DNA of 64,000 nucleotides from Lunatibacter salilacus (lineage in GTDB: Bacteria; Bacteroidota; Bacteroidia; Cytophagales; Cyclobacteriaceae): assembly GCF_009797935.1 (NCBI RefSeq), contig NZ_VOLC01000017.1, forward strand, positions 1-64,000, written 5' to 3'. The notes under the pieces were generated by a model. The model was given only the letters and a program-made list of their open reading frames with translations, was not told the origin of the DNA and did not search any database. Below, piece by piece: positions 1-64,000 of the stretch (the stretch's first letter is position 1; each line of letters starts with the position of its first letter). A program made the translations under genes and the position numbers.

Positions 1-370
1 CGTTCCAGCGGTTGGCCGCGGCACCGATTTGGTAGTATAGGGTCTGCCTGAATACGTCGGTATGGGCACTGCCAAGACTGTTCAGCCAGCCGCGGATGTT
101 ATAGGCATAGGTCTGGTTGCCGGAAGAAATGGCCGGGAAGGACTTGGCGGTAAGTTGGCCGAGGTCACTGTAGCTGTATGAAGCAAGGGTAACCGGGTTT
201 TGGGAGCCTATTTTATGCGTCACGGATGCAAGTTGTCCGGCCACGTTGTAGGTGTAGGCGCGGCGGATGTCCGGAACGGACGGGGATGTGCTTGAAATCA
301 GGGTATGGGTTGGCCGGTCTTCGAAATTGTAGGCCGTGGAATCATTATATGTTTGGCACAGTCTGGACGC
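1..370 (-). pseudogene. RHS/YD-repeat protein, 5'-truncated, runs off left edge
   Basis: The minus strand stays open from 370 to the window edge and encodes typical RHS core repeats: AYTYNVAGQLASV, then YSYSDLGQLTAKSF, then TYAYNIRGWLNS. RHS proteins are very large secreted or surface shell proteins, often with a polymorphic toxin at the C-terminus. The frame is closed upstream by TAG at 371-373 and has no ATG before the repeats begin, so the N-terminal part of the gene is missing; the break lies around 356-370. The sequence is visibly GC-richer than the rest of the window. The gene continues to the left, so whether a toxin end survives cannot be seen. Family assignment is secure; calling it broken rests on the missing start. 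Confidence 0.75.
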
Positions 371-398
371 CTATTTTAACCAGATCGGATTTTTGTAT

Positions 399-704
399 TT
401 ATTTTCCCGACTCTTTTTTAGACTTTGACAGACGTTCTAACTCAAACCCCATGCTAATCTGAACGGCGGATCCCGTCAGGCTTTTTTCCTTTCTATACAG
501 TGGATCGATTCCTACCAAAACAATACTTTGTGCCTTTGAACCCATGGAAATCCTCCGCCCGACGCTTACCGTGGACGACAGGATTTTGCCCCGGTAGTTC
601 AGCAAATCCCTCCCGGTTGGATATGTTAGCGTTGCTTTGCTGCCCGCCACGTGTTTCCTGGCAAGTGCCAGTATTTCTTCGGCTGAATCCCCATCCAAAT
701 CCAA
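399..704 (-). CDS. unidentified truncated protein fragment
   Basis: A minus-strand open frame of about 100 residues starting at a TTG (704); the frame stays open a little further upstream (AESAKTGLSLLDLDGDSAEE), so the true start is uncertain. The C-terminal half alternates polar and hydrophobic residues (ILSSTVSVGRRIS, SAVQISMGFELERL) as in beta-strands, then ends in a lysine-rich tail. I do not recognise the family. It lies between an RHS fragment and a PorP/SprF remnant, in another frame from both, so it is probably a fragment of a third gene brought together by rearrangement. It could also be non-coding. Confidence 0.3.
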   Translation of the reverse strand: MDLDGDSAEEILALARKHVAGSKATLTYPTGRDLLNYRGKILSSTVSVGRRISMGSKAQSIVLVGIDPLYRKEKSLTGSAVQISMGFELERLSKSKKESGK

Positions 705-1316
705 CAGCGACAGTCCAGTTTTCGCACTTTCAGCGTTATTACAACCCGGCGTTGACGAGATATGAGGGAAGTGTAGCCAGGGGTTTTGTCCGCAACCAGT
801 GGGGTGGGATAGAAGGCGCGCCCAAGACTTATTTTTTTTCCGCCGAGATGGATTTCGGGGAGCTGGCCGGGGAGGTTGATCCCGGTCTTCTGGGCAAGAA
901 TGCGTTTTCGGTCAATTTGCTGCAGGACAATTATGGGGCCTTTCGCGAAAATGAAATCAAAGCCAACTACGCGGACCGGGTCCGGCTGACCGAGCGCCAC
1001 AATCTCCGGCTTGGTACGGGAGTGGGCTACCAGAGCATTAGACTGGATGGCAACGCGCTTACCTCCGAGGAGGCAAAATGATCCTACTTTAGGCAAGTAT
1101 CTGGGCACTTTCAGCAACCTGAATGTGCTGGATTTTAATGTCGGGATGGCCCTGACGCATGCCAACTATTATTTTTCCTATGGAGTCCACTGGGTAAACG
1201 GCGGAAATATTCAGAATGAGGGGGACTTCATGGACGGGTATCCGGCCGAACAAATGGTGCAGGCGGGATTCCGGAATGGGTTGACAGAAAATTTGGCGTT
1301 GGCGGTAAACGCCTGA
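690..1316 (+). pseudogene. PorP/SprF family type IX secretion protein, frameshifted remnant
   Basis: The plus strand encodes the N-terminal signature of PorP/SprF outer-membrane proteins: QFSHFQRYYNPALTRYEG, then FVRNQWGGIEGAPKTYFFSA, then a barrel-like stretch. The reading frame ends at TGA 1079-1081; the homologous protein continues in the next frame (NDPTLGKYLGTFSNLNVLDF, then NAHYYF-like and YGVHW segments) up to a stop at 1314-1316. One extra base, or two missing, near 1070-1078 would explain the shift. The signal peptide is absent (the family similarity begins abruptly near 690) and the C-terminal third of the usual protein of about 300 residues is missing. PorP/SprF partners export or anchor gliding/adhesin proteins. 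It is clearly a dead internal fragment. Confidence 0.75.
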
Positions 1317-1476
1317 CTTAAACCCCACCAACAAAAGTTGGCTGATGTCACAAATTCACGAGAGGCTTTTTTATTTTGTGTTTGAAAAAGAGTGACTTTC
1401 CCATATATTTTTCATCTAAATTCAAGTGAGCCAACATCACTATACAAACAAACTGTTTCATTTAATAAATAGAAAG

Positions 1477-2583
1477 ATGTCAAATACAGCCCAAACATTA
1501 AAGAAGACTTCATCAAAAAGCGATTCTTCCAACACTACAAAAACCATGAAAGGCTTGGTTTATAATGGACCGGGTAAAATAGAATGGAAAAATGTTCCTA
1601 AACCTACAATTGATCAACCTACAGATGCACTCGTAAAAATAGTAAAAACTACCATCTGTGGAACAGATTTGGGTATTCTCCATGGCAAAACCCCCTCTGT
1701 AAAGCCGGGTACTACACTAGGCCACGAAGGCGTTGGCATAATTGAAGAGGTAGGGGAATCTGTCCGAAACTTCAAGAAAGGTGATCAGGTCATCATTTCT
1801 TGTATCACCGCAGACGGCTCCTGCGAGTATTGTAAAAAACAAATGTATAGCCATTGCGAAGACGGTGGATGGATTTTAGGTCACCTCATAAACGGCACCC
1901 AGGCTGAATTTGTCCGCATTCCCCATGCCGACAACAGCCTTTATGCAGTTCCGGAAGGAACTAATGAAGATGCTTTGGTAATGTTAAGTGACATACTTCC
2001 AACGGGCCTTGAAATAGGCGTGATAAATGGGTGTGTAAAACCAGGCGATACTATTGCTATCGTCGGTGCAGGCCCAATCGGCATGTCTGCTTTACTTACA
2101 GCGCAATTCTATTCTCCTGCAAAAATTTATATGATTGATGTGGACCAAAATCGTTTGAAACTTGCTAAGGAATTGGGAGCAACTCATACCATCAATTCGG
2201 GATCCGAAGATGCGGTTAAAAAAATTATGTCGGAAACGAAAGACGGTGTGGATGTAGCCATTGAAGCAGTGGGTATACCAACTACTTTCGATATCTGTCA
2301 ACATATCGTTCGCCCCGGTGGACATTTAGCTAATGTAGGAGTGCATGGTAAAAGTGTAGATCTTCAACTCCAGGATTTATGGATACAAAACATGACTATT
2401 ACCATGGGTCTCGTTAACACAAATACCACCCCAATGCTTCTAAAAACGGTTATATCAGGAAAAATAAAGCCAGAAACCTTAATAACCCACCATTTCAAAT
2501 TGGATGAAATGCTTAAAGCTTATGAAGTTTTTGGAAATGCCGCTGAAGAAAAAGCGATGAAGGTGGTATTGACAAGTTCATAG
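1477..2583 (+). CDS. zinc-dependent alcohol dehydrogenase, MDR superfamily
   Basis: Medium-chain dehydrogenase/reductase of about 368 residues, predicted to oxidise an alcohol or reduce an aldehyde with NAD(P)H in the cytoplasm. The catalytic zinc ligands are visible as CGTD and GHEGVG; the structural-zinc lobe has a Cys cluster (CITADGSCEYCKKQ then SHCED); the Rossmann fold has GAGPIGMSALL followed by an acidic residue (MIDVDQ), which favours NAD. An in-frame GTG at 1426 would add 17 residues, but the ATG at 1477 is preferred. The N-terminus before MKGLVYNGPG is Ser/Thr/Lys-rich and unlike the family, so the ATG at 1546 is also possible. It stands alone. Substrate is not predictable. Confidence 0.88.
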   Translation: MSNTAQTLKKTSSKSDSSNTTKTMKGLVYNGPGKIEWKNVPKPTIDQPTDALVKIVKTTICGTDLGILHGKTPSVKPGTTLGHEGVGIIEEVGESVRNFKKGDQVIISCITADGSCEYCKKQMYSHCEDGGWILGHLINGTQAEFVRIPHADNSLYAVPEGTNEDALVMLSDILPTGLEIGVINGCVKPGDTIAIVGAGPIGMSALLTAQFYSPAKIYMIDVDQNRLKLAKELGATHTINSGSEDAVKKIMSETKDGVDVAIEAVGIPTTFDICQHIVRPGGHLANVGVHGKSVDLQLQDLWIQNMTITMGLVNTNTTPMLLKTVISGKIKPETLITHHFKLDEMLKAYEVFGNAAEEKAMKVVLTSS

Positions 2584-2815
2584 TGGAAAATCAAAGTATA
2601 TCGCCTAATGCTTCTTGATACAGGAACACAGGTAATAGGCTTTGGAACGTCTGCTTAAACAACAATTTTGCAGATGCAGGAGGTTGGATCTGTTGTAAGT
2701 TGTAATCACTACAGTGATAAAAGGTGTATGCGTCGATTTTCGAAGTTTCATTTTTTCATTTAGTTTTATTGTTTTGTTTCATTATAAAACAACCCTCCAA
2801 CTCAAACACTCCTTC

Positions 2816-3397
2816 TCAATCTCTGATAGCCTTTAAATACAAATGATTCAAACGTTCTCGCGATCGCTTTAACCGCATTTTAATCGCACTTGCTGATATT
2901 TTAAACATTTCCTGCAACCTTTCAATTGATATCCCCTGACCATATTTGAGTAGAAGAAGATCTCTCTCTTCCTCAGATAACTGATTTATCAACCCCATCA
3001 TTAGTGTTTCCCGATCTTCAGTCTCTTCGAAAACCTCCTGTAACTCTGGAATGTCATTTCCATTCAACTCAAAATTCATAATAAAGGTATTTCCTTTTGC
3101 CAACTTCCTAAAAAATTCCAAGCAGTGCCTTTGTGTAATCGTATATATCCAAGTTGATAAGGAAGAATCTCCACGGAAATGAATTAGGTTGTAAAATATT
3201 TTGATAAAAATCTCTTCTGTTAGGTCAAATGATTCAGATGGATCTTTTACGAGCGAGATACATTTATTATATATTTTTCCATAATACCTATTATACAGTA
3301 TGGCCAAACATTCCGAATCAGGGTGATTTATTTCCGAATGCTGCTGATTAATGAAGTTGACCAATTCTTCGTCTGTATACTCTTCTTTTGATTTCAT
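2816..3397 (-). CDS. ECF-type RNA polymerase sigma factor
   Basis: A 193-residue sigma-70 family protein. Region 2 is seen in LTEEIFIKIFYNLIHFRG followed by STWIYTITQRHCLEFFRK, the usual core-binding and -10 recognition helices. Region 4 is seen near the C-terminus in LSEEERDLLLLKYGQGISIE and the helix-turn-helix SASAIKMRLKRSRERL. ECF factors direct RNA polymerase to small regulons in response to stress or envelope signals, usually held by an anti-sigma factor. No anti-sigma gene is adjacent: the upstream neighbour is Hsp20 and the downstream one an alcohol dehydrogenase. The target regulon is unknown. Confidence 0.9.
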   Translation of the reverse strand: MKSKEEYTDEELVNFINQQHSEINHPDSECLAILYNRYYGKIYNKCISLVKDPSESFDLTEEIFIKIFYNLIHFRGDSSLSTWIYTITQRHCLEFFRKLAKGNTFIMNFELNGNDIPELQEVFEETEDRETLMMGLINQLSEEERDLLLLKYGQGISIERLQEMFKISASAIKMRLKRSRERLNHLYLKAIRD

Positions 3398-3561
3398 TTC
3401 GGAAGGTTTTCATAGTGATCTGAGATGCTGAAAAGAAGTTACTTTACAAAAAGGGGTAAATTTGGGACCAGCAGAAAATGCCATCACCTATTCATATTGA
3501 TCTATAGTTGCTCTCTAATGTAAATGCAGTAGGAAAAAATGTAGAAATATTGGAAATTCAT

Positions 3562-3595
3562 AAAAGGTGGAAAATACAACAATTTCCACCTTTTT
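3562..3595 (-). terminator. Rho-independent terminator after hsp20
   Basis: Inverted repeat AAAGGTGGAAA / TTTCCACCTTT with a loop of about 12 bases; both strands have a short T run after the stem, so it could act in either direction. It lies just past the stop of the Hsp20 gene and before the sigma-factor gene. Confidence 0.6.
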
Positions 3596-3624
3596 CCCAC
3601 TGAAATTATGGGTTGAGTTTTTAA

Positions 3625-4083
3625 CTATTTCACCTGAATTTTTTTAACAGGCTTCAACTCTGTTTCCTTTTCTTTCGGAATGTGAATTTTCAGCACTCCC
3701 TTGTCGTACTTAGCTTCGATTTTTTCCTCTTTGATGTTTTCAGGCAGCGAAAAGGTCCGGCAAAACGAATTAAACGAATATTCTTTCTTCGAATATCCAT
3801 TTTCCTCTTCCTTATTTTGATGCTCTTTTTCAGCACTTACCGTCAAAGTGTTATTGTTGATTTCTATAGAGAAATCATCCCGCTCCAGCCCGGGAGCGGC
3901 TAGTTCAAGTGTATACTCTTTCGTAGTCTCCTTGATGTTGGCTGTTGGCACTGTGATTCCAAGGCGTGAAGGAATAGGGTTAAATTCAAATTCTGACAGA
4001 TCCTTTCCAAAAAAAATGGAGGGATTCAATAAGTCTGAGACTAAAGAAGGCAGACCATTTCGGTTTTTTACTGTTAAGTCCAT
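3625..4083 (-). CDS. small heat shock protein, Hsp20/alpha-crystallin family
   Basis: A 152-residue cytoplasmic ATP-independent holdase that would bind unfolding proteins during stress. The alpha-crystallin domain is seen from about residue 40: ELAAPGLERDDFSIEINNNT, an acidic/lysine loop (KEHQNKEEENGYSKKEYSF), FCRTFSLPENI, and the conserved GVLKIHIPK near the end. The C-terminal IxI/V-type anchor appears as KKIQVK. Length and domain order are normal. It is transcribed away from a long gene-poor region and followed by a hairpin terminator, so it is probably monocistronic. No CIRCE or other heat-shock operator was identified. Confidence 0.93.
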   Translation of the reverse strand: MDLTVKNRNGLPSLVSDLLNPSIFFGKDLSEFEFNPIPSRLGITVPTANIKETTKEYTLELAAPGLERDDFSIEINNNTLTVSAEKEHQNKEEENGYSKKEYSFNSFCRTFSLPENIKEEKIEAKYDKGVLKIHIPKEKETELKPVKKIQVK

Positions 4084-4976
4084 ACTATTTTTTCTTTTGG
4101 TTTTTAGAATTTCTGCTAATTTAAAATAGATTAAATTATAATTAGCTGATTTAAATCATCATTTTTACAGATTTATATCTGGATTTTTCCAATTGGAAAA
4201 TTCCCCTTACATAGGCTCCCGCAAGTTAGTAGTTGATCAATTTTGGGAAATTATTTAACTTACAAAATTCAGTCTATAAAAATAAAATGGCAGTATCGAT
4301 TCTATTACCAGTTATGACGGAATAAAAAGCAAAACAATGGAAGAGCAGCTGCACCGAAGAAACCCAGCGCATCATTAACGAACGGACTCTGGATACGTTT
4401 CGCAAATTAGGAACAATTATTTTTACAGAAAAATCGCTTGACATCATTTACCGCCATTTAGCTGATGCATTTTGATGATACTTACAGGCAATTTTGCCAG
4501 GAGGGGCAAGTCCGTCTTTAGCTGAAAAATACGACAGGTTTTCGCCGGACAAAGAAACAACTTGTGTGCGAGGACCGTCCACATGGGAATAGCCAGAATA
4601 TTTTGGAAAGTTTCCCAACAGCTAAAGTCATCAAGGGTGAAAGTGGATGTTTTAGAATAGCGGGGAAAAATTCCGCGTAGTTATTCAATTAGTTATGAAG
4701 ACAAATGGATAGCAGAGTGGTTTTATATGGAACAAATCTGGGTTCTTATACCTGATGGAGGAGGTAAGTTTTAATGACTGTATTTAACATAATATAAATT
4801 ATAGAACAAAAAGAATTTTTAACGAAAGTTCCCTACGACTAATCTGAAACGGTGAACATGCCATCCGTACCTGTCTTTCAATGTCGGTTCAATCCGTCAA
4901 ATCGCCGTTCGGTTCGCTTCAATGCAAAATAGAACACGGATGACTCGGATAATACGGATAAAGCGGATTTTTTTTA
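4084..4976. other. gene-poor spacer with decayed DNA
   Basis: About 890 bases without an intact gene between hsp20 and the secreted hydrolase pair. The middle (about 4350-4790) holds the decayed HigB-like remnant. The stretch 4930-4970 has a short GGAT-rich direct repeat (CGGATGACTCGGATAATACGGATAAAGCGGAT split in units of about 8-9 bases). The first 250 bases are AT-rich and show nothing else I can name. Confidence 0.6.
4350..4790 (+). pseudogene. decayed HigB-type toxin gene (RelE-like mRNA interferase), tentative
   Basis: No intact frame exists, but pieces in shifting frames resemble the HigB_toxin family in order: RIINERTLDTFRKLG (family N-terminus), GNSQNILESFPTAKVIKG (the D-I-x-x-x-FP-x-A-x-I segment), then GCFRIAGKN and FRVVIQ (the VFNI-x-GN-x-YRLIV core), then ISYEDKWIAEWFY near the end. 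At least three frameshifts and several stops separate them, and about 100 extra bases sit between the first and second pieces. No HigA antitoxin is seen downstream. HigB enzymes cut ribosome-bound mRNA. The order of matches supports the call; the divergence makes it uncertain. Confidence 0.38.
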
Positions 4977-6206
4977 CTACTCAAACCCCATAACCTCCCC
5001 ACTCCGCCGATTGCCCCATTTATCCACCCAGTAAATATACGAAGCCTTAGACTCAGTCGGTACGGACACTGTGCCGGAGGATTTCTCCAAAGATACTAAT
5101 TTCCACTCCCTCTCCGGACTGCGTTTGGAATCGGTTGTGTAGGCAAGATAAACTTCCGTCGCATTCACAATCTTATACTTTGCCTTGCTACCCTTTTGCT
5201 TAAATCTAATTGAACTAAGAAATTCGGATTTATTTTCTAGTTGCTGGCTGATAAAGTTGTATATTTCTCTAGGTTCGGCTCCGTGCAGGTGGCTGTGTTT
5301 TAATTCGGGTATCATGGAGAATTGGGCGTCTTTTGCCAGGTTGGCGGTGCACTGCCAGTTTTCCACAAAATAGGCAAAGTCATTGGTGCCGTTTACAAAC
5401 AGCATGGGCATTGTAGCATTGGCGACATAACTTGACGGATCCCAGAGCTCCACCCAGCGTTTCGTCCCATCTATCCCAAGCGAATCAAACTGACTGTCCC
5501 AGGCACTTCCTTCATGAAGAAAACCCGCACCATATACCGGCACTGCCGCAGCAAATCGGTGGTCAACACCGGCTACCAGATTGGTCAGATAGCCACCCCA
5601 ACTGATTCCCGTGATGGCTGTTTTTTCAGGGCTTACATCTGGAAATGAGCGGATCAGAGAGTGTGCCAGGATTATATTCGAGACAGAATGAAATTGCCAT
5701 TGCTCGGTAAATGGTTCGTCCATCCTAAAAAACTTATGTACGTCGTCCTGCTTAGGGCCTCCCGCTTCCATTCGGTTTCCTTTTGCCCCCCATGGATTGT
5801 CTTGTTCCGCACTTGGTACATTGCCACTTAGGTCCATGGCAATGGCTGCATATCCTTTATTTGCCCATTCCAAGGCCCATATACGAAAGGCTGTCCCTCC
5901 CCCACCATGGACCAAGACGATTCCGGGAAACTTCCCTTCATTTGATGAGGATACTCCTAAAGTCGCCGGGCTGGCAAAATAGGCAAATACTTCCGTTTCT
6001 TTGCCTTTATAGAACTCACCTGTATAGGTTATTGACCAGACGGAGTCGGTCCGATCAATCCATTTATATTCCGGTGCTTTTCCCAACCCTTCCAAATCCC
6101 ATGGGATTTTCCCCTGTAAATTCTCCGGAAGGGATATTCCAGACTGGGCAACCACAATGCCCGATACCAGAAATAAAATTAAACCCAGTAACCAGTATTT
6201 CTTCAT
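4977..6206 (-). CDS. secreted alpha/beta-hydrolase, acetyl-xylan-esterase/dienelactone-hydrolase-like
   Basis: A 409-residue protein with a signal peptide (VSGIVVAQSG cleavage region). The oxyanion/strand-3 region VLVHGGGGTAFRIWALEWAN is followed by GYAAIAMDLSGN. The nucleophile elbow is GISWGGYLTNLVAG, the acid is in FVNGTNDFAY, and the catalytic His is in LKHSHLHG. This arrangement matches prolyl-oligopeptidase/AXE1-type esterases that remove acyl groups from polysaccharides or small esters. The last 70 residues look like a small beta domain (YKIVNATEVYLAYTTD). It follows the beta-lactamase-fold gene by 18 bases and is probably co-transcribed. Exact substrate is unknown. Confidence 0.82.
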   Translation of the reverse strand: MKKYWLLGLILFLVSGIVVAQSGISLPENLQGKIPWDLEGLGKAPEYKWIDRTDSVWSITYTGEFYKGKETEVFAYFASPATLGVSSSNEGKFPGIVLVHGGGGTAFRIWALEWANKGYAAIAMDLSGNVPSAEQDNPWGAKGNRMEAGGPKQDDVHKFFRMDEPFTEQWQFHSVSNIILAHSLIRSFPDVSPEKTAITGISWGGYLTNLVAGVDHRFAAAVPVYGAGFLHEGSAWDSQFDSLGIDGTKRWVELWDPSSYVANATMPMLFVNGTNDFAYFVENWQCTANLAKDAQFSMIPELKHSHLHGAEPREIYNFISQQLENKSEFLSSIRFKQKGSKAKYKIVNATEVYLAYTTDSKRSPEREWKLVSLEKSSGTVSVPTESKASYIYWVDKWGNRRSGEVMGFE

Positions 6207-6224
6207 TTCTTAGTAGTTCTTGTT

Positions 6225-7775
6225 TTAAAAAGAATTTACAGTTTCCAAAATCAGTTTCCCGTGTATTGGTATCGGTTCTTCATTTGCCCGACTATTGATA
6301 ATGCTCTGTTGCGTCATTTCTGCTCCTTCTCCTTCAAAGATAATCTTGAAAGTTTCCGTATGGGGACTTTCTGTGTAATTTAGCTGTAGGATAAGTGTAT
6401 CCGTATCCTCCCAGGTATAGCTGCCGTTTACCTTAAACGGGGCCAAACCTTCCTGTGCTCCTTTGGCCCTCGCTACTAAGTAAGGGCCTTTTCTATCCGT
6501 AGTCCCTCCAACCCAGGACTCCCGGCCTAAGGTAAAGCGAAAGGTTTCCCCATCTTCTACCAGAAACACTTCACATTTATCGTTTTTAAAAGTAAATTCC
6601 AACTCTTGAACTTTTCCTTCAAACCCATATCTGTTTCCGGACAGGGATAGCTCGACTTTCGAATTGGCAACTCCCTCTTTTGGACGAATGGCCAAGTCAC
6701 TTAATACTCCCTTCAATTTCTGATCATCTTCATTTGAAACCTCCCCGTCAAAAGCAGGCAGTAAATGCTCCCACACCAGATCAATCAATCCCTGCATATT
6801 GCTAGTTTCACTAGTTATCGCGATGACGGCATCCATTCTTGGCAAGACCAAAATATATTGGCCAAAAGCTCCATCCGCCCTATACGAATCGTGTCTGCTT
6901 CTCCACATTTGATACCCATAGCCCTGCAGCCAATCACTGGCATCCACCCGTTCCGCCGGGGCTGTGGGATCTTGAATAATTTGAGAAGAACTGGCCGCTT
7001 CTATCCAATTGGGGGAAATTAACTGTTTTCCGTGCCAGCTACCTTCCTGCAGGAAGAGTTGTCCAAGTTTCGCCATGTCTTCCGTTTTTACACGCAGGCC
7101 ATAGCCTCCTGTGGCTATTCCTTTGGGGTCTACCTCCCAATCTACTCCCGAGATACCCAAGGGATCAAACAGTCGGGGAGTCAAATATTCCACCAATCTC
7201 TCCCTGCTAACACGCTCTACAAGGGCTGCCAGTATATAGGTGGCAGCCGTATTGTACAAAAATTTACTTCCGGGAGCGTGGGTAATAGGCTGGCTTAAAA
7301 ATGTTTTTACCCAATCGTCTGAAGTGACCACCTGGGTAGTGTATTCGGGTTCGTGTCCCACACTCATGGAAAGTAGATGCTTGATACGAAGAGCTGACAA
7401 ATTGGGGGATATGGAATCCGGAAGCGATTCGGGGAAGTAGTCAATTACCCGGTCTTCTACCTTTAACAGATTTTCCTGGACGGCAAAACCCACAGCGGTA
7501 GCCGTAAAAGTTTTGCTCGTGGAGTAAAGGGTATGTTTTAGAGTGGGCGCATAGGGTGTCCACCAGCCTTCTGCGACAACGTTTCCATTTCTAAGGACCA
7601 TCAGGCTATGCATTTCATGCGAACTATCTTCTACCGCGGATATAAAGTCCAATAAATTTGAGGAGGCAACTAGCTGAGAAGATGGACCGCTTCTTGGTAA
7701 ACTTGTTCCATCCTGAGCTTGTAGGTGAAAAAAACACCCGGAAAGGAATATGAACAGTAAGGAGTTGAATTTCAT
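6225..7775 (-). CDS. secreted serine hydrolase, class C beta-lactamase fold
   Basis: A 516-residue protein with a signal peptide (LSGCFFHLQAQDG; the Cys could also be a lipobox). The SxxK motif is STSKTFTA near residue 85, the YxN motif is YNTAATYILAALVERV, and the fold continues with GYGYQMWRSRHDSYRADGAFGQYI. Family members include esterases, D-aminopeptidases and PBP-like enzymes; true beta-lactamase activity is uncommon in this branch. A C-terminal beta-rich domain of about 150 residues follows. It is the first gene of a two-gene unit with the downstream esterase-like gene. Function beyond serine hydrolase is inference. Confidence 0.85.
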   Translation of the reverse strand: MKFNSLLFIFLSGCFFHLQAQDGTSLPRSGPSSQLVASSNLLDFISAVEDSSHEMHSLMVLRNGNVVAEGWWTPYAPTLKHTLYSTSKTFTATAVGFAVQENLLKVEDRVIDYFPESLPDSISPNLSALRIKHLLSMSVGHEPEYTTQVVTSDDWVKTFLSQPITHAPGSKFLYNTAATYILAALVERVSRERLVEYLTPRLFDPLGISGVDWEVDPKGIATGGYGLRVKTEDMAKLGQLFLQEGSWHGKQLISPNWIEAASSSQIIQDPTAPAERVDASDWLQGYGYQMWRSRHDSYRADGAFGQYILVLPRMDAVIAITSETSNMQGLIDLVWEHLLPAFDGEVSNEDDQKLKGVLSDLAIRPKEGVANSKVELSLSGNRYGFEGKVQELEFTFKNDKCEVFLVEDGETFRFTLGRESWVGGTTDRKGPYLVARAKGAQEGLAPFKVNGSYTWEDTDTLILQLNYTESPHTETFKIIFEGEGAEMTQQSIINSRANEEPIPIHGKLILETVNSF

Positions 7776-7858
7776 GGAAATTGGGTTTAGGGTACCTTAA
7801 ATATAAAACAATTAATCAACGCATCGCAAAAAATAAACCCAATACCCCCACTTACTTA

Positions 7859-8347
7859 TCAGTATCTGATAGGCTTTTTCAGTTCTTGTATAGTAAGTTC
7901 ATAATCATATTGAAGGTCTTCGTGCAAAGCAGTCACCAGCTTTTCAATTTTACCCACCTGCAAAGCATATAGGTTATCAATCACCGGATGGCGAAAACTG
8001 AGATATCCATATTTTTCCAAATTGCGGCAGAAATACTCAATGACCTCAATTTGGTCGGGTTTATTCTTGGTGAGTTTTAAATGTTTATTTAGTTTTCGGC
8101 GAATGGATTGAGCAGCCTTTTTCGCAAAATGATAGTTTTTGGTGTTGGCGAGTTGAAATTCCTTTTCCAGCTCTTCCTGCACCATTTCAACGAAGAGACG
8201 GGGATTATCTTTTTCATAAAGTTTAAAAAAAAGAAAGGCCTTATTCTCCCTACTGAACTTGCTGAGATCGGCAATCAATGCGATAAATTCTTTATCCGAA
8301 AGATGTTTCAATTCTGCCTTTAAGGCTGTCAAACTGGGAAATTGCAT
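7859..8347 (-). CDS. conserved hypothetical helical protein
   Basis: A 162-residue protein rich in Lys, Glu and Leu, with no signal peptide or membrane segment. It begins MQFPSLTALKAELKHLSDKE and looks wholly alpha-helical, with amphipathic stretches at about 40-70 and 85-110. I do not recognise a characterised family. Clean codon use and an independent position between divergent and convergent genes suggest a real gene. No function is proposed. Confidence 0.7.
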   Translation of the reverse strand: MQFPSLTALKAELKHLSDKEFIALIADLSKFSRENKAFLFFKLYEKDNPRLFVEMVQEELEKEFQLANTKNYHFAKKAAQSIRRKLNKHLKLTKNKPDQIEVIEYFCRNLEKYGYLSFRHPVIDNLYALQVGKIEKLVTALHEDLQYDYELTIQELKKPIRY

Positions 8348-8626
8348 TAGTGTGGATGTATTTTAAAGAGCAAATCATCTTATAATTATCGGATGGACAC
8401 CCCTACTCCAAGACGACTGCCAAATCTCGCAAAAACGTGAATGAATAACAAACTGATTGAGTGGGTAACCCGATTTTTAAAGAGAAAGTTAACGAGGGCT
8501 TTGTACAAGTTAAAGACATTTAATCTTGATAAATTTGATTAAGCAGAAAAAATTACGCAATTTAAAATTCTCGTGAAATAATATTTTCAATATGATTAAC
8601 TGACAAACATATTTTAGAAATAAATT

Positions 8627-9427
8627 ATGCCCGCATATTATTCGAATGGACCAATAAAATTTCACTACTCAGACCAAGGTAAGGGGAACCCGTTAGTCTT
8701 CCTTCATGGCTTGGGAGCCGATCTAAACCAAAGTAGGGAAATGATTCAAAAAGTGACGGGCTATCGAAAGATAACATTGGATTTTAGGGGTCATGGAAAA
8801 ACTATCCGTTTTATCACTGATGGTGATGCTTCCATGGCGGTTTTTAGTCAGGATCTATTTCAGTTGCTGCAATATTTAAAAGTTGAATACTGCACCTTGG
8901 GGGGGATTTCCTTAGGCGCTGCGGTAGCAATGAAATTTACGCTGCAATATCCAGATTTGGTTGAACGCTTAGTCTTAGTGCGTCCCGCATGGTTGAATGA
9001 AAAGGATTCGGAACACTTTCGCTTGCTAAAACTTGCACATGACTACATTCAAAAATATGGCGTGGTGACAGGAAAAGAGTATTTTGAAGAAAACCCTGAA
9101 TTTATCGAAGCGAAAAAACTGTTTCCAGAATACACTTCGTCTTTGCTTGGCCATTTTTCCAGATCACAAGGCAGCACCGCCTATTCCCTGCTAAAACACT
9201 TACCTGAAGATGTTCCTTTTGCCGAAATGGAGGATCTCGTTCAAATAAAGATTCCGACTCTAGTGGTAGGAACGGCACAGGATCCTCTCCACCCATTGGC
9301 ATATGCAGAAAAAATCGCTGAATTTATTACCTTGTCGCAATTGGAAATTTTACCATCCAAATATCTTCACCCAAAAGAGCATTTGAAACAATGCCAAAAT
9401 AAAATTGCAGGTTTTTTGGTTAAATAA
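8627..9427 (+). CDS. alpha/beta-hydrolase fold protein
   Basis: A 266-residue cytoplasmic hydrolase with the standard landmarks: VFLHGLGADLNQSREMI (oxyanion HG motif), LDFRGHGKT, nucleophile GGISLGAAVAMKF, acid in VGTAQDPLHPL. The usual C-terminal GH is replaced by LHPKEH, where the His could serve. The ATG at 8627 is consistent with the family start (MPAYYSNGPIKFHYSDQGKG). Substrates of this family range from esters to lactones and C-C bonds, so the reaction is open. The gene converges on a DUF4136-like lipoprotein 21 bases away. Confidence 0.87.
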   Translation: MPAYYSNGPIKFHYSDQGKGNPLVFLHGLGADLNQSREMIQKVTGYRKITLDFRGHGKTIRFITDGDASMAVFSQDLFQLLQYLKVEYCTLGGISLGAAVAMKFTLQYPDLVERLVLVRPAWLNEKDSEHFRLLKLAHDYIQKYGVVTGKEYFEENPEFIEAKKLFPEYTSSLLGHFSRSQGSTAYSLLKHLPEDVPFAEMEDLVQIKIPTLVVGTAQDPLHPLAYAEKIAEFITLSQLEILPSKYLHPKEHLKQCQNKIAGFLVK

Positions 9428-9448
9428 AATTTTATTTCGATTTGGAGA

Positions 9449-9994
9449 TTATAATTTTTCAAACATCTCCGATACACCTTTAGAGATTGTCTTTAACAAT
9501 CTATCTTCTTTTTCATCTATAACCCCCGTTGTTACTCCTGCCCAAACTGCCTCGTTGTTTTTGGCATCTATCAAATGAATGTCCACTGATCCCTTTCGGT
9601 ATTGCCCCACTTCTACGGTTTCACTTTTCCACGAATACCGCCGCTGTCCGATGTAGTTGAACGTCCCTGGGTCAGTAAGAAGGCCTGTTTCCCGGGTTTG
9701 CGTTTTATTTTCTACCAAAATCCCAATGTTTATCAGCAAATCGGCATCTCCATTTGGGGCAGGCAATAAGCCCCGATAAGCCATGTGCTTGGATATCTCA
9801 CTTTTCATAAAATCCAGGTGCTGCTGATAATTCTCACTCAATTCCCCATCCGCGCTGGTTTCATAAAAAGCAAAACTCGAATAGTTACCCAAAGAATACG
9901 AGGGTGAGACTTCGGTCACAGACGTTTTCACAGGTTTGCAAGCCAAAAGGCAAACCAAACCTATCAAGGGAAGAGAGGTTGGGAACACTTTCAT
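9449..9994 (-). CDS. DUF4136-like lipoprotein
   Basis: A 181-residue protein with lipobox LVCLLAC near residue 19, so probably anchored in the cell envelope. The body shows the DUF4136 pattern: YSSFAFYET near the N-terminus, a segment with M.YRGL (MAYRGLLPAPNGDADLLINI), then QRRYSW and GSVDIHLIDAKNNEAVWAGV and a C-terminal KTISKGVSEMFEKL. The molecular role of the family is unknown. A TTG at 10000 is an alternative start, but the ATG at 9994 is preferred. It is probably a single-gene unit. Confidence 0.8.
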   Translation of the reverse strand: MKVFPTSLPLIGLVCLLACKPVKTSVTEVSPSYSLGNYSSFAFYETSADGELSENYQQHLDFMKSEISKHMAYRGLLPAPNGDADLLINIGILVENKTQTRETGLLTDPGTFNYIGQRRYSWKSETVEVGQYRKGSVDIHLIDAKNNEAVWAGVTTGVIDEKEDRLLKTISKGVSEMFEKL

Positions 9995-10231
9995 AGACAA
10001 AGGAACGGGAGATAAAAAAGAAAGGTTTTAAATCTTAAGAAAAAATATAGTAGATAAAAAAATATCTGTCCGAAAAGATCTCTGACGGACTAAATTGAAG
10101 TGTATAATTTGATAAAATAGGCGACTTTACCAAATGATTTACCAATTATAACTATCAGTAATTTTCAAAAATAAAAGTAACTACGGAGATCTATTTGTTT
10201 TAACAGAATGAGTTAAAAAATTCCAAATTTT

Positions 10232-10693
10232 CTATTCCTTTTTGACCAGTCGGACTTCAATAGCACTGAGTCCCTTTGGCGTTTTTTCTGTTTCGAAGGT
10301 AACCTTATCGTTTTCCTCGATATTGTCAATCAATCCCTTAACGTGGACAAATATGCTCTCTTGGGACTCCTGGTCTTTGATAAAGCCATACCCTTTGGAT
10401 CCATTGAAAAACGTAACTTTTCCAGTGCGAATCAAATCTTCCGGTTCTACATCAGCTTGTCTGGAAACACTCACCGCAATGCTTTCGGCTTCTACTTTTT
10501 TCCGTTGGGTAGGATCTGGTGGAGTATCCGTGATATTGCCGTCAGCATCCACATAGGCAATCATATCGTCAAATTCACCTCCTTTATTGGAAACGGATTT
10601 TCTGGCTTCTTTTTTCTCCTCTTTATCCTGTTTCTTTTTAAGTCTTTTCTTTTCTTTTTCTTTTTTGTTGTAAGTTTCTCTGGATTTTGCCAT
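10232..10693 (-). CDS. cold-shock domain protein with lysine-rich N-terminal extension
   Basis: A 153-residue protein. The last 70 residues form a cold-shock (CspA/OB-fold) domain: GKVTFFNGSKGYGFIKDQ contains RNP1-like KGYGFI, and SIFVHVKGL contains RNP2-like FVHV. The first 45 residues are almost entirely Lys, Glu and Arg (KKEKEKKRLKKKQDKEEKKE), a basic tail which could add non-specific RNA binding. Such fusions are common in Bacteroidota and are thought to act as RNA chaperones. It stands alone; a long 5' leader is possible but no cold-shock element was recognised. Confidence 0.9.
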   Translation of the reverse strand: MAKSRETYNKKEKEKKRLKKKQDKEEKKEARKSVSNKGGEFDDMIAYVDADGNITDTPPDPTQRKKVEAESIAVSVSRQADVEPEDLIRTGKVTFFNGSKGYGFIKDQESQESIFVHVKGLIDNIEENDKVTFETEKTPKGLSAIEVRLVKKE

Positions 10694-10905
10694 AAATGTT
10701 GTTTATTGAAAATATTATTTAATGATGCCTCGAATAGTAAACACACAAATCCCAAATTTTGTCCCGCATGGCAGGTACAAATTAGGAAATTTTACTGAAA
10801 AAAGAAAATGATTGAAATATCAGTGTAATTAAACTCAGTAATAAGTAGGTTTCTGGAAAGGCTGCACAAATAACCCCATTTTTTTGGTTTTATCCTATTG
10901 AATGG

Positions 10906-12327
10906 TTAAAATTTCTTAATTCGCTTTGGCTTTTCCTCTTTTTCTTCCATGTCATATGGCAGTCCCCATACCCTTCCCTTGCTATCTCCAAAGTACAACT
11001 TGGAAACACTAAAATCGTCTGGATTTCCATCGGCCCAAAAATAGAGAAAAGGATCCTGACCGTTACTAACCCTACGTGCATAATTGTGGTTACGTGGACT
11101 ATCTGAGGTAATCTGTTTGGCCATAGTCCATGTCTTTCCCTTATCGGTACTTTTCCATTGCTGCAGCTCTCCTCCTGCCCCCCACTCCTGCGGACTGTTT
11201 TCAGTGGGACCGATTACCATCCAGTTATCCCCGTCTATCCAAAGGCTACCGCTGTCGTAATTCTGGTCTGAGGTAGTGATCTGATGATTTTCCCATTCAG
11301 AACCATTCCAATAAATTACACTCCATGTTCTTGGCCCATTAGCAGGACCGGGCTGATGACCGGGACCGGATACGTACAAAGCAATGGGGTTTCCTTGTGA
11401 ATCAAAATTTACATCTTTGATATATACGTTTACCCCCTCACTGTAAAATTCCTTAACCAAAACTGAAGCATCCACATCAGTCACCGGAACCGACACTTCA
11501 TCCCCTTGGACGGTAGTCCATGTATTTCCAAAATCAGTGGATTGAAAATAATAAATATTTGTACGCTGATCCACATTTCCGTTTGGGTGCCAATTGCAGA
11601 AAAAGACAACTTTTTCCCCATACTGCCCCGAAATCTGGTAATGGCCGCTGTTTTGATCTCCCTCCCGTTTCATCGCTACTAGCAGTCTGTCATCAGTCCA
11701 AGTAACCCCATCTGCACTGGTTTCTGTGTACAGCTCCCTGACTCCCGTATATTTTGTAAATAGGTTTAAAAAGCCCTTTCCCGGTATGAATTTGGGCTGT
11801 GGATAGGTCATCTCTTCTTGTGTAATCAGATCGAAAGATTCAATGTTGTAGGGTTCTTTACTACGGTATTTATATCCCATGCGTCTTCTTCCCCTCCCAC
11901 TGACAAAAACCCATATATATCCCTGATCATCGATGGATAAACTGGGATTGTCGTGGGGGTCATCGACTCCCTCCTTATCATGAACCACTACGGGTTTAGT
12001 TACCCTTTTGGTTTTATGGTCAAAGCTTCCAATCATGCAAAGCAGGTATTTTTCATCGGGACCAGTTGTGCCACCGTAAACGAAAAATGTCTTTTTTACC
12101 TTCGGGGCATAAATGGCAAGCGGGATATGTTTGGCTGTATAGGTACCCAAACCTCCCGAATATTTGTCACCATATTCAGAAAACTGGCCTAGCGTAAACC
12201 AAATGCCTTTGTAACCATCCATTTCTTGCCCGGTGTACGATGCATCTTGTGCGGATAAGGGTTGGTGGATAGCAAGGGCAAAAAATAATAGGATTGTAAA
12301 ATATTGAATGGGAATATTGGTTTTCAT
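10906..12327 (-). CDS. secreted BNR-repeat (BNR_4-like) beta-propeller, possible polysaccharide lyase
   Basis: A 473-residue exported protein (signal peptide ending near QPLSAQDASY). It begins the mature part with DGYKGIWFTLGQFSEYGDKY and contains repeated Asp-box-like S/T-x-D-x-G-x-x-W motifs (STDFGNTWTTV, STDKGKTWTMA, ADGVTWTDD), the mark of a BNR/sialidase-type propeller. Families PL24 and PL25 ulvan lyases share such folds, so a lyase or glycan-binding role near the sulfatase genes is plausible but unproven. A TTG two codons upstream of the ATG at 12327 is unlikely to be used. It is separated from the sulfatase run by a response regulator and two terminators. Confidence 0.75.
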   Translation of the reverse strand: MKTNIPIQYFTILLFFALAIHQPLSAQDASYTGQEMDGYKGIWFTLGQFSEYGDKYSGGLGTYTAKHIPLAIYAPKVKKTFFVYGGTTGPDEKYLLCMIGSFDHKTKRVTKPVVVHDKEGVDDPHDNPSLSIDDQGYIWVFVSGRGRRRMGYKYRSKEPYNIESFDLITQEEMTYPQPKFIPGKGFLNLFTKYTGVRELYTETSADGVTWTDDRLLVAMKREGDQNSGHYQISGQYGEKVVFFCNWHPNGNVDQRTNIYYFQSTDFGNTWTTVQGDEVSVPVTDVDASVLVKEFYSEGVNVYIKDVNFDSQGNPIALYVSGPGHQPGPANGPRTWSVIYWNGSEWENHQITTSDQNYDSGSLWIDGDNWMVIGPTENSPQEWGAGGELQQWKSTDKGKTWTMAKQITSDSPRNHNYARRVSNGQDPFLYFWADGNPDDFSVSKLYFGDSKGRVWGLPYDMEEKEEKPKRIKKF

Positions 12328-12435
12328 GGGCAATTGTTTTTCTTAAATTCGTAGGTTATCTCGTCAAAAATAGATCTATCTGTGCAATAAGTTTTCACGT
12401 TTTCTAATTTTTTTGAGAATTTCATTTTTTCAGGG

Positions 12436-12463
12436 CATAAAAAAAGGAAGCTTTACGCTTCCT
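12436..12463 (-). terminator. terminator overlapping the end of the response regulator gene
   Basis: Stem AGGAAGC/GCTTCCT with a 5-base loop, followed on the minus strand by a run of seven T. The stop codon of the response-regulator gene (12453-12455) lies inside the loop. Confidence 0.75.
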
Positions 12464-12851
12464 TAAAAAATTTTTGGGTGATTTTATCCTCCTTCAACCT
12501 ATTAAAACTCTGAAGATTAAATGGTTTTATCCAAAAATCAATAATTTGACCATAATATTTGGATTTTTCCCTTTCCGCCTGTTCAATAGAAGAGGTTATT
12601 ATAATTACCGAAATGTTTTCATCTAATTTTGACTCTTTAAGCTTGTCAAGCACTTGCCATCCTGAAAGACCTGGCATATTAATATCCAGAAACATTAGAT
12701 AATCTTCATCCGCCTTCTGATTAACCAAGAAGCTTAACGCTTCTTCCCCACTGTTGAATGACTCCACTTCATCAATCATTCCAACTTTCTCCATTAATTT
12801 CTTTTGTAATAAAATTACAATCGGATCATCATCTACAAGTATTATTTTCAC
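12453..12851 (-). CDS. single-domain response regulator (CheY-like receiver)
   Basis: A 132-residue receiver domain with no output domain. The acidic pair is in IILVDDDPIVI, the phospho-acceptor Asp in LMFLDINMPGLSGW, the Thr/Ser switch in VIIITSSIEQ and the conserved Lys in FWIKPFNLQ. It would be phosphorylated by a histidine kinase encoded elsewhere and signal by protein contact. The stop codon is embedded in its own terminator hairpin. It lies between two glycan-related transcription units, but no shared control is visible. Confidence 0.92.
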   Translation of the reverse strand: MKIILVDDDPIVILLQKKLMEKVGMIDEVESFNSGEEALSFLVNQKADEDYLMFLDINMPGLSGWQVLDKLKESKLDENISVIIITSSIEQAEREKSKYYGQIIDFWIKPFNLQSFNRLKEDKITQKFFKEA

Positions 12852-13155
12852 AGGAGTGTTATGTTTATTATTAAAACTGTTCCTTATCCTCTTCTCTCAA
12901 CCTTTCAACGCAAAGTGAATCAAAGTTTTTAACCAACATTTTTATATATTTAAAATACATTTTTTCAAATGTAAACTAACTTTACCAAACTAAAAAAAAT
13001 CAATCGAATTTTTTTTGAAAAGGATTTAATAATCTTTCTATTATGAAATTTAATGTTTGTTTGGTGACAAAACCCAATAAAAAAAAAACTTATATCCTAG
13101 ATCCATAATGGTACCTAGACTATAAGTTTTAATTCTATTTAAATAATTGTGCCAG
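12852..13155. other. AT-rich spacer between terminators
   Basis: About 300 AT-rich bases between the start of the response regulator and the end of the long sulfatase-cluster transcript. It contains the terminator at 13085-13130; nothing else is recognised. Confidence 0.6.
13085..13130 (-). terminator. terminator at the end of the sulfatase-cluster transcript
   Basis: Inverted repeat AAAACTTATA / TATAAGTTTT with an additional CTAG pairing inside, followed on the minus strand by a long T run. It lies 26 bases past the enolase-superfamily gene. Confidence 0.65.
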
Positions 13156-14571
13156 CTACATAAGGTGAGCAAATACAGACTCATAATGGGCAGAAGGGGC
13201 CAATATTCCACCACTCTTTTCATAAAAAGACTTATCTGTAGGATATACACCCTCTTTAGTCTTTACCCATGACCCTTCGGGCATAGGGTGATAGGATAAC
13301 ATCTTGTCCCAGTTTTTATAATATTGATGACCATTCGTTTCCTGAAGGCCTAGATTCATATCAGGAAATGGAGCCAATCTTGCAGCGACATTCTTATTCC
13401 AATCCACAAGGATGGGGTTTACCGTAAGATCCGCACAAAAGCATGGGATTCCTTTTTCGTAGGAGGCTTGGGCAATTTTCATGGTCATACTCATCGTCTT
13501 TGCAATTGCTTTTACGGCAATTGCCTGATATCCTTGCTCTATCCGAATAAGGGCATCCTTTACTGTATGGGCACTTTCATCGGCTGCGACTCGTACGCCA
13601 AGATCCCCGACATAGGATTCATTCTTCTCCCCAAAAGGCTCTTCAATTACCGCTATCTGATCAAAGGCACCTATCTTTTTAGCATGATCCAAAAACCTTT
13701 CCAGCGTTTCTTTCGTCTCATACCTCTCGTTAGCGTCAAAATAGTAGGGGATTTTTCCATTGGCTGTGTAAGGGGTTTCCAAGTGGCCCAGCGATTTGTG
13801 AACCGCAGTCAAAAATTCGATGTCTTTCGCCAACATTTCCTTTTGAGTACCTGCCGAGCCGGTTTTCAGCTTCATGATAAAATGGCCTCTGTCAGCAGCA
13901 GCCCTCACATCATCTACACTCGCTCCTACGCTAAACGAAGGAATACTGGCTACTTTGTCGTGCCTATGAGAAAGCCCCGGCTCATAGGCCTCCGGGATCA
14001 TTTCATCAAATTTCGTAAAGCCGTTTTCCTCTCCAAATAGGAGCCATGCGGCATTATCAACGGAAACGAGGGCGTTCAGCGCAAAAGTGGCTTTTAGGTC
14101 GGGGTTGCCTGTGATTTTTTGTCCATAGGCATAGACCTCTGGAAAGAGCTCGTCCAAAAGGGATACCGGGTCGGTAAAGCTTCTTCCTTTTACAAGCTGC
14201 AATGCCCGTTCTGTCATGGCATACATTAGCGCATTTCCTCCGTTGGTCGAGTGGGCCGCAAATACGTTCTGATCAGACCAGAGGACACCTTGCGTTCCTA
14301 TTCCAATTTTATGCATGCCACTACTTGACCGCATATATGCCAAAACCTGCCAAGCCTCCGTAATCGCACTGCCTTTAAACCGATAAGGAATCAGCGGTTC
14401 ACGTTCAAAATTGGAATCTACCTGATCTATCGTTATTTTTTTCAACGCTTTTTTCATGGATGGGTTACTTTGGTTTGTTATAGGGTTAAAACCGGCTGCT
14501 CCAAGAGCCATAATGGCTCCAGATCTATGGAGAAATGTTCTCCGGTCAATTCCTTTAAAATCATTTTGCAT
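13156..14571 (-). CDS. Tat-exported enolase-superfamily enzyme (muconate cycloisomerase/epimerase-like)
   Basis: A 471-residue protein with a Tat leader (GIDRRTFLHRSGAIMALGA), so it folds in the cytoplasm and acts outside it. Enolase-superfamily barrel residues are seen in order: KLK at 234-236, metal ligands D279 (YYFDANERY), E310/E311 (IEEPFGE) and D331 (AADESAHT), and Lys 354 or 358 (AVKAIAK). A KxK and distal Lys with three acids is the pattern of the muconate-cycloisomerase/dipeptide-epimerase side rather than the His-Asp mandelate racemase side. The ATG at 14571 is chosen because it starts the leader; a longer frame reaches 14631. It follows the cytochrome/propeller gene by 11 bases. 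Substrate is unknown; an acid sugar from the same pathway is an inference. Confidence 0.8.
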   Translation of the reverse strand: MQNDFKGIDRRTFLHRSGAIMALGAAGFNPITNQSNPSMKKALKKITIDQVDSNFEREPLIPYRFKGSAITEAWQVLAYMRSSSGMHKIGIGTQGVLWSDQNVFAAHSTNGGNALMYAMTERALQLVKGRSFTDPVSLLDELFPEVYAYGQKITGNPDLKATFALNALVSVDNAAWLLFGEENGFTKFDEMIPEAYEPGLSHRHDKVASIPSFSVGASVDDVRAAADRGHFIMKLKTGSAGTQKEMLAKDIEFLTAVHKSLGHLETPYTANGKIPYYFDANERYETKETLERFLDHAKKIGAFDQIAVIEEPFGEKNESYVGDLGVRVAADESAHTVKDALIRIEQGYQAIAVKAIAKTMSMTMKIAQASYEKGIPCFCADLTVNPILVDWNKNVAARLAPFPDMNLGLQETNGHQYYKNWDKMLSYHPMPEGSWVKTKEGVYPTDKSFYEKSGGILAPSAHYESVFAHLM

Positions 14572-14582
14572 GCTTATATGAG

Positions 14583-16952
14583 TTATTCTGTGGGAATTTG
14601 ATTGAGGGTGTACCAGGCTTCTCCCGACCACATGGATTGACCTTGATTATTGGTGATATTTTCGGATAATAGAAAGTAGACTACATGTTCTTTTTTCAAA
14701 CTGGGAAGTTCCAAGTACACTTTCATCCTATCCTCTGATATGGATATTTGGGTGGGATATAAATGTTCCAGATCTTTTTTGGGGCCTCCGTAGGAAGATG
14801 TGGGCAAATACCACCATTGTTGGATGGAGAAATCATCTGTCGACCATTCCCTATCCTCCAAAGGCTCCGTAAATTCTATCTCAAACCCATTGGGTTTCGC
14901 CCGGATGGCCAGCATTTCGAAGGTTGACTTTCCGTTGTAGGTCAATTTTTCGAGGCCAAATTGCCTTTCCTTCCAACTCCATCCGCCGACCATACCTACC
15001 TCCCCGACATATAAGGCACCATCCGGCCCCCACGCCAACCGATTGACACCTGCGTGAAGGCCTTGGGTAAACCGAAAGACAGCACCCTGATAGGATCCGT
15101 TAATCAACTCCAGAAAATCACGCTTGATGCCTCCATGCGTCACGTCTCCATGCAACAATTGTCCTTTATACGGTCCATCCATCATCAAGATTGGTTCCGA
15201 AGGTGAGTTTCCAATTTCCGCATCCGGTAACCAAATTGCAGGTGGTACCATGGTTGGGATTTCGGTTACTCCTTCGGGTAACCCCCAGGCCATTCCGTTA
15301 TAGGCATCCTTTTGCACATGTATCAGCTTATTTGCGGGAAGCCACTGCCCTTGATTGTCTGTAACAAATATTTCCCCATCCACGCCCTCTCCGATACCAT
15401 TAGGGGTTCTAAGCCCATAGTCCAAGTATTCAATTTCTCCAGCCTTACTAATTTTGAGCGTTCTCCCGCGATCCGGATGCTGCCTTTCATTTGTTTTTAG
15501 GCGCATAGCCATGGATAGGGTAACGTAAAAGTGGTCTTCTTTATACAGAAGTCCGAAGGCAAATTCATGGAAATCATCCGTTACACCCCAGGAATTACAG
15601 ATAGTTTCGTAGGAATCAATGATATCATCACCGTCATTATCTACCAGCTTTGTTAATTCATGCTTTTGCAACACATAAATATCTCCATCTACGACTTCCA
15701 TGCCAAGTGGTTCCGCAAGGCCTGCCGCAATTCTCTTGATGTTAAGTTGGGTAGTATCACCCGTATCCACACCGTCTATAAGGTAGATGGCGCCAAATTT
15801 GTCCCAAGTACTCACCAGTAATCTTCCATCTGGCAAAAAAGCAAGTGCTCCTACCCGCGGTTTGAAGCCTTCATGGTGTAGGGTCTTTACTTCATAGCTT
15901 GGATGAACTCCCTCCAGGGAAATCCCAAATCCCGGTTTTCTAAGAGAAATTTCTTCTTTTGCCACGGATCGAACCACATTTGACTGTCCCGTTGAGGTTT
16001 TTTGGGATTTTGGCGCAAAGGTCATAATATAATCCAACATGGGCCGTATATCTGCGGCATCCAAATCGGGATGGGCATTCATCATCACTTCACCCCAAAC
16101 ACCATTGCCTCCTTCTTTGATTTTCTGCATAAGGTAAGGATACGTGCTTTTGTCCCCATTATATTTACTGGCTATTGAAGTAAAGGAAGGGCCAACATTA
16201 TCATTTATCTCTTCGTGACAGGTATAGCAGTCGCTGGTTTCCATACGTAAAATTCCCAAATGATCATATTGCTCCCCTAAGGATGGAGGAGATTGATCCT
16301 GAATTGGATCAAAATACGTGGGAAGCTTATGGGTGCCGTTTTCAGCCATTGAAAATTTTCCTTGCTCAGAAAATAGTAGAACCTCCGTTGCCTCGGGCAT
16401 TTCGGAGATAATAAAAGTTCTTAACAGACCCGGATTTCCATCCTCACTAGCCCCATATTCGGGATTTTCTTTAATAATTACTGTCCCTATTTCCGCATGT
16501 ATTAATTCATAGACCAACCAAATCTGGTTGTTTTCAAAGGCATATCCCTTTTGTCTAATGACGATATTTGATAGTGGCTGCCCGTTAAAATTTACTTGCC
16601 ATTTATTTAAAATGGCTTCATTTTCCTGATAAGGAACTCCCCATGTGGTCGGCTGAATGTTCTTTTTGTTGGTGTATACCGTTCCTTCCAAAAACACTCC
16701 GCCTTTCCAAACTTTATAAAGTTGACTGTTTGCCAAGTCATACGCCACAAATAATTCTGGGTGCAGGGCTAGGGTAAGCATTCTGGGCTTTTTATCCAAT
16801 ACAGATCGAAAAGCCCAGGGGTCCATCGGTCGTTCATATTGAATAACTGGTTCTTTGCAACCAATCATGACAAACAAGACTGTTGAAATAAGAGAAATAC
16901 TAAGAAAAGGTTGACTAAATTGTCGTGACAATACTCTAGTAAAATTACTCAT
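14583..16952 (-). CDS. lipoprotein with cytochrome c domain and sorbosone-dehydrogenase-like propeller
   Basis: A 789-residue envelope lipoprotein (lipobox VLFVMIGC, Cys about 32). A single c-type haem site CYTCH lies at about 242-246, followed by VGPSFTSIASKYNG and a likely distal Met in EVMMNAHPD. From about residue 345 there is a six-bladed glucose/sorbosone-dehydrogenase-type propeller (LAFLPDGRLLVSTWDKFGAI, GLRTPNGIGEGVDGEIFVTD, LAWGPDGALYVGEVG). The first 200 residues are a beta-rich domain. It probably oxidises a sugar or alcohol and passes electrons to the haem. The frame opens at 16997, but the ATG at 16952 gives the lipoprotein leader. It lies between a sulfatase and the exported enolase-superfamily enzyme. 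Confidence 0.83.
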   Translation of the reverse strand: MSNFTRVLSRQFSQPFLSISLISTVLFVMIGCKEPVIQYERPMDPWAFRSVLDKKPRMLTLALHPELFVAYDLANSQLYKVWKGGVFLEGTVYTNKKNIQPTTWGVPYQENEAILNKWQVNFNGQPLSNIVIRQKGYAFENNQIWLVYELIHAEIGTVIIKENPEYGASEDGNPGLLRTFIISEMPEATEVLLFSEQGKFSMAENGTHKLPTYFDPIQDQSPPSLGEQYDHLGILRMETSDCYTCHEEINDNVGPSFTSIASKYNGDKSTYPYLMQKIKEGGNGVWGEVMMNAHPDLDAADIRPMLDYIMTFAPKSQKTSTGQSNVVRSVAKEEISLRKPGFGISLEGVHPSYEVKTLHHEGFKPRVGALAFLPDGRLLVSTWDKFGAIYLIDGVDTGDTTQLNIKRIAAGLAEPLGMEVVDGDIYVLQKHELTKLVDNDGDDIIDSYETICNSWGVTDDFHEFAFGLLYKEDHFYVTLSMAMRLKTNERQHPDRGRTLKISKAGEIEYLDYGLRTPNGIGEGVDGEIFVTDNQGQWLPANKLIHVQKDAYNGMAWGLPEGVTEIPTMVPPAIWLPDAEIGNSPSEPILMMDGPYKGQLLHGDVTHGGIKRDFLELINGSYQGAVFRFTQGLHAGVNRLAWGPDGALYVGEVGMVGGWSWKERQFGLEKLTYNGKSTFEMLAIRAKPNGFEIEFTEPLEDREWSTDDFSIQQWWYLPTSSYGGPKKDLEHLYPTQISISEDRMKVYLELPSLKKEHVVYFLLSENITNNQGQSMWSGEAWYTLNQIPTE

Positions 16953-17000
16953 GTAGTGTAGCCTGCAAAATTTTGCTGAATTCGGTTGGGACTTCATATT

Positions 17001-18446
17001 TTAAAATGGGCCTTTTTGGTTGGTTTTCATCGCTGCTTGACCCCCAGGCGTGGATCCTCTTGTTTGCACTTTATCCAAAGGATTACCTGTTTCTTTATCA
17101 TACCAGTCCCCCGTTAGGTTATCAGGTTCTGTGTCAAGTGTTTCTTTTCTCCATTGATCCAATATATCTCTCATTTCCCGCAATTTCTCTTTATGCTTTG
17201 GGACAGACGCGATGTTGATTAGTTGGTCATAATCGTCAGCAACGAAAAACAACTGTTCAAAAGGCCTGGGTATACTAAAGATATCTGACTGAGCAGGGCT
17301 AAGTTTTCCAAGGTCTCTCAGTCGTTTCAAATCAGCATAGGAGTCACTTTTATTTGAATCCGCAGGTCCATTCAAAGACAAATTTGGCCGAAGGTTGAGC
17401 ACATAGAGGTAATCCTTGGTCCGAACCATGCGCTCATAGGCCTCATGATCGTGCCAGTTATGTTCGGCAAAAACGAAATTCCTGAATTCCATTTTCGGAT
17501 TACTCAACACCTCCGTAAAACTTTTTCCCTGAAAAGAAGGACCTACCTCGATTCCGGCCAAATCCAAAATAGTCGGAGCTATATCAATACTGCTTATCAA
17601 ACTTTTGGAGACATTAGGGCTACTTTTTATCCCTTCCGGCAACAATATTATCAAAGGCGATTTGATCCCGGAGTCATACATTCGTGTTTTGCTCCTAGGA
17701 AAGGGGCGGCCATTGTCTGACATGATGATTATGACCGTATTATCCAACACGCCCTGCAGCTCAAGTTCCCGCTCCACTTCTCCAACATAAAAATCAAACC
17801 GGGTGATCTCATCGTAATATTGCGCCAAATCCTTTTTAGTAGGAAGTGAATCAGCCAAATAAACAGGAGGTTTTATCAATAGTGGGTCGTGTGTTCCTGA
17901 AAAATCATTTGGGCCCCATGGACGGTGGGCATCCAATGCCGCAAACCACATGAAAAAAGGTTTGTCCCTGGGTCTTTCATTAAGTGTCTGCACCCACATG
18001 CCCTCTCCCCCATCACCCATGGATGCGCCCCTGTCATGGATAACATCAAATCCGCTCCGTGGTGCATCGCCCATATGCCATTTCCCTGCCTGGGCCGTAA
18101 AGTAGCCAGCATCTTTCAATAACTCCGGAAAAGAGACCATTTCTTCCGGTAACGGTGTATGCAATTCAGCTGCACCGGTATTGTGGGGGTATCTGCCTGA
18201 GATGATACTCGTGCGGCTTGGACTGCAGGAACTGGTGGTCAAGTAAAAATTGTCAAACTTGATGCCTTGTTGGGCCATTCTGTCAATGTTGGGACTACTT
18301 ACCAAGGGATGGCCATAGCACCCCAAATCATCCCAACCTATGTCATCGGCTATTATATAGACTATATTAGGCCTAGGATCGGCTGCCTGTAGACCCGATG
18401 CCAAAAAACAAAAGAAAAGAACGACAATGATTTTCCTATTTTTCAT
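17001..18446 (-). CDS. secreted sulfatase, S1 family (CSPSR)
   Basis: A 481-residue type I sulfatase with a signal peptide (CFLASGLQAADP). It carries the formylglycine site CSPSRTSIISGR with the modified Cys at 74, metal-binding D34/D35 (YIIADDIGWDD), and MSDNGRPFPRSKTR in the C-terminal half of the catalytic domain. It hydrolyses sulfate esters or sulfamates of a glycan outside the cytoplasm once the Cys is oxidised. Overall spacing resembles sulfoglucosamine-sulfohydrolase-like (SGSH) sulfatases, which is tentative. Its start abuts the stop of the next sulfatase gene, so both are co-transcribed. The required activator is encoded two genes upstream. Confidence 0.92.
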   Translation of the reverse strand: MKNRKIIVVLFFCFLASGLQAADPRPNIVYIIADDIGWDDLGCYGHPLVSSPNIDRMAQQGIKFDNFYLTTSSCSPSRTSIISGRYPHNTGAAELHTPLPEEMVSFPELLKDAGYFTAQAGKWHMGDAPRSGFDVIHDRGASMGDGGEGMWVQTLNERPRDKPFFMWFAALDAHRPWGPNDFSGTHDPLLIKPPVYLADSLPTKKDLAQYYDEITRFDFYVGEVERELELQGVLDNTVIIIMSDNGRPFPRSKTRMYDSGIKSPLIILLPEGIKSSPNVSKSLISSIDIAPTILDLAGIEVGPSFQGKSFTEVLSNPKMEFRNFVFAEHNWHDHEAYERMVRTKDYLYVLNLRPNLSLNGPADSNKSDSYADLKRLRDLGKLSPAQSDIFSIPRPFEQLFFVADDYDQLINIASVPKHKEKLREMRDILDQWRKETLDTEPDNLTGDWYDKETGNPLDKVQTRGSTPGGQAAMKTNQKGPF

Positions 18447-20036
18447 TTAATCCAGCGGTTCATTTTCGAAATCTGTTTCATTAACCCAGCCCGCTTTTGG
18501 GGTATCCCCCTCAAGGTATCTGGAATAAAAATTCGCTGTATTTGGATCTGCATATGGATAACCCTCAAATACTTCTCCCCGTCCAAACATTCTGGGATCC
18601 CCTTCGGCTCTCAACTGATCGAACAATTGCTTTTTTAGCGTTTCTTTTGTGGACTGGTGTTCCGGATGCAGAGAAAGGTTGTTCAGGCATTCCGGATCTG
18701 TTTGCTTAAGGTATAATTCTTCCGTTGGACGTTTGCCAAAATTTCCCGACCAATAAAACGCTGAATCAGCATCCCTTCTCCTGTTTAGTATTACTGTTTT
18801 AGTTGGGCTGCCATCCGTGTTAAGATAGCCTGTTTCTGGATTTCCGGCTGGCCATCGATCTGTTTCAAAATTGTGTAAGTACACGTAATTATCCGTGATA
18901 ATTCCGCGAATGGGATAACCGACATCATTTGGACGCCCCACGTCATGCCGTTCCTGCCCTATAATGACGGCATTTCTGCTTTTCTCTATTCGGCCCGAAA
19001 GGTTGCTTGTAAAGATATTCAATAAACTTCTTCCTGTGATTTCAGGCATTCCGACTTCAGAAGGCTGTATTTCCGCTAATTCAAGTATCGTGGGAGCTAT
19101 GTCAGTAAAGCTGATGAAATCATCCACGTTCCTGCCCGGATGTTTTATTCCATAAGGCCACATCACTGCAAATGGCATATGATGCGACCATTCATAGGCA
19201 TTTCCCTTTACTCTCGGAAATGGCATCCCATTGTCAGAGGTGACTATAATAAGCGTATTTTCAAGTTCTCCCCGCTCTTCTAAAATCTCAATCATCTGCT
19301 GCAGATGCTGGTCGAAATATTCTATTTCCATCGCATAATCCAACATATCATGTCTCACGGAGTCAATATCAGGCCAAAATCCGGGGACAGCATCTATATC
19401 TGTTAATTTCTTCCCGGCCTTATCTACTCCTGACTGAAATTCATAAACCCTATGAGGTTCGGTAGAGCCATACCAAAAGAAGAACGGTTCATCCCCTCTT
19501 TTCTCTTCCAAGAAATCCTCGAAGTTTCTGGCATAATCGTTTGTGCTAATAGCGGTAGTCGGTGGTTCAAGCGAATGCTTCTGAAACCGGGGTCCTGTTA
19601 GTTCTCTGGGTTTACCATCTTTTTCTCCCGGATTTCCCGGTGCCCAGCCCTTACCTGTAAATCCTGTATAGTATCCATTACCTCCCAATACCTCAATAAA
19701 AGACAAGAATTTATTCGGGAAAAAGGGAACATGGTTTGCCGCTTCTTCCAGTTGCCAGGAATTCCTTCCTGTCAGAATTATGGATCTGGACGGGGAACAT
19801 TTTGCATTCGGCGTATAGGCGTTGGTAAACAATATTCCTTCCGCTGCTACCCGATCGAATGCCGGGGTATTTACCCAACTGGTGCCATAGGCTCCCATAT
19901 GGGGAAACGATGCATCATCCGCAATGGCAAACAATATATTCGGCTTTTTATAGGGAGGTTTATCTGTAGATTTACAACTGAATGTTGCACTTAGCAAAAC
20001 TAAAAGACAAACATACAGGTTTTTTTTCATTGACAT
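18447..20036 (-). CDS. lipoprotein sulfatase, S1 family (CSPSR)
   Basis: A 529-residue sulfatase with lipobox LLSATFSC (Cys 21). The formylglycine motif is [12 protein letters not shown] at Cys 80; metal ligands are in [13 protein letters not shown], and [14 protein letters not shown] is the second conserved block. Two ATG codons at 20036 and 20030 are both possible. It is paralogous to the following sulfatase but clearly diverged, so the two probably remove sulfate at different positions or from different sugars. The gene is 24 bases from the formylglycine-generating enzyme gene and adjoins the next sulfatase, indicating one transcript. Confidence 0.92.
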
Positions 20037-20060
20037 GATGGGTTTACTTTATCAGTACGG

Positions 20061-21206
20061 CTACTTTGAGGATACACACCTAAACCCGGTATGTTCCAAT
20101 CCTGTATCTGGTGAAGACTTCATTTTGGCACTTACCCTGTACCCTTCGCAATAGGATACATTGCAGAGGAACGAACCGCCTTTTACAATTCGTTTTGGAA
20201 CAGTGGGTTCCTGAGGGTCGTAGCTGCTGCCTGGCCCTTTGGGATTGACAATCAAATCTTCCTGAATAGTTGCATAGTAATCCTCATGATACCAATCTGC
20301 CGTCCACTCCCATACATTGCCTGCCATGTCATACAACCCGTATGCATTGGGATCAAATGATTTTACGGGTGCCAGACCCAAAAAACCATCCTTTCCTGTA
20401 TCGTTTACCGGAAACTCCCCCTGCCAGATATTGGCTAAAAAACCATCTGTCTCTACAGGTTTGTCTCCCCAGGGAAAAGATTTCCCATCTACTCCTCCCC
20501 TTGCGGCATACTCCCACTCAGCTTCTGTCGGAAGGCGCTTTCCTGCCCATTTGGCATATTCAACCGCATCGTCCCAAGCGATATGCACTACGGGGTAATT
20601 GTCCTTTCCCGATATGCTACTGCCAGGTCCTTGGGGATACCTCCAGTTTGCGCCTTCGGTCCAAGCCCACCACTGCGCTGCGTTTTGCAGCGAAACCTGC
20701 TGGGCCGGAGGATTAAATGTGAGGGAAGCCGCTACAAGTACTTCCTCCGGGGGTTTGGGTGTGCCAGGAGGAAGTTGTTTCTTGATTTCCTCCCAATCCG
20801 GTTTTTGTTCCGCAATGGTTACATACCCCGTAGCCGCTACAAAAGCAGCAAACTGTGCATTGGTAACTTCCGTCTCATCAATCCAAAACCCGTCTACCTT
20901 TACCCGATGGGCGGGAAGTTCATCTTTACGACCACGACCATCGGCGGCGCCGCGGGTATAGGTTCCCCCTTCTATCCAAATCATCCCCTCATGGGAAACT
21001 TCTTTGGAATCTTCGCCCGAATTTTCACGAGCAACTGCATTTGATTGATTTCCAAACCTGTCAGGAATATTATCATGGCACGAAGCTAAATCATCATCAA
21101 TGGCTAATTCTCCAGATTCTCCGATATGTTTTTTGTCAGTACCGCAGGAACTTACCGCCCCTATGATTATTAAGAAGAAAAAGGATTGCAGGACATATTT
21201 TAACAT
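20061..21206 (-). CDS. lipoprotein formylglycine-generating enzyme (sulfatase activator)
   Basis: A 381-residue SUMF1/FGE-fold protein with lipobox IGAVSSC (about Cys 21), so it would act outside the cytoplasm. Family blocks: MIWIEGGTYTRGA, DGFWIDETEVTNAQFAAFV, YPVVHIAWDDAVEYAKWAG, RLPTEAEWEYAARGG, NVWEWTADWY and the terminal GGSFLCNVSYCEGYRVSA. The two cysteines in that last block (about 348 and 353) match the copper-binding pair of true FGEs, which convert the sulfatase Cys to formylglycine with oxygen. Many FGE-fold paralogues lack this pair, so real FGE activity is supported. It lies directly upstream of two CSPSR sulfatases. The uncommon point is its lipoprotein anchor. Confidence 0.9.
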   Translation of the reverse strand: MLKYVLQSFFFLIIIGAVSSCGTDKKHIGESGELAIDDDLASCHDNIPDRFGNQSNAVARENSGEDSKEVSHEGMIWIEGGTYTRGAADGRGRKDELPAHRVKVDGFWIDETEVTNAQFAAFVAATGYVTIAEQKPDWEEIKKQLPPGTPKPPEEVLVAASLTFNPPAQQVSLQNAAQWWAWTEGANWRYPQGPGSSISGKDNYPVVHIAWDDAVEYAKWAGKRLPTEAEWEYAARGGVDGKSFPWGDKPVETDGFLANIWQGEFPVNDTGKDGFLGLAPVKSFDPNAYGLYDMAGNVWEWTADWYHEDYYATIQEDLIVNPKGPGSSYDPQEPTVPKRIVKGGSFLCNVSYCEGYRVSAKMKSSPDTGLEHTGFRCVSSK

Positions 21207-21320
21207 GGTAATTTCCGATTAATTAATTTTTTAAATATAGAAAACAAGACAAAAGAAGCCTACGATTCTGTCAGTTTTTTGATAAGGGCCACAATGAATA
21301 CCTTTAAGGGGCATATAGGC

Positions 21321-23225
21321 TTATAACCACGTTCCCAGAAAATAAGCCATACGACGGTTTACTTCGTCATTTACAGCTTGGGGCTTTATATCCCCTACAT
21401 CAAAGCGATAATTCACGATGGGATGATCCTTAAAAAAAACGAGGCTATTCATTACCTGCAAAATTTCTACAGGGTCCGAACTTTCATTGATAAGTTGGAT
21501 TAATCCCGGGAATGGATCCACTTGAGCATGAATACCCAAATATTCTACTACCCGCCACCTAACAAGTAGACTCTTGTCTTCGGTCATTTCGCCAATTATT
21601 TCCCGTACTTTTTGGTTTTGAGACCTAGCTGTTTGAGCAGTTACGGCCCAGTACCTTACCAACTCATCCGAATCAGATAGGGCACTGATCAAAGCTTGAG
21701 ATGCAGTTTCTGATTGATCTACTGCCAAATGAGACGTGTTCATTAATTTATTTAACCTATCTTTATTTTCCTTTCCAAACCCTACCGGGTTGTTTATGGC
21801 TTCCTTGACCATGACGGATTCGGGAAGAAAACTTAAATCCAATATCTGTTCAGATTTTTGGCTGGAAAGGTCACGTAATGATTTCAGTTTTTCAAAATGA
21901 TCCGGATCCTCAGCTAAATTTTGGGTTTCATGGGGGTCATTTTCCAGGTCGAAGAGCATTTCAGCAGGTTTCCCCAAAAAGAACTGCTCGGTTTCATTTG
22001 AAAGATTTCCCTGCTCAAAGAGTGATCTCCATTCGGCAAAAGCCAACAATTGGTATCGATAGTTATTATGAAGTCCATCGGGATAGTAGGGCTGAAAGCT
22101 TCGTATGTATTTCCATTTTCCCTTACGTACTGACCGCAGCATTTCATATTTCTCATCAAATCTGTCGGCGTATCCATAAGTCTCATCCCGGCTAGAAATC
22201 TCTTCCATGGATAATTCCCGACCTAAAAAAGCTTTTCCGTCCATTTGATCTGGAATAGCCAAACCGGCTAAATGGAGTAAGGTTGGAGCAAAATCAATAA
22301 AACTCACAAATCCCTCCATAGTTTGCGGGATTTGTGAGGGAACGAGATGCCTCCAATTCTCAGGAACCCTTACCACTAATGGAACATGTAGACCAACTTC
22401 ATACAAATACCCTTTGCTTCGGGGAAGAACTCCTCCATGGTCCCCAAAATAAAACACAAAGGTATCCTCCAAAAGTCCGTCCTCGCTAAGTTCGGTCAAC
22501 CGTTTACCAACCCAGTCATCTATTTCTCTTATCTTGTCACGATGGAATGCGGTGGTAAAGCGAAAAGTAGGTGTATCGGGAAAATAGGGAAAAAGGGTTA
22601 CTTCTTGAGGGTTTTCTTTCGTATGGTGGCTTCGCATAAAGTCCTCCTTAAAATGAAGACGACTTTCATGGGATTCCATAAAGGTTTCCTGGTGGAAAAA
22701 GGGCTGGTGGGGGTTATCGCGATTCCTCCAAGAGGCCTGAACGGATGATTCATCCCATACTTCAGGGCTTTCCTCCGCATTGTAATCCTTTTTGTTGTTG
22801 TTGGTTGTATAATATCCCTCCCTCCGCAAATAAACGGGAAACATTTCCAAACCCTCCGGCATTGGTGCGGCTTTCGTTTTTCGGTGATATTGAATGCCAG
22901 TTCGGGGAGCCATGGTGCCTGTGATTAGTGTACTCCTTGCCACAGAGCAAACGGGTGAGTTGGAAAAAGCGTGGGAATATAGCAAACCTTGAGTGGCCAT
23001 AGCTTCTATATGTGGTGTTTCCACCCCGTCAGAGTCAAATAACCGCATAAAATGTTTTGAGTTATCCTCCGAAATTAGCCAAACGAAATTTGGACCTTTA
23101 GTGGGTCCACCGTCCATACTAGCGATTTGCGTGGCATGGGAAAACTGGAAGCTTAAGCCTAAAAAAAAGCCAATGAGAATTCTAAAAAGAGGATTAAACC
23201 GACAAGAAAAGGTTTTTATGTACAT
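21321..23225 (-). CDS. secreted sulfatase with CSVAR motif and HEAT-like C-terminal repeats
   Basis: A 634-residue sulfatase with a signal peptide (FSHATQIAS region). The catalytic-site motif is CSVARSTLITG at Cys 93: position 3 is Val where the consensus C-x-P/A-x-R has Pro or Ala. Other sulfatase marks remain (VWLISEDNSKHFMRLF, FYFGDHGGVLPRSKGYLYE). The last 150 residues are helical pairs such as ELVRYWAVTAQTARSQNQ and SLLVRWRVVEYLGIHA, typical of HEAT repeats. It may bind another protein or polysaccharide through that tail. It sits 114 bases upstream of the FGE gene. Whether the altered motif is converted to formylglycine is open. Confidence 0.87.
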   Translation of the reverse strand: MYIKTFSCRFNPLFRILIGFFLGLSFQFSHATQIASMDGGPTKGPNFVWLISEDNSKHFMRLFDSDGVETPHIEAMATQGLLYSHAFSNSPVCSVARSTLITGTMAPRTGIQYHRKTKAAPMPEGLEMFPVYLRREGYYTTNNNKKDYNAEESPEVWDESSVQASWRNRDNPHQPFFHQETFMESHESRLHFKEDFMRSHHTKENPQEVTLFPYFPDTPTFRFTTAFHRDKIREIDDWVGKRLTELSEDGLLEDTFVFYFGDHGGVLPRSKGYLYEVGLHVPLVVRVPENWRHLVPSQIPQTMEGFVSFIDFAPTLLHLAGLAIPDQMDGKAFLGRELSMEEISSRDETYGYADRFDEKYEMLRSVRKGKWKYIRSFQPYYPDGLHNNYRYQLLAFAEWRSLFEQGNLSNETEQFFLGKPAEMLFDLENDPHETQNLAEDPDHFEKLKSLRDLSSQKSEQILDLSFLPESVMVKEAINNPVGFGKENKDRLNKLMNTSHLAVDQSETASQALISALSDSDELVRYWAVTAQTARSQNQKVREIIGEMTEDKSLLVRWRVVEYLGIHAQVDPFPGLIQLINESSDPVEILQVMNSLVFFKDHPIVNYRFDVGDIKPQAVNDEVNRRMAYFLGTWL

Positions 23226-23332
23226 TATTTCGGGTTTGTTTGTTGAGTATCCAATTGATATGGTAGCATTATCTCAATCAATAAATCATTGAACGTCTTT
23301 ATAACCCATACCTTATACTGTTAAGTGCAATA

Positions 23333-24466
23333 TTATAGTTTGCAGATTGCCACGGCGATTTTGGAGTCGGCTGTTCCATAGTATAAGAACCAGTTTCCTT
23401 TATAGGGCACCATCCCCTCAATAAAACAGACGTGGTTAATTTGCCCATCTATTTCATAGTCCTTTTCGGGAGTTAGGAAATAATTTTCAGACCGATCAAT
23501 TACTTGTGTGGGATCATCCAATGAAAATAACGCTTGGCCGGCAGAATATGCTCCTGAAACTAGGTCAGGATCACCTCCTTCATCTAAATTCATCCCATTG
23601 TAAAGCAATAAGATCCCCTCGTCCCTGATCAATCCAAAGGGACCTGCCTCCACAAGCCTGCTGTCAAACTTTCCAGGCCTAGGTGCTAGGACCGATTTTA
23701 GTCTTCCATTTTCGAGAACAGGCCTCCAATTGATTAAGTCTTGGGAAACAGCCATATAAAGGTCTGTATCTCCAAAATACATCCAGTATTTTCCATTGAT
23801 CTTTTTAGCAATAACCTGATCTCCTTGCTGTTCTCCGACCACTGCTCCTGCTTTGCTCCATGAGTCCTTAAATTCTCCTGTCAGGACTCGGCCGTATTTA
23901 TCCCACGAGATTAAATCATCGGAAATGGCGTACATCAATCTGGCGGTCGTACCATCGTAGGAAGTATAGGTCATGAAATATCTGCCATCATCTGTGGATA
24001 TAACACGAGGGTCCTCTACCCCACCATCCCACTCCAGCGGTTTTAAGCTGTCATTCTCAGGATAGAATATTGGACTAGGACGTTTTGTGAACTGCAACCC
24101 ATCTTCACTTATAGCCAATCCAATGCGCGAGGTACCGTTGTTTGTTCCGATAAAATCCTCAGCTCTATACAATAAATTTATTTTACCGTCTTTGACTACG
24201 GCTGCGGGATTAAATACATCCTTAGCTTCCCAAGCTACTTCTTCATTCAATATGGGACACAAAAAAGTCAAATCTCCCGGCTCCAACACAGGATTTATGC
24301 TGTCAACTTTTACAAATGGTCCTAGGCTCCAAGAATCCAGAGGTTCAGTAGTCTCGTTGTTGGATGTGTGACTGGACTGGCAGGATATTGCCAACCAAGC
24401 AATAACGAATAGACCAATTAAACCACTTAAGAACCCAGGAGTATCAATTTCGGTGAATTTTGGCAT
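23333..24466 (-). CDS. lipoprotein glycoside hydrolase, GH130-like five-bladed propeller
   Basis: A 377-residue protein with a lipobox near residue 29 (IAWLAISC). Family features: FNPAAVVKDGKINLLYRAED, SRIGLAISEDGLQFTKRP, GVEDPRVISTDDGRYFMTYT, and WYFGDTDLYMA-like and HVCFIEGMV blocks. GH130 enzymes act on beta-linked mannosides, as cytoplasmic phosphorylases or as exported hydrolases; lipoprotein export favours hydrolysis. It is 19 bases downstream of the OmpA-like gene and precedes the sulfatase, consistent with one glycan pathway. GH43/GH117-type propellers are the main alternative. Confidence 0.75.
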   Translation of the reverse strand: MPKFTEIDTPGFLSGLIGLFVIAWLAISCQSSHTSNNETTEPLDSWSLGPFVKVDSINPVLEPGDLTFLCPILNEEVAWEAKDVFNPAAVVKDGKINLLYRAEDFIGTNNGTSRIGLAISEDGLQFTKRPSPIFYPENDSLKPLEWDGGVEDPRVISTDDGRYFMTYTSYDGTTARLMYAISDDLISWDKYGRVLTGEFKDSWSKAGAVVGEQQGDQVIAKKINGKYWMYFGDTDLYMAVSQDLINWRPVLENGRLKSVLAPRPGKFDSRLVEAGPFGLIRDEGILLLYNGMNLDEGGDPDLVSGAYSAGQALFSLDDPTQVIDRSENYFLTPEKDYEIDGQINHVCFIEGMVPYKGNWFLYYGTADSKIAVAICKL

Positions 24467-24485
24467 AACGGATTTAGAAAGGAGT

Positions 24486-26072
24486 TTAATTCTCTAAAAC
24501 TACCAATTCTACCCGCCGATTCAAAATTCTACCTGCTTCTGTCCTATTGTCCGCTTTGGGACGGGTTCCGCCATAACCGGCTACCCTAATCCGCTCAAAA
24601 TCCACCCCTTGCTTTACTAGTAAATCCCGAATCTGGGACGCCCTTAGAGTTGATAGCGTTTTATTCAGTTCTACATTTCCCAAATTGTCCGTATGTCCTT
24701 CCAACCCGATTTTGATAGTTGGAGATGAAATGAGAAAATCAGCAAGAGTATTTATATAGCCTATTGAGAGGGAATCTGTTAATTGCGAACTGCTACGCTC
24801 AAATTGAATGACAGACAAATCCAAGCGGCTTCCCGGTTCCACTGGCGTCAAATATTCCTTCGAAAACGGTTGGTTCCAATCAATTTTCAGAGGGATATAA
24901 CCTGGAACACTCATTATCCAAGACCCATCTTCCGCATCAAGAGCGGCATAATCATTGGTCGACAGAATTTCGCCATTAGGTGAAATAACTTTTATGGAGA
25001 AATCATTTACGTGCAGGGAAGCATGATCAATCCAGTATTGTCTTTTTTCTCGTATGGTAAGTGGTGTAGATTCAGCTTTTTCGGGGATTGACGTCGTATC
25101 ACCCAAATTGGGGATCTGTTCGTCGGTGGGCTTAGTGATATTATAAACCTCAGGAATAGGCTGCTTTTTTCCCCTCTGATCTACCGATATTATTTTATTT
25201 ATTTCGGCCGTGATTTCAGATGGAAGGAGAAAAATATCCCCATATCCCTCACTACTGCTCGTGCTTGTGAAAAATGTGTTTCCATTTACCTGGTTTTCCA
25301 TGAAAGAAAGTGTTATACCCTCCTTATCCAAAAAAGTCAGAGGTACAGGCAAGCTCCAATTGCTGAACGTATCATCAAGCCTTAGGGAATAAAACAATTG
25401 ATAACCAGACCCTTGATCTGGTCGGTTAGACGAAAAAAACAATATATTATCCTCTTCTTTATAGAAGGGTGTTAATTCCTGATAGGAAGAATTGATAGTC
25501 GGCCCCAAATTGATGGGCCTAGACCATGAATTGGTTCTGTCATTCCACCTAGTGATGTATAGGTCTTCATTACCATAAGATCCGAAGGACTGCATCGACA
25601 TCAATATCATTTCTCCGTTTTGGCTTAGCCTACCGTTGAAATTTGCGCCAAGGCTTCTCAGGCCGGGAATATTCAAGGCACTATCCATCTGCCAATAACC
25701 CCCATTTAGCTGATACACAAATATGCCATGCATACCTTCATAATGATGGTGAAAAACGTAGGCTGTTTGGTCATCGGGAAAACCGATAATTAGGTCATAG
25801 GAATCGGTGGCAAATTCGTCTACTTTGGCGGGTTCAGAAAATTCTCCCTCAGATACAAGGCTACTTTTCCAAATATCTCCGCTCCCACCATTTCCAGTAT
25901 TTCCAGGCTGTAAAACCCGTGTAAAATATAAATCACCAGACGTATGGATTACTGGATGCAATTCATCGAAGGATGAATTTACGTTAGATACTGGCAGGGG
26001 TACTTGCGCACAAATGGTATTAAAAGCAAAAAAAGCAACTGCAAAAGTCAGCAGTGCTTTTTTAAAAGGCAT
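24486..26072 (-). CDS. OmpA-family protein with N-terminal PD40 propeller
   Basis: A 528-residue exported protein with a signal peptide (FFAFNTICAQVP). Residues 30-300 hold repeated WD40-like PD40 blades (NSSFDELHPVIHTSGDLYFT, NGRLSQNGEMILMSM, LTPFYKEEDNILFFSSNRPD). The C-terminal 110 residues are an OmpA peptidoglycan-binding domain (LEGHTDNLGNVELNKTLSTL, VAGYGGTRPKADN, NRRVELVVL). It would tether a protein or glycan-sensing module to peptidoglycan. The ATG at 26072 is chosen over 26090 because it gives a normal leader. It heads the sulfatase-cluster run, directly after the deoxyhypusine-synthase-like gene. Confidence 0.88.
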   Translation of the reverse strand: MPFKKALLTFAVAFFAFNTICAQVPLPVSNVNSSFDELHPVIHTSGDLYFTRVLQPGNTGNGGSGDIWKSSLVSEGEFSEPAKVDEFATDSYDLIIGFPDDQTAYVFHHHYEGMHGIFVYQLNGGYWQMDSALNIPGLRSLGANFNGRLSQNGEMILMSMQSFGSYGNEDLYITRWNDRTNSWSRPINLGPTINSSYQELTPFYKEEDNILFFSSNRPDQGSGYQLFYSLRLDDTFSNWSLPVPLTFLDKEGITLSFMENQVNGNTFFTSTSSSEGYGDIFLLPSEITAEINKIISVDQRGKKQPIPEVYNITKPTDEQIPNLGDTTSIPEKAESTPLTIREKRQYWIDHASLHVNDFSIKVISPNGEILSTNDYAALDAEDGSWIMSVPGYIPLKIDWNQPFSKEYLTPVEPGSRLDLSVIQFERSSSQLTDSLSIGYINTLADFLISSPTIKIGLEGHTDNLGNVELNKTLSTLRASQIRDLLVKQGVDFERIRVAGYGGTRPKADNRTEAGRILNRRVELVVLEN

Positions 26073-26090
26073 ATAATTAGTTGAGATCAT

Positions 26091-27062
26091 TTATTTTCCC
26101 AAAACGATGGCAAATACCAATGGGGCCACAATGGTAGCATCCGATTCAATAATAAATTTCGGGGTATCCAAACCCAGCTTCCCCCAAGTTATTTTTTCAT
26201 TGGGAACTGCCCCAGAATATGAGCCATAGGAAGTGGTGGAGTCGGATATCTGGCAAAAATAACCCCAAAGCGGAACATTATTTCGCTGTAAATCCTGATG
26301 CAGCATGGGTACGACACAAATGGGGAAATCGCCGGCAATACCGCCACCAATTTGGAAGAAACCGATGGTGCTGTCTTCTTTGGCATTTTCGGTATACCAA
26401 TCCGCAAGGAATATCATGTACTCAATTCCACTTCTAACTGTATGAACATTTTTTATGTCTTGAGATATACAATGTCCCGCATACATATTTCCTAATGTAG
26501 AATCTTCCCATCCTGGAACGATTATCGGCAAATTTTTCTTGGCAGCTTCAAGCAACCAACTGTCTTTTGGGTCTATTTGAAAGGATTCGTCCATTTTACC
26601 TGACAGAAGAATCTTATAGAAGAACTCATGCGGGAAGTAGGATTCTCCTGCCTTATCGGCCCGCTGCCATTCTTCAAGAATGACATCTTCGATCCTTCTC
26701 ATTGCTTCCATTTCTGGAATACAAGTATCCGTCACCCTGTTCATATGCCTTTCCAGTAGTCCCTGTTCCTCTTCGGGGGACAAATCACGGTAATGTGGAA
26801 TCCGTTCGTAATAATTGTGGGCTACCAAATTAAAAACATCCTCCTCCAAATTAGCTCCCGTACAGGTGATGATTTGAACTTTATCTTCCCGGATCATCTC
26901 AGCCAGAGAAATGCCCAATTCCGCTGTGGACATGGCTCCCGCCAACGTAATCATCATTTTGCCGTTGTTGGCTAGGTGGGCATTATACCCTTCCGCCGCA
27001 TCTATCAAAGCTGCTGCGTTAAAGTGACGGTAATTATGTTTTAGAAAATTCGTTATTTCCAT
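26091..27062 (-). CDS. deoxyhypusine-synthase-family protein lacking the catalytic Lys
   Basis: A 323-residue cytoplasmic protein of the deoxyhypusine/homospermidine synthase family: NAHLANNGKMMITLAGAMST, VQIITCTGANLEEDV, SDSTTSYGSYSGAVP, and KITWGKL near the end. Eukaryotic enzymes have GGGVxKHH with the Lys that forms the covalent imine; here the aligned segment reads GGGIAGDFPICVVPM, so that Lys is absent. Bacteria have no eIF5A substrate, so a polyamine reaction is the usual proposal for such proteins. The gene may be transcribed with the downstream OmpA-like gene. The enzymatic reaction is unknown. Confidence 0.85.
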   Translation of the reverse strand: MEITNFLKHNYRHFNAAALIDAAEGYNAHLANNGKMMITLAGAMSTAELGISLAEMIREDKVQIITCTGANLEEDVFNLVAHNYYERIPHYRDLSPEEEQGLLERHMNRVTDTCIPEMEAMRRIEDVILEEWQRADKAGESYFPHEFFYKILLSGKMDESFQIDPKDSWLLEAAKKNLPIIVPGWEDSTLGNMYAGHCISQDIKNVHTVRSGIEYMIFLADWYTENAKEDSTIGFFQIGGGIAGDFPICVVPMLHQDLQRNNVPLWGYFCQISDSTTSYGSYSGAVPNEKITWGKLGLDTPKFIIESDATIVAPLVFAIVLGK

Positions 27063-27112
27063 AAAATTGAAACGTGTTTTACGTAAAATGATTGTTCTTG
27101 AGCGAAATTAAA

Positions 27113-27137
27113 CAAAAAAGCCCGGTGGACCCGGGCT
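27113..27137 (-). terminator. terminator after the OmpH-like gene
   Basis: Stem AGCCCGG / CCGGGCT with a 5-base loop and a six-base T run on the minus strand, 22 bases past the OmpH-like stop codon. Confidence 0.85.
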
Positions 27138-27158
27138 AAATAAATATGATGGAGTCTA

Positions 27159-27803
27159 TTAATTTCCGGAAGGTGCAGGAGTTTCTGGTTTAGGCGTAGT
27201 AGTAGTGCCAGTTCCAGCTTGTTTTTTCTTTAAATCCTCATTGATTCCGGTAACGACAGAACTGGTAATATCCAGCGCATTGTCGGCATACCAAACACCA
27301 CCACCCCTTGTATAAGAAAGGATCATTTCAAGATCATTTTCTTTGGCATAATCTTTAAGATAGGCTTGGATCATGTCATAAACCTCATTATACAACCTGT
27401 TTTCGTCTGCGGAAAGCTCCTGCATTACATTATCACGATAAGTGACCAGATTTCTCTCCTTTTGAACTAATTCTTCTTCTTTGGCACGAGCCTGGTTGAT
27501 GGTCATGGTGTTTGCTGAGCTTTGGAAGTTTGTCACCTCTTGTTCAAATCCCCTGGCCCTTGAAGCTAACTCACCTTCATATTTCTTGCCCTTTTCGGCA
27601 ATTTCTTCTGATTTAGCGATGAAGAAATCAAATTTATTGATCACGCTGTCTGTTTGGATATAGGCTATCTTCAAATCGGTTATGTTTATTTCACCACTTC
27701 CGCTTTCAGCACCACCTTCAGAGGGGCTAGACGAGTTATCACAGGCAGCAAAAAGCACACCTGTCAACCCTAAAATTGCAATAACGTTACTAAATTTTTT
27801 CAC
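27159..27803 (-). CDS. OmpH/Skp-family periplasmic chaperone lipoprotein
   Basis: A 214-residue protein with a lipobox at about 20 (GVLFAACDNSS), then KIAYIQTDSVINKFDFF, the typical start of OmpH/Skp domains, and a long charged coiled coil (about 60-150). The conserved LEMILSYTRGGGVWYAD segment follows, then a Thr/Pro-rich tail. Skp-like proteins hold unfolded outer-membrane proteins in the periplasm. The lipid anchor is typical of Bacteroidota versions. It has its own terminator and is likely monocistronic. Confidence 0.9.
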   Translation of the reverse strand: MKKFSNVIAILGLTGVLFAACDNSSSPSEGGAESGSGEINITDLKIAYIQTDSVINKFDFFIAKSEEIAEKGKKYEGELASRARGFEQEVTNFQSSANTMTINQARAKEEELVQKERNLVTYRDNVMQELSADENRLYNEVYDMIQAYLKDYAKENDLEMILSYTRGGGVWYADNALDITSSVVTGINEDLKKKQAGTGTTTTPKPETPAPSGN

Positions 27804-27891
27804 TTCTCTTTTTTAAATTGTCTTAGTGCGCAAATATAAACAAACTTATGTTTGTTCAAATTGAATTGCAGACTTAAACTGTTAAAAATGT

Positions 27892-28143
27892 TTAAATGGT
27901 CTTCGTTTTGTCTTGATAATCATCCAATTTTACCTTAAAAACTACGGCTTGTCCAAAAACCGATATCCCTGCATTGATTAATATTAAAGACAAAGTTCCA
28001 GCCCCAAACCACACAATAAAGCGGGCTTGTTCATATTTCAAAATGACAGACTGACCAAATAGACTTAATCCAAAACCTATTAAAAGTAGCCCTCCAACGG
28101 CATAGACCAGCCATTTTTTCTTAATTTCTTTTCTTTGGTTCAT
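27892..28143 (-). CDS. small two-helix membrane protein
   Basis: An 83-residue protein with two predicted transmembrane helices, WLVYAVGGLLLIGFGLSLFG and FGAGTLSLILINAGISVFG, each followed by a similar FGQ(S/A)V segment (FGQSVILKY, FGQAVVFKV). The repeat suggests internal duplication of a one-helix unit. I do not recognise the family. It follows the histone-deacetylase-like gene by 26 bases in the same direction, so it may be co-transcribed. Confidence 0.68.
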   Translation of the reverse strand: MNQRKEIKKKWLVYAVGGLLLIGFGLSLFGQSVILKYEQARFIVWFGAGTLSLILINAGISVFGQAVVFKVKLDDYQDKTKTI

Positions 28144-28169
28144 TCTATGAAACGGTTTAAATGGGTTTG

Positions 28170-29072
28170 CTAAAAAAAGATTTCTTGGGCAAGTCGATAG
28201 GTATTTGCGTGTGCCTCAATGATAGTACTTATTTTTTCTGAATATCCCCCGCCCATGCAGCACATGATTGGTATTTTTCTTTCATAAGCCAGTTCCAAAA
28301 CCAGCCGGTCCCGCTCCTTACATCCCTGGAGAGTTAGTCCCAGCCTGCCGAGTTTATCGGTGTGCAACACATCCACCCCAGACTGGAAGATAATAAAATC
28401 CGGTTTAACCCGGTCTACAAGAGGAATCAAATTCTCATCCAGTAAATCTAAATATTCCCTGTCCTGAATACCATCAGGGAGAGGAACGTCAAGATCAGAT
28501 TTTTCCTTAAGCAAGGGATAATTTGAAGCACCATGCATACTGAAAGTAAACACCTTTGTGGAATCTCGAAATATCTGGGCTGTACCGTTGCCCTGATGGA
28601 CATCTAAATCCACCACCAATATTTGATTGGCCTTTCCATTTTCAATTAAATAATTCGATGAAATGGCAATGTCATTCAACAGGCAAAAACCCTCTCCCCG
28701 ATTGGTAAATGCATGATGAGTTCCCCCAGCAATATTCATGGCTATGCCAAATTCCAAAGCGAATAGCGAAGCCTCAACTGAGCCACCCATAATTTGGATT
28801 TCCCTTTCCACTAATTCTTTATTTAATGGAAACCCCGTTTTACGGATGTCAGATTGACTTAATGCTAGATTTGCCAGTTTATCAACATATTCTTTGTCAT
28901 GAGTTCCTAAAATCCACTGAAAATCAAGTGGGTCTGGTTCAAAGAAATTTTCCTTTCTGAGTGTACCCTCGTACAGCAGTTGGTCTGGAAGGAGGTCATA
29001 TTTTTCCATAGGAAACCTGTGGCCCGCGGGAAGGGAATGGGCATATTTTTTGGACACTGCCACTTTGAGCAT
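28170..29072 (-). CDS. histone-deacetylase-family hydrolase
   Basis: A 300-residue cytoplasmic enzyme of the HDAC/AcuC/APAH superfamily. Key blocks: LPAGHRFPMEKY, the paired catalytic His in GGTHHAF, zinc ligands in VDLDVHQGNGTAQ and SGVDVLHTDKLGRL, and the Gly-rich GGGYSE near the end. Bacterial members remove acetyl or related groups from small amines or proteins. The ATG at 29072 (MLKVAV) is chosen because the family similarity starts there; the frame extends to 29099. It lies between an acidic unknown protein and a small membrane protein. Confidence 0.88.
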   Translation of the reverse strand: MLKVAVSKKYAHSLPAGHRFPMEKYDLLPDQLLYEGTLRKENFFEPDPLDFQWILGTHDKEYVDKLANLALSQSDIRKTGFPLNKELVEREIQIMGGSVEASLFALEFGIAMNIAGGTHHAFTNRGEGFCLLNDIAISSNYLIENGKANQILVVDLDVHQGNGTAQIFRDSTKVFTFSMHGASNYPLLKEKSDLDVPLPDGIQDREYLDLLDENLIPLVDRVKPDFIIFQSGVDVLHTDKLGRLGLTLQGCKERDRLVLELAYERKIPIMCCMGGGYSEKISTIIEAHANTYRLAQEIFF

Positions 29073-29135
29073 AGCTGTATAGAGTTTGAAACAGGACAAC
29101 TGTATTGTCTACAAAAAGGTTAACTGGCTGGCAAC

Positions 29136-29699
29136 CTAATCTTCTTCGGGCTCTTCTTCAGACTGAAATGAGTAAAAGGTTTCATCAAGAACCAGCGTGT
29201 CGTTATTGAATTCTTTTACAAACTTGGAAATCACTTGGTCATCAATGTATTCCACATTCAGGGAAGCGTCTAGCCCTATTCCATAGTCATGGTTGGTATC
29301 CAAATCCAAAAATTCCTGGACTTTTACCGTCTCCTCTTCCTCCATTTCCATGATTAGTTCGGTGATGAACCACCCAATCTCTTCTTCATTGCTATTTAAG
29401 GGCTTGAGGTTTCCATTTTCATCTTCTTCATAGCTTATACCGTTAAAATTGGCAAATTTTTTGGCCGCCTCATGTTCCGCTATTTCATACAGTTCGCTGG
29501 AATGGTGCAAGCGCAGCGTGTAGAGTGCCGCATCGTAGATGACTTCTCTACCTTCGAACATTCCCAAAAAATAAAAATTCACATATTCGTCCGAATTGTC
29601 TTCGGTGGGAACTAGTTTAAAATTTTTTCCAGAGTCTTTCAACTCTTTTTTAAGGGCTTCTATATTGGTGGATAAAAAGCCTTCGTTTTCTTTTTCCAT
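29136..29699 (-). CDS. acidic conserved hypothetical protein
   Basis: A 187-residue cytoplasmic protein, strongly acidic throughout, ending SEEEPEED. It contains FYFLGMFEGREVIYDAALYT and LRLHHSSELYEIAEHEA. No family is recognised. Codon use matches neighbours, and the upstream spacer has no other gene. It is 37 bases upstream of the histone-deacetylase-like gene (measured to the longest frame) and could share its transcript. No function is proposed. Confidence 0.72.
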   Translation of the reverse strand: MEKENEGFLSTNIEALKKELKDSGKNFKLVPTEDNSDEYVNFYFLGMFEGREVIYDAALYTLRLHHSSELYEIAEHEAAKKFANFNGISYEEDENGNLKPLNSNEEEIGWFITELIMEMEEEETVKVQEFLDLDTNHDYGIGLDASLNVEYIDDQVISKFVKEFNNDTLVLDETFYSFQSEEEPEED

Positions 29700-29816
29700 G
29701 GTGTGGTTTTAGGTAAATCAAAAGAACTCAACTTAAATTTACTTTATAATTAGTTCTTTCGAGCTATATTTCCAATTAATTGTTCATTAATTTACTAACT
29801 TTTATAACTAATTAAA

Positions 29817-30254
29817 ATGTATTCGCTGAAAAAGAATAATGATTTCATAAAAAAAATAATTTCAAGGCAAGAAGGACTCCAATTGGATTTCAAGCAAAAC
29901 CTTAGCAGCCAATCCAAAATTGCGAAAACCATTGTAGCCTTTGCCAATACTGCCGGGGGAACCATCGTCGTTGGGATATCTGATAATGGAAAACTAATTG
30001 GAATTGATGTTGAGGAAGAAAAATACATGGTAGAAGAAGCAATCAAAAACTATTGCGTCCCTCCTGTTGCTTTCATGTATGATATCTATGAAATAGACTA
30101 TTGGGAGGAAAAAAATCTTCCTGAAGAAAAGTACCTGCTTTTTCTCGAAATTCCCAAAAGTAAAGCTGCCCCCCATTTTGTACAGGACAAGCAAGGAAAG
30201 TTAACCTACTATATACGGTCAAACGATCAGTCTATTCCCGAAAATTATCTCTGA
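29817..30254 (+). CDS. AlbA_2 (Schlafen-like) domain protein
   Basis: A 145-residue protein made of a single AlbA_2/divergent AAA-4 domain: EGLQLDFKQNL (the family E-x-x-x-x-DFK start), IAKTIVAFANTAGGTIVVGI, then DNGKLIGIDVEE. The C-terminal half ends with YYIRSNDQSIPE. Proteins with this domain bind nucleic acids and are often transcriptional regulators, but larger members carry a C-terminal winged helix, which is missing here. It converges on the holin-like gene by 7 bases. Its role is unknown. Confidence 0.85.
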   Translation: MYSLKKNNDFIKKIISRQEGLQLDFKQNLSSQSKIAKTIVAFANTAGGTIVVGISDNGKLIGIDVEEEKYMVEEAIKNYCVPPVAFMYDIYEIDYWEEKNLPEEKYLLFLEIPKSKAAPHFVQDKQGKLTYYIRSNDQSIPENYL

Positions 30255-30261
30255 CGGCAAT

Positions 30262-30633
30262 TCAATAAAATTTCCCCTCCCCCAGAGATATTCCAAAAAC
30301 TGAATTGACAAGAGAAAGAATAAGGCTAAAAAGAAGCGCCCACCAAAAATTATCCACCGCAAAGCCCGGAACTATCATTGAGGCAAGAATAACTAGGAAT
30401 GCATTTATCACCAATAAAAACAATCCAAGCGTTATCAATGTTATTGGAATGGTCAGGAATATCAAGATAGGCTTTATAGTAATATTCAATAATGCCAGCA
30501 ACGCCGCTATCACTATACCCGTCAGAAAATCATCAACCGAAATACCTGGTAATAGGTATGCGGTAAAAACTATTGCGAGGCCCGCTATGGCCAATTGAAG
30601 TAGAATTCCCAGTATATCTTTTGGCTTACTCAT
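30262..30633 (-). CDS. phage holin family 4 (DUF/PF04020-type) membrane protein
   Basis: A 123-residue protein with four predicted transmembrane helices, including LLQLAIAGLAIVFTAYLLPG, then the conserved INIT.KPIL-type motif (NITIKPILIFLTIPITLI), and NAFLVILASMIVPGF. Despite the family name, chromosomal copies in bacteria are not tied to prophages, and no phage gene is nearby. It is probably a small inner-membrane protein of unknown function. Confidence 0.9.
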   Translation of the reverse strand: MSKPKDILGILLQLAIAGLAIVFTAYLLPGISVDDFLTGIVIAALLALLNITIKPILIFLTIPITLITLGLFLLVINAFLVILASMIVPGFAVDNFWWALLFSLILSLVNSVFGISLGEGKFY

Positions 30634-30776
30634 AGGTTGAAGGTTGGTGATAATTACCTCGTTGGTTTCAGATACTAAAATAACGAAACTTGTCTGATAA
30701 ACTCCCTAAAAAAATGAGATATATCAGGTTTGTCAAAAAAAACTAATTTTTTTGACATTTAAACCACTTTTGACCT

Positions 30777-30784
30777 TAACTTTA
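30777..30784 (+). promoter_or_regulatory. possible -7 box of the desaturase gene
   Basis: TAACTTTA matches 7 of 8 of the Bacteroidota -7 consensus TAnnTTTG; TTTG at 30751-30754 lies 22 bases upstream, slightly longer than usual. It is 34 bases before the start codon. Confidence 0.35.
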
Positions 30785-30817
30785 CAGATAATTAATTAAA
30801 CATAATTCTTCAAATCA

Positions 30818-31567
30818 GTGATTCTAATTGTATTATTCCTCCTTCATTGGTATTTCTCTCTGTTTTGCCAAAGTTTCTTCCTACATAGGTACGCAGCCCA
30901 TCAGATGTTCGAAATGAATAAATTTTGGGAAAAGTTCTTTTACGTATTTACCTGGATATGTCAGGGTAGCTCATATTTGTCACCTAGGGCATATGCAATA
31001 CTGCATCGAATGCATCACGCCTACAGCGATACTCCTAAGGATCCACATAGTCCACATCACACAGAAAATCTTTTTTCGATGATGTGGAAAACAAAGAAAA
31101 TTTATAACGATCATTTTTCTTTCAAAATTAAGCCGGAGGAAAGATTTTCAAAAGATGTCCCCGATTGGCATAACTTCGACCTTATGGCGGATACTATGTT
31201 TGTACGTGTGGGGTGGGCATTGCTTTACATTTTGATATACGTATTGAGCATCAGTATTTTTGAATTACCTGGGACACATTGGTGGATGTACTTCTTTCTT
31301 CCGCTTCATTTTATGATGGGGCCTGTTCACGGGGCGATCGTGAATTGGAGTGGCCATAAATACGGGTATGCGAATTTTGACAACAACGACAAGTCCAAAA
31401 ATTCGCTGTTTCTTGACTTTCTTATGCTAGGAGAACTCTTTCAAAACAATCACCACAGATTGCCTAAGCGCCCTAACTTCGCCGTAAAATGGTACGAGTT
31501 TGACCCAACCTACCCCATCGTGAAATTATTGCACGCTACGGGAATCATCAAATTAAAGCCTGCCTAA
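30818..31567 (+). CDS. acyl-CoA/fatty-acid desaturase
   Basis: A 249-residue membrane di-iron desaturase. The three His boxes are HRYAAHQMF (31-35 region), HRMHHAYSDTPKDPHSP, and QNNHHRLPKRPNF. Two to four hydrophobic helices lie between the first and third boxes (VGWALLYILIYVLSISIF). The enzyme places a double bond in a fatty acyl chain, usually delta-9, to tune membrane fluidity. It starts at GTG 30818; no upstream ATG is in frame. A terminator follows at 31586. It is a single-gene unit. Confidence 0.88.
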   Translation: MILIVLFLLHWYFSLFCQSFFLHRYAAHQMFEMNKFWEKFFYVFTWICQGSSYLSPRAYAILHRMHHAYSDTPKDPHSPHHTENLFSMMWKTKKIYNDHFSFKIKPEERFSKDVPDWHNFDLMADTMFVRVGWALLYILIYVLSISIFELPGTHWWMYFFLPLHFMMGPVHGAIVNWSGHKYGYANFDNNDKSKNSLFLDFLMLGELFQNNHHRLPKRPNFAVKWYEFDPTYPIVKLLHATGIIKLKPA

Positions 31568-31585
31568 CAGTAGCTTCTAAAATTT

Positions 31586-31611
31586 AAAACCGCCTAATTG
31601 GCGGTTTTTGT
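31586..31611 (+). terminator. terminator after the desaturase gene
   Basis: Stem AAAACCGCC / GGCGGTTTT with a 5-base loop and following T-rich stretch. Confidence 0.85.
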
Positions 31612-31833
31612 GTTTGTAGCCTACCCGTACTTTATGTTGCAACCATATTTTTTAAAATTTTTATAGATTTATTAAATTATGGATTTTTTTTAAACTAGTT
31701 TTGTGGAGAATCAAACAAAAATAGAACCAACCAGTTTATTTAATTGCCCAGGTTGTTTTAATGATGGAAATTAATAGCTGCATTTGCTTTGAAATTCCAT
31801 TCAACGTTGAAATTAATCAAACCACTAACAAAG

Positions 31834-32205
31834 ATGAAAGAGTTAACAAGAGCTGAAGAACAAGTCATGCAGATCCTTTGGGATATTGAAAGAGGATTTG
31901 TAAAAGACCTACTGGCAAAAATGCAATCTCCCAAACCCGCTTACAATACCATTTCTACCATTGTACGTATTTTGGAGCGAAAGGGCTTTGTCGACCATCA
32001 AGCGTATGGAAAGTCGCATGAGTATTTCCCGATCGTATCTAAGGATGAATACCGCAGGTTTTCAATTGACAATCTGTTAAGTGGCTATTTTAGCGGGTCA
32101 TTTGCCAATTTAGCCTCCTTTTTTGCCAAAGACGGTAAGATGGAATTACAAGATTTGGAACGAATACTCGAAGAGGTAAAAGAAGGAGTGGGTGAAAGTA
32201 ATTAG
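31834..32205 (+). CDS. BlaI/MecI/CopY-type transcriptional repressor
   Basis: A 123-residue winged-helix protein starting MKELTRAEEQVMQILWDIER. The recognition-helix region is AYNTISTIVRILERKGFVD, followed by the wing HQAYGKSHEYFPIVSKDEY, and a dimerisation tail. BlaI-type repressors usually control a BlaR-like membrane metalloprotease next to them, but no such gene follows here. The ATG at 31834 is chosen; a longer frame begins at 31789. Target genes are unknown; it may control the adjacent region or act in trans. Confidence 0.88.
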   Translation: MKELTRAEEQVMQILWDIERGFVKDLLAKMQSPKPAYNTISTIVRILERKGFVDHQAYGKSHEYFPIVSKDEYRRFSIDNLLSGYFSGSFANLASFFAKDGKMELQDLERILEEVKEGVGESN

Positions 32206-32220
32206 TATAGCTACTATATG

Positions 32221-32439
32221 CTAAGCTAAATCAGTTAACGTAACCTTATGGATGATTGTTAGATGCAACGGAATTCTTTTGTCCGCAGGATTACTGAGGT
32301 TCGAAATATCAATTTTTACGCGCCGTAGTCTTTTGGGCATCAGTAGATTAAGGGTAGACTTGCCATCAGCAATAGCTAATCCAGACCAAAGTCCAAAAGT
32401 ACCTAGGGAAGTAGCTTCAAGGAAGAATCTTCTGCGCAT
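32221..32439 (-). pseudogene. Tat-leader remnant fused to unrelated tail
   Basis: A 72-residue minus-strand frame. It begins MRRRFFLEATSLGTFGLWSG, a twin-arginine-type leader as found on exported oxidoreductases and DUF1501 proteins. After about residue 30 the sequence is basic and does not look like a folded domain (MPKRLRRVKIDISNLS). It probably represents the 5' end of a lost exported enzyme gene joined to other DNA. A real short secreted peptide is possible. Confidence 0.45.
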
Positions 32440-32460
32440 TCAGTCTCATATGATAATTAA

Positions 32461-32500
32461 AAAATAGGGGTACTTGAAAATCAGATACCCCTATTTTTTC
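32461..32500. terminator. bidirectional terminator before the Gfo/Idh gene end
   Basis: Stem AATAGGGGTA / TACCCCTATT with a 13-base loop and A/T runs on both sides, so it can stop transcription from either side. It lies 8 bases past the stop of the Gfo/Idh gene. Confidence 0.85.
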
Positions 32501-32507
32501 TGACAAA

Positions 32508-33824
32508 TTAAAGTCTATAACCCGGGCGATAAGAACGGTGCATATGCTGTTCGGCCTCCGCATCATTCACAAATTTCTCATTAATGGGGTCCCATTTCAC
32601 CGGCCGCATCAATTCGTAGGCAATATTACCCAGCGTACAAGTGACACAGGTACTATGCCCAATTTCTACCGGTGCTATAGGGTCTTTTCTTCTGCGCACA
32701 GATTCGATAAAGTCAATATGATGCGCTCTTCCACCACCTCCTGACATATCCTTTTCGTCAGCCAAAACAGGATAAAGAGAAGGGTCAGATGCATTATAAC
32801 TACTTCGGGTAACTTCTATCCAACCATCTTCTCCAAAAAATTTACATCCCCTCGATTCCTTTTCGTCAAAAGGCTGTTCTGTTACTACTACCCCATTCGC
32901 ATACTTAAAAGTCAGGAAATTGGTGTCTTGGTATCCCGCGGGAATAATTTCTATCGGTCCGTTTCGGTCCATCCCTATACCCCATTGGGCAATGTCAAAC
33001 ATGTGCGCTCCCCAATCGGTGGTGAGTCCACCCCCAGTTTCCTTATACCAACGCCATGCTCCCCACATTTTCTCATTTTCCGGTGGGTTAAGGCTGATGG
33101 GCGGATTCAGTTCGTGATTGTAATGTATATCAGCGTTTAGCGGCCCCAGCCACATGTCCCAATTTAAGCCCGAAGGAATTTCTTCTTTTGGCAGGTCAAA
33201 CGGCTTCGGAGGCCCACCCGAGCAAGCATATACTTTACTTATTTTGCCAATCCGACCTTTTTGAACCATCGTGACGGCATGTTGGAAATTTGCGTATGAG
33301 CGCTGCATGCAACCTGTGGCTAGGACAATATTGTTTGCTCTTACAGCTTTCACCAATTCCTGACCCTCTTTGATGGTAAAGGTTAGTGGTTTTTCGAGAT
33401 AAATGTCCTTATTGACTTTACAGGCATCTATAGCCATTAGCGCATGCCAATGGTCCGGAGTGGCAATGACCACCGCATCAATGTCCTTACGGGCCAGCAA
33501 GTCATGATAGTTTTCATAGACATCTACCTTAACTGTTTTACCATGGCTTTTGTAATGTTCATCTGCTTTTCTTTTAAAGCGCTCTCTTTTAACGTCATAA
33601 ACATCGCAACCTGCTACTACTTCTATATCTGGTAGGGTTATAAAGCTGTTCATCAGGCCATTATTCTGCCTTCCCAATCCTATAAAGCCAAGCCTAAGGG
33701 GGGATAATCTCGGATTTGGACGTGCTATACCAATTTGTGGAATTACCCCAATGCCAGCTGCACCAAGGAGCCCAGTGCCCAAGAATTTTCTTCGCGAAAG
33801 TTGGGTCTTGTTCTTTTTACTCAT
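32508..33824 (-). CDS. Tat-exported Gfo/Idh/MocA-family oxidoreductase
   Basis: A 438-residue protein with Tat leader SRRKFLGTGLLGAAGIGV. The Rossmann motif is RLGFIGLGRQNNGLM, followed by VAGCDVYD, VIATPDHWHALMAIDAC and the family EKP motif (YLEKPLTFTIKEGQELV). The C-terminal domain contains GGGLTTDWGAHMFDIAQWG. Exported members are thought to bind NAD(P) tightly and oxidise, reduce or hydrolyse sugars by a redox cycle, as in GH109. Gene order links it to the sugar-dehydrogenase/cytochrome protein and GH141-like protein upstream. Substrate is unknown. Confidence 0.88.
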   Translation of the reverse strand: MSKKNKTQLSRRKFLGTGLLGAAGIGVIPQIGIARPNPRLSPLRLGFIGLGRQNNGLMNSFITLPDIEVVAGCDVYDVKRERFKRKADEHYKSHGKTVKVDVYENYHDLLARKDIDAVVIATPDHWHALMAIDACKVNKDIYLEKPLTFTIKEGQELVKAVRANNIVLATGCMQRSYANFQHAVTMVQKGRIGKISKVYACSGGPPKPFDLPKEEIPSGLNWDMWLGPLNADIHYNHELNPPISLNPPENEKMWGAWRWYKETGGGLTTDWGAHMFDIAQWGIGMDRNGPIEIIPAGYQDTNFLTFKYANGVVVTEQPFDEKESRGCKFFGEDGWIEVTRSSYNASDPSLYPVLADEKDMSGGGGRAHHIDFIESVRRRKDPIAPVEIGHSTCVTCTLGNIAYELMRPVKWDPINEKFVNDAEAEQHMHRSYRPGYRL

Positions 33825-33849
33825 GTGTATTTTGGTTTATTATTATGTG

Positions 33850-36549
33850 TTACTTCCCGAAATATACCGTGTTTAGCAGAAACCCGTTCCAAATACTGGT
33901 TTTGGAGTCTCCCCTAAATACTATAAAAACGTCATCCTGTACTACCTGTTCGGAAATATTTACCCGAACTTCCATCCACCTCTTGTCCGTATCATCGAGT
34001 TTGTCCCTTTTTGAGAGTACCGGTGTTTCCGCCAATAATTGTCCCTCCGAACTCCCCAACCTAAATTCTAACTTGCCGGACGTATTGGCGGGGTCCAGTT
34101 CAAACGTAAGATACTTAATTCCTTTAAAATCTATATCTTTAAATTGAAGAAAAGCACTGTCGGAGGTGAATTTAATGAGAAAAGATCCTTGGTTATTGGC
34201 TTTCGCAGCATCTTGGAAACCATCGGCTTCGGCGGCTAGGACCTTCGCATACCTAAGTTGAATTTGCTCCCTCCCAATTATTGGGTCCATTCCCGACGCT
34301 CCTTTGTCCTGATAACTTGCTGTCAATATGTATTGGCCAAATGATTCTCCGTGTTTATCCAACGCTATACTGCCTTTTGTGTCTAGGTAGTTGCTTATTC
34401 CCACAGTCCCATCCTTTTCCAACGATAAAATGTAATCAATCATTTGTCCGACACCATCCCGATTCAATTGGGGGTGGGCGGGCATTTGGCGATCTCCCCA
34501 AATTCCGCCACCGCCGTCAATGACCGTACCGATCAATTTATTCTTCACATCCTGCCCATCATATTTGGCAGTAATTTCCAAAAATGTAGGACCTACCGAA
34601 GCCTTGTCCAACGCATGGCAGGCATAGCAATCGCTTCCCTCCATTAAAGTCTTGCCTGGTAAATCAAAAAGTTGCTGATGTCCTTCACTGGCCAATACCA
34701 AATCATATCCCGCCTCAAGGTAAGTCGATGTCACAAGCACTTCTTCGGGCTCTATGCCTTTTCCTACACTACCATCTTCCAAGTCTGTTACGCTGACTTC
34801 ATAGTGCAAATAATTGTCCTCTTCCCAGTAAAAGGATTTATTGTTTTTTAAGTTAATGGAAACCTTTGGCGGTTCATTCCCAACCTGTATATCTACAAAA
34901 GCCTCAGAAACGGCTCCTTCAGAATCTTGTAGGCTAAGTTTCACACGGTATTGCCCTGGTGACTCAAAGCTATACGAGGGATTGGGGAGTGTGGACTGAA
35001 CCCGGTTATCCCCTTCAAAGCTCCAAGAGTAGGTCAGTTGGTCGTCTAGATCGTGATCAAAGGATCCCTCGCTGGAAAAGGAAACTTTTAGAGGTGCAGC
35101 ACCTTTATTTTTGTCAGCAAAGGCACGAACTATCGGTGCTCTGTTTCCTTCGCTGAAAGTTATTCGATACAGACCGGCATCATCATTTTGTGAATTCCAA
35201 AATGTTCCATATTCAAGAATATACAAAGAACCGTCTTTACCAAACTGCATATCTATGGGCTTGTCAAATGTGGTACTGGGCATAAAGGGTTCCATTTTTT
35301 GATAATCTCCGTTGTCATCCATGGTAACCAAAAATATCCAATTTCTCATCCAATCATAAATCAACAGTTTGCCATCAAAATAGGGTGGGAAAGTTCCTTC
35401 CGTTTTCCTATAAGTATCAGAATAAAATACCGGGCCTGCCATGGCATTTCGACCACCTTCCCCTAATAATGGAAACTCCTCCGAGGCATCGTACGGATAC
35501 CAGATTAAAGCTTTTCGCGCAGGAGGCAGCACATTCACTCCTGCGTTGTTAGGTGAGTTGTTCACAGGACCGGCAGGGTCGTATTGGAAGTTGCTTATTT
35601 CCTTTTCAAAATCGTAATGCCAATAGGCCTTATTGTCCCCCACAAAATAGGGCCAACCATAAAACCCTGCTTCTTTTGCCTGATTGATTTCATCATGGCC
35701 TTTTGGACCCCTACCTATACTATCCTTAGCAGCATCCGGCCCAACTTCCCCCCAATACAGGTACCCAGTCTTCTGATCCAAAGAAATTCGGAATGGATTT
35801 CTATTTCCCAACACATATATTTCTGGCCTGGTATTGGGGGTGCCGGGTGGGAAAAGATTGCCTTCGGGGATAGTATAAGTACCGTCCGATTTTGGCTTTA
35901 TCCGCAAAATACTACCCCTCAAATCATTGCTATTTCCGGAACTACGCTGGGCATCAAAGGCCTCTGCCCTACCCGGACGTTCGTCAATTGGATTATAATT
36001 ATCAGACGCAAAAGGACTTGTATCATCTCCCAGACTTAGAAAAAGGTTTCCCGAAGGACCAAATTCCAAAGACCCACCTGAGTGGCAACAGCCGCGAAAC
36101 ACGGGAATTTCCAGCATAATCTTTTCCGAACTATTGTCCAATATTCCGTCTTTAAAGTCAAACCGGGAAAGTCTGTTGATACTTTCCGGACCGGATGGGG
36201 CATAATACAGATAAAGCCAGCCATTCTGGCTAAACGATGGATCTACTGCCAACCCTAACAAGCCATCCTCGTTTTCAGGGTAGACAGCTAAAGACCCAAC
36301 CACGGCGGTAACCGAACCTTCAGGATCGTAAAGCTTCAGCTTTCCTTTTCTTTCAATAAACAGCACCTTCCCATCGGGAAGTACTTCCAATTCCATAGGC
36401 TCATCCAACTTCTCTACCAAGGTGATTTTGGTAAAGCGGGATTCCTCAGGCATTTCGGTATAGTGGGGATCGGTTTTGGGTGCTGTGCAACTAATCACTA
36501 AAGTCAAAAGTAGCAAAAACATAAAATCCCAGATTATCGGTAATTTCAT
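33850..36549 (-). CDS. lipoprotein sugar dehydrogenase-PKD-cytochrome c-carbohydrate-binding fusion
   Basis: An 899-residue envelope lipoprotein (lipobox LLTLVISC, Cys 21). Order: glucose/sorbosone-dehydrogenase propeller (about 35-460; GLLGLAVDPSFSQNGWLYLY, VLGNRNPFRISLDQKTG), PKD domain (about 480-560; APLKVSFSSEGSFDHDLDDQ), haem site CYACH at about 641-645 with likely distal Met in DRQMPAHPQ, and a CBM6-like beta-sandwich at the C-terminus (AEADGFQDAAKANNQGSFLI). It should oxidise a sugar and pass electrons to its haem. Frame extends to 36600, but the ATG at 36549 gives the leader. The haem module closely resembles that of the cytochrome/propeller lipoprotein in the sulfatase block. Confidence 0.85.
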   Translation of the reverse strand: MKLPIIWDFMFLLLLTLVISCTAPKTDPHYTEMPEESRFTKITLVEKLDEPMELEVLPDGKVLFIERKGKLKLYDPEGSVTAVVGSLAVYPENEDGLLGLAVDPSFSQNGWLYLYYAPSGPESINRLSRFDFKDGILDNSSEKIMLEIPVFRGCCHSGGSLEFGPSGNLFLSLGDDTSPFASDNYNPIDERPGRAEAFDAQRSSGNSNDLRGSILRIKPKSDGTYTIPEGNLFPPGTPNTRPEIYVLGNRNPFRISLDQKTGYLYWGEVGPDAAKDSIGRGPKGHDEINQAKEAGFYGWPYFVGDNKAYWHYDFEKEISNFQYDPAGPVNNSPNNAGVNVLPPARKALIWYPYDASEEFPLLGEGGRNAMAGPVFYSDTYRKTEGTFPPYFDGKLLIYDWMRNWIFLVTMDDNGDYQKMEPFMPSTTFDKPIDMQFGKDGSLYILEYGTFWNSQNDDAGLYRITFSEGNRAPIVRAFADKNKGAAPLKVSFSSEGSFDHDLDDQLTYSWSFEGDNRVQSTLPNPSYSFESPGQYRVKLSLQDSEGAVSEAFVDIQVGNEPPKVSINLKNNKSFYWEEDNYLHYEVSVTDLEDGSVGKGIEPEEVLVTSTYLEAGYDLVLASEGHQQLFDLPGKTLMEGSDCYACHALDKASVGPTFLEITAKYDGQDVKNKLIGTVIDGGGGIWGDRQMPAHPQLNRDGVGQMIDYILSLEKDGTVGISNYLDTKGSIALDKHGESFGQYILTASYQDKGASGMDPIIGREQIQLRYAKVLAAEADGFQDAAKANNQGSFLIKFTSDSAFLQFKDIDFKGIKYLTFELDPANTSGKLEFRLGSSEGQLLAETPVLSKRDKLDDTDKRWMEVRVNISEQVVQDDVFIVFRGDSKTSIWNGFLLNTVYFGK

Positions 36550-36603
36550 CGTAAAGTAGAAAAAAGGAGTAAGTCCATATATCGGAAATTTGGCAAGCAA
36601 TAT

Positions 36604-38712
36604 TTAGAATCCTTCATTGACAATAACTATCTCATCAAATTTGGCGGCAAGCTCCGGGTCAAACTGGGCAAGTTTTATCCAGCTTTCATCGCCATATACT
36701 CCAACATTGTCCGTTTTAAAAGGTTTAAATCCGATCTTGCGGTAGGCACTGCTACGAAGGAACGAAAAGTCGGCATTTTTCGCATCTTTAAAATATGGAT
36801 TGGAAACAATGGATTTTTTGTCTTTCCCAAGCGCCTGCCATTCCTTAAATGATAACTGATCAAATTTTATTTCCGTAGTTCGTTCATCCCAGTATAGGTT
36901 TTGATCCGTCGTGAAATTTATTTTAGCCCAATTTGAACTCAACAGGCTCCCCTTGTCAAAAAGAACAATGTTATTGGTAAAAAAGAATGAATTGTGTTCT
37001 TCAACACGGGTGGCCTGAAGCTGGGCTTTGATGTTATAAGCGAATATATTGTTTCGAATATGATTGTCCTTTCCATAATGCTGGTGAAACCCGGAACTTT
37101 TGCAGGCATAGACCAAATTGTTTTCCATCAGTACACCCGTGGAGCCTTCGTCAGTGTACAGTCCCCAGCCTCCATAGGTAAGTGAATACACATGGTGAAT
37201 CACATTATTGCTCACTTCGGTTCCTTCAGACAACCCCAAGGTGTAAACACCTCCCATGTCACTTAGATCGCCCCATCCCAGATGGTGAATATGGTTGTAT
37301 TTAATTGTATTCCTTTTGGCAAAACTCGGAGTATAACCCCAAACCCACCCGACTGATACGCCTGAGTACCTAAAATCGGCAATTTCATTATGGGTTAATT
37401 GGTTGTCACTTGCGTGAAAGATGGTCGCACCTACCGCACAGGGGAAAACCCAACCTCCCGAACGGATGATATTGTTATCCACAAGAATTCTTCTAGAAAC
37501 GTCGTTCTCTAAGCCTTCCTTGGACCCTGCTGCAAAGGGGCCAATTTTTACACCACCTGCCCCCAAATCATGAAGGTAACAGCGCTGAATACTACTGTCT
37601 TCCACCCCTGCCCTCATCCAGATGGCTCCAATTCCCGTATGGGCTACTTCACAATCTACAAAATGAATATTTTCCGCATAATCTACCATGATAACAGATG
37701 GAATGGGTGCTGCTGCTTGAGCGGGTTCATTGCCTCCTTTTGGAGTGATATATCCGGCGACTTGAAAACTTATTCCTTCAAAATAAATATTTTGAACCCT
37801 TGCCTGTTTTTTTCCAGAAATGATTAAAAATTGATCTGTTACCGGTACCACCACTTCGGCAGTAGTCATGTCTTCGTCCTCTCTGGCCATGTAGAAAAGG
37901 GTACCATCTTTTTCCAAGAACCATTCTCCCGGCACATCAAGCCCTGACCGGATATTTTCCACAAAAAACCTCGAGTTTTTGTTTAGCGGATTCCAAGGCT
38001 TCATACCTTGGCCGGAAATATACAGGCTTCCGGTTTCTTCTTCATAGGCCTCGACAAACTTGCGCGTATTATCCCAATTATGATAAAACACTAACAAAAC
38101 ATCGCCAAGCTCCTTTTCCTGTTGCAATTGTAAACCCGACAAGGATTCTTTATCGGCAAATACCTGCTGAACTCCAAATTCAGGAGCCCTTCCGGAACCC
38201 TTTACCAAAACTGTTTCTTTCACCTCATCTACCTGAAAAAATGATCCCAAATTAGGAGTTCGGGCTCGTACTGCCCTATTCCCGTTCACATAAAGCTGTT
38301 CAAAATGCCATTTATATAAGCTAACTTCGGAAATATGCGTCTTCCACAGGTTATCTTTAACTCTTTCAAACCCACTTAACTTTTTCCCACCTGAGAAGAC
38401 AACTTTTTCTCCGGGTGCGGCCATGTACTTTACCGTAACCGTGGTATCCCCGCCATCCACCGGTCCAAGTTCCAAAGGTGAGTCCATGTAATACGTTCCG
38501 GACATAAAAATTATCCGAATAGTACGGTCTTCGGGAGATTCCTTCCTATAATTTCTAACAGCTTTTTTGGCTCCGTACACAGTGCCAAAGGGATCTTGTT
38601 CAGTTCCGGGATGAGTGTCGTCTCCATGGGGAGAGACAAAGAAGTCTTTGCCAAAAGCAGTTTCGGCAAAAAGACTGCAAAGAAAAATAATCAGGAAAAC
38701 TTTGGGCTTCAT
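36604..38712 (-). CDS. secreted right-handed beta-helix glycosidase, GH141-like
   Basis: A 702-residue exported protein with a signal peptide (LFAETAFGKDFF). The N-terminal pattern FFVSPHGDDTHPGTEQDPFG is typical of secreted beta-helix enzymes. Residues 330-620 carry repeated N-x-I/V-x-x-x rungs (NNIIRSGG, HNEIADFRYSG, YNHIHHLGWGD, NNVIHHVYSLTYGGWGLYTD, NNLVYACKS, NNIFAYNI) with acidic residues around SDMGGVYTLG and YTDEGS. This layout resembles GH141, which includes alpha-L-fucosidases and xylanases. Pectate-lyase-type beta-helix proteins are the alternative. It starts 55 bases upstream of the dehydrogenase/cytochrome gene. Confidence 0.75.
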   Translation of the reverse strand: MKPKVFLIIFLCSLFAETAFGKDFFVSPHGDDTHPGTEQDPFGTVYGAKKAVRNYRKESPEDRTIRIIFMSGTYYMDSPLELGPVDGGDTTVTVKYMAAPGEKVVFSGGKKLSGFERVKDNLWKTHISEVSLYKWHFEQLYVNGNRAVRARTPNLGSFFQVDEVKETVLVKGSGRAPEFGVQQVFADKESLSGLQLQQEKELGDVLLVFYHNWDNTRKFVEAYEEETGSLYISGQGMKPWNPLNKNSRFFVENIRSGLDVPGEWFLEKDGTLFYMAREDEDMTTAEVVVPVTDQFLIISGKKQARVQNIYFEGISFQVAGYITPKGGNEPAQAAAPIPSVIMVDYAENIHFVDCEVAHTGIGAIWMRAGVEDSSIQRCYLHDLGAGGVKIGPFAAGSKEGLENDVSRRILVDNNIIRSGGWVFPCAVGATIFHASDNQLTHNEIADFRYSGVSVGWVWGYTPSFAKRNTIKYNHIHHLGWGDLSDMGGVYTLGLSEGTEVSNNVIHHVYSLTYGGWGLYTDEGSTGVLMENNLVYACKSSGFHQHYGKDNHIRNNIFAYNIKAQLQATRVEEHNSFFFTNNIVLFDKGSLLSSNWAKINFTTDQNLYWDERTTEIKFDQLSFKEWQALGKDKKSIVSNPYFKDAKNADFSFLRSSAYRKIGFKPFKTDNVGVYGDESWIKLAQFDPELAAKFDEIVIVNEGF

Positions 38713-39159
38713 CAGGCTATAGTGATCTTTTGGGTCAGCATATTGAATTTGGCCCTCAATATATAAAAAGGATAGAACGGTAGGAAATAAATTCAGGAAT
38801 ACTTCTTAGAATGTGCGTAGAACTAAGGGGGTAGAGATTTGGTCAATTGCTTTACTACCATGTCCCAAATCAGAACGACTCCATGCAAGGTTGAAAACAT
38901 TCAAAAAATAAATCGAATTATTTTTAGGATGAAACGCAATTTTTTTTGCACAAATAACCTTATTGTATTTATCAAAAAACCATACAGATTCAATGCCTAT
39001 TTTCGCTTTTTTATTACTTACATGTTATGTATGTTTGATATGTAAAAGTTACTTTGGGGAGAATTTACCGCCTAGTTATAGTTGTTCTTCGTAAAACTCG
39101 TTTGTTGGACATACTTAAAAATGGTTGGCTAAGTCCAATTTGAGAAGGAGGAAAGAAAA
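38713..39159. other. spacer without recognisable gene
   Basis: About 450 AT-rich bases between the beta-helix gene and a small plus-strand gene. A 68-codon plus-strand frame at 38839-39045 has no domain, leader or codon bias and is not supported. Nothing else is seen. Confidence 0.5.
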
Positions 39160-39474
39160 ATGGGAGTTGGAATTGTGATTGTTTGTTTAATAAGTTTAGG
39201 ATTGATTTATATATACAAATCGGTACTCCAGGCTGGCGAAGATATGGAAACCGTTGACAGTGTTTCTGTAGAACAAAAATTAAAAAAGCCTGATGGATGG
39301 AAAGTAGGGAAATTACCTAAAGAGTTTAATGCAATCAAGCATCATTCCCAGGTAAAGGAATCCCAAAAATTTCCTGATTTATCAAAAAGCTTCTCCGATA
39401 AAAAAGTAAAATCCGTTGCCTTCCTGGGTAATGGCAAAATCCAATCGGGTATAAATATCCTTTTTTGGAAATAG
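39160..39474 (+). CDS. small single-helix membrane protein, tentative
   Basis: A 104-residue frame beginning at ATG 39160 just after an AGGAGG sequence, unusual for this genome and strong for translation. The N-terminus is one transmembrane helix (GVGIVIVCLISLGLIYIY), then an acidic/lysine-rich soluble part. The last 30 codons overlap the end of the convergent Omp85-type gene by 93 bases, so the C-terminus may be an artefact. No family is recognised. Confidence 0.45.
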   Translation: MGVGIVIVCLISLGLIYIYKSVLQAGEDMETVDSVSVEQKLKKPDGWKVGKLPKEFNAIKHHSQVKESQKFPDLSKSFSDKKVKSVAFLGNGKIQSGINILFWK

Positions 39475-40533
39475 CAGGAATCGTATACCTGTACCCGCAG
39501 ACCATACAAAAGAACTGGAGTTGAATTGGCTGAATTCCGGGAAAACTTGGGCTGCCCCCGCAAAAACCGCACCTCCTAACCGATCTGTAAAGCCTAATTT
39601 AAACGGTAAAAACCGGAGTTCAACCTGAGCTGCAAGTTGATTTTTATCTCTGTACCGACCTGTATAATATCCCCGCATCATGGATTCTCCTCCCATCAAT
39701 GATAATTGATTAAAGGGTACCGTGCCCATATTAAACTGCCCAAGTAGCTGTGTTGCGATGACGGTGTTTGGTGTCAACGGACGATAGAGCCTTGTATCGG
39801 ATATGACGGTAGTAAAATTAAATTCACTGTTCCAAAAAGGATTATATTGGAAAAAAGCCAGTTCCGAAAATAGTCCATTTCTCACATTTAACACATTATG
39901 TCGGTCATCATACACCAAACCTAACCCCATTCCCAAATTCGTAGAACCTTCATATCCTGATGGTAAATTCAAGGGGACATCTTCAACAGCTGGTACAAAT
40001 TCTACCTGACTAAGTCGTTGTAAATCCATTTCTACACCAAAAAACAGATTTTTTCTAATTTGCCTCAATACCCTCTCCTTGATCCAGACCTGATTGGCAT
40101 CCACCCTAGCCAGATAGTCTGCCGGAGAATCAGGCCCAATGCCATAATATAAAAGCGGAAAACTTTGAAGCCGAACCCGTCCCAAAAAAAACCATGAATT
40201 TCCCGGTGAATATAAGGCATGATCCAGCCATAGTCCATACTGGTTTTCCAATGTGAAAAAGGTGAAGCCATTAATTTCACTTAACCTGTTTGTGGTATCC
40301 CTATTGGCATAATATACATACAGTGTGCTAAAGCCTATTTCCCAACTCGTTTCAGGAGCATAAGCCAGCGTAGGATACATGAGAAACTGGGGCCTGGAAA
40401 TATCACTGGTATCGTTCAGTACGGAATTGATATATCGTTTAAAAAAACCCTGTGAAAGAACTGGATTTGATAGAGACAAAAGAAATGCAAAAACTAATAA
40501 CCCACCGATAAAAAATCTCCTGCCTTGATTCAT
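39382..40533 (-). CDS. Omp85/BamA-TamA-type outer-membrane barrel protein
   Basis: A 383-residue exported protein (signal peptide ending LSNPVLSQGF). It is mostly a C-terminal 16-strand-type barrel: GFSTLYVYYANRDTTNRLSE, GLGLVYDDRHNVLNVRNGLF, the conserved loop-6 signature GGESMMRGYYTGRYRDKNQL, and terminal strand GNGFYFFIGEAF. No POTRA domains precede it, which is usual in a common Bacteroidota branch (surface antigen D15-like). It may handle outer-membrane protein or lipid transfer. It is not operonic. Confidence 0.87.
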   Translation of the reverse strand: MNQGRRFFIGGLLVFAFLLSLSNPVLSQGFFKRYINSVLNDTSDISRPQFLMYPTLAYAPETSWEIGFSTLYVYYANRDTTNRLSEINGFTFFTLENQYGLWLDHALYSPGNSWFFLGRVRLQSFPLLYYGIGPDSPADYLARVDANQVWIKERVLRQIRKNLFFGVEMDLQRLSQVEFVPAVEDVPLNLPSGYEGSTNLGMGLGLVYDDRHNVLNVRNGLFSELAFFQYNPFWNSEFNFTTVISDTRLYRPLTPNTVIATQLLGQFNMGTVPFNQLSLMGGESMMRGYYTGRYRDKNQLAAQVELRFLPFKLGFTDRLGGAVFAGAAQVFPEFSQFNSSSFVWSAGTGIRFLLFPKKDIYTRLDFAITQEGNGFYFFIGEAF

Positions 40534-41097
40534 ATATTACGTTTTGCTATATCCGTAAAATTAACCTGAAAGGACGGAATTTTTATAGGAATGTTTGAAA
40601 ATTACTTCTTATTTTGATTCATTTATTGAATTGATAATTCAACTGATTGGATTTGGGGTTTCCCCAATAATCGAAATTGGCGTGCTAAACTTATAAAATC
40701 CACTAGTACGAAGACCACCATCTCGTTTTGTGTCTTCCTGACAAAATAAAAATAAAGACCAATAAGGTCACAAAGTTTTTTTAGAAAATTCTCCGTACCC
40801 CCCTATGTATTGCCTCCGTATTCTCCTATGGTTCTATTCAATAATTGACCTTAAAGGGAAAATATTTATTAGAGGTTAATTTAAGTGAAATGGATCATTC
40901 ATTGAGTTTATTTTGGGACCATTTGGTGGAATGTAAAATTAAGCACAAGCCTAATTTAATCAACTGAATAAAATCGTTTCGATTTTGGTTTGATTTCTCG
41001 GAACTTGACTTCCATAAACGGATAAAATGTTAATCATGTTAGGATGAATAAATTTTACCTGTTAAATTGGGGTTTCAGTGCAATAAATCAAACTATT
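40534..41097. other. long spacer with a decayed duplicated gene end
   Basis: About 560 bases between the Omp85-type gene and the PspC gene. From about 40840 a plus-strand frame carries a coding-like segment repeated elsewhere in the window (see repeat at 40873-40960). The first 300 bases are AT-rich with no recognised gene. Confidence 0.55.
40873..40960 (+). repeat. dispersed repeat copy 1 (coding-like)
   Basis: About 75-80% identical by eye to 63050-63137. Copy 1 reads open as EVNLSEMDHSLSLFWDHLVE and onwards to a TGA. The second copy preserves most of these residues but has an in-frame stop. Conservation of residues rather than only bases suggests the ends of two copies of a gene, possibly an element-encoded gene. 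The family is not recognised. Confidence 0.7.
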
Positions 41098-41292
41098 ATG
41101 GAGAAAAAATTGCAACGTTCAATTTCGAATAAAATGATAGCGGGAGTATGCGGAGGATTGGCTAACTACCTAGGTTGGAGTGCAGATAAAGTTCGCGTTC
41201 TGTATGTGGTTGTATCTATTCTAAGTGCGGCCTTTCCCGGAGCCTTGGTATATCTGATACTGTGGTTCGTCATGCCCGAGGAAGAATTTTGA
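41098..41292 (+). CDS. PspC-domain membrane protein
   Basis: A 64-residue protein: MEKKLQRSISNKMIAGVCGG is the standard start of PspC domains, followed by LANYLGWSADKVRVLYVVVS and a single transmembrane segment ending LWFVMPEEE. PspC-type proteins are envelope stress sensors or toxin-like membrane proteins. The ATG at 41098 is preferred to the longer frame from 41044. It precedes msrAB by about 50 bases, but shared transcription is unproven. Confidence 0.9.
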   Translation: MEKKLQRSISNKMIAGVCGGLANYLGWSADKVRVLYVVVSILSAAFPGALVYLILWFVMPEEEF

Positions 41293-41342
41293 ACATTATG
41301 TATCATATTTGGGTTTAAAGGGGTGAAAATTCATTAAATAAG

Positions 41343-42431
41343 ATGCATTACTCAAAAATAATTTTAACCGTAATATTCAGTTACCTTTCTTTTATTTCCT
41401 GCTCTGCCAATAAGCCGGAAAACGGAGATAAGGAAGAAGTAGCTATTGAAAATTATAAGGGCAAGAAGGAATCGGCCACTTTTGCGGGTGGCTGCTTTTG
41501 GTGCATTGAGGCTCCATTTGAAGGTATTGACGGCATTTTGTCTGTGGTATCCGGTTATTCCGGAGGGAAGGAAAAAAACCCCACGTATTCGCAGGTGTCT
41601 GGAGGAAAGACGTCGCATAAAGAAGCGGTGCAGGTTACGTTTGACCCCGATATTATCAGCTATGCGGAGATAATCGACATTTTCTGGCAACAGTTTGATC
41701 CTACAGATGAAGGTGGTTCCTTTTATGACAGAGGAAGTCAGTACGAATCCGCCATATTTTTTCACAATAACAATCAGAAATCGGTGGCAGAGGATTCAAA
41801 GAAACGGTTACAATCATCCGGTATTTTTGATTCCCCTATTGTTACCCCTATTGTCAAATATTCCAACTTCTACTCCGCAGAAGAGTACCACCAGGATTAT
41901 TATAAAAAGAGTCCCAGGGAATACAAGTCTTATAGAACAGGTTCGGGAAGAGACCGCTTTATCAGTCAGCATTGGGAACTTCCCAATGCCGATAAATATA
42001 AAAAAAGGTCCAAATCTGAATTGAAAGCACATTTGACAAGCCTACAATACCAGGTAACCATGGAAGAGGCTACCGAGAGGGCCTTTGACAATATGTATAA
42101 CGAAAATAAAGAAGCGGGAATTTACGTTTGCATTGTTTCCGGAGCACCGCTTTTTAGTTCGAAAGACAAATATGAATCTTATTCCGGCTGGCCAAGTTTT
42201 ACCAAACCTATAGATGCGCGCTATCTGGACAAGCCTGTGGATCGAAGCGCAGGTATGGTCCGCGTAGAAGTTAGAAGTAAGTTGGGTGACTCCCACCTAG
42301 GTCATGTGTTCAATGATGGACCTGATCCTACGGGATTACGGTATTGCATGAACTCCGCTGCAATGAAATTTATCCCCAAGGCCGAAATGAAAAACCAAGG
42401 ATATGAGGCTTATCTGTGGAAGGTAGAATAG
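41343..42431 (+). CDS. msrAB: lipoprotein bifunctional methionine sulfoxide reductase MsrA-MsrB
   Basis: A 362-residue lipoprotein (lipobox YLSFISC, about Cys 20), so repair of oxidised methionines would occur outside the cytoplasm. MsrA: catalytic GCFWCIEAPFEGIDG, then GYSGGKEKNPTYSQVSGGKT and the YHQDYYKK block. MsrB: GIYVCIVSGAPLFSS, GWPSFTKPID, LGDSHLGHVFNDGP and catalytic Cys in RYCMNSAAM. The MsrB domain lacks the usual zinc-binding CxxC pairs. MsrA reduces the S and MsrB the R sulfoxide. A terminator follows at 42460. Confidence 0.93.
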   Translation: MHYSKIILTVIFSYLSFISCSANKPENGDKEEVAIENYKGKKESATFAGGCFWCIEAPFEGIDGILSVVSGYSGGKEKNPTYSQVSGGKTSHKEAVQVTFDPDIISYAEIIDIFWQQFDPTDEGGSFYDRGSQYESAIFFHNNNQKSVAEDSKKRLQSSGIFDSPIVTPIVKYSNFYSAEEYHQDYYKKSPREYKSYRTGSGRDRFISQHWELPNADKYKKRSKSELKAHLTSLQYQVTMEEATERAFDNMYNENKEAGIYVCIVSGAPLFSSKDKYESYSGWPSFTKPIDARYLDKPVDRSAGMVRVEVRSKLGDSHLGHVFNDGPDPTGLRYCMNSAAMKFIPKAEMKNQGYEAYLWKVE

Positions 42432-42459
42432 TACCCCTTAAGCTTATATTCAAAATTTA

Positions 42460-42494
42460 AACCCAACTTGAAATTTTCATGTTGGGTTTTTTTG
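42460..42494 (+). terminator. terminator after msrAB
   Basis: Stem AACCCAAC / GTTGGGTT with a 13-base loop and seven-base T run. Confidence 0.85.
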
Positions 42495-42644
42495 TTATGA
42501 AGGTAGTAGACATAAAGAAGGCACTCCAAAATAATGACAAGAAATATTTTGGTTTATTTTTTTCTAGATAAGCCAACTTTTATTTTAATTTTTATATTTT
42601 TAACAGATACAAAATGGAATTATACTCACCTACCCCACTTTAAA

Positions 42645-44276
42645 ATGAGATTGTTAGTCTTGGTTGTACTTGGATTGGTTTGTAGTCAGTGTCAGAAAGT
42701 CAAACATGAAGATCCCCATTTTCAGGAGGCTTTGGAAAATGGCTATCTAGCTCACGAAGGGTTTAAAAGATGTTTGGACTATGTTTATGCGTGGCTGGAA
42801 TTTGCAGATCCCCAATCCGGTTTGATTCCCAGAAACCTGACCGATTCAAAGGACTTTTGGAACGCAAAGGATGCGGCAGCGGACAATTACCCCTTTATGG
42901 TACTGACAGCAGCTATTTTGGATAAGGAATTGTATGATGGCCCGATGAAGGCAATTCTTGAAACAGAACAACGACTAACTAACCGTCTCGACCGATTGCC
43001 GGATGACTGGTCCTTTTCTAAACGGGATTTTGTGTCCGAAGAAATTGATAGGGATGAAATTATATTCGGTTCTTCGGAATATGTGAAAGACGGTTTGTTG
43101 CCTTTAACGGAGTATATAGGAATGACACCATGGTCTGAACGTATGATAGGAATGGTGGATGATATATGGAAAAATGCCAGGTATGAAACTCCTTTTGGGT
43201 TGATTCCTTCCCAGAATGTGGAAGTAAATGGGGAGCTCTTGCAGGTGCTTTCCCGAGTCTATTGGATGACCGGAAATCAGAAATATTTGGATTGGGCGTT
43301 TCGGTTGGGAGACTATTATTTGTTGGGGGAAAACCATCCCACCCGGGATTCGGACCTGATCCGACTTCGTGACCATGGCTGCGAGATCGTCTCCGGACTG
43401 TGTGAGCTTTACCTTACAAGTGCCTTTGCCAAGCCGGAAAAAAAAGCCGCTTACCAACCACAAATCTATGAAATGCTTGACCGTATTTTGGAAGTAGGAA
43501 CCAATGAGCACGGTTTGTTTTACAATCAAGTGAACCCCATAACAGGCGAAATACTTAATGATGGTATAGCGGACACTTGGGGATATACCTTTAACGCATA
43601 CTACGGTGTATACATGCTTGATGGGCACGAGCCTTATAGGGATGCACTCCTAAAAGCCTTTGATAATTTGCATGAATATACGTATTACGACTGGGAAAGA
43701 GGAAGCCAAGACGGCTATGCGGATGCTATTGAAAGTGCCTTGAACCTATATAATAGAGAACGCATACCTAGCGCCAAAGAATGGATAGACAGTCAAACAC
43801 AGGTAATGTGGTCCATGCAGGATTCTTCCCATCGCAGTGGAACGGAGGCATACCGGGGAATCGGTATCCTCGAAGGATGGCACGGTGACGGGAATTTTGC
43901 TCGTACTACCATCATGTATTGTTTATATAAAACGCTTGGAACCACCATTTCCCCTTGGAGTGAAAATGTATATTTCGGTGCGGTACAAGACGGGGAAGAC
44001 CTCAAGGTTTCAATCCTCTCTGATGCAGATTGGAATGGTAAGATTCATTTTGACTATGCCCGACACCAAAAGATTTTTAACCTTCCTTTGGACTATCCAC
44101 GGATAAACCAATTTCCGGAATGGTTTACGGTAGATGCGTCAAAAAGCTATCTAGTACATTTTGTTCATGAAGGAAAAACGAGGCGTTTTACGGGCAACGA
44201 ACTGATAAATGGTATTGAAATTACCGCAGAAGAAAACATAGGGGTTTACCTGATAGTGGAACCTCATGAGGAATAA
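42645..44276 (+). CDS. lipoprotein with alpha/alpha-barrel glycosidase-like fold
   Basis: A 543-residue lipoprotein (lipobox LGLVCSQC near residue 16). The body is all-helical and resembles the (alpha/alpha)6 barrels of glycoside hydrolases and lyases: FADPQSGLIPRNLTDSKDFW, AAADNYPFMVLTAAIL, WMTGNQKYLDWAFRLGDYYL, and RIPSAKEWIDSQTQVMWSMQ. A small beta domain follows (EDLKVSILSDADWNGKIHFD). I cannot assign a GH or PL family or catalytic residues with confidence. The frame extends to 42534, but the ATG at 42645 starts the leader. It is probably transcribed alone. Confidence 0.75.
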   Translation: MRLLVLVVLGLVCSQCQKVKHEDPHFQEALENGYLAHEGFKRCLDYVYAWLEFADPQSGLIPRNLTDSKDFWNAKDAAADNYPFMVLTAAILDKELYDGPMKAILETEQRLTNRLDRLPDDWSFSKRDFVSEEIDRDEIIFGSSEYVKDGLLPLTEYIGMTPWSERMIGMVDDIWKNARYETPFGLIPSQNVEVNGELLQVLSRVYWMTGNQKYLDWAFRLGDYYLLGENHPTRDSDLIRLRDHGCEIVSGLCELYLTSAFAKPEKKAAYQPQIYEMLDRILEVGTNEHGLFYNQVNPITGEILNDGIADTWGYTFNAYYGVYMLDGHEPYRDALLKAFDNLHEYTYYDWERGSQDGYADAIESALNLYNRERIPSAKEWIDSQTQVMWSMQDSSHRSGTEAYRGIGILEGWHGDGNFARTTIMYCLYKTLGTTISPWSENVYFGAVQDGEDLKVSILSDADWNGKIHFDYARHQKIFNLPLDYPRINQFPEWFTVDASKSYLVHFVHEGKTRRFTGNELINGIEITAEENIGVYLIVEPHEE

Positions 44277-44296
44277 TGGTTAAATCAAACTAATTC

Positions 44297-45505
44297 CTAC
44301 GCATTTAAGGACTGAATTAATCCTTTGATTTTTTGATTTTCAATTTCCCTGATTAAATCTTCAGCAACAATTAAGACAGGTTGATTTGTAAAGCCATTGT
44401 CTCTTAGGTAATGTACCAATTTTAACACCATAAATCCATCCATCCACTGCCAAAAGCGACGAAAAAAAACATCATGACTCTTGGATTGCTGTTTCATTTG
44501 GTTAATCTTTTCTTTCAAACGGTGTTTGAGCAAAAAAGCCGCAACTTCCGGATTGAGGTTGTCAAATGAAACCTCTTGGATATACCAGTTTGACACCTGT
44601 TTGAAAAATTCTTTTAAAATTAAGTAGATTTTACTTGAATAGGTAGTCCTTAACTCCCTGTTAGTCATCCACTCCCACTGTGCCCTCCCTGTTCCAAACG
44701 GAACTCTGTCCGAAATCCTGCAAGAAGGGTAAACGGTAGCAGGTATATACTCAAAGCCCCCCAAGGGAAGAAGTTTGTGCATAAAATAGAAATCCTCCCC
44801 GGCTTTTCTGCGGTTCATACCTCCTGCTTTGGCATAGGCAGAAGCCCTCACAGACATGCATGACCCGACCGTATGCACGGCAAAAGGATAACCTGCATTT
44901 GCCAGGCCTAATATGTGGCATCGTAAATGAAGCTCGTACTCAATAATTCCCTGCCTTAGCATGGAATTGGTTTCATTTTCCCAATCATGACAAAATTCGA
45001 AATGTCCCATTATTAACTCCATATTTTCAAAGGATTTTTCCGCAGCAGTAAAATAATTTTTCGATACCGTGCAATCCGCATCTAGGCAAAGGATAGGCCC
45101 ATCTTTATCCAACCAACACCACCTTCTCAATGCTTCATCCATGCCTATCTTTCTGGCCAGTCCTGCACCCGCAAATTTTATTGGCAACTTTTCTTCACGA
45201 ATGATAAAAATCTTCATAAAGGGTGGGCAATGAGTTGTGATCCAGTTTTCAATTTGATCAACCGTCTTTTGATTGATGATGATAATTTTTGTGTCGGATC
45301 CCTCAGGTGCATTCACAATAATAAAGATTTCCAGACTTCCCTTTGGAGGATCACAGGAAGCTAAGGAAGCTAACGTCGGTAAAATATCAGGTTCTTTAAA
45401 ACTTGGAATGACTACGATCAAACCCAGGGTCGGATCAGGAATACGGTCTATATAGGGTGGGTTTACCAAAAATCTCCGGGTATAGGTATCTAATAATTGC
45501 CTCAT
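44297..45505 (-). CDS. glycosyltransferase family 2 protein
   Basis: A 402-residue cytoplasmic or membrane-associated GT-A enzyme. Nucleotide-sugar binding: LGLIVVIPSFKEPDILPTLA; metal site DADC (ILCLDADCTVSKNYF); acceptor region GEDFYFMHKLLPLGG. It lacks obvious multi-pass membrane segments. It transfers a sugar from a nucleotide donor to an unknown acceptor, perhaps envelope glycan or glycolipid. It converges on the alpha/alpha-barrel gene with 20 bases between stops. Confidence 0.87.
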   Translation of the reverse strand: MRQLLDTYTRRFLVNPPYIDRIPDPTLGLIVVIPSFKEPDILPTLASLASCDPPKGSLEIFIIVNAPEGSDTKIIIINQKTVDQIENWITTHCPPFMKIFIIREEKLPIKFAGAGLARKIGMDEALRRWCWLDKDGPILCLDADCTVSKNYFTAAEKSFENMELIMGHFEFCHDWENETNSMLRQGIIEYELHLRCHILGLANAGYPFAVHTVGSCMSVRASAYAKAGGMNRRKAGEDFYFMHKLLPLGGFEYIPATVYPSCRISDRVPFGTGRAQWEWMTNRELRTTYSSKIYLILKEFFKQVSNWYIQEVSFDNLNPEVAAFLLKHRLKEKINQMKQQSKSHDVFFRRFWQWMDGFMVLKLVHYLRDNGFTNQPVLIVAEDLIREIENQKIKGLIQSLNA

Positions 45506-45676
45506 ATGGGTATGTATAATTTTTGGGTAGAAAAAAGGAAAATAGAAAAGATTACTGCCAATTTCCTAGATTCCTTTTACTGTGAAAATAAATCATTTAT
45601 CCAACTAAACCCAATTTGATTTTTAGATCGCTACTAAACTATCTTTCCTGGCAAAAGCAAAATAAAAAAGAATGGA

Positions 45677-45684
45677 TATCTTTG
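45677..45684 (+). promoter_or_regulatory. -7 box for miaE
   Basis: TATCTTTG fits the TAnnTTTG consensus and lies 19 bases before the miaE start codon. A matching -33 TTG was not found at the right distance. Confidence 0.4.
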
Positions 45685-45703
45685 AGTCAACCAAGATAGA
45701 CCG

Positions 45704-46291
45704 ATGAAATATTCCATTGATTTAAAAGTCCCCTCATCCCAAGCCTGGCTGGAAGCGGTAATGGCGGACTTTGATTCTTTTTTGCAGGACCATGCCGATT
45801 GTGAACGCAAGGCATCAGCTATGGCTACATCCCTTATCGCCAAATATCCTGACAGGACTAAGATTATTCCTGATATGATAGAAACTGCCATTGAGGAGTT
45901 GGAACATTTTCATCAGGTCTTTGACCTGATGCAAAAAAGAGGTGTTCCCCTAAACCGTGATATGAAGGAAGATCCTTATATCAAACAACTTACCCCGTTG
46001 ACTCATGGAGGCACCGCAGATTCCCGATTCCTATCCCGGATGTTATTGGGATCCATCGTGGAATGCCGGGGTTGTGAGCGGTTTAAGATGGTTGCTGAAG
46101 CCCAAGACGAGGAAGAACTGCAGAAATTCTACAAAAGGCTTTGGGCCTCAGAAGCCAAACACGGGAATATTTTCGTGGAGCTGGCACTGGAATATTTTGA
46201 TGAGAAAACTGTATATACCCGATTGCATGAGATGATGGAGTTTGAGGGAGAGGTGGTTAAGAACCTGACTATCCGTTCGGCCCTTCACTAA
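45704..46291 (+). CDS. miaE: tRNA-(ms2io6A37) hydroxylase MiaE
   Basis: A 195-residue non-haem di-iron enzyme that hydroxylates the isopentenyl group on A37 of tRNAs reading UNN codons. Carboxylate/His ligands appear in order: DCERKASAMATSLI, AIEELEHFHQVFDLM, ECRGCERFKMVAEA and WASEAKHGNIFVELAL, two E-x-x-H-type pairs as in ferritin-like proteins. Length and start are normal for the short bacterial form. It is monocistronic with a probable own promoter. Confidence 0.92.
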   Translation: MKYSIDLKVPSSQAWLEAVMADFDSFLQDHADCERKASAMATSLIAKYPDRTKIIPDMIETAIEELEHFHQVFDLMQKRGVPLNRDMKEDPYIKQLTPLTHGGTADSRFLSRMLLGSIVECRGCERFKMVAEAQDEEELQKFYKRLWASEAKHGNIFVELALEYFDEKTVYTRLHEMMEFEGEVVKNLTIRSALH

Positions 46292-46907
46292 TCAAATTGA
46301 TATATCGTGACTTATAAACAAATTTATTTGACAATTCTAAATAAATTGGACTTCTATATTCCAGTCCTTAACGGAGGTTCAAAGAAGATATAGCTTAGTT
46401 ATACTTTGTTACTTTTTTGATTCAGGTCAAAAAAGTAACCAACCTGTCCCGTTTTTACGGGGAAAACCCCGCCGCTGTGCATCTTTTGGCTAAAATCCGC
46501 GCACCTCCCACACATAGGCAAACTCCTCGGGATTTAAATAATTTCATGAAAAAATCAAATTTCAACCAAATCCCTCGTCAAAGTGCCTTTTCCACCGCAC
46601 TGCCCGAATTTCTTAACGCCAAAATCTGCAAGGCGGAAGATAAGAGGGTATCGAGGTACAAATTTTAATAGAAACATTTACTTCTAAATCATAGAAAGTT
46701 GGTTCTCTTAACTCCTATTTTTAATTCTTTATACCAAGCTTTATTTTGGTCTATCGGCATACTATTAAAAACTGTCTTCCTTGGATTGGCCAAAAGATGA
46801 TGCCGACAGTGTTTTAAACGCTGAAATAAAGAAAAATAGTCTTATCATTCTCTGATAGTATTAAGGTATGAAGTAAAACTTTATGACTTAGGAAATCAAA
46901 TAAATTT
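46292..46907. other. spacer with hairpin; no supported gene
   Basis: About 615 bases. A frame at 46417-46668 encodes a basic peptide (VKKVTNLSRFYGENPAAVHL) inside an apparently repetitive, GC-rich segment and is not believed. The perfect hairpin at 46408-46439 lies here. The rest is AT-rich and unrecognised. Confidence 0.6.
46408..46439. repeat. perfect inverted repeat, 13-base arms
   Basis: GTTACTTTTTTGA, a 6-base loop, then its exact complement TCAAAAAAGTAAC. No T run follows, so it is not a standard terminator; a protein-binding site or repeat-element end is possible. Confidence 0.8.
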
Positions 46908-48365
46908 TTACACCAACAAATCCTTCACCACATGCCCCGCCACATCTGTTAGCCGGAATCTTCTGCCTAGATGTTTATATATCAACCTTTCATGATCCAG
47001 CCCTAATTGATGCAGTACCGTGGCCTGAAAATCATGTACATGCACGGGGTTTTTGGCGATATTATATCCAAACTCATCCGTTTCCCCATATACAAATCCG
47101 GGCTTGACACCACCCCCAGCCATCCATATACTAAAGCATCTAGGATGGTGGTCACGCCCGTAATTTTCTTTAGTAAGTTTGCCCTGGGAATAATTGGTGC
47201 GGCCAAATTCCCCTCCCCAAATTACCAATGTTTCATCCAAAAGTCCTCGTTGCTTCAGGTCGGTAATAAGGGCCGCAGAAGCCTGATCCACATCTTTTGC
47301 CTGATCCCGCATTTCATTGGGCAAATTTCCATGTTGGTCCCAACCCTGATGATAGAGCTGAACGAACCGAACTCCATTTTCTGACAATTTTCTAGCTAGT
47401 AGGCAATTTGCTGCAAAGGTGCCCGGCTTTCTACTGTCCTCCCCATACAAGTCAAAAATCATGTCCGGCTCTTTGGACAAGTCCGTAGCTTCGGGCACTG
47501 CGGTTTGCATGCGGTAGGCCATTTCATACTGGGCAACTTTGGCATGTATTTCTGGATCCCCCAATTTCTCAAACGACAATTGATTTAATTCTGCGAGTCG
47601 GTCCAGCATTTTCCTCCGCTGCTGACCACTCATTCCCTCCTGGTTACTTAGATAAAGTACGGGGTCATCGCCACTGCTAAACTGAACGCCTTGATGAACT
47701 GACTCCAAAAAGCCATTGCTCCAAAGCTTGGAATAAACACCTTGTCCATTCCCCTTTCCTTTGGAAAGCAGTACCGTAAAAGCTGGCAAATTGCTGTTCT
47801 CGCTCCCCAGGCCATAACTTAACCAAGCTCCCATACTGGGACGGTTTCCTTGTTGGGCACCGGTCTGAAAGAAGGTAAGGGCAGGATCGTGATTGATTGC
47901 CTCGGTATGCATGGATTTAATGATACAGATATCATCCACAATTTTAGCCGTATGGGGAAAAAGCTCAGAGACCCATGCCCTGGCCTGCCCATACTGTTGA
48001 AAATCATAAATTGAACCGACCATGGGAAAAGAAGTTTGACTGGAGGTCATGCCTGTAAGTCGCTGCCCTTGTCTGATAGAGTCAGGCAATTCCTCCCCCC
48101 ACATTTCCCTGAGCTTGGGTTTATAGTCAAAGGATTCCAACTGGGAAGGTGCTCCGTTTTGGAAAAGATAGATCACCCTTTTTGCTTTGGGTGCAAAATG
48201 GGGTATCCCAGCCAAAGGGTCTACGTCCCTTTCACCGTTAATTCCGCTGAATAAATCCGGGATAAGAAGTGAACCTAAGGCCGCGCTACCCAAGCCTAAA
48301 CTAAGTTTGGATAAAAAATGCCTGCGGTTGGTATTCAACCCATGTTCTATCAATTTATTTTCCAT
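46908..48365 (-). CDS. Tat-exported DUF1501 protein (alkaline-phosphatase/sulfatase fold)
   Basis: A 485-residue protein with Tat leader [23 protein letters not shown]1501 marks: [89 protein letters not shown] and [17 protein letters not shown]. The fold is related to alkaline phosphatase and arylsulfatase, with probable metal-binding His/Asp, but no reaction is established. It is 2 bases from the PSD1 gene and belongs to the same operon. Such pairs are very common in Planctomycetes and are known in marine Bacteroidota. Confidence 0.93.
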
Positions 48366-48367
48366 GA

Positions 48368-50746
48368 TTATGATTTCATTAAGGTTTCCTCCAAGTTATA
48401 AATCAAGCTGATCACCTGCATCAATGCCGCATGCTGTACGGTATCAAGGTTTGTTGCCTGGGGATACTCGCCAACGTCCAATACTTTTTTAGCCTCAGAG
48501 GGGTTAAGATTATATTCTTTAAGTTGATCTTGATAATGTGCAGTAAGTATTTCAAATTCAGCCGATAAAGGCATTCTATTTACAATTAATCTGAAAGCCT
48601 GTTCAAGCTTTTGTTGCGCACTTCCTTCCTGCTTTAGCAAGCGGGCCGCAAGAACCCGGGAGGCTTCCAAAACCATGGGGTCGTTCATCATAAGTAACGC
48701 CTGTAAGGGTGTGTTAGTTGTTGCCCGGTCTGGTTCACAGGTATCCCTATTGCTTGCATCAAATATCATCATACTCGGAGGTGGAAGGGTTCTTTTGATA
48801 AATGTGTATAATCCCCTTCGGTAAAGGTCGTTGCCGCTATCTTGTATATAAGTGCCCAACAAACCAAATTTGGCACCGGTAGAAGCCGCAGCTTCCCACA
48901 ATCCCGGGGGTTGATAAGGCTTTACACTTGGTCCCCCCACATCTGTAAACAACAAACCACTGCTGGCCATCACGAGATCTTTGACAAATTCCGCTTTAAT
49001 CCTTTCTCTTGGTGCCCGGGTATAATACGCATTACTAGGATCATAAATGGGCGTTGTAAGTGCGGCTGATTGCATATATGTCGCCGAAGTGACTATTTGC
49101 TTCATGAGCCGTTTGATATCCCAGCCGTTTTCTCTAAAATCCACTGCCAGCCAGTCCAACAATTCAGGATGGGTGGGCAAGTCTCCCTGCATGCCAAAAT
49201 CACCCACGGTTTCTACAAGTCCCTTACCAAAAACCTCTTTCCACATACGGTTTACAAAAACCCTCGAGGTTAGTGGATTATCCGTGTCAAAAAGCCACTG
49301 AACCAATCCCAATCTATTTTTCGGCAATTCATTGGAAAATTCCAGAATTGAGGTGGGCATGGCAGGCTGGACAAGCTCACCGGGCGCATCATATACGCCC
49401 CTCTCCAAGATATGGGTGGGTCGAATGCTATCCAGGTCTCCCATGACAGATACGATTAGTCCTAACGTATCCCGTTTGTTTATAAAAGAGAGAATTCCGG
49501 TCAGGTCTTCATCGGTAATCTCAATTTTGGGATGTTTCGCATACGTGTTGGGCCCGCCGATGTTAGACTCGTGGCCCACCTCCCGGATATTATTGAAGAA
49601 GGCATACAACTGAAAATAGTCCTTCTGGGATATCGGATCGTACTTGTGGTCATGGCACTGAGCGCACTCCATGGTAATGCCAATTATGGCCTTGCCGAAG
49701 GTATTGGTACGGTCTACCACATATTCCACACGGTACTCTTCATCTATGACCCCTCCTTCTTCGGTGATTTTATGATTCCGGTTAAATCCAGTAGCTAGGA
49801 TTTGCTCTTTGGTAGGTTCAGGCAACAGGTCACCCGCAAGCTGCCAAGTGATAAATTGATCGTAGGGTAGGTTTTTGTTAAATGCATGAATGACCCAGTC
49901 CCTCCAAGGCCATTGACTTCTGAAGTTATCATCTTGATAACCATGGGAATCCGCATACCGCGCTACATCCATCCAATGGACAGCCATTTTTTCACCATAA
50001 GCATTGCTTGCCAATAGTTCATCCACAAGGGATTCATAAGCCTCTGGGGAATTATCGGCCATAAACCGCTCCATCAAGTTTAGAGAAGGGGGCAGTCCAG
50101 TCAGGTCTAAGCTTAAGCGTCGAAGTAGTGTTTCCTTGTCCGCCTCTTTGTTGGGGTTTAAACCTTGGTTTTCCTGTTCTTTTAATATAAAATAATCAAT
50201 CTCGTTTTTTACCCAAGAATTGGATTTTACCTTCGGAAGTTCGGGAGATTGGGGAGGGATAAAAGCCCAGTGAGGTTCAAAAGCAGCTCCTTGCTTGATC
50301 CATTTTTCGATCAATCTGATTTGGTGGTCACTAAGTGCCAGATTGGATTCAGGAGGTGGCATTTGATCATTGGCATCATTTGAGACTATACGTTTATATA
50401 CTTCAGAACGCTTAATATCCCCCGGCACGATTGTATGGGCTTGAGGATTGTCTTGTAAAGTTTTAAATGCCTCCTTCTCAATATCCAACCGCAAACCAGC
50501 TTCTCTTTTGTTGGCGTCAGGACCATGGCAGGCGAAGCAATTGTCGGATAAAATGGGTCGAATATGCAAATTATAACTAATCTGGTCCGGGAGCTTGCCA
50601 TCTTCTACCTTTATGTCGCTTTTCTCACAGGACGTCAAAAGTAGCCATAGACTCAAACCCAACAAGGGGTAAATGGCAATCCTCCTACGAACCTCAATCC
50701 AAAATAAGTATTTAGAGCAATTTCTAAGTATTAGGTTCAACCTCAT
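48368..50746 (-). CDS. PSD1 (DUF1549/DUF1553) cytochrome c lipoprotein, copy 2
   Basis: A 792-residue lipoprotein (lipobox LWLLLTSC, Cys 40). Planctomycete-type cytochrome domain with haem site CFACH at 70-74 in [18 protein letters not shown], then DUF1549 ([36 protein letters not shown]) with a second haem motif CAQCH at 361-365 ([19 protein letters not shown]), and DUF1553 ([39 protein letters not shown]). It is a two-haem envelope protein assumed to work with the DUF1501 partner. Strongly similar to the gene directly upstream, from which it probably arose by duplication. Confidence 0.93.
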
Positions 50747-50752
50747 AAAAGA

Positions 50753-53158
50753 TTACGATTTTGTAATGGATTCCTCCATGTTATAGATAGTATGAATCAC
50801 CTGCATCATAGCTGCCAGTTCGGAAATGGGTAGGTCGGTAGGAATAGGGGAATCACCGACTTGCAGTAACTGGATGGCGACATCTGGATTTGATTCAAAA
50901 TCAAGTAACATCTCTTCAAGAAACTCCGCTAAAATGGATATTTCTATCTGATCAGCATTTCGACCAACAATACGTCGAAACCCCTCGCGAACTACATCTT
51001 CCCTGGTTCCTGTTTCCTTCATTAAGGTCGCAGCCAATACTCTGGAGGCTTCCAAAACAGTGGGATCGTTCATCATCATCAGGGCCTGCAAGGGCGTATT
51101 GGTGCGTTCCCGCTCTATCTCGCATTCATCGCGGTTACTGGCGTCAAACAGAATCATTGAGGGGGGCGGTACTGTCCTCTTGATAAATGTATAAAGCCCC
51201 CTTCTATATAGTGCACCTAAGGAATCCTGCTTGTAACTTGCTAGGTTACCCCTTCCGGATGTTGCCAATTCCCACAAGCCAGGTGGTTGGTAGGGTTTTA
51301 CGCTTGGGCCCCCAATGGTGGGTACAAGCAGACCGCTACTTGAAAGAACAAGGTCACGAATATGTTCCGCAGGCAACCTGTTTCTGGGAAACCGCGCCAA
51401 ATAAATGTTTTCTGGATCTTTTTTTAGGTGGTCCGGATTGACATTGGAGGACTGTCTATAGGTATTGGAAAGTACGATCTGGCGTAGCAACCGTTTTATG
51501 TCCCAGCCATTTTCCATAAATTCCACGGCCAGCCAATCCAGCAGTTCGGGGTGGGTAGGAAGTGCTCCCTGCATGCCAAAATCACCCGGAGTGGAAACCA
51601 AACCTGCTCCGAATATTTGCTGCCAAATTCGGTTGACGAAAACTCGGGCAGTCAGCGGGTTGCCGGTATCAAAAAGCCATTGGGATAGACCTAACCGGTT
51701 TTTTGGGTAGGCATTGTCGAATGGTAAAATCCGCTCCGGGGTACCGGGGAAGACTTCCTCCCCATAAGTTTCATAATCCCCACGCAAAAGCACAAATGAT
51801 GGGCGGATAGTATCCAAATCGGCCATTACAGAAACCCTCAATTTACCTGTTTCGGAAAGCAAGGCTTGGTAATTGGCTCCGCTGTTTACATCTCCGATTA
51901 ATGCGGTTGACAATGCGGCTGAATCAGGTCTGTTCAAAAAGGACAATATTCCATCCACATCCTCATCGGTGATCTCCATCATGGGGTGCTTGGCGGGACT
52001 TTTTCTGGAAAAACCCGGGGAGGATTCTTCCATGCCAACCTCTGCCACGTTGTTGAAGAAGGCATAAACTTGAAAATATTCTTTTTGGGAAATGGGGTCG
52101 TATTTATGGTCATGACATTGGGCACATTCCAAGGTCATACCTATTAACGCCTTACCAATGGTGTTCGTCCGGTCCACGACATAACTTACCCGGTATTCTT
52201 CATCTATGGCACCCGATTCCTCGGTGATTTTATGGTTTCTGTTAAACCCTGTGGCCAAAATCTGCTCTTTGGATGGGTTGGGGAGTAAGTCCCCCGCCAA
52301 TTGCCATGTGACAAACTGATCATAGGGCATATTTTGGTTAAATGCATGAATCACCCAGTCCCGCCAAGGCCACTGGGTCCGGTAATAATCGTCCTGGTAT
52401 CCATGGGAATCAGCATAGCGCGATATATCCATCCAATGAACGGCCATTTTCTCCCCATAGGCTCTGCTGGCAAATAAGGAATCCACTACTCTTTCATACG
52501 CATCTTCTGCTTGATCAGAAATGAAACGCTCCATCTCTTCCAATGTAGGAGGTAAGCCCGTAAGGTCAAAAGTAACCCTTCTAAGTAACTGTTCCCTGTC
52601 AGCTGGGGTATTGGGTGATAAACCACGCTCCTCTTGAGCAGCGAGTATATAGTGATCTATTGGGTTTTGAGGCCATTTTTTCGCTTTTATTCGTGGGAGG
52701 TCTATTTTTTCGGGAGAGGTAAAGGCCCAATGCGGTTGATAGGTTGCCCCTTGTTTAATCCATTTTTCAATCAAGGCTATTTCCCGGTCCCCTACCTTGA
52801 GATTACTGCTTGGAGGAGGCATTTGTTCACTTTCATCTGAAGCAACTAACCGAAGATAAGCATGCGACTCCAAAGGGTTTTTAGGAACCAATGCAAAAAG
52901 CCCGGGTGATTCCTCGAGTACTTTAAATGCATCTTCGGGGATATCCAGCCTTAATCCCGCCTCACGCTTGTTGGCATCGGGTCCATGACAGGCAAAACAG
53001 TTTTCCGAAAGGATGGGGCGAATATGCAGATTGTAGCTTACCTCATCGGGAAGAGGTAAGTCCCCCCTGTTCACAGATTGTTCACCACAACCAAAGACTA
53101 TACTGCCTAAAATGGAACTGACTATGAAATATCGGAGGAAATTTCGGGTAATCATCAA
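50753..53158 (-). CDS. PSD1 (DUF1549/DUF1553) cytochrome c lipoprotein, copy 1
   Basis: An 801-residue lipoprotein (lipobox GSIVFGC, Cys 24), first gene of the operon. Haem motifs are CFACH at 54-58 ([18 protein letters not shown]) and CAQCH in [22 protein letters not shown]1549 and DUF1553 are intact ([59 protein letters not shown]). Compared with copy 2 it has an extra insertion of about 12-15 residues after the GILSFLNRPD block (ALIGDVNSGANYQALLSE). Two tandem copies with one DUF1501 is not the usual 1:1 arrangement. Function is unknown. Confidence 0.93.
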   Translation of the reverse strand: MMITRNFLRYFIVSSILGSIVFGCGEQSVNRGDLPLPDEVSYNLHIRPILSENCFACHGPDANKREAGLRLDIPEDAFKVLEESPGLFALVPKNPLESHAYLRLVASDESEQMPPPSSNLKVGDREIALIEKWIKQGATYQPHWAFTSPEKIDLPRIKAKKWPQNPIDHYILAAQEERGLSPNTPADREQLLRRVTFDLTGLPPTLEEMERFISDQAEDAYERVVDSLFASRAYGEKMAVHWMDISRYADSHGYQDDYYRTQWPWRDWVIHAFNQNMPYDQFVTWQLAGDLLPNPSKEQILATGFNRNHKITEESGAIDEEYRVSYVVDRTNTIGKALIGMTLECAQCHDHKYDPISQKEYFQVYAFFNNVAEVGMEESSPGFSRKSPAKHPMMEITDEDVDGILSFLNRPDSAALSTALIGDVNSGANYQALLSETGKLRVSVMADLDTIRPSFVLLRGDYETYGEEVFPGTPERILPFDNAYPKNRLGLSQWLFDTGNPLTARVFVNRIWQQIFGAGLVSTPGDFGMQGALPTHPELLDWLAVEFMENGWDIKRLLRQIVLSNTYRQSSNVNPDHLKKDPENIYLARFPRNRLPAEHIRDLVLSSSGLLVPTIGGPSVKPYQPPGLWELATSGRGNLASYKQDSLGALYRRGLYTFIKRTVPPPSMILFDASNRDECEIERERTNTPLQALMMMNDPTVLEASRVLAATLMKETGTREDVVREGFRRIVGRNADQIEISILAEFLEEMLLDFESNPDVAIQLLQVGDSPIPTDLPISELAAMMQVIHTIYNMEESITKS

Positions 53159-53237
53159 ATCGTATTTGCGCTTATATCAATTCTAAATATAACCATTAAA
53201 CCCGAATATTCCACGCAGAAAAACAGGAACGGTAAAA

Positions 53238-54341
53238 TCAGGAAAATAATCCGGCTATGTTTCCCCATTCGTGTTGATCCCCATAAGAGAGCGTGCCCTT
53301 AGATATAGTCAGTGGGGAAGGAATATTATTGTCATATAACTGGCCTGTACCCAAGCCTTGGGGCAGGCCTGTCGCATAGGTTGCCGAAAATTGCGCAATG
53401 GCATTTAAGCCAATATTACCTTCCAGAGCAGAGGTAATCCACCATCCTATACCTAAATCCTCAGCTATTCTTATCCATTCCTGAGACGATAAAAGACCAC
53501 CTAGGAGCGTGGGCTTTAGAATTATATACTGGGGACGTATAGTTTCCAACAAATTTATTTTATCGGCCAGAGAATTAATCCCGATCAGCTCTTCATCAAG
53601 CGCTATAGGAACTGGGCTTTCAGAACATAGACGGGTCATTTCATTTATATTACCTTGTCTGATGGGCTGCTCTATACTGTGTAAATTAAAGGTAGCAAGC
53701 TGTTGAAGTTTCCCCATCGCCTCAACAGGAGAAAATGCCCCATTGGCATCAACTCGAATTGAAATAGAATTGGCCGGAAATTGGTCTCTAATAAGTCCCA
53801 GTAACTCACATTCCTGACTAAAATCCAATGCCCCAATTTTAATTTTGATGCAGTCAAAACCAGCAGCCAGCTTTTCCTCAACTTGCTTCCACATAGTATC
53901 CTTATCCCCCATCCAAACCAAGCCATTTATTGGAATGGGCGTTCCTTTATCATAAAAGTCGTTCGGCATAATCCTCCGCTTTCCTCCATGAATTAAATCC
54001 AAGATGGCTGTTTCCAAGGCAAATTGTATGCTCGGAAATTGACTAGGTACTATTTTTTTAATTTGAAGTAAAAGTTCGTCAAATTGAGTAGAAAAATGTA
54101 TTCCATCCAGACTTTGGAGTAATTGATTCAGCTGAATATCGAAATCAGGGAGGTCATCTACACTGAGGCCAATCAATGGTCCGGCCTCACCATATCCTAC
54201 CCATCCGGGGAAATGATCGGAACGGCATTCCACAAAATAGTTAAGCTTCTTCTTAAGCACACCCCTCGATGTGCCAGCATCAAATTTGAATTGAAGGGTG
54301 TAGGGTATAAAACGGGCCTTTACGGTAAAACTGCTTTTCAT
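53238..54341 (-). CDS. menC: o-succinylbenzoate synthase MenC
   Basis: A 367-residue enolase-superfamily enzyme that dehydrates SHCHC to o-succinylbenzoate in menaquinone synthesis. Barrel residues in order: KIKIG (CIKIKIGALDFS), VDANGAFSPVEAM, SIEQPIRQGN, ALDEELIG, and catalytic Lys in YIILKPTLLGGLLSSQEW. The ending ITSALEGNIGLNAIAQFSA then GLGTGQLYDNNIPSPL is typical of MenC. No other men gene is close. Its start codon is the first base triplet of a tandem repeat array that fills the intergenic region. Confidence 0.92.
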   Translation of the reverse strand: MKSSFTVKARFIPYTLQFKFDAGTSRGVLKKKLNYFVECRSDHFPGWVGYGEAGPLIGLSVDDLPDFDIQLNQLLQSLDGIHFSTQFDELLLQIKKIVPSQFPSIQFALETAILDLIHGGKRRIMPNDFYDKGTPIPINGLVWMGDKDTMWKQVEEKLAAGFDCIKIKIGALDFSQECELLGLIRDQFPANSISIRVDANGAFSPVEAMGKLQQLATFNLHSIEQPIRQGNINEMTRLCSESPVPIALDEELIGINSLADKINLLETIRPQYIILKPTLLGGLLSSQEWIRIAEDLGIGWWITSALEGNIGLNAIAQFSATYATGLPQGLGTGQLYDNNIPSPLTISKGTLSYGDQHEWGNIAGLFS

Positions 54342-54736
54342 CTGTTTATAATTTGATTTTTAACGGTCAGATGGAATCTCGCAACGGTAATCATCCCACT
54401 GTGTGACGTTTTCGCCATGCTCGATTTCATGTGTTTATAATTGTTTTTCAGTTGCCACATGGAATCTCGCAATTATAATCATCCCTCCGTGCGTCGCCTG
54501 CGTCATGCTCGATTTCATCTGTTTATAATTTGTTTTTCAACGGCCAGATAGCCTGTCCCGAATTTATTCGGAAGAATCTCGCAACGATAATCATCCCACT
54601 GTGTGACGTTTCCGTCATGCTCGATTTCATGTGTTTATAATTGTTTTTTAAAGGTCACCCCGATTAATCGGGGCAGGCTATGGAATCTCGCAATTACAAT
54701 CATCCCTCCGTGCGTCGCCTGCGTCATGCTCGATTT
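54339..54736. repeat. four-unit A-B-A-B tandem repeat with REP-like inserts
   Basis: Units: 54339-54427 (A), 54428-54515 (B), 54516-54627 (A with insert) and 54628-54736 (B with insert). All share CTGTTTATAATT or GTGTTTATAATT, GAATCTCGCAA, TAATCATCCC and CATGCTCGATTTCAT. The A units share CACTGTGTGACGTTT; the B units share TCCGTGCGTCGCCTGCGTC. The last two units carry related palindromic inserts in opposite orientations (GCCTGTCCCGAATTTATTCG versus CCCCGATTAATCGGGGCAGG). The array fills the whole space upstream of menC. Confidence 0.92.
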
Positions 54737-54769
54737 CATGGAATCGAATGAGGACTAAACTAAATCTGC

Positions 54770-54777
54770 TATATTTG
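54770..54777 (+). promoter_or_regulatory. possible -7 box for queA
   Basis: TATATTTG fits TAnnTTTG, 61 bases upstream of the queA start; no convincing -33 box. Confidence 0.35.
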
Positions 54778-54838
54778 AACTTGGTTTGGCCAAAACTAAG
54801 GAAAACTATCCAAAAATTACAACTGTATTTGATTGTCG

Positions 54839-56050
54839 ATGACCGCATACACGCTCCTCAGAAAGTCTGATTTTTTCTATGATCTACCCGAAGATCGGAT
54901 TGCCAAATATCCACTTCCCATGCGGGATCAATCCAAACTACTGCAATGGAAGGCGGGTGCGGTTTCCCACCACCACTTTCACGAACTTCCGGATTTGATA
55001 CCTCCTGGGTCCCTAATGGTATTTAACAACACCCAAGTAATTCCTGCCCGAATGTTATTTCAGCGAAAATCAGGGGCATGGATTGAGATTTTTTTACTTA
55101 AACCTATATTACCTTCTGACATTATCCAACTGGCCATGGAATCTAATGGACCCGTAGTATGGGAAGCCATGATCGGAAATCTAAAAAAATGGAAAGATGG
55201 AGAAATACTAGAGAATATTTGGACCATTGAAAATCAGGAGGTTTTTGTTTCTGTTGAATTAACTGACCGCGATAAAAAACAAGTACGCCTGTCATGGAAT
55301 TCAAAGGAACTGACTTTTGCGGAGCTTGTGGAAGCCGCTGGGAAAATACCCCTGCCTCCCTACCTTAACCGTGAACCAACACATGAGGACAAAAATCGGT
55401 ACCAAACAATATATTCCCAGATTAAAGGTGCCGTTGCCGCTCCTACTGCCGGGCTTCATTTTACTCCAGCGGTATTAGAAAGGCTCAGTCAAATGAGAAT
55501 TGAAACAGACTACTTAACCCTACATGTAAGTGCGGGCACCTTTCAACCCATTAAGGAAGAAGCTATCCAACAGCATCCGATGCATGGTGAGCAGATAGTA
55601 TTTACCAAGGCGAATATAGAAAATCTATTGAAAGCGGAGGGTAAAATTGTGGCAGTTGGCACTACATCCATGCGTTCACTGGAAAGCCTCTATTGGTTTG
55701 GGATAAAATTGATATCGGATGAAAATCCTGAATTTACGATATCGAAAGATTACGCATATCAAGCGCATAAAGAACTGCCGACAGCAAAGGGAGTGTTTAA
55801 AAGAATATATGACTGGATGACAACTAGAGGACTAGATTCTTTGATTGGCCATACGGAAATCTATATTTACCCGGGATATACATTCCGGGTCGTTTCTGGT
55901 TTAGTTACAAATTTTCACCAACCCGGCTCAACCCTTATTTTATTGGTGGCTGCTTTTACCAACAATGAATGGAAACGGATCTACCGGGAAGCCTTGAATA
56001 ACGACTACCGTTTTTTAAGTTATGGAGACAGTAGTATTTTATGGTTATAA
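54839..56050 (+). CDS. queA: tRNA ribosyltransferase-isomerase QueA
   Basis: A 403-residue cytoplasmic enzyme that uses S-adenosylmethionine to convert preQ1-tRNA to epoxyqueuosine-tRNA. Family blocks: YDLPEDRIAKYPLPMRDQSK, VFNNTQVIPARM, GAVAAPTAGLHFTPAVLER, TDYLTLHVSAGTFQPI, VGTTSMRSLESL and NFHQPGSTLILLVAAF. A long middle insert (about 100-160) is longer than in the shortest homologues but common in Bacteroidota. A TTG two codons earlier also exists; ATG 54839 is chosen. No other queuosine gene is adjacent. Confidence 0.95.
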   Translation: MTAYTLLRKSDFFYDLPEDRIAKYPLPMRDQSKLLQWKAGAVSHHHFHELPDLIPPGSLMVFNNTQVIPARMLFQRKSGAWIEIFLLKPILPSDIIQLAMESNGPVVWEAMIGNLKKWKDGEILENIWTIENQEVFVSVELTDRDKKQVRLSWNSKELTFAELVEAAGKIPLPPYLNREPTHEDKNRYQTIYSQIKGAVAAPTAGLHFTPAVLERLSQMRIETDYLTLHVSAGTFQPIKEEAIQQHPMHGEQIVFTKANIENLLKAEGKIVAVGTTSMRSLESLYWFGIKLISDENPEFTISKDYAYQAHKELPTAKGVFKRIYDWMTTRGLDSLIGHTEIYIYPGYTFRVVSGLVTNFHQPGSTLILLVAAFTNNEWKRIYREALNNDYRFLSYGDSSILWL

Positions 56051-56097
56051 GAGCATATTATTGCCACCCATAAGACTGAATAAAATACCAATTTTGT

Positions 56098-56514
56098 TTA
56101 CTCAAAACCGTTACTTCCCAATTTTTGAATACCGTTAATCAAAGTCTGATAATAGGTCCGCCCTACCGGAACCTTATCCTCACCCACCGAAATCTCTTTT
56201 GGAGTGATAGTGACAATTTCATTAAGATTGACAATAAATGATTTATGGATTCTCAAAAAAAGATCTTGAGGTAAAATCTCTTCAAATTCCTTTAAGATAT
56301 TCCGCAAAGAAAACGTCTTTTTGGGCGTAACAAGCGTAGTATAGTTTCCATCACCTTTCAGGTATAGAATATTCGAAAATTTGATTTTAGTCAAACAGCC
56401 TTTGTCCCGGATAAATATGGCATCTTTAATTAACAATTCTTTAGTTTTAAGATTTAAATCCTTGGATCCGTTTCCATTTGAAGTGTAAATTTCTAATTTC
56501 TCTTTGATTTTCAT
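56098..56514 (-). CDS. LytTR-domain DNA-binding protein
   Basis: A 138-residue protein consisting mainly of a LytTR domain: DAIFIRDKGCLTKIKFSNIL, YLKGDGNYTTLVTPKKTFSL, FLRIHKSFIVNLNEIVTI and VPVGRTYYQTLI. LytTR proteins bind direct repeats upstream of targets, commonly envelope or secretion genes. No receiver domain is present, so an additional input is unknown. It is a stand-alone gene between queA and a GT-C glycosyltransferase. Confidence 0.92.
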   Translation of the reverse strand: MKIKEKLEIYTSNGNGSKDLNLKTKELLIKDAIFIRDKGCLTKIKFSNILYLKGDGNYTTLVTPKKTFSLRNILKEFEEILPQDLFLRIHKSFIVNLNEIVTITPKEISVGEDKVPVGRTYYQTLINGIQKLGSNGFE

Positions 56515-56717
56515 AACCCCTAATATTGAATTAATTTGATTGTCTATGTAACCAAGCCAAGAATCAATTGTTTAAAAGGAATGTTGTAATTTTTCACCTG
56601 AATTAAAAGTAGATTATTCTTTTATTAGATTGATTTCAAAGAACCCAATCAAAAACTGTAACATTTGGTACCGAAAATAAATAAGCTATAAGTATCTTAA
56701 AAATAGATATTTATAGT

Positions 56718-58022
56718 TTATTTTGACAATTTAAGTTTAAGGTAGTCAAAATAGCCAGCAACTGATATTATACCATATTGTAAAAATAGCAGGATAGTCG
56801 ACTCGCTATTCTCAAGGGTAGTGTAACTTTGGTAGGAAAGAAAGACTACAAAAGACCAAACAACAAATATCCGATAAGGAGTCAATATAGAAATCCCCAA
56901 GGGAATGATGAGGTACCAAGGGTGAACCACAGTATGCAAGAGCAAATAAACCAAATAGGTTAATACAACATTTGCGAAAATTGTAGGCAATGGCTTTTTC
57001 CAAGTAATCCAAATGATAAAGATACCTACCGTTCCTGTCAATATAGGACTGATGTATTCAATTGGATTGTAGGGAATCCACCACATGGAAATAGTTCGTA
57101 CCAAGTAATAAATTCCAGCATTGAACTCGAATTTTCCATAATACAACTGAATACTTTCGACATAATTAGGAAGCATTCCTCCAAGGGGTATAAACAAAAC
57201 AAAAATAGTAATCCCTGAAAACAGAATAAAAACTGGCAATTGATTTCTCCTGATATATCTAATCAGAATTGGCATCAGGATCAGGGGAGTTAATTTGATT
57301 GCCACAGCTACGCCAAACCACATCCCAGCTCGCCTTTTATTTATTAAATAAGTATAAAAAGCCAACAGCAAAAAAAATAACATCACTCCTTCAAAATGCA
57401 GGTTTCCGGTAAGTTCGAGAATCACTAGGGGATTCAAGGCATATAGGAGAATCTGCTTACGATCAATTTGGATAAGGTTAGCAATTTTCCATAATAGAAT
57501 TAGTACACCTGCTTCAAAACCAATTAGTAACAATCGCAGTGTAACGACACTAAGCAGGATACTATTACCGCCTACCCAAGAAGACAGGACAAAAAATAAT
57601 TGATTGGTCGGTGGATAGACACTAAAATAATTTGGAGAATTAAGTTGATCAAAGAGTTTCTGAAAATAAAGAAAATCTTTCTCGACTAAGGTTGGTAAGA
57701 TTTCTTCGGGAGTAAACTGATACGGATTGATGCCTGAAAGCATTAATTTACCGTCCCATATAAACCGGAAATAATCGTCGGACAATTGGGGGATAGCCAA
57801 CAAAAAAGCAATTCTAATGGCCATGCCGAATAAAAGCCATTGGATAAGTTGCCTTTCATTTAGTTTGATACGGGTAATTAATCCATAAAGAAGACCAAAG
57901 GCAATGGAAAACATGAAAAAATTAGCCGCAAAAGCACCCCTAGTACCAACATACCCCAACCAAAGCAGGAGGAAAGTAAAAGAACCCGCCCCTATCAAAA
58001 GGACGGTACTTCTTGTTGTCAT
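56718..58022 (-). CDS. multi-pass GT-C-type glycosyltransferase (mannosyltransferase-like)
   Basis: A 434-residue integral membrane protein with about ten to twelve hydrophobic helices. The first loop carries the GT-C acidic signature LSDDYFRFIWDGKLMLSGIN with NPYQFTP, followed by YPPTNQLFFVLSSW and LYALNPLVILELTGNLHFEG. Such proteins use polyprenol-linked sugars on the outer face of the inner membrane. It overlaps the upstream lipoprotein gene by 4 bases, so the two are translationally coupled. Substrate is unknown. Confidence 0.8.
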   Translation of the reverse strand: MTTRSTVLLIGAGSFTFLLLWLGYVGTRGAFAANFFMFSIAFGLLYGLITRIKLNERQLIQWLLFGMAIRIAFLLAIPQLSDDYFRFIWDGKLMLSGINPYQFTPEEILPTLVEKDFLYFQKLFDQLNSPNYFSVYPPTNQLFFVLSSWVGGNSILLSVVTLRLLLIGFEAGVLILLWKIANLIQIDRKQILLYALNPLVILELTGNLHFEGVMLFFLLLAFYTYLINKRRAGMWFGVAVAIKLTPLILMPILIRYIRRNQLPVFILFSGITIFVLFIPLGGMLPNYVESIQLYYGKFEFNAGIYYLVRTISMWWIPYNPIEYISPILTGTVGIFIIWITWKKPLPTIFANVVLTYLVYLLLHTVVHPWYLIIPLGISILTPYRIFVVWSFVVFLSYQSYTTLENSESTILLFLQYGIISVAGYFDYLKLKLSK

Positions 58023-58906
58023 GGATTAAGTTGTAACTCTCTTCTTAAGCGAATATCTTCAGATTTGTTTTTGTTCCAATAGTCTATCTGCCTAACAGAT
58101 TTCCGTTCTCCCCTACTCACCTCTTCCGTGCCGTTTTCCAACACTCGAATCTCTTCAAAGGCGATAATTTGATACGGAAATTCCCGCTCAAAATGGATTT
58201 TTAGTGCGCGGTTATAGGAGATATAGTCCACCTCAAGTTCATCGTGTCGGTTATCCAAACGGTTTACTCTAAGTAAGGCTTTCTGGGCGCCTGGTTTTAT
58301 ATGTGAAAACCGTTGCTCCAATAGCCCTGGTATCAAAGCATGTTCCCCAAGGGGTAGTTGCTCGGGGCCAAGTCGGATTAGGTTCCAAAGATGGTCTTCA
58401 GCTATGGCGTTAACGGTAAATGTATCGTCACTTTCTTCTTCAAAGTATGAAAACAGCTTTCCCTTATAGGAACTTCCGTTGAGATTCAACTGAGTAAAGG
58501 ACTGTCCGCACCATTCTTGGGAGGAGGCTGTAAGTTTTAATGCTGAAGATTGCAAATATACCGGTGAAAACACGGACAGCATCATGTTGTAGGGGTAGAT
58601 GCCAGTTGTAAATGATTTGGTCATATTCAGCTTCAATACTTTGACAGCGTCCCTTCCAGCATCTTGTGGATTGTCAAGCTTTACCTGATCCTTTTTGGAG
58701 AGATCTTCCGTCACAAAAATTAATACAGCTTCACCTACTCTTGATTCACCATACCGGTACTGCGTCAAATCAAAGGCACTTATTTCGGCCTCTCCGTTAT
58801 ACCAGTAACTTCCCCACTTGTCAAAGTCAATGCCTTCCCGTTTCTCTGTCCCACAGGAAGCGAATAGGAAAACGGCAATAAAATAAATAAGGATTTGGTC
58901 TCTCAT
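58019..58906 (-). CDS. conserved lipoprotein of unknown function
   Basis: A 295-residue protein with lipobox VFLFASC (about Cys 18). It continues with DKWGSYWYNGEAEISAFDL and YRYGESRVGEAVLIFVTEDL, a pattern conserved across Bacteroidota, where homologues are sometimes mislabelled as Maf. No catalytic motif is visible. It overlaps by 4 bases with the GT-C gene, linking it to envelope glycan synthesis. Function is unknown. Confidence 0.8.
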   Translation of the reverse strand: MRDQILIYFIAVFLFASCGTEKREGIDFDKWGSYWYNGEAEISAFDLTQYRYGESRVGEAVLIFVTEDLSKKDQVKLDNPQDAGRDAVKVLKLNMTKSFTTGIYPYNMMLSVFSPVYLQSSALKLTASSQEWCGQSFTQLNLNGSSYKGKLFSYFEEESDDTFTVNAIAEDHLWNLIRLGPEQLPLGEHALIPGLLEQRFSHIKPGAQKALLRVNRLDNRHDELEVDYISYNRALKIHFEREFPYQIIAFEEIRVLENGTEEVSRGERKSVRQIDYWNKNKSEDIRLRRELQLNP

Positions 58907-58964
58907 GATTATTAAGTCTAGGACTATTAAGATGTTCTATATCATAAAGGTAGGAATCGGATAA

Positions 58965-59004
58965 TAAAAAAAGCAACCTTTATAATTTAAAGGTTGCTTT
59001 TTTT
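58965..59004. terminator. bidirectional terminator
   Basis: Stem AAAGCAACCTTTA / TAAAGGTTGCTTT with a short A/T loop, A run before and T run after. It lies just past the TPR lipoprotein gene. Confidence 0.88.
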
Positions 59005-59021
59005 CAGATGGTGCAGAAAAT

Positions 59022-59624
59022 TTACTGACAATAACTATTGAGCGCATCCTGACCTAATGCAAAATCATTTTCTACAGCTTTTCTAAAATCAGCACAAGCT
59101 TGGGAATTTTTTTCCACTAAGCGGTTCAGCATTCCCCTGTAATAATATGCCTGACCATAACTGGGGTTCATTTTGATAGCCGCGTTGTATTCCCTCATGG
59201 CTTCATCCACATTTCCCAATTGATGCAAAGCTCTTGCTTTCATAAAATAAGCCACTGATGTAGCTCCCGAAACAGTCACTGCGTTGTCAGCATACATCAG
59301 AGATAATTCATAGCTTTTTTTCTTATGATAAAGGTTGGACAAACTCAAAAGGATTTGTGAATTTTTCGGATCAACCTGAAGCGCTTTTTTGAAGCTATCT
59401 TCCGCCTTATCGTAATCTTCCAATTCCTCGTGTGCCCGGCCTTTATTATATAAAGCTTTTAGGTTTTTTGGTTTTGTTTCCAAAAATTTTTCATAGGCAA
59501 CTATTGCCTCTTCAAATTGTTCGTTTTGATAGTATACATCACCCTGAGTTGAGCTACCACCGCCGCATGAAATCAAAATTATTGAACAAAGGATACTAAA
59601 AGAAAGGAATTTCACTACACTCAT
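59022..59624 (-). CDS. TPR-repeat lipoprotein
   Basis: A 200-residue protein with lipobox SIILISC (about Cys 20) and four to five tetratricopeptide repeats: EEAIVAYEKFLETKPKNLKA, HEELEDYDKAEDSFKKALQV, LYHKKKSYELSLMYADNAVT and LGNVDEAMREYNAAIKMNPS. TPR lipoproteins usually scaffold envelope or secretion complexes. It lies 10 bases downstream of dapD, so both may be read together. Partners are unknown. Confidence 0.9.
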   Translation of the reverse strand: MSVVKFLSFSILCSIILISCGGGSSTQGDVYYQNEQFEEAIVAYEKFLETKPKNLKALYNKGRAHEELEDYDKAEDSFKKALQVDPKNSQILLSLSNLYHKKKSYELSLMYADNAVTVSGATSVAYFMKARALHQLGNVDEAMREYNAAIKMNPSYGQAYYYRGMLNRLVEKNSQACADFRKAVENDFALGQDALNSYCQ

Positions 59625-59634
59625 AAATATTTAA

Positions 59635-60450
59635 TTAAACTGCCACACTATTTTCTCTAAGGGCATCATTTAGGGAGGTTTTAAGGTCGGTGGAAGCTTT
59701 TCTGGTTCCGATAATCAACGCACAGGGTACCTGATATTGTCCTGCAGCGAAGTTTTTGGGGATACTCCCCGGTATGACTACTGATCGGTCAGGAACGTAA
59801 CCCCGGTATTCTTTTGGTTCTTCCGATGTAACGTCAATTATTTTTGAGCTTGCGGTAAGGGTCACCCCAGCACCGATTACAGCCTCTTTTCCGATTCTTA
59901 CTCCTTCTACAATGATGGCCCTCGAACCTATAAACGCCCCATCCTCTACAATAACAGGTGCTGCCTGAATAGGTTCCAATACTCCTCCTATTCCCACACC
60001 ACCGCTCAAATGGACATTTTTTCCAATCTGCGCACAAGAGCCGACAGTGGCCCAGGTATCCACCATGGTCCCGCTGTCCACATACGCACCGATGTTGACG
60101 TAGGAGGGCATCATCACTACCCCTTTAGCAAGAAACGAGCCATATCTGGCGATGGCGTGTGGAACTACCCGAACTCCCTGCTTGGCATAGTTCGTTTTGA
60201 GAGCCATTTTGTCGTGAAACTCAAAGGGTCCGACCTCAATCGTCCGCATCTTTTGAATCGGAAAATACAGAATTACTGCTTTTTTTATCCAATCATTGAC
60301 TTTCCATGAGTTATCTGCTAAATGCTCCGCCACCCGTAGGGTACCATTATCCAAATCCGCAATTACTGTCTTAATTGCTATCTGAACGGCTTTGTCGTTC
60401 AATAAATCCCTGTCATCCCAGGCTTTTTCAATGATGTGCTGTAAATCCAT
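59635..60450 (-). CDS. dapD: tetrahydrodipicolinate N-succinyltransferase DapD
   Basis: A 271-residue cytoplasmic enzyme of lysine and diaminopimelate synthesis that succinylates tetrahydrodipicolinate. The left-handed beta-helix hexapeptide repeats are clear (MMPSYVNIGAYVDSGTMVDT, AQIGKNVHLSGGVGIGGVLE, IVEGVRIGKEAVIGAGVTLT). The N-terminal helices and the C-terminal PGSIPKNFAAGQYQVPCALI region are normal. It is the first gene before the TPR lipoprotein. Confidence 0.95.
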   Translation of the reverse strand: MDLQHIIEKAWDDRDLLNDKAVQIAIKTVIADLDNGTLRVAEHLADNSWKVNDWIKKAVILYFPIQKMRTIEVGPFEFHDKMALKTNYAKQGVRVVPHAIARYGSFLAKGVVMMPSYVNIGAYVDSGTMVDTWATVGSCAQIGKNVHLSGGVGIGGVLEPIQAAPVIVEDGAFIGSRAIIVEGVRIGKEAVIGAGVTLTASSKIIDVTSEEPKEYRGYVPDRSVVIPGSIPKNFAAGQYQVPCALIIGTRKASTDLKTSLNDALRENSVAV

Positions 60451-60599
60451 AAATGATTAAATAAGTAGCTTATTGTGGTTTATTCAAATGTTTTTTACGA
60501 AAATTGATATGTTCTTCCGTTATCCCGGTAAAAGTATGTATTATTTTCAATTTTGAAACCAAGGTTGCAACTAAATTCAATACCTAGCCTTTTTCATCT

Positions 60600-61724
60600 A
60601 TGCGAGACAAGAAAAGAATAATCATCGCTTCGGTACTCAAGCCCACCGAGGACAGCCGAATGCTTTATAAGTTTGGGTTTTCGCTGCGTGAAACAAATAA
60701 ATACGAGGTTTACATCCTAGGATTCTCGGAAAAAAAATATCGAAAAATCAACAACATCCATTTATATTCCCTCCATTCCAAACCTAGAACCCACCCAAGC
60801 CGAGTTCTGGCTCCTTTACGGTTGGTTAGGTATATCTTTAAGATAAAACCAGATGTCGTAATTCTAACTACTTATGAATTAGCACCTGCTGTAATTTTTG
60901 CTAACCGCTTTTTAAAATTTAAGCTAATTTACGATATACAGGAAAATTTCAGCTTGAACGTACTTTCCAATGCGACATTGCCTACTGGGCTTCAACGCCT
61001 TGCGGCAGGATGGATAAGGTGGTGGGAGAGACGGATTGATCCCTATGTAGACCACTATCTTTTGGCAGAGGATTGTTACAGGGAGGAGTTCCCCCAACTT
61101 TCCAACGTAACTGCGGTGGAAAACAAATACAGTGGCCCTATCCTCCATGGAGACCCAGTTTCTTTTTATCCGGAAGGTACTATTCGTTTTATACTTGCCG
61201 GTACACTCACTGAGGTATATGGAATAATGGAGGGAATGAAATGGTTTATGGGATTTAATATCCACTTTCCAAATCAGGCCCTGCATGTAATTGGACATTG
61301 CCCGATGAAAACGTATCGGCAAAAATTGGAGGAATTAGCAAATGGAATCCCTCAAATCAACTTGGAGCTTTCTAATACCCCAATACCTTTTGAGAGAATG
61401 CAAGATGCTATTTCCAAAGCAGACTGCTGGTTAATGCCCTATCAACTAATACCAAGCATTGCCACTAAGATGCCCACCAAACTCTATGAAAGTATTGCCC
61501 GCAGGAAGGTTGTGTTGATCACAAAAAACCCCGTCTGGGAGAAATTGGTTTTAACACATTCCGCCGGTCTTTGCATAGACTTCCATAAAGGAGCCTGGAC
61601 CAAGTCCGAAATGGAATCCCTTTACCGACATACATATTTCACGGCGGTTCAGAATGGGGATATATATTGGTCCGAGGAGGCTGAAAAACTTTTATCCGTC
61701 GTAGAATCCTTGATTGGGAGCTAA
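60600..61724 (+). CDS. glycosyltransferase family 4 protein
   Basis: A 374-residue GT-B enzyme. N-terminal domain: RIIIASVLKPTEDSRMLYKF and VVILTTYELAPAVIFANRF; C-terminal donor domain: GTIRFILAGTLTEVYGIMEG, HVIGHCPMKTYRQK, MPTKLYESIARRKVVLIT (replacing the common E-x7-E). It likely adds a sugar to an envelope polysaccharide or lipid. No partner gene is adjacent. Confidence 0.85.
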   Translation: MRDKKRIIIASVLKPTEDSRMLYKFGFSLRETNKYEVYILGFSEKKYRKINNIHLYSLHSKPRTHPSRVLAPLRLVRYIFKIKPDVVILTTYELAPAVIFANRFLKFKLIYDIQENFSLNVLSNATLPTGLQRLAAGWIRWWERRIDPYVDHYLLAEDCYREEFPQLSNVTAVENKYSGPILHGDPVSFYPEGTIRFILAGTLTEVYGIMEGMKWFMGFNIHFPNQALHVIGHCPMKTYRQKLEELANGIPQINLELSNTPIPFERMQDAISKADCWLMPYQLIPSIATKMPTKLYESIARRKVVLITKNPVWEKLVLTHSAGLCIDFHKGAWTKSEMESLYRHTYFTAVQNGDIYWSEEAEKLLSVVESLIGS

Positions 61725-61918
61725 ATCTTTATAATTCCATCCCCGGTTTTTAGTAACTCATATTTTTCTATTTCAAGAAAAATGCGGTGTATATCTCTTG
61801 AGGTAATTTTTCCCATATCTCAAATTGTACTTTTTCAATACCCTGAATTTGTTGTCCAGAATTCAAAAATCTCATAAAATATTATCATAAAAAGCTGAAT
61901 ATCAATATATAATATATT

Positions 61919-61934
61919 TTTAGCCTTGTCTAAA
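61919..61934. promoter_or_regulatory. distal DtxR/MntR-type operator
   Basis: TTTAGCCTTGTCTAAA, an inverted repeat with TTTAG/CTAAA arms like the DtxR/IdeR/MntR consensus, exactly 100 bases upstream of a matching site. Confidence 0.65.
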
Positions 61935-62018
61935 ATATATTTTTAATACAATGTAACTTTTAATCCACCGTAATTTCTCCACTTATCCACAGTTGATTTA
62001 GGGTGAAAAAACAATTTT

Positions 62019-62034
62019 TTTAGTCATGCCTAAA
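62019..62034. promoter_or_regulatory. proximal DtxR/MntR-type operator
   Basis: TTTAGTCATGCCTAAA has the same TTTAG/CTAAA arms. It ends 4 bases before the -7 box, so bound repressor would block the promoter of the regulator gene. Confidence 0.75.
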
Positions 62035-62038
62035 TATC

Positions 62039-62046
62039 TATATTTG
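62039..62046 (+). promoter_or_regulatory. -7 box of the DtxR-type gene
   Basis: TATATTTG fits TAnnTTTG, 17 bases before the start codon, directly behind the proximal operator. Confidence 0.5.
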
Positions 62047-62063
62047 CATAAAATCCGCTACAT

Positions 62064-62729
62064 ATGCCCCTATTAACTTCATCTGAAGGCAAATACCTTA
62101 AAGCTATTTATACCCTTTCATCTGCAGGGAAAGAGTCCGTTTCCACCAATGCTATCGCCGCTCAAATGGGGACGAAAGCAGCTTCTGTTAGCGACATGTT
62201 GGGGAAGTTAGCGGAGAAGGAAATGATCAGTTACCGCAAGTATTACGGGGTTCACCTGACGGAAAAAGGCCATAAAACAGCCTTGGGTATCCTGCGAAAA
62301 CATAGATTATGGGAGGTTTTCTTGGTGGATAAACTGAGGTTTCAATGGGAGGAGATCCCCCAAATAGCCGATGAATTGGAGCAGTTGGACCATCCCCTAC
62401 TTATTCAAAAGCTGGATGAGTACTTGGGATATCCTAAATTTGACCCCTATGGGGATCCCATTCCGGACGAATTTGGGGATTTCCAGACCAAGGCGAGGGT
62501 TCCCTTGCAGGATATGCCGGTAGATATGACGGGGAAAATTGCCGCCGTAAAAGACAACACAGCATCCTTTCTCCGCTACCTGGACAAGATGGGAATATAT
62601 ATAGGTGCCCGGATGGTTGTGCTGGAAAAGGTTGAATTTGACGGTTCCCTGGAGCTGATGGTTGACAATCAGCGCAAGGTATTTGTATCCCGGGAAGTTG
62701 CAGCAAACATATTGGTGCAGCCATTGTAA
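62064..62729 (+). CDS. DtxR/MntR-family metal-dependent repressor
   Basis: A 221-residue protein. Winged helix: SSEGKYLKAIYTLSSAGKES, then KAASVSDMLGKLAEKEMIS and the wing YRKYYGVHLTEKGHK. The metal/dimer domain shows ILRKHRLWEVFLVDKLRFQW, EIPQIADELEQLDHPLLIQK and the GDPIP block. The last 70 residues are an SH3/FeoA-like domain. It represses metal uptake genes when bound to Mn(II) or Fe(II). Two operator-like palindromes before its own gene imply autoregulation. No transport gene is adjacent. Confidence 0.92.
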   Translation: MPLLTSSEGKYLKAIYTLSSAGKESVSTNAIAAQMGTKAASVSDMLGKLAEKEMISYRKYYGVHLTEKGHKTALGILRKHRLWEVFLVDKLRFQWEEIPQIADELEQLDHPLLIQKLDEYLGYPKFDPYGDPIPDEFGDFQTKARVPLQDMPVDMTGKIAAVKDNTASFLRYLDKMGIYIGARMVVLEKVEFDGSLELMVDNQRKVFVSREVAANILVQPL

Positions 62730-62861
62730 ATGGTTAGAATTAGGCACGTCCTTATTTTTCAAAATCAATCATCTCTATTACTGCATGTTAAAGAACTTCA
62801 GTCTTTCTCTAACTTCACGATACAAACAAAGAGCGCCAAATTTTGGAAAAAAATCCTACGT

Positions 62862-63018
62862 GTTCTCTGTGTAACCTTTGTGAACTCTGTGGTTCTGTTT
62901 TTTTTTGCAGCGGGGATCCTTTAGATTCGGTTAAAAAAATAACCACGAAGGGCAAGGAGAATGCAAAAAGGGCACAGAGTTTTTTTTCTAGAAAATTCTC
63001 TGTGTCCTCTGTGGTTCT
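62862..63018. repeat. three-copy inverted repeat family
   Basis: Two plus-orientation copies related to TTCTCTGTG(T) ... CTCTGTGGTTCT (62862-62897 and 62996-63018) flank a minus-orientation copy (62941-62980, AACCACGAAGGGC then GGGCACAGAG). The strand can fold into a large hairpin. This kind of sequence occurs in many unrelated environmental genomes. Confidence 0.75.
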
Positions 63019-63049
63019 ATTTAAAAAAGACATGCTAAGAAACATTTGG

Positions 63050-63137
63050 AGGTTAATTTAAGTGAGATGGATTAATCGTTGAGTTTTTGTTGGGATCATT
63101 TTGTGGTATGTAGTATTGAACAAAAGCCTAATTCTAA
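63050..63137 (+). repeat. dispersed repeat copy 2 (coding-like)
   Basis: Copy of the segment at 40873-40960. It reads EVNLSEMD, then an in-frame TAA, then SLSFCWDHFVVCSIEQKPN, so the peptide is recognisably shared but broken. Confidence 0.7.
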
Positions 63138-63558
63138 AGATTTTTTTACCAGCACAGGAGGTCAATTAGATTACATAATTTTTAATCTCTTGGGATGGAT
63201 GATTTCTTGGGAGATGGAAAATTGTCAAAATAGAAGAGTGTTGACCAATGGTCAGGAATTTTGACTTGTAGGAGTCTGAAATTAAAAGTGTAAACTATAG
63301 CTTTAACTTATTTAACATAAATACCTATAAACCAACATTTTATAAATATTAAATATACCTATTCATTTTTATGGAGATAAAAAGCTTCAATATAGCTAGA
63401 GACTCCGGTAAAATAGGCCCTCTTTTATAGAAGCCGCTGTTTGTCCGAAAAAATGTAGATAAAGAACTAACGTTTGAGATCTTTCGTTAATCTAAAAATT
63501 AAACTGTGGGGTGCATTTTCGTTTAAATAGTAATATCTCATCTACTAAAATAAAATTG

Positions 63559-63566
63559 TAACTTTG
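63559..63566 (+). promoter_or_regulatory. -7 box of the thioredoxin gene
   Basis: TAACTTTG fits TAnnTTTG, 30 bases before the start codon; no clear -33 element. Confidence 0.45.
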
Positions 63567-63596
63567 TTCCTATAGAGTTTACTGACCCAAAAATTC

Positions 63597-64000
63597 ATGA
63601 AAAAAACTGTTGTTCTTGCATTGTTGTTCTTGCAGACTTTCTGGCTGATGGCCCAGGATAAAATTAATTGGTATAGCTTCGAGGAAGTTGTGAAACTTAC
63701 AGAGGAAAACCCAAAGATGATTTTGATCGATGTGTACACCGACTGGTGCGGTTGGTGCAAAAAAATGGACAAGGATACGTTTACAAAGAAAGTTGTGGTG
63801 GACTATGTGAATGACAACTTTTACGCCGTAAAACTCAATGCCGAGGACAAAAAGAAAAAGTTTACTTTTCGGGGTAAGGAATATAGTGAGGAGACCATGG
63901 CCCGTACCATGCGGGTTAGCTCCTATCCCAATTTTGTGATCATGGATGCAGCAATGGAGAATATCACACAGCTTCCAGGCTATCGTGAAGCGGATGATTT
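63597..64000 (+). CDS. secreted thioredoxin-fold protein, cut by the right window edge
   Basis: The first 134 codons of an exported thioredoxin-like protein (signal peptide VVLALLFLQTFWLMAQDK). The active site is DWCGWCKKMDKDTF, followed by FYAVKLNAEDKKK and the cis-Pro region VSSYPNFVIMDA. It belongs to the DUF255/thioredoxin_7-like group which reduce or isomerise periplasmic disulfides. The 3' end is outside the window. Confidence 0.88.
   Translation, partial: MKKTVVLALLFLQTFWLMAQDKINWYSFEEVVKLTEENPKMILIDVYTDWCGWCKKMDKDTFTKKVVVDYVNDNFYAVKLNAEDKKKKFTFRGKEYSEETMARTMRVSSYPNFVIMDAAMENITQLPGYREADD

Follow-up and report, generated by a model that had tools for sequence, protein, structure and literature searches.

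The window, by which we mean the whole 64,000-nucleotide stretch of Lunatibacter salilacus DNA analysed here, carries on its minus strand a compact run of eight genes (13156-26090), from an enolase-superfamily enzyme (ENO) to a protein with an OmpA domain (Table 1). An original prediction, made from the sequence alone, had counted nine. From ENO onward the genes are separated by 11, 3, 0, 24, 114, 107 and 19 bases, with the ENO start set at the ATG at 14571. Pfam recognizes in the run three Sulfatase domains and one domain each of FGE-sulfatase, GH130, OmpA and MR_MLE_C. All products had been expected to be exported or envelope proteins, and all eight have export-type leaders (by eye, and for the sulfatases and the formylglycine-generating enzyme, FGE, also by script): Tat-like in ENO (RRTFLHRSG), lipobox-like in the dehydrogenase-like protein DH, the sulfatase S1a, FGE and GH130, and Sec-like in the sulfatases S1b and S1v and the OmpA-domain protein.

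Table 1. Genes of the run and their neighbours (positions in the window)
Feature	Position	Strand	Basis
Exported BNR_4 propeller protein	10906..12333	-	PF15892 65 bits; NF052497 weak
Response-regulator receiver protein	12453..12851	-	PF00072
ENO, Tat-type exported enolase-superfamily enzyme	13156..14571	-	PF13378 33.7 bits; MLE-like residues
DH, lipoprotein dehydrogenase-like	14583..16997	-	cytochrome c sequence matches; propeller by predicted fold
S1b, exported S1_8-like sulfatase	17001..18446	-	CSPSR; PF00884 178 bits
S1a, lipoprotein sulfatase	18447..20036	-	CSPSR; PF00884 159 bits
FGE, lipoprotein formylglycine-generating enzyme	20061..21206	-	PF03781 279 bits; catalytic GGSFLCNVSYC
S1v, exported S1_8C-like sulfatase, HEAT-like C-terminal part	21321..23225	-	CSVAR; 9bba S1_8C 499 bits
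Lipoprotein GH130	23333..24466	-	PF04041 158 bits; 3r67 329 bits
Exported protein with C-terminal OmpA domain	24486..26090	-	PF00691 60 bits
Deoxyhypusine/homospermidine-synthase-like gene	26091..27062	-	PF01916 133 bits

The run is open on its upstream side, where a deoxyhypusine-synthase-like gene lies 0 bases from the OmpA gene and also adjoins the run in three relatives (G001, G019 and G117). Its product is presumably cytosolic, and the gene probably stands outside the pathway. Promoter-like and terminator-like matches are at the level of shuffled sequence (38 vs 35.7 and 16 vs 16.8, respectively), so the scan does not establish the transcription units of the run. On the other side, a response regulator follows ENO in 13 of the 15 genomes that carry the five-gene core described below, and the BNR_4 gene, whose product has a distant likeness to the BT3686 rhamnosidase, comes next in 12 of them.

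Pfam and motifs agree with the GH130-like protein, the CSVAR sulfatase and the two CSPSR sulfatases that had been anticipated. All three sulfatases keep the catalytic Cys and the Arg four residues later. The updated PROSITE pattern, as given in the accessible text of its source (PMC5066984), asks for Pro or Ala two residues past the Cys; S1a and S1b conform to it, and S1v, with Val, falls outside. Since S1_8A also deviates at this position, with Thr (CSTAR), the Val reads as a habit of the subfamily and not as a loss; the CSVAR motif recurs in 9/9 distinct S1v orthologues inspected. By sequence, S1v and S1b are closest to S1_8 enzymes, a subfamily call made from PDB matches: the second-best match of S1v is S1_8A (198 bits), and S1b matches S1_8B (180 bits), S1_8A (169), SGSH (140.5) and 5g2v (139.6). 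The best matches of S1a are near-equal (S1_8A 98.7, SGSH 97.1 and 5g2v 90.9 bits). Position 2 is the site of action of S1_8 members, according to the available part of a study of Pseudoalteromonas distincta (PMC12549532).

The GH130 protein is related to the beta-1,2-mannosidase BT3780 (PDB 5a7v) and to 3r67, and falls below the NCBIfam equivalog cut-off for the BT3780 type (NF058598, 406 bits vs 550). At the first catalytic position an Asp replaces the Glu of 3r67 in 4/4 orthologues and the second Glu is kept, these aligned positions being presumably the two catalytic Glu sites of the BT3780-type mannosidase. Its neighbour had been called PD40-OmpA: the OmpA half stands, and PD40 has no Pfam match in this protein even at E values up to 5.

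The predicted cytochrome c/propeller dehydrogenase is borne out for DH, the cytochrome c by sequence and the propeller by predicted fold. Its layout comprises an N-terminal beta domain, a c-type cytochrome, a PQQ-sugar-dehydrogenase-like propeller and a C-terminal beta domain. All Pfam matches are below cut-off (the nearest is DUF7133, 26 bits vs 27), and the PQQ families of Pfam, including GSDH, give no match. The modelled propeller (365-690, pLDDT 74.8) superposes on 3a9g with Z 28.8 and rmsd 2.9 over 292 aligned positions, PQQ sugar dehydrogenases being its closest relatives (Z around 23 for other propellers). DH thus has its propeller fold in common with PQQ aldose sugar dehydrogenases (3a9g, 2ism, 3das) and with AA12 pyranose dehydrogenase, but identity is 15-20% and a c-type haem stands ahead of the propeller. 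A cytochrome fusion is also found in AA12 pyranose dehydrogenase.

The leader and the PF13378/MR_MLE_C match of ENO fit the Tat-exported enolase-superfamily enzyme that had been proposed. Residues K234, K236, D279, E310, E311, D331, E332 and K354 are invariant in 14 sequences; we take them to represent the MLE-type pattern of a Lys-x-Lys, three metal acids (Asp/Glu/Asp) and a second Lys. A PDB sequence search returned nothing at E 0.001 (best profile match E 0.059), and the predicted model is poor (pLDDT 60.6), with an unreadable active site. In model fold and residue pattern ENO resembles the muconate-lactonizing/dipeptide-epimerase branch, with a weak alignment to MLE proteins, but differs in being exported. 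As regards a possible 3,6-anhydrogalactonate cycloisomerase, the fold neighbours of this low-confidence model include 5xd7-5xd9, but the residue pattern looks Lys/Lys.

The gene order had been expected to recur in other Bacteroidota, and a core of five genes does so: FGE-S1a-S1b-DH-ENO keeps order and strand in 15/15 Cyclobacteriaceae genomes with a closely related FGE, from four genera, and is absent at the next nine FGE loci (0/9, one truncated by a contig end). Because of this conservation in all 15 genomes, the order of the run is beyond chance. The run is nevertheless a composite, made of a block with the deoxyhypusine-synthase-like, OmpA and GH130 genes, a variable S1v and the five-gene core; the presence of GH130/OmpA and of S1v differs between lineages. 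We therefore discarded the idea of a nine-gene operon, given the eight genes counted and this arrangement in relatives.

We favour slightly, with a probability of about 0.55, the reading that the run is an envelope operon, conserved among relatives, that acts on a 2-O-sulfated glycan, and in which FGE, sulfatases, DH and ENO act in sequence and uptake relies on a distal SusCD pair. The lipoprotein FGE would use O2 and copper to convert the sulfatase Cys to formylglycine after export, acting on the sulfatases of the run and on the other exported sulfatases of the genome. The sulfatases, S1_8-like for at least S1v and S1b, would take sulfate, mostly at position 2, off non-reducing ends, and lineage-specific glycosidases (GH130, BNR_4) would trim the chain. 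Once an aldose end is free, DH could oxidise it, yielding an aldonolactone or an aldonate and passing electrons to its own cytochrome c, and ENO could pull the proton beside the new carboxylate, resulting in dehydration, epimerisation or cycloisomerisation. For uptake the cell would draw on a SusCD pair encoded outside the run, an arrangement also seen with the carrageenan regulon of Zobellia. The products of the run probably desulfate, then oxidise, an algal-type sugar. The claim of a complete extracytoplasmic pathway was too strong as worded, because an endo-acting depolymerase was not identified in the run.

The FGE-sulfatase and DH-ENO parts might instead be separate modules that stand side by side, the sulfatases not feeding DH and ENO. 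The DH-ENO pair is indeed found without the other core genes in Aurantibacter and in two Telluribacter genomes, and 8 of the 11 ENO-bearing relatives (among 59 searched) have ENO homologues without the rest of the core. Yet the order kept in every core genome, with gaps that are mostly very short, and a degenerate DH-ENO-sulfatase neighbourhood seen again in G026 (locus L062) make such independence unlikely.

No SusC or SusD was found by Pfam among the eight genes, so that the run is not a canonical polysaccharide utilization locus. The absence of SusC/SusD noted earlier thus holds for this run, but not as a trait of the system. The Lunatimonas relative G117 has FecR-SusC-SusD within its run, a Cyclobacterium locus (L120) has a SusCD pair behind BNR_4, and our host carries, standing apart on another contig (C9), the orthologue of a relative's in-run pair (SusC 84% and SusD 80% identical). 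The SusD orthologue (E 1e-180) occurs in 12/15 core genomes (it is missing from G001, G019 and G159) vs 12/230 others, an association that is no independent evidence, because the core genomes are close relatives. That two related lineages have such a pair within the run or next to it, and that the GH130 and BNR_4 partners are of degradative types, also speaks against the view that the run serves to modify a sulfated polysaccharide of the cell's surface and not food glycans; we consider this improbable, even if an OmpA-domain protein adjoins a run that itself lacks SusCD.

The layout had been thought to lack a named precedent, but the accessible text on the Zobellia galactanivorans carrageenan regulon (ZGAL_3145-3159; PMC5698469) describes a coupling of like genes: sulfatase genes share the locus with those for a sugar dehydrogenase and for a cycloisomerase of the enolase superfamily, and the SusCD pair lies outside it, elsewhere in the genome. 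Both systems thus have in common this enzyme set and a distal SusCD. They differ, within what that text covers, in that the Zobellia dehydrogenase uses NAD(P)+ and the 3,6-anhydrogalactonate cycloisomerase has a Lys base and a His acid, whereas DH, a lipoprotein, combines haem with a propeller like that of PQQ dehydrogenases, and ENO looks Lys/Lys; DH and ENO carry export signals (Tat-like in ENO); and FGE is not among the genes described there. The run is also a candidate for an exported, respiratory-chain-linked oxidise-then-isomerise step, the published carrageenan version being NAD(P)-dependent. Relative to the lambda-carrageenan PUL of P. distincta, as presented in the available part of PMC12549532, S1v is closest to its S1_8C and S1b to its S1_8B, and its GH150, GH110, GH2 and S1_15 are unmatched by Pfam in the genes of the run.

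FGE is, as predicted, a lipoprotein, with a lipobox-like leader; it keeps both catalytic (copper-binding) cysteines. The PF03781 domain spans its whole catalytic part, and the best PDB match, 6s07, aligns GGSFLCHESYC with its catalytic motif. It resembles 6s07, 5nxl and human SUMF1 in the full-length match and the two cysteines, and adds to them the lipoprotein leader and a long linker. FGE is the sole two-cysteine member among the 8 FGE-family loci of the genome and anSME was not found there, which leaves it the only maturase of a known type found in the host. It had been regarded as the locus's own, a notion that we reject: it is the one two-cysteine FGE of the genome, and lipoprotein FGEs are usual among the Bacteroidota FGEs inspected (a crude script finds an export signal in 58/60). 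For the first of these reasons it is more likely to serve all sulfatases of the genome than the run alone. All 30 host sulfatases inspected are Cys-type, with a hydrophobic N-terminal segment (export leader).

The distribution of maturases across genomes is less simple. Strong PF00884 matches, among the matches listed, number 21, at least 53, 17, 1, 8, 5, 10, 10, 2, 6, 8, 48, 2, 18 and 6 in 15 FGE-positive genomes, and 52, 50, 5, 0, 5, 43, 1, 0, 0, 1, 9, 3, 2, 0 and 0 in 15 scored FGE-negative. At least one is thus present in 15/15 of the former vs 10/15 of the latter (one later positive), and the sulfatase-bearing genomes among the negatives do not fit a strict co-occurrence. Nor is anSME the route of FGE-negative genomes: it occurs in 2/31 genomes, G011 (FGE-positive) and G030, the only one of those 15 negatives to have it. 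A PF03781 recheck of five of the ten sulfatase-bearing negatives revealed a two-cysteine lipoprotein FGE below the first cut in G017; neither this recheck nor the anSME search found a two-cysteine FGE or anSME in G005, G006, G007 and G015. The first two have 52 and 50 sulfatase matches among those listed (22/22 of those read are Cys-type) and the others five each. FGE was not found in two genomes of the genus of G006, an empty result that is weak by itself. With sulfatases in these four genomes and neither maturase found, there may be a third way of maturing sulfatases, so that its standing as sole maturase does not prove the role of FGE.

FGE itself appears to be exported. According to the accessible text of a 2015 paper (PMC4505483), the FGE of prokaryotes is a cytosolic enzyme, and the titles and abstracts we searched, which leave most subscription papers outside their coverage, hold no report of an exported FGE in Bacteroidota. 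The leader might be unrelated to maturation, a cytosolic maturase yet unknown doing this work and the exported FGE having another role, like the repurposed GldK/PorK. The many Cys-type sulfatases of G005 and G006 would fit this view, as would the reuse of FGE folds as envelope scaffolds described in the available part of PMC12421860. It seems rather unlikely all the same, since FGE retains both catalytic cysteines, unlike GldK/GldJ, its gene lies beside sulfatase genes, and sulfatases are more regularly present in FGE-positive genomes.

We tentatively propose, at somewhat less than even odds, that in FGE-using Bacteroidota the sulfatases are exported first and then matured in the envelope by a lipoprotein FGE. 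This would resemble the eukaryotic ER and differ from the cytosolic picture for bacteria. The relatives with 50 or more Cys-type sulfatases, in which neither FGE nor anSME was found, would then hint at a further, novel maturase. If FGE is active in the envelope, sulfatase maturation would need oxygen and envelope copper instead of a cytosolic FGE or anSME, the laboratory production of the sulfatases of these sulfatase-rich bacteria would have to be rethought, and FGE would be a single gene whose loss should silence the sulfatome. The same tentative proposal extends to the linker, where a motif conserved in many Bacteroidota FGEs, Cys-x(2-5)-Pro-x-Arg, might be a pseudosubstrate or copper-handling site; it resembles a loosened sulfatase signature.

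Our results show that the minus-strand run is real, conserved and coherent, and that it represents an atypical form of PUL-like locus, not a new system. Its genes, eight where the original prediction counted nine, encode in transcription order an OmpA-domain protein, a GH130 lipoprotein, a sulfatase (S1v), a lipoprotein formylglycine-generating enzyme (FGE), two further sulfatases (S1a and S1b), a cytochrome c/propeller dehydrogenase (DH) and an enolase-superfamily protein (ENO). All have Pfam backing except DH, which fell just below one Pfam cut-off in the search of the run proteins; the PD40 label given to the OmpA-domain protein lacks Pfam support. The catalytic motif is CSVAR in S1v and CSPSR in S1a and S1b. 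Downstream come a response regulator and a BNR_4 protein, and directly upstream a deoxyhypusine/homospermidine-synthase-like gene abuts the OmpA gene. This gene and the OmpA gene are also adjacent in G001, G019 and G117.

Coordinates of the run and of other features in the Lunatibacter salilacus genome
Feature	Position	Strand	Content
Whole run	13156-26090	minus	eight genes
FGE with linker motif	20061-21206	minus
Upstream neighbour	26091-27062		deoxyhypusine/homospermidine-synthase-like
Second haem-type sugar dehydrogenase	32508-38712		GSDH, PKD, cytochrome c, CBM6
Planctomycete-type cytochrome proteins	46908-53158		PSCyt1/PSCyt2/PSD1, two sets
Distant SusCD unit	C9:23638-30626		sigma-factor-like gene (read by eye), FecR-like, SusC, SusD

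The gene order of a five-gene core is shared with other Bacteroidota. Among 245 genomes of the family, 133 had a strong FGE match, and 15 (this one included) formed a group at ≥73% identity, the next FGE being at 60%. The core FGE-S1a-S1b-DH-ENO occurs in the same order and on one strand in all 15, which comprise Cyclobacterium, Lunatimonas, Pleomorphovibrio and other Cyclobacteriaceae/Cytophagales assemblies, and in none of the nine next-best FGE loci fetched, one of which (L114) ends at a contig end right after FGE. Alignment of DH found 15 loci: ten with the full core, three with DH-ENO and not the rest (Aurantibacter and two Telluribacter loci), and two with DH and no adjoining ENO. The partners flanking the core differ among the 15 genomes: S1v (10/15) and GH130 (4/15) lie upstream, the response regulator (13/15) and BNR_4 (12/15; G001 stops at a contig edge before it) downstream. 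In Cyclobacterium, a protein of 579-607 aa with no significant Pfam match directly precedes S1v (L120:1954-3774, L101:5429-7165), itself preceded by B12-binding and radical-SAM parts (one ORF in L101, two in L099). In Lunatimonas lonarensis, AbiEi/AbiEii-like toxin-antitoxin genes (the AbiEii match being weak) are inserted just upstream of FGE (L096:7134-9141).

The reported absence of SusC/SusD holds for this run and fails in relatives: Lunatimonas sp. G117 has FecR-SusC-SusD inside the run, between GH130 and FGE, and Cyclobacterium sp. L120, the sole Cyclobacterium scanned, has SusC-like and SusD-like genes after BNR_4. In L. salilacus the G117-type unit (SusC 84% and SusD 80% identical to G117) stands alone beside ribosomal protein genes. 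The SusD orthologue occurs in 12 of the 15 genomes with the core and, with 56-70% identity, in 12 of the remaining 230; given the close relationship of the core genomes, this co-occurrence is no more than suggestive of a link between the SusCD pair and the core. The carrageenan system of Zobellia, as described in PMC5698469, likewise couples a locus lacking SusCD to a SusCD pair at a distance, and has sulfatases, a sugar dehydrogenase and an enolase-superfamily cycloisomerase. Genome-wide, L. salilacus has 21 SusD matches at E 1e-20 and 40 PF00884 matches, fragments included, on C22, C44, C3 and other contigs, several of them clustered (C22:253-274 kb).

S1v is by far nearest to S1_8C, an enzyme of the lambda-carrageenan pathway (499 bits vs 198 for the next); S1b is nearest to S1_8B, and the matches of S1a decide no subfamily. 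Position 2 is where the characterised S1_8 enzymes act (PMC12549532). CSVAR departs from the published sulfatase pattern (PMC5066984) and is kept in 9/9 distinct S1v orthologues inspected; the motif search for it gave no match in L107, a more distant homologue (39%). The S1a orthologue of G001 has CSLSR. GH130 resembles BT3780-type mannosidases, yet scores below the cut-off for that type, and one of its catalytic positions is occupied by Asp. DH contains a c-type cytochrome, and in predicted-structure comparison its propeller lies closest to PQQ sugar dehydrogenases (292 residues aligned at Z 28.8), ahead of lactonases and DFPase (Z about 23). An MLE-like set of residues is conserved across 14 ENO sequences; the predicted ENO structure is of low quality (pLDDT 60.6), but the folds it matches belong to the MLE branch. 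Elsewhere in the window, the second haem-type dehydrogenase neighbours a Gfo/Idh oxidoreductase and a protein that combines GH141-like and beta-helix parts, and the PSCyt1/PSCyt2/PSD1 sets adjoin a DUF1501 protein.

The part most worth following up is the FGE, whose leader predicts an envelope location; a 2015 paper (PMC4505483) places prokaryotic FGE in the cytosol. The genome has eight FGE-family loci (nine matches, two in one gene), including GldK-like and GldJ-like proteins, and only this FGE has both catalytic cysteines. No anSME, the other known-type maturase, was found in the genome. In all 30 sulfatases read the catalytic residue is Cys and the N-terminus has a hydrophobic segment; one of them, L021, lacks the Arg. 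Hence the one known-type maturase found bears a lipoprotein leader, and the inspected sulfatase clients have export leaders. Whether such an FGE leader is exceptional was judged from 60 two-cysteine FGEs, namely the top-scoring loci of the family and phylum searches (the latter with a match in 47/395 genomes) plus one from a PF03781 recheck. The calls came from a crude script for hydrophobicity and lipobox, not from SignalP: 50/60 were lipoprotein-like, eight had another leader or membrane segment and two were left uncalled, one of these (L191) looking like a lipoprotein on visual inspection.

Two sulfatase-rich genomes, G005 and G006 (52 and 50 strong matches; 9/9 and 13/13 sulfatases read of Cys type; sulfatases of both in L214-L231), had neither a two-cysteine FGE nor an anSME that we could find, and the same was true of G007 and G015 (five strong matches each). 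These cases speak against a universal need for FGE, under which sulfatase-rich genomes would be expected to carry it. All four are drafts rated 97-99% complete; either the FGE gene lies in an assembly gap or another maturase exists. Five more genomes (1-9 strong sulfatase matches) are FGE-negative by the first search; one of them, G030, has an anSME.

Many exported FGEs (L066-L082 and L185-L192, besides that of the window) conserve Cys-x(2-5)-Pro-x-Arg in the linker. Among 51 linkers, delimited by script from leader to catalytic domain, 25 contain Cys-x(2-5)-Pro with Arg 1-3 residues on (e.g. CHDNIPDR), vs a mean of 1.2 and a maximum of 4 in 500 rounds of shuffling, although the sequences are related and the counts not independent. 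The motif extends to FGEs of other families (L185-L192) and resembles a loosened sulfatase signature.
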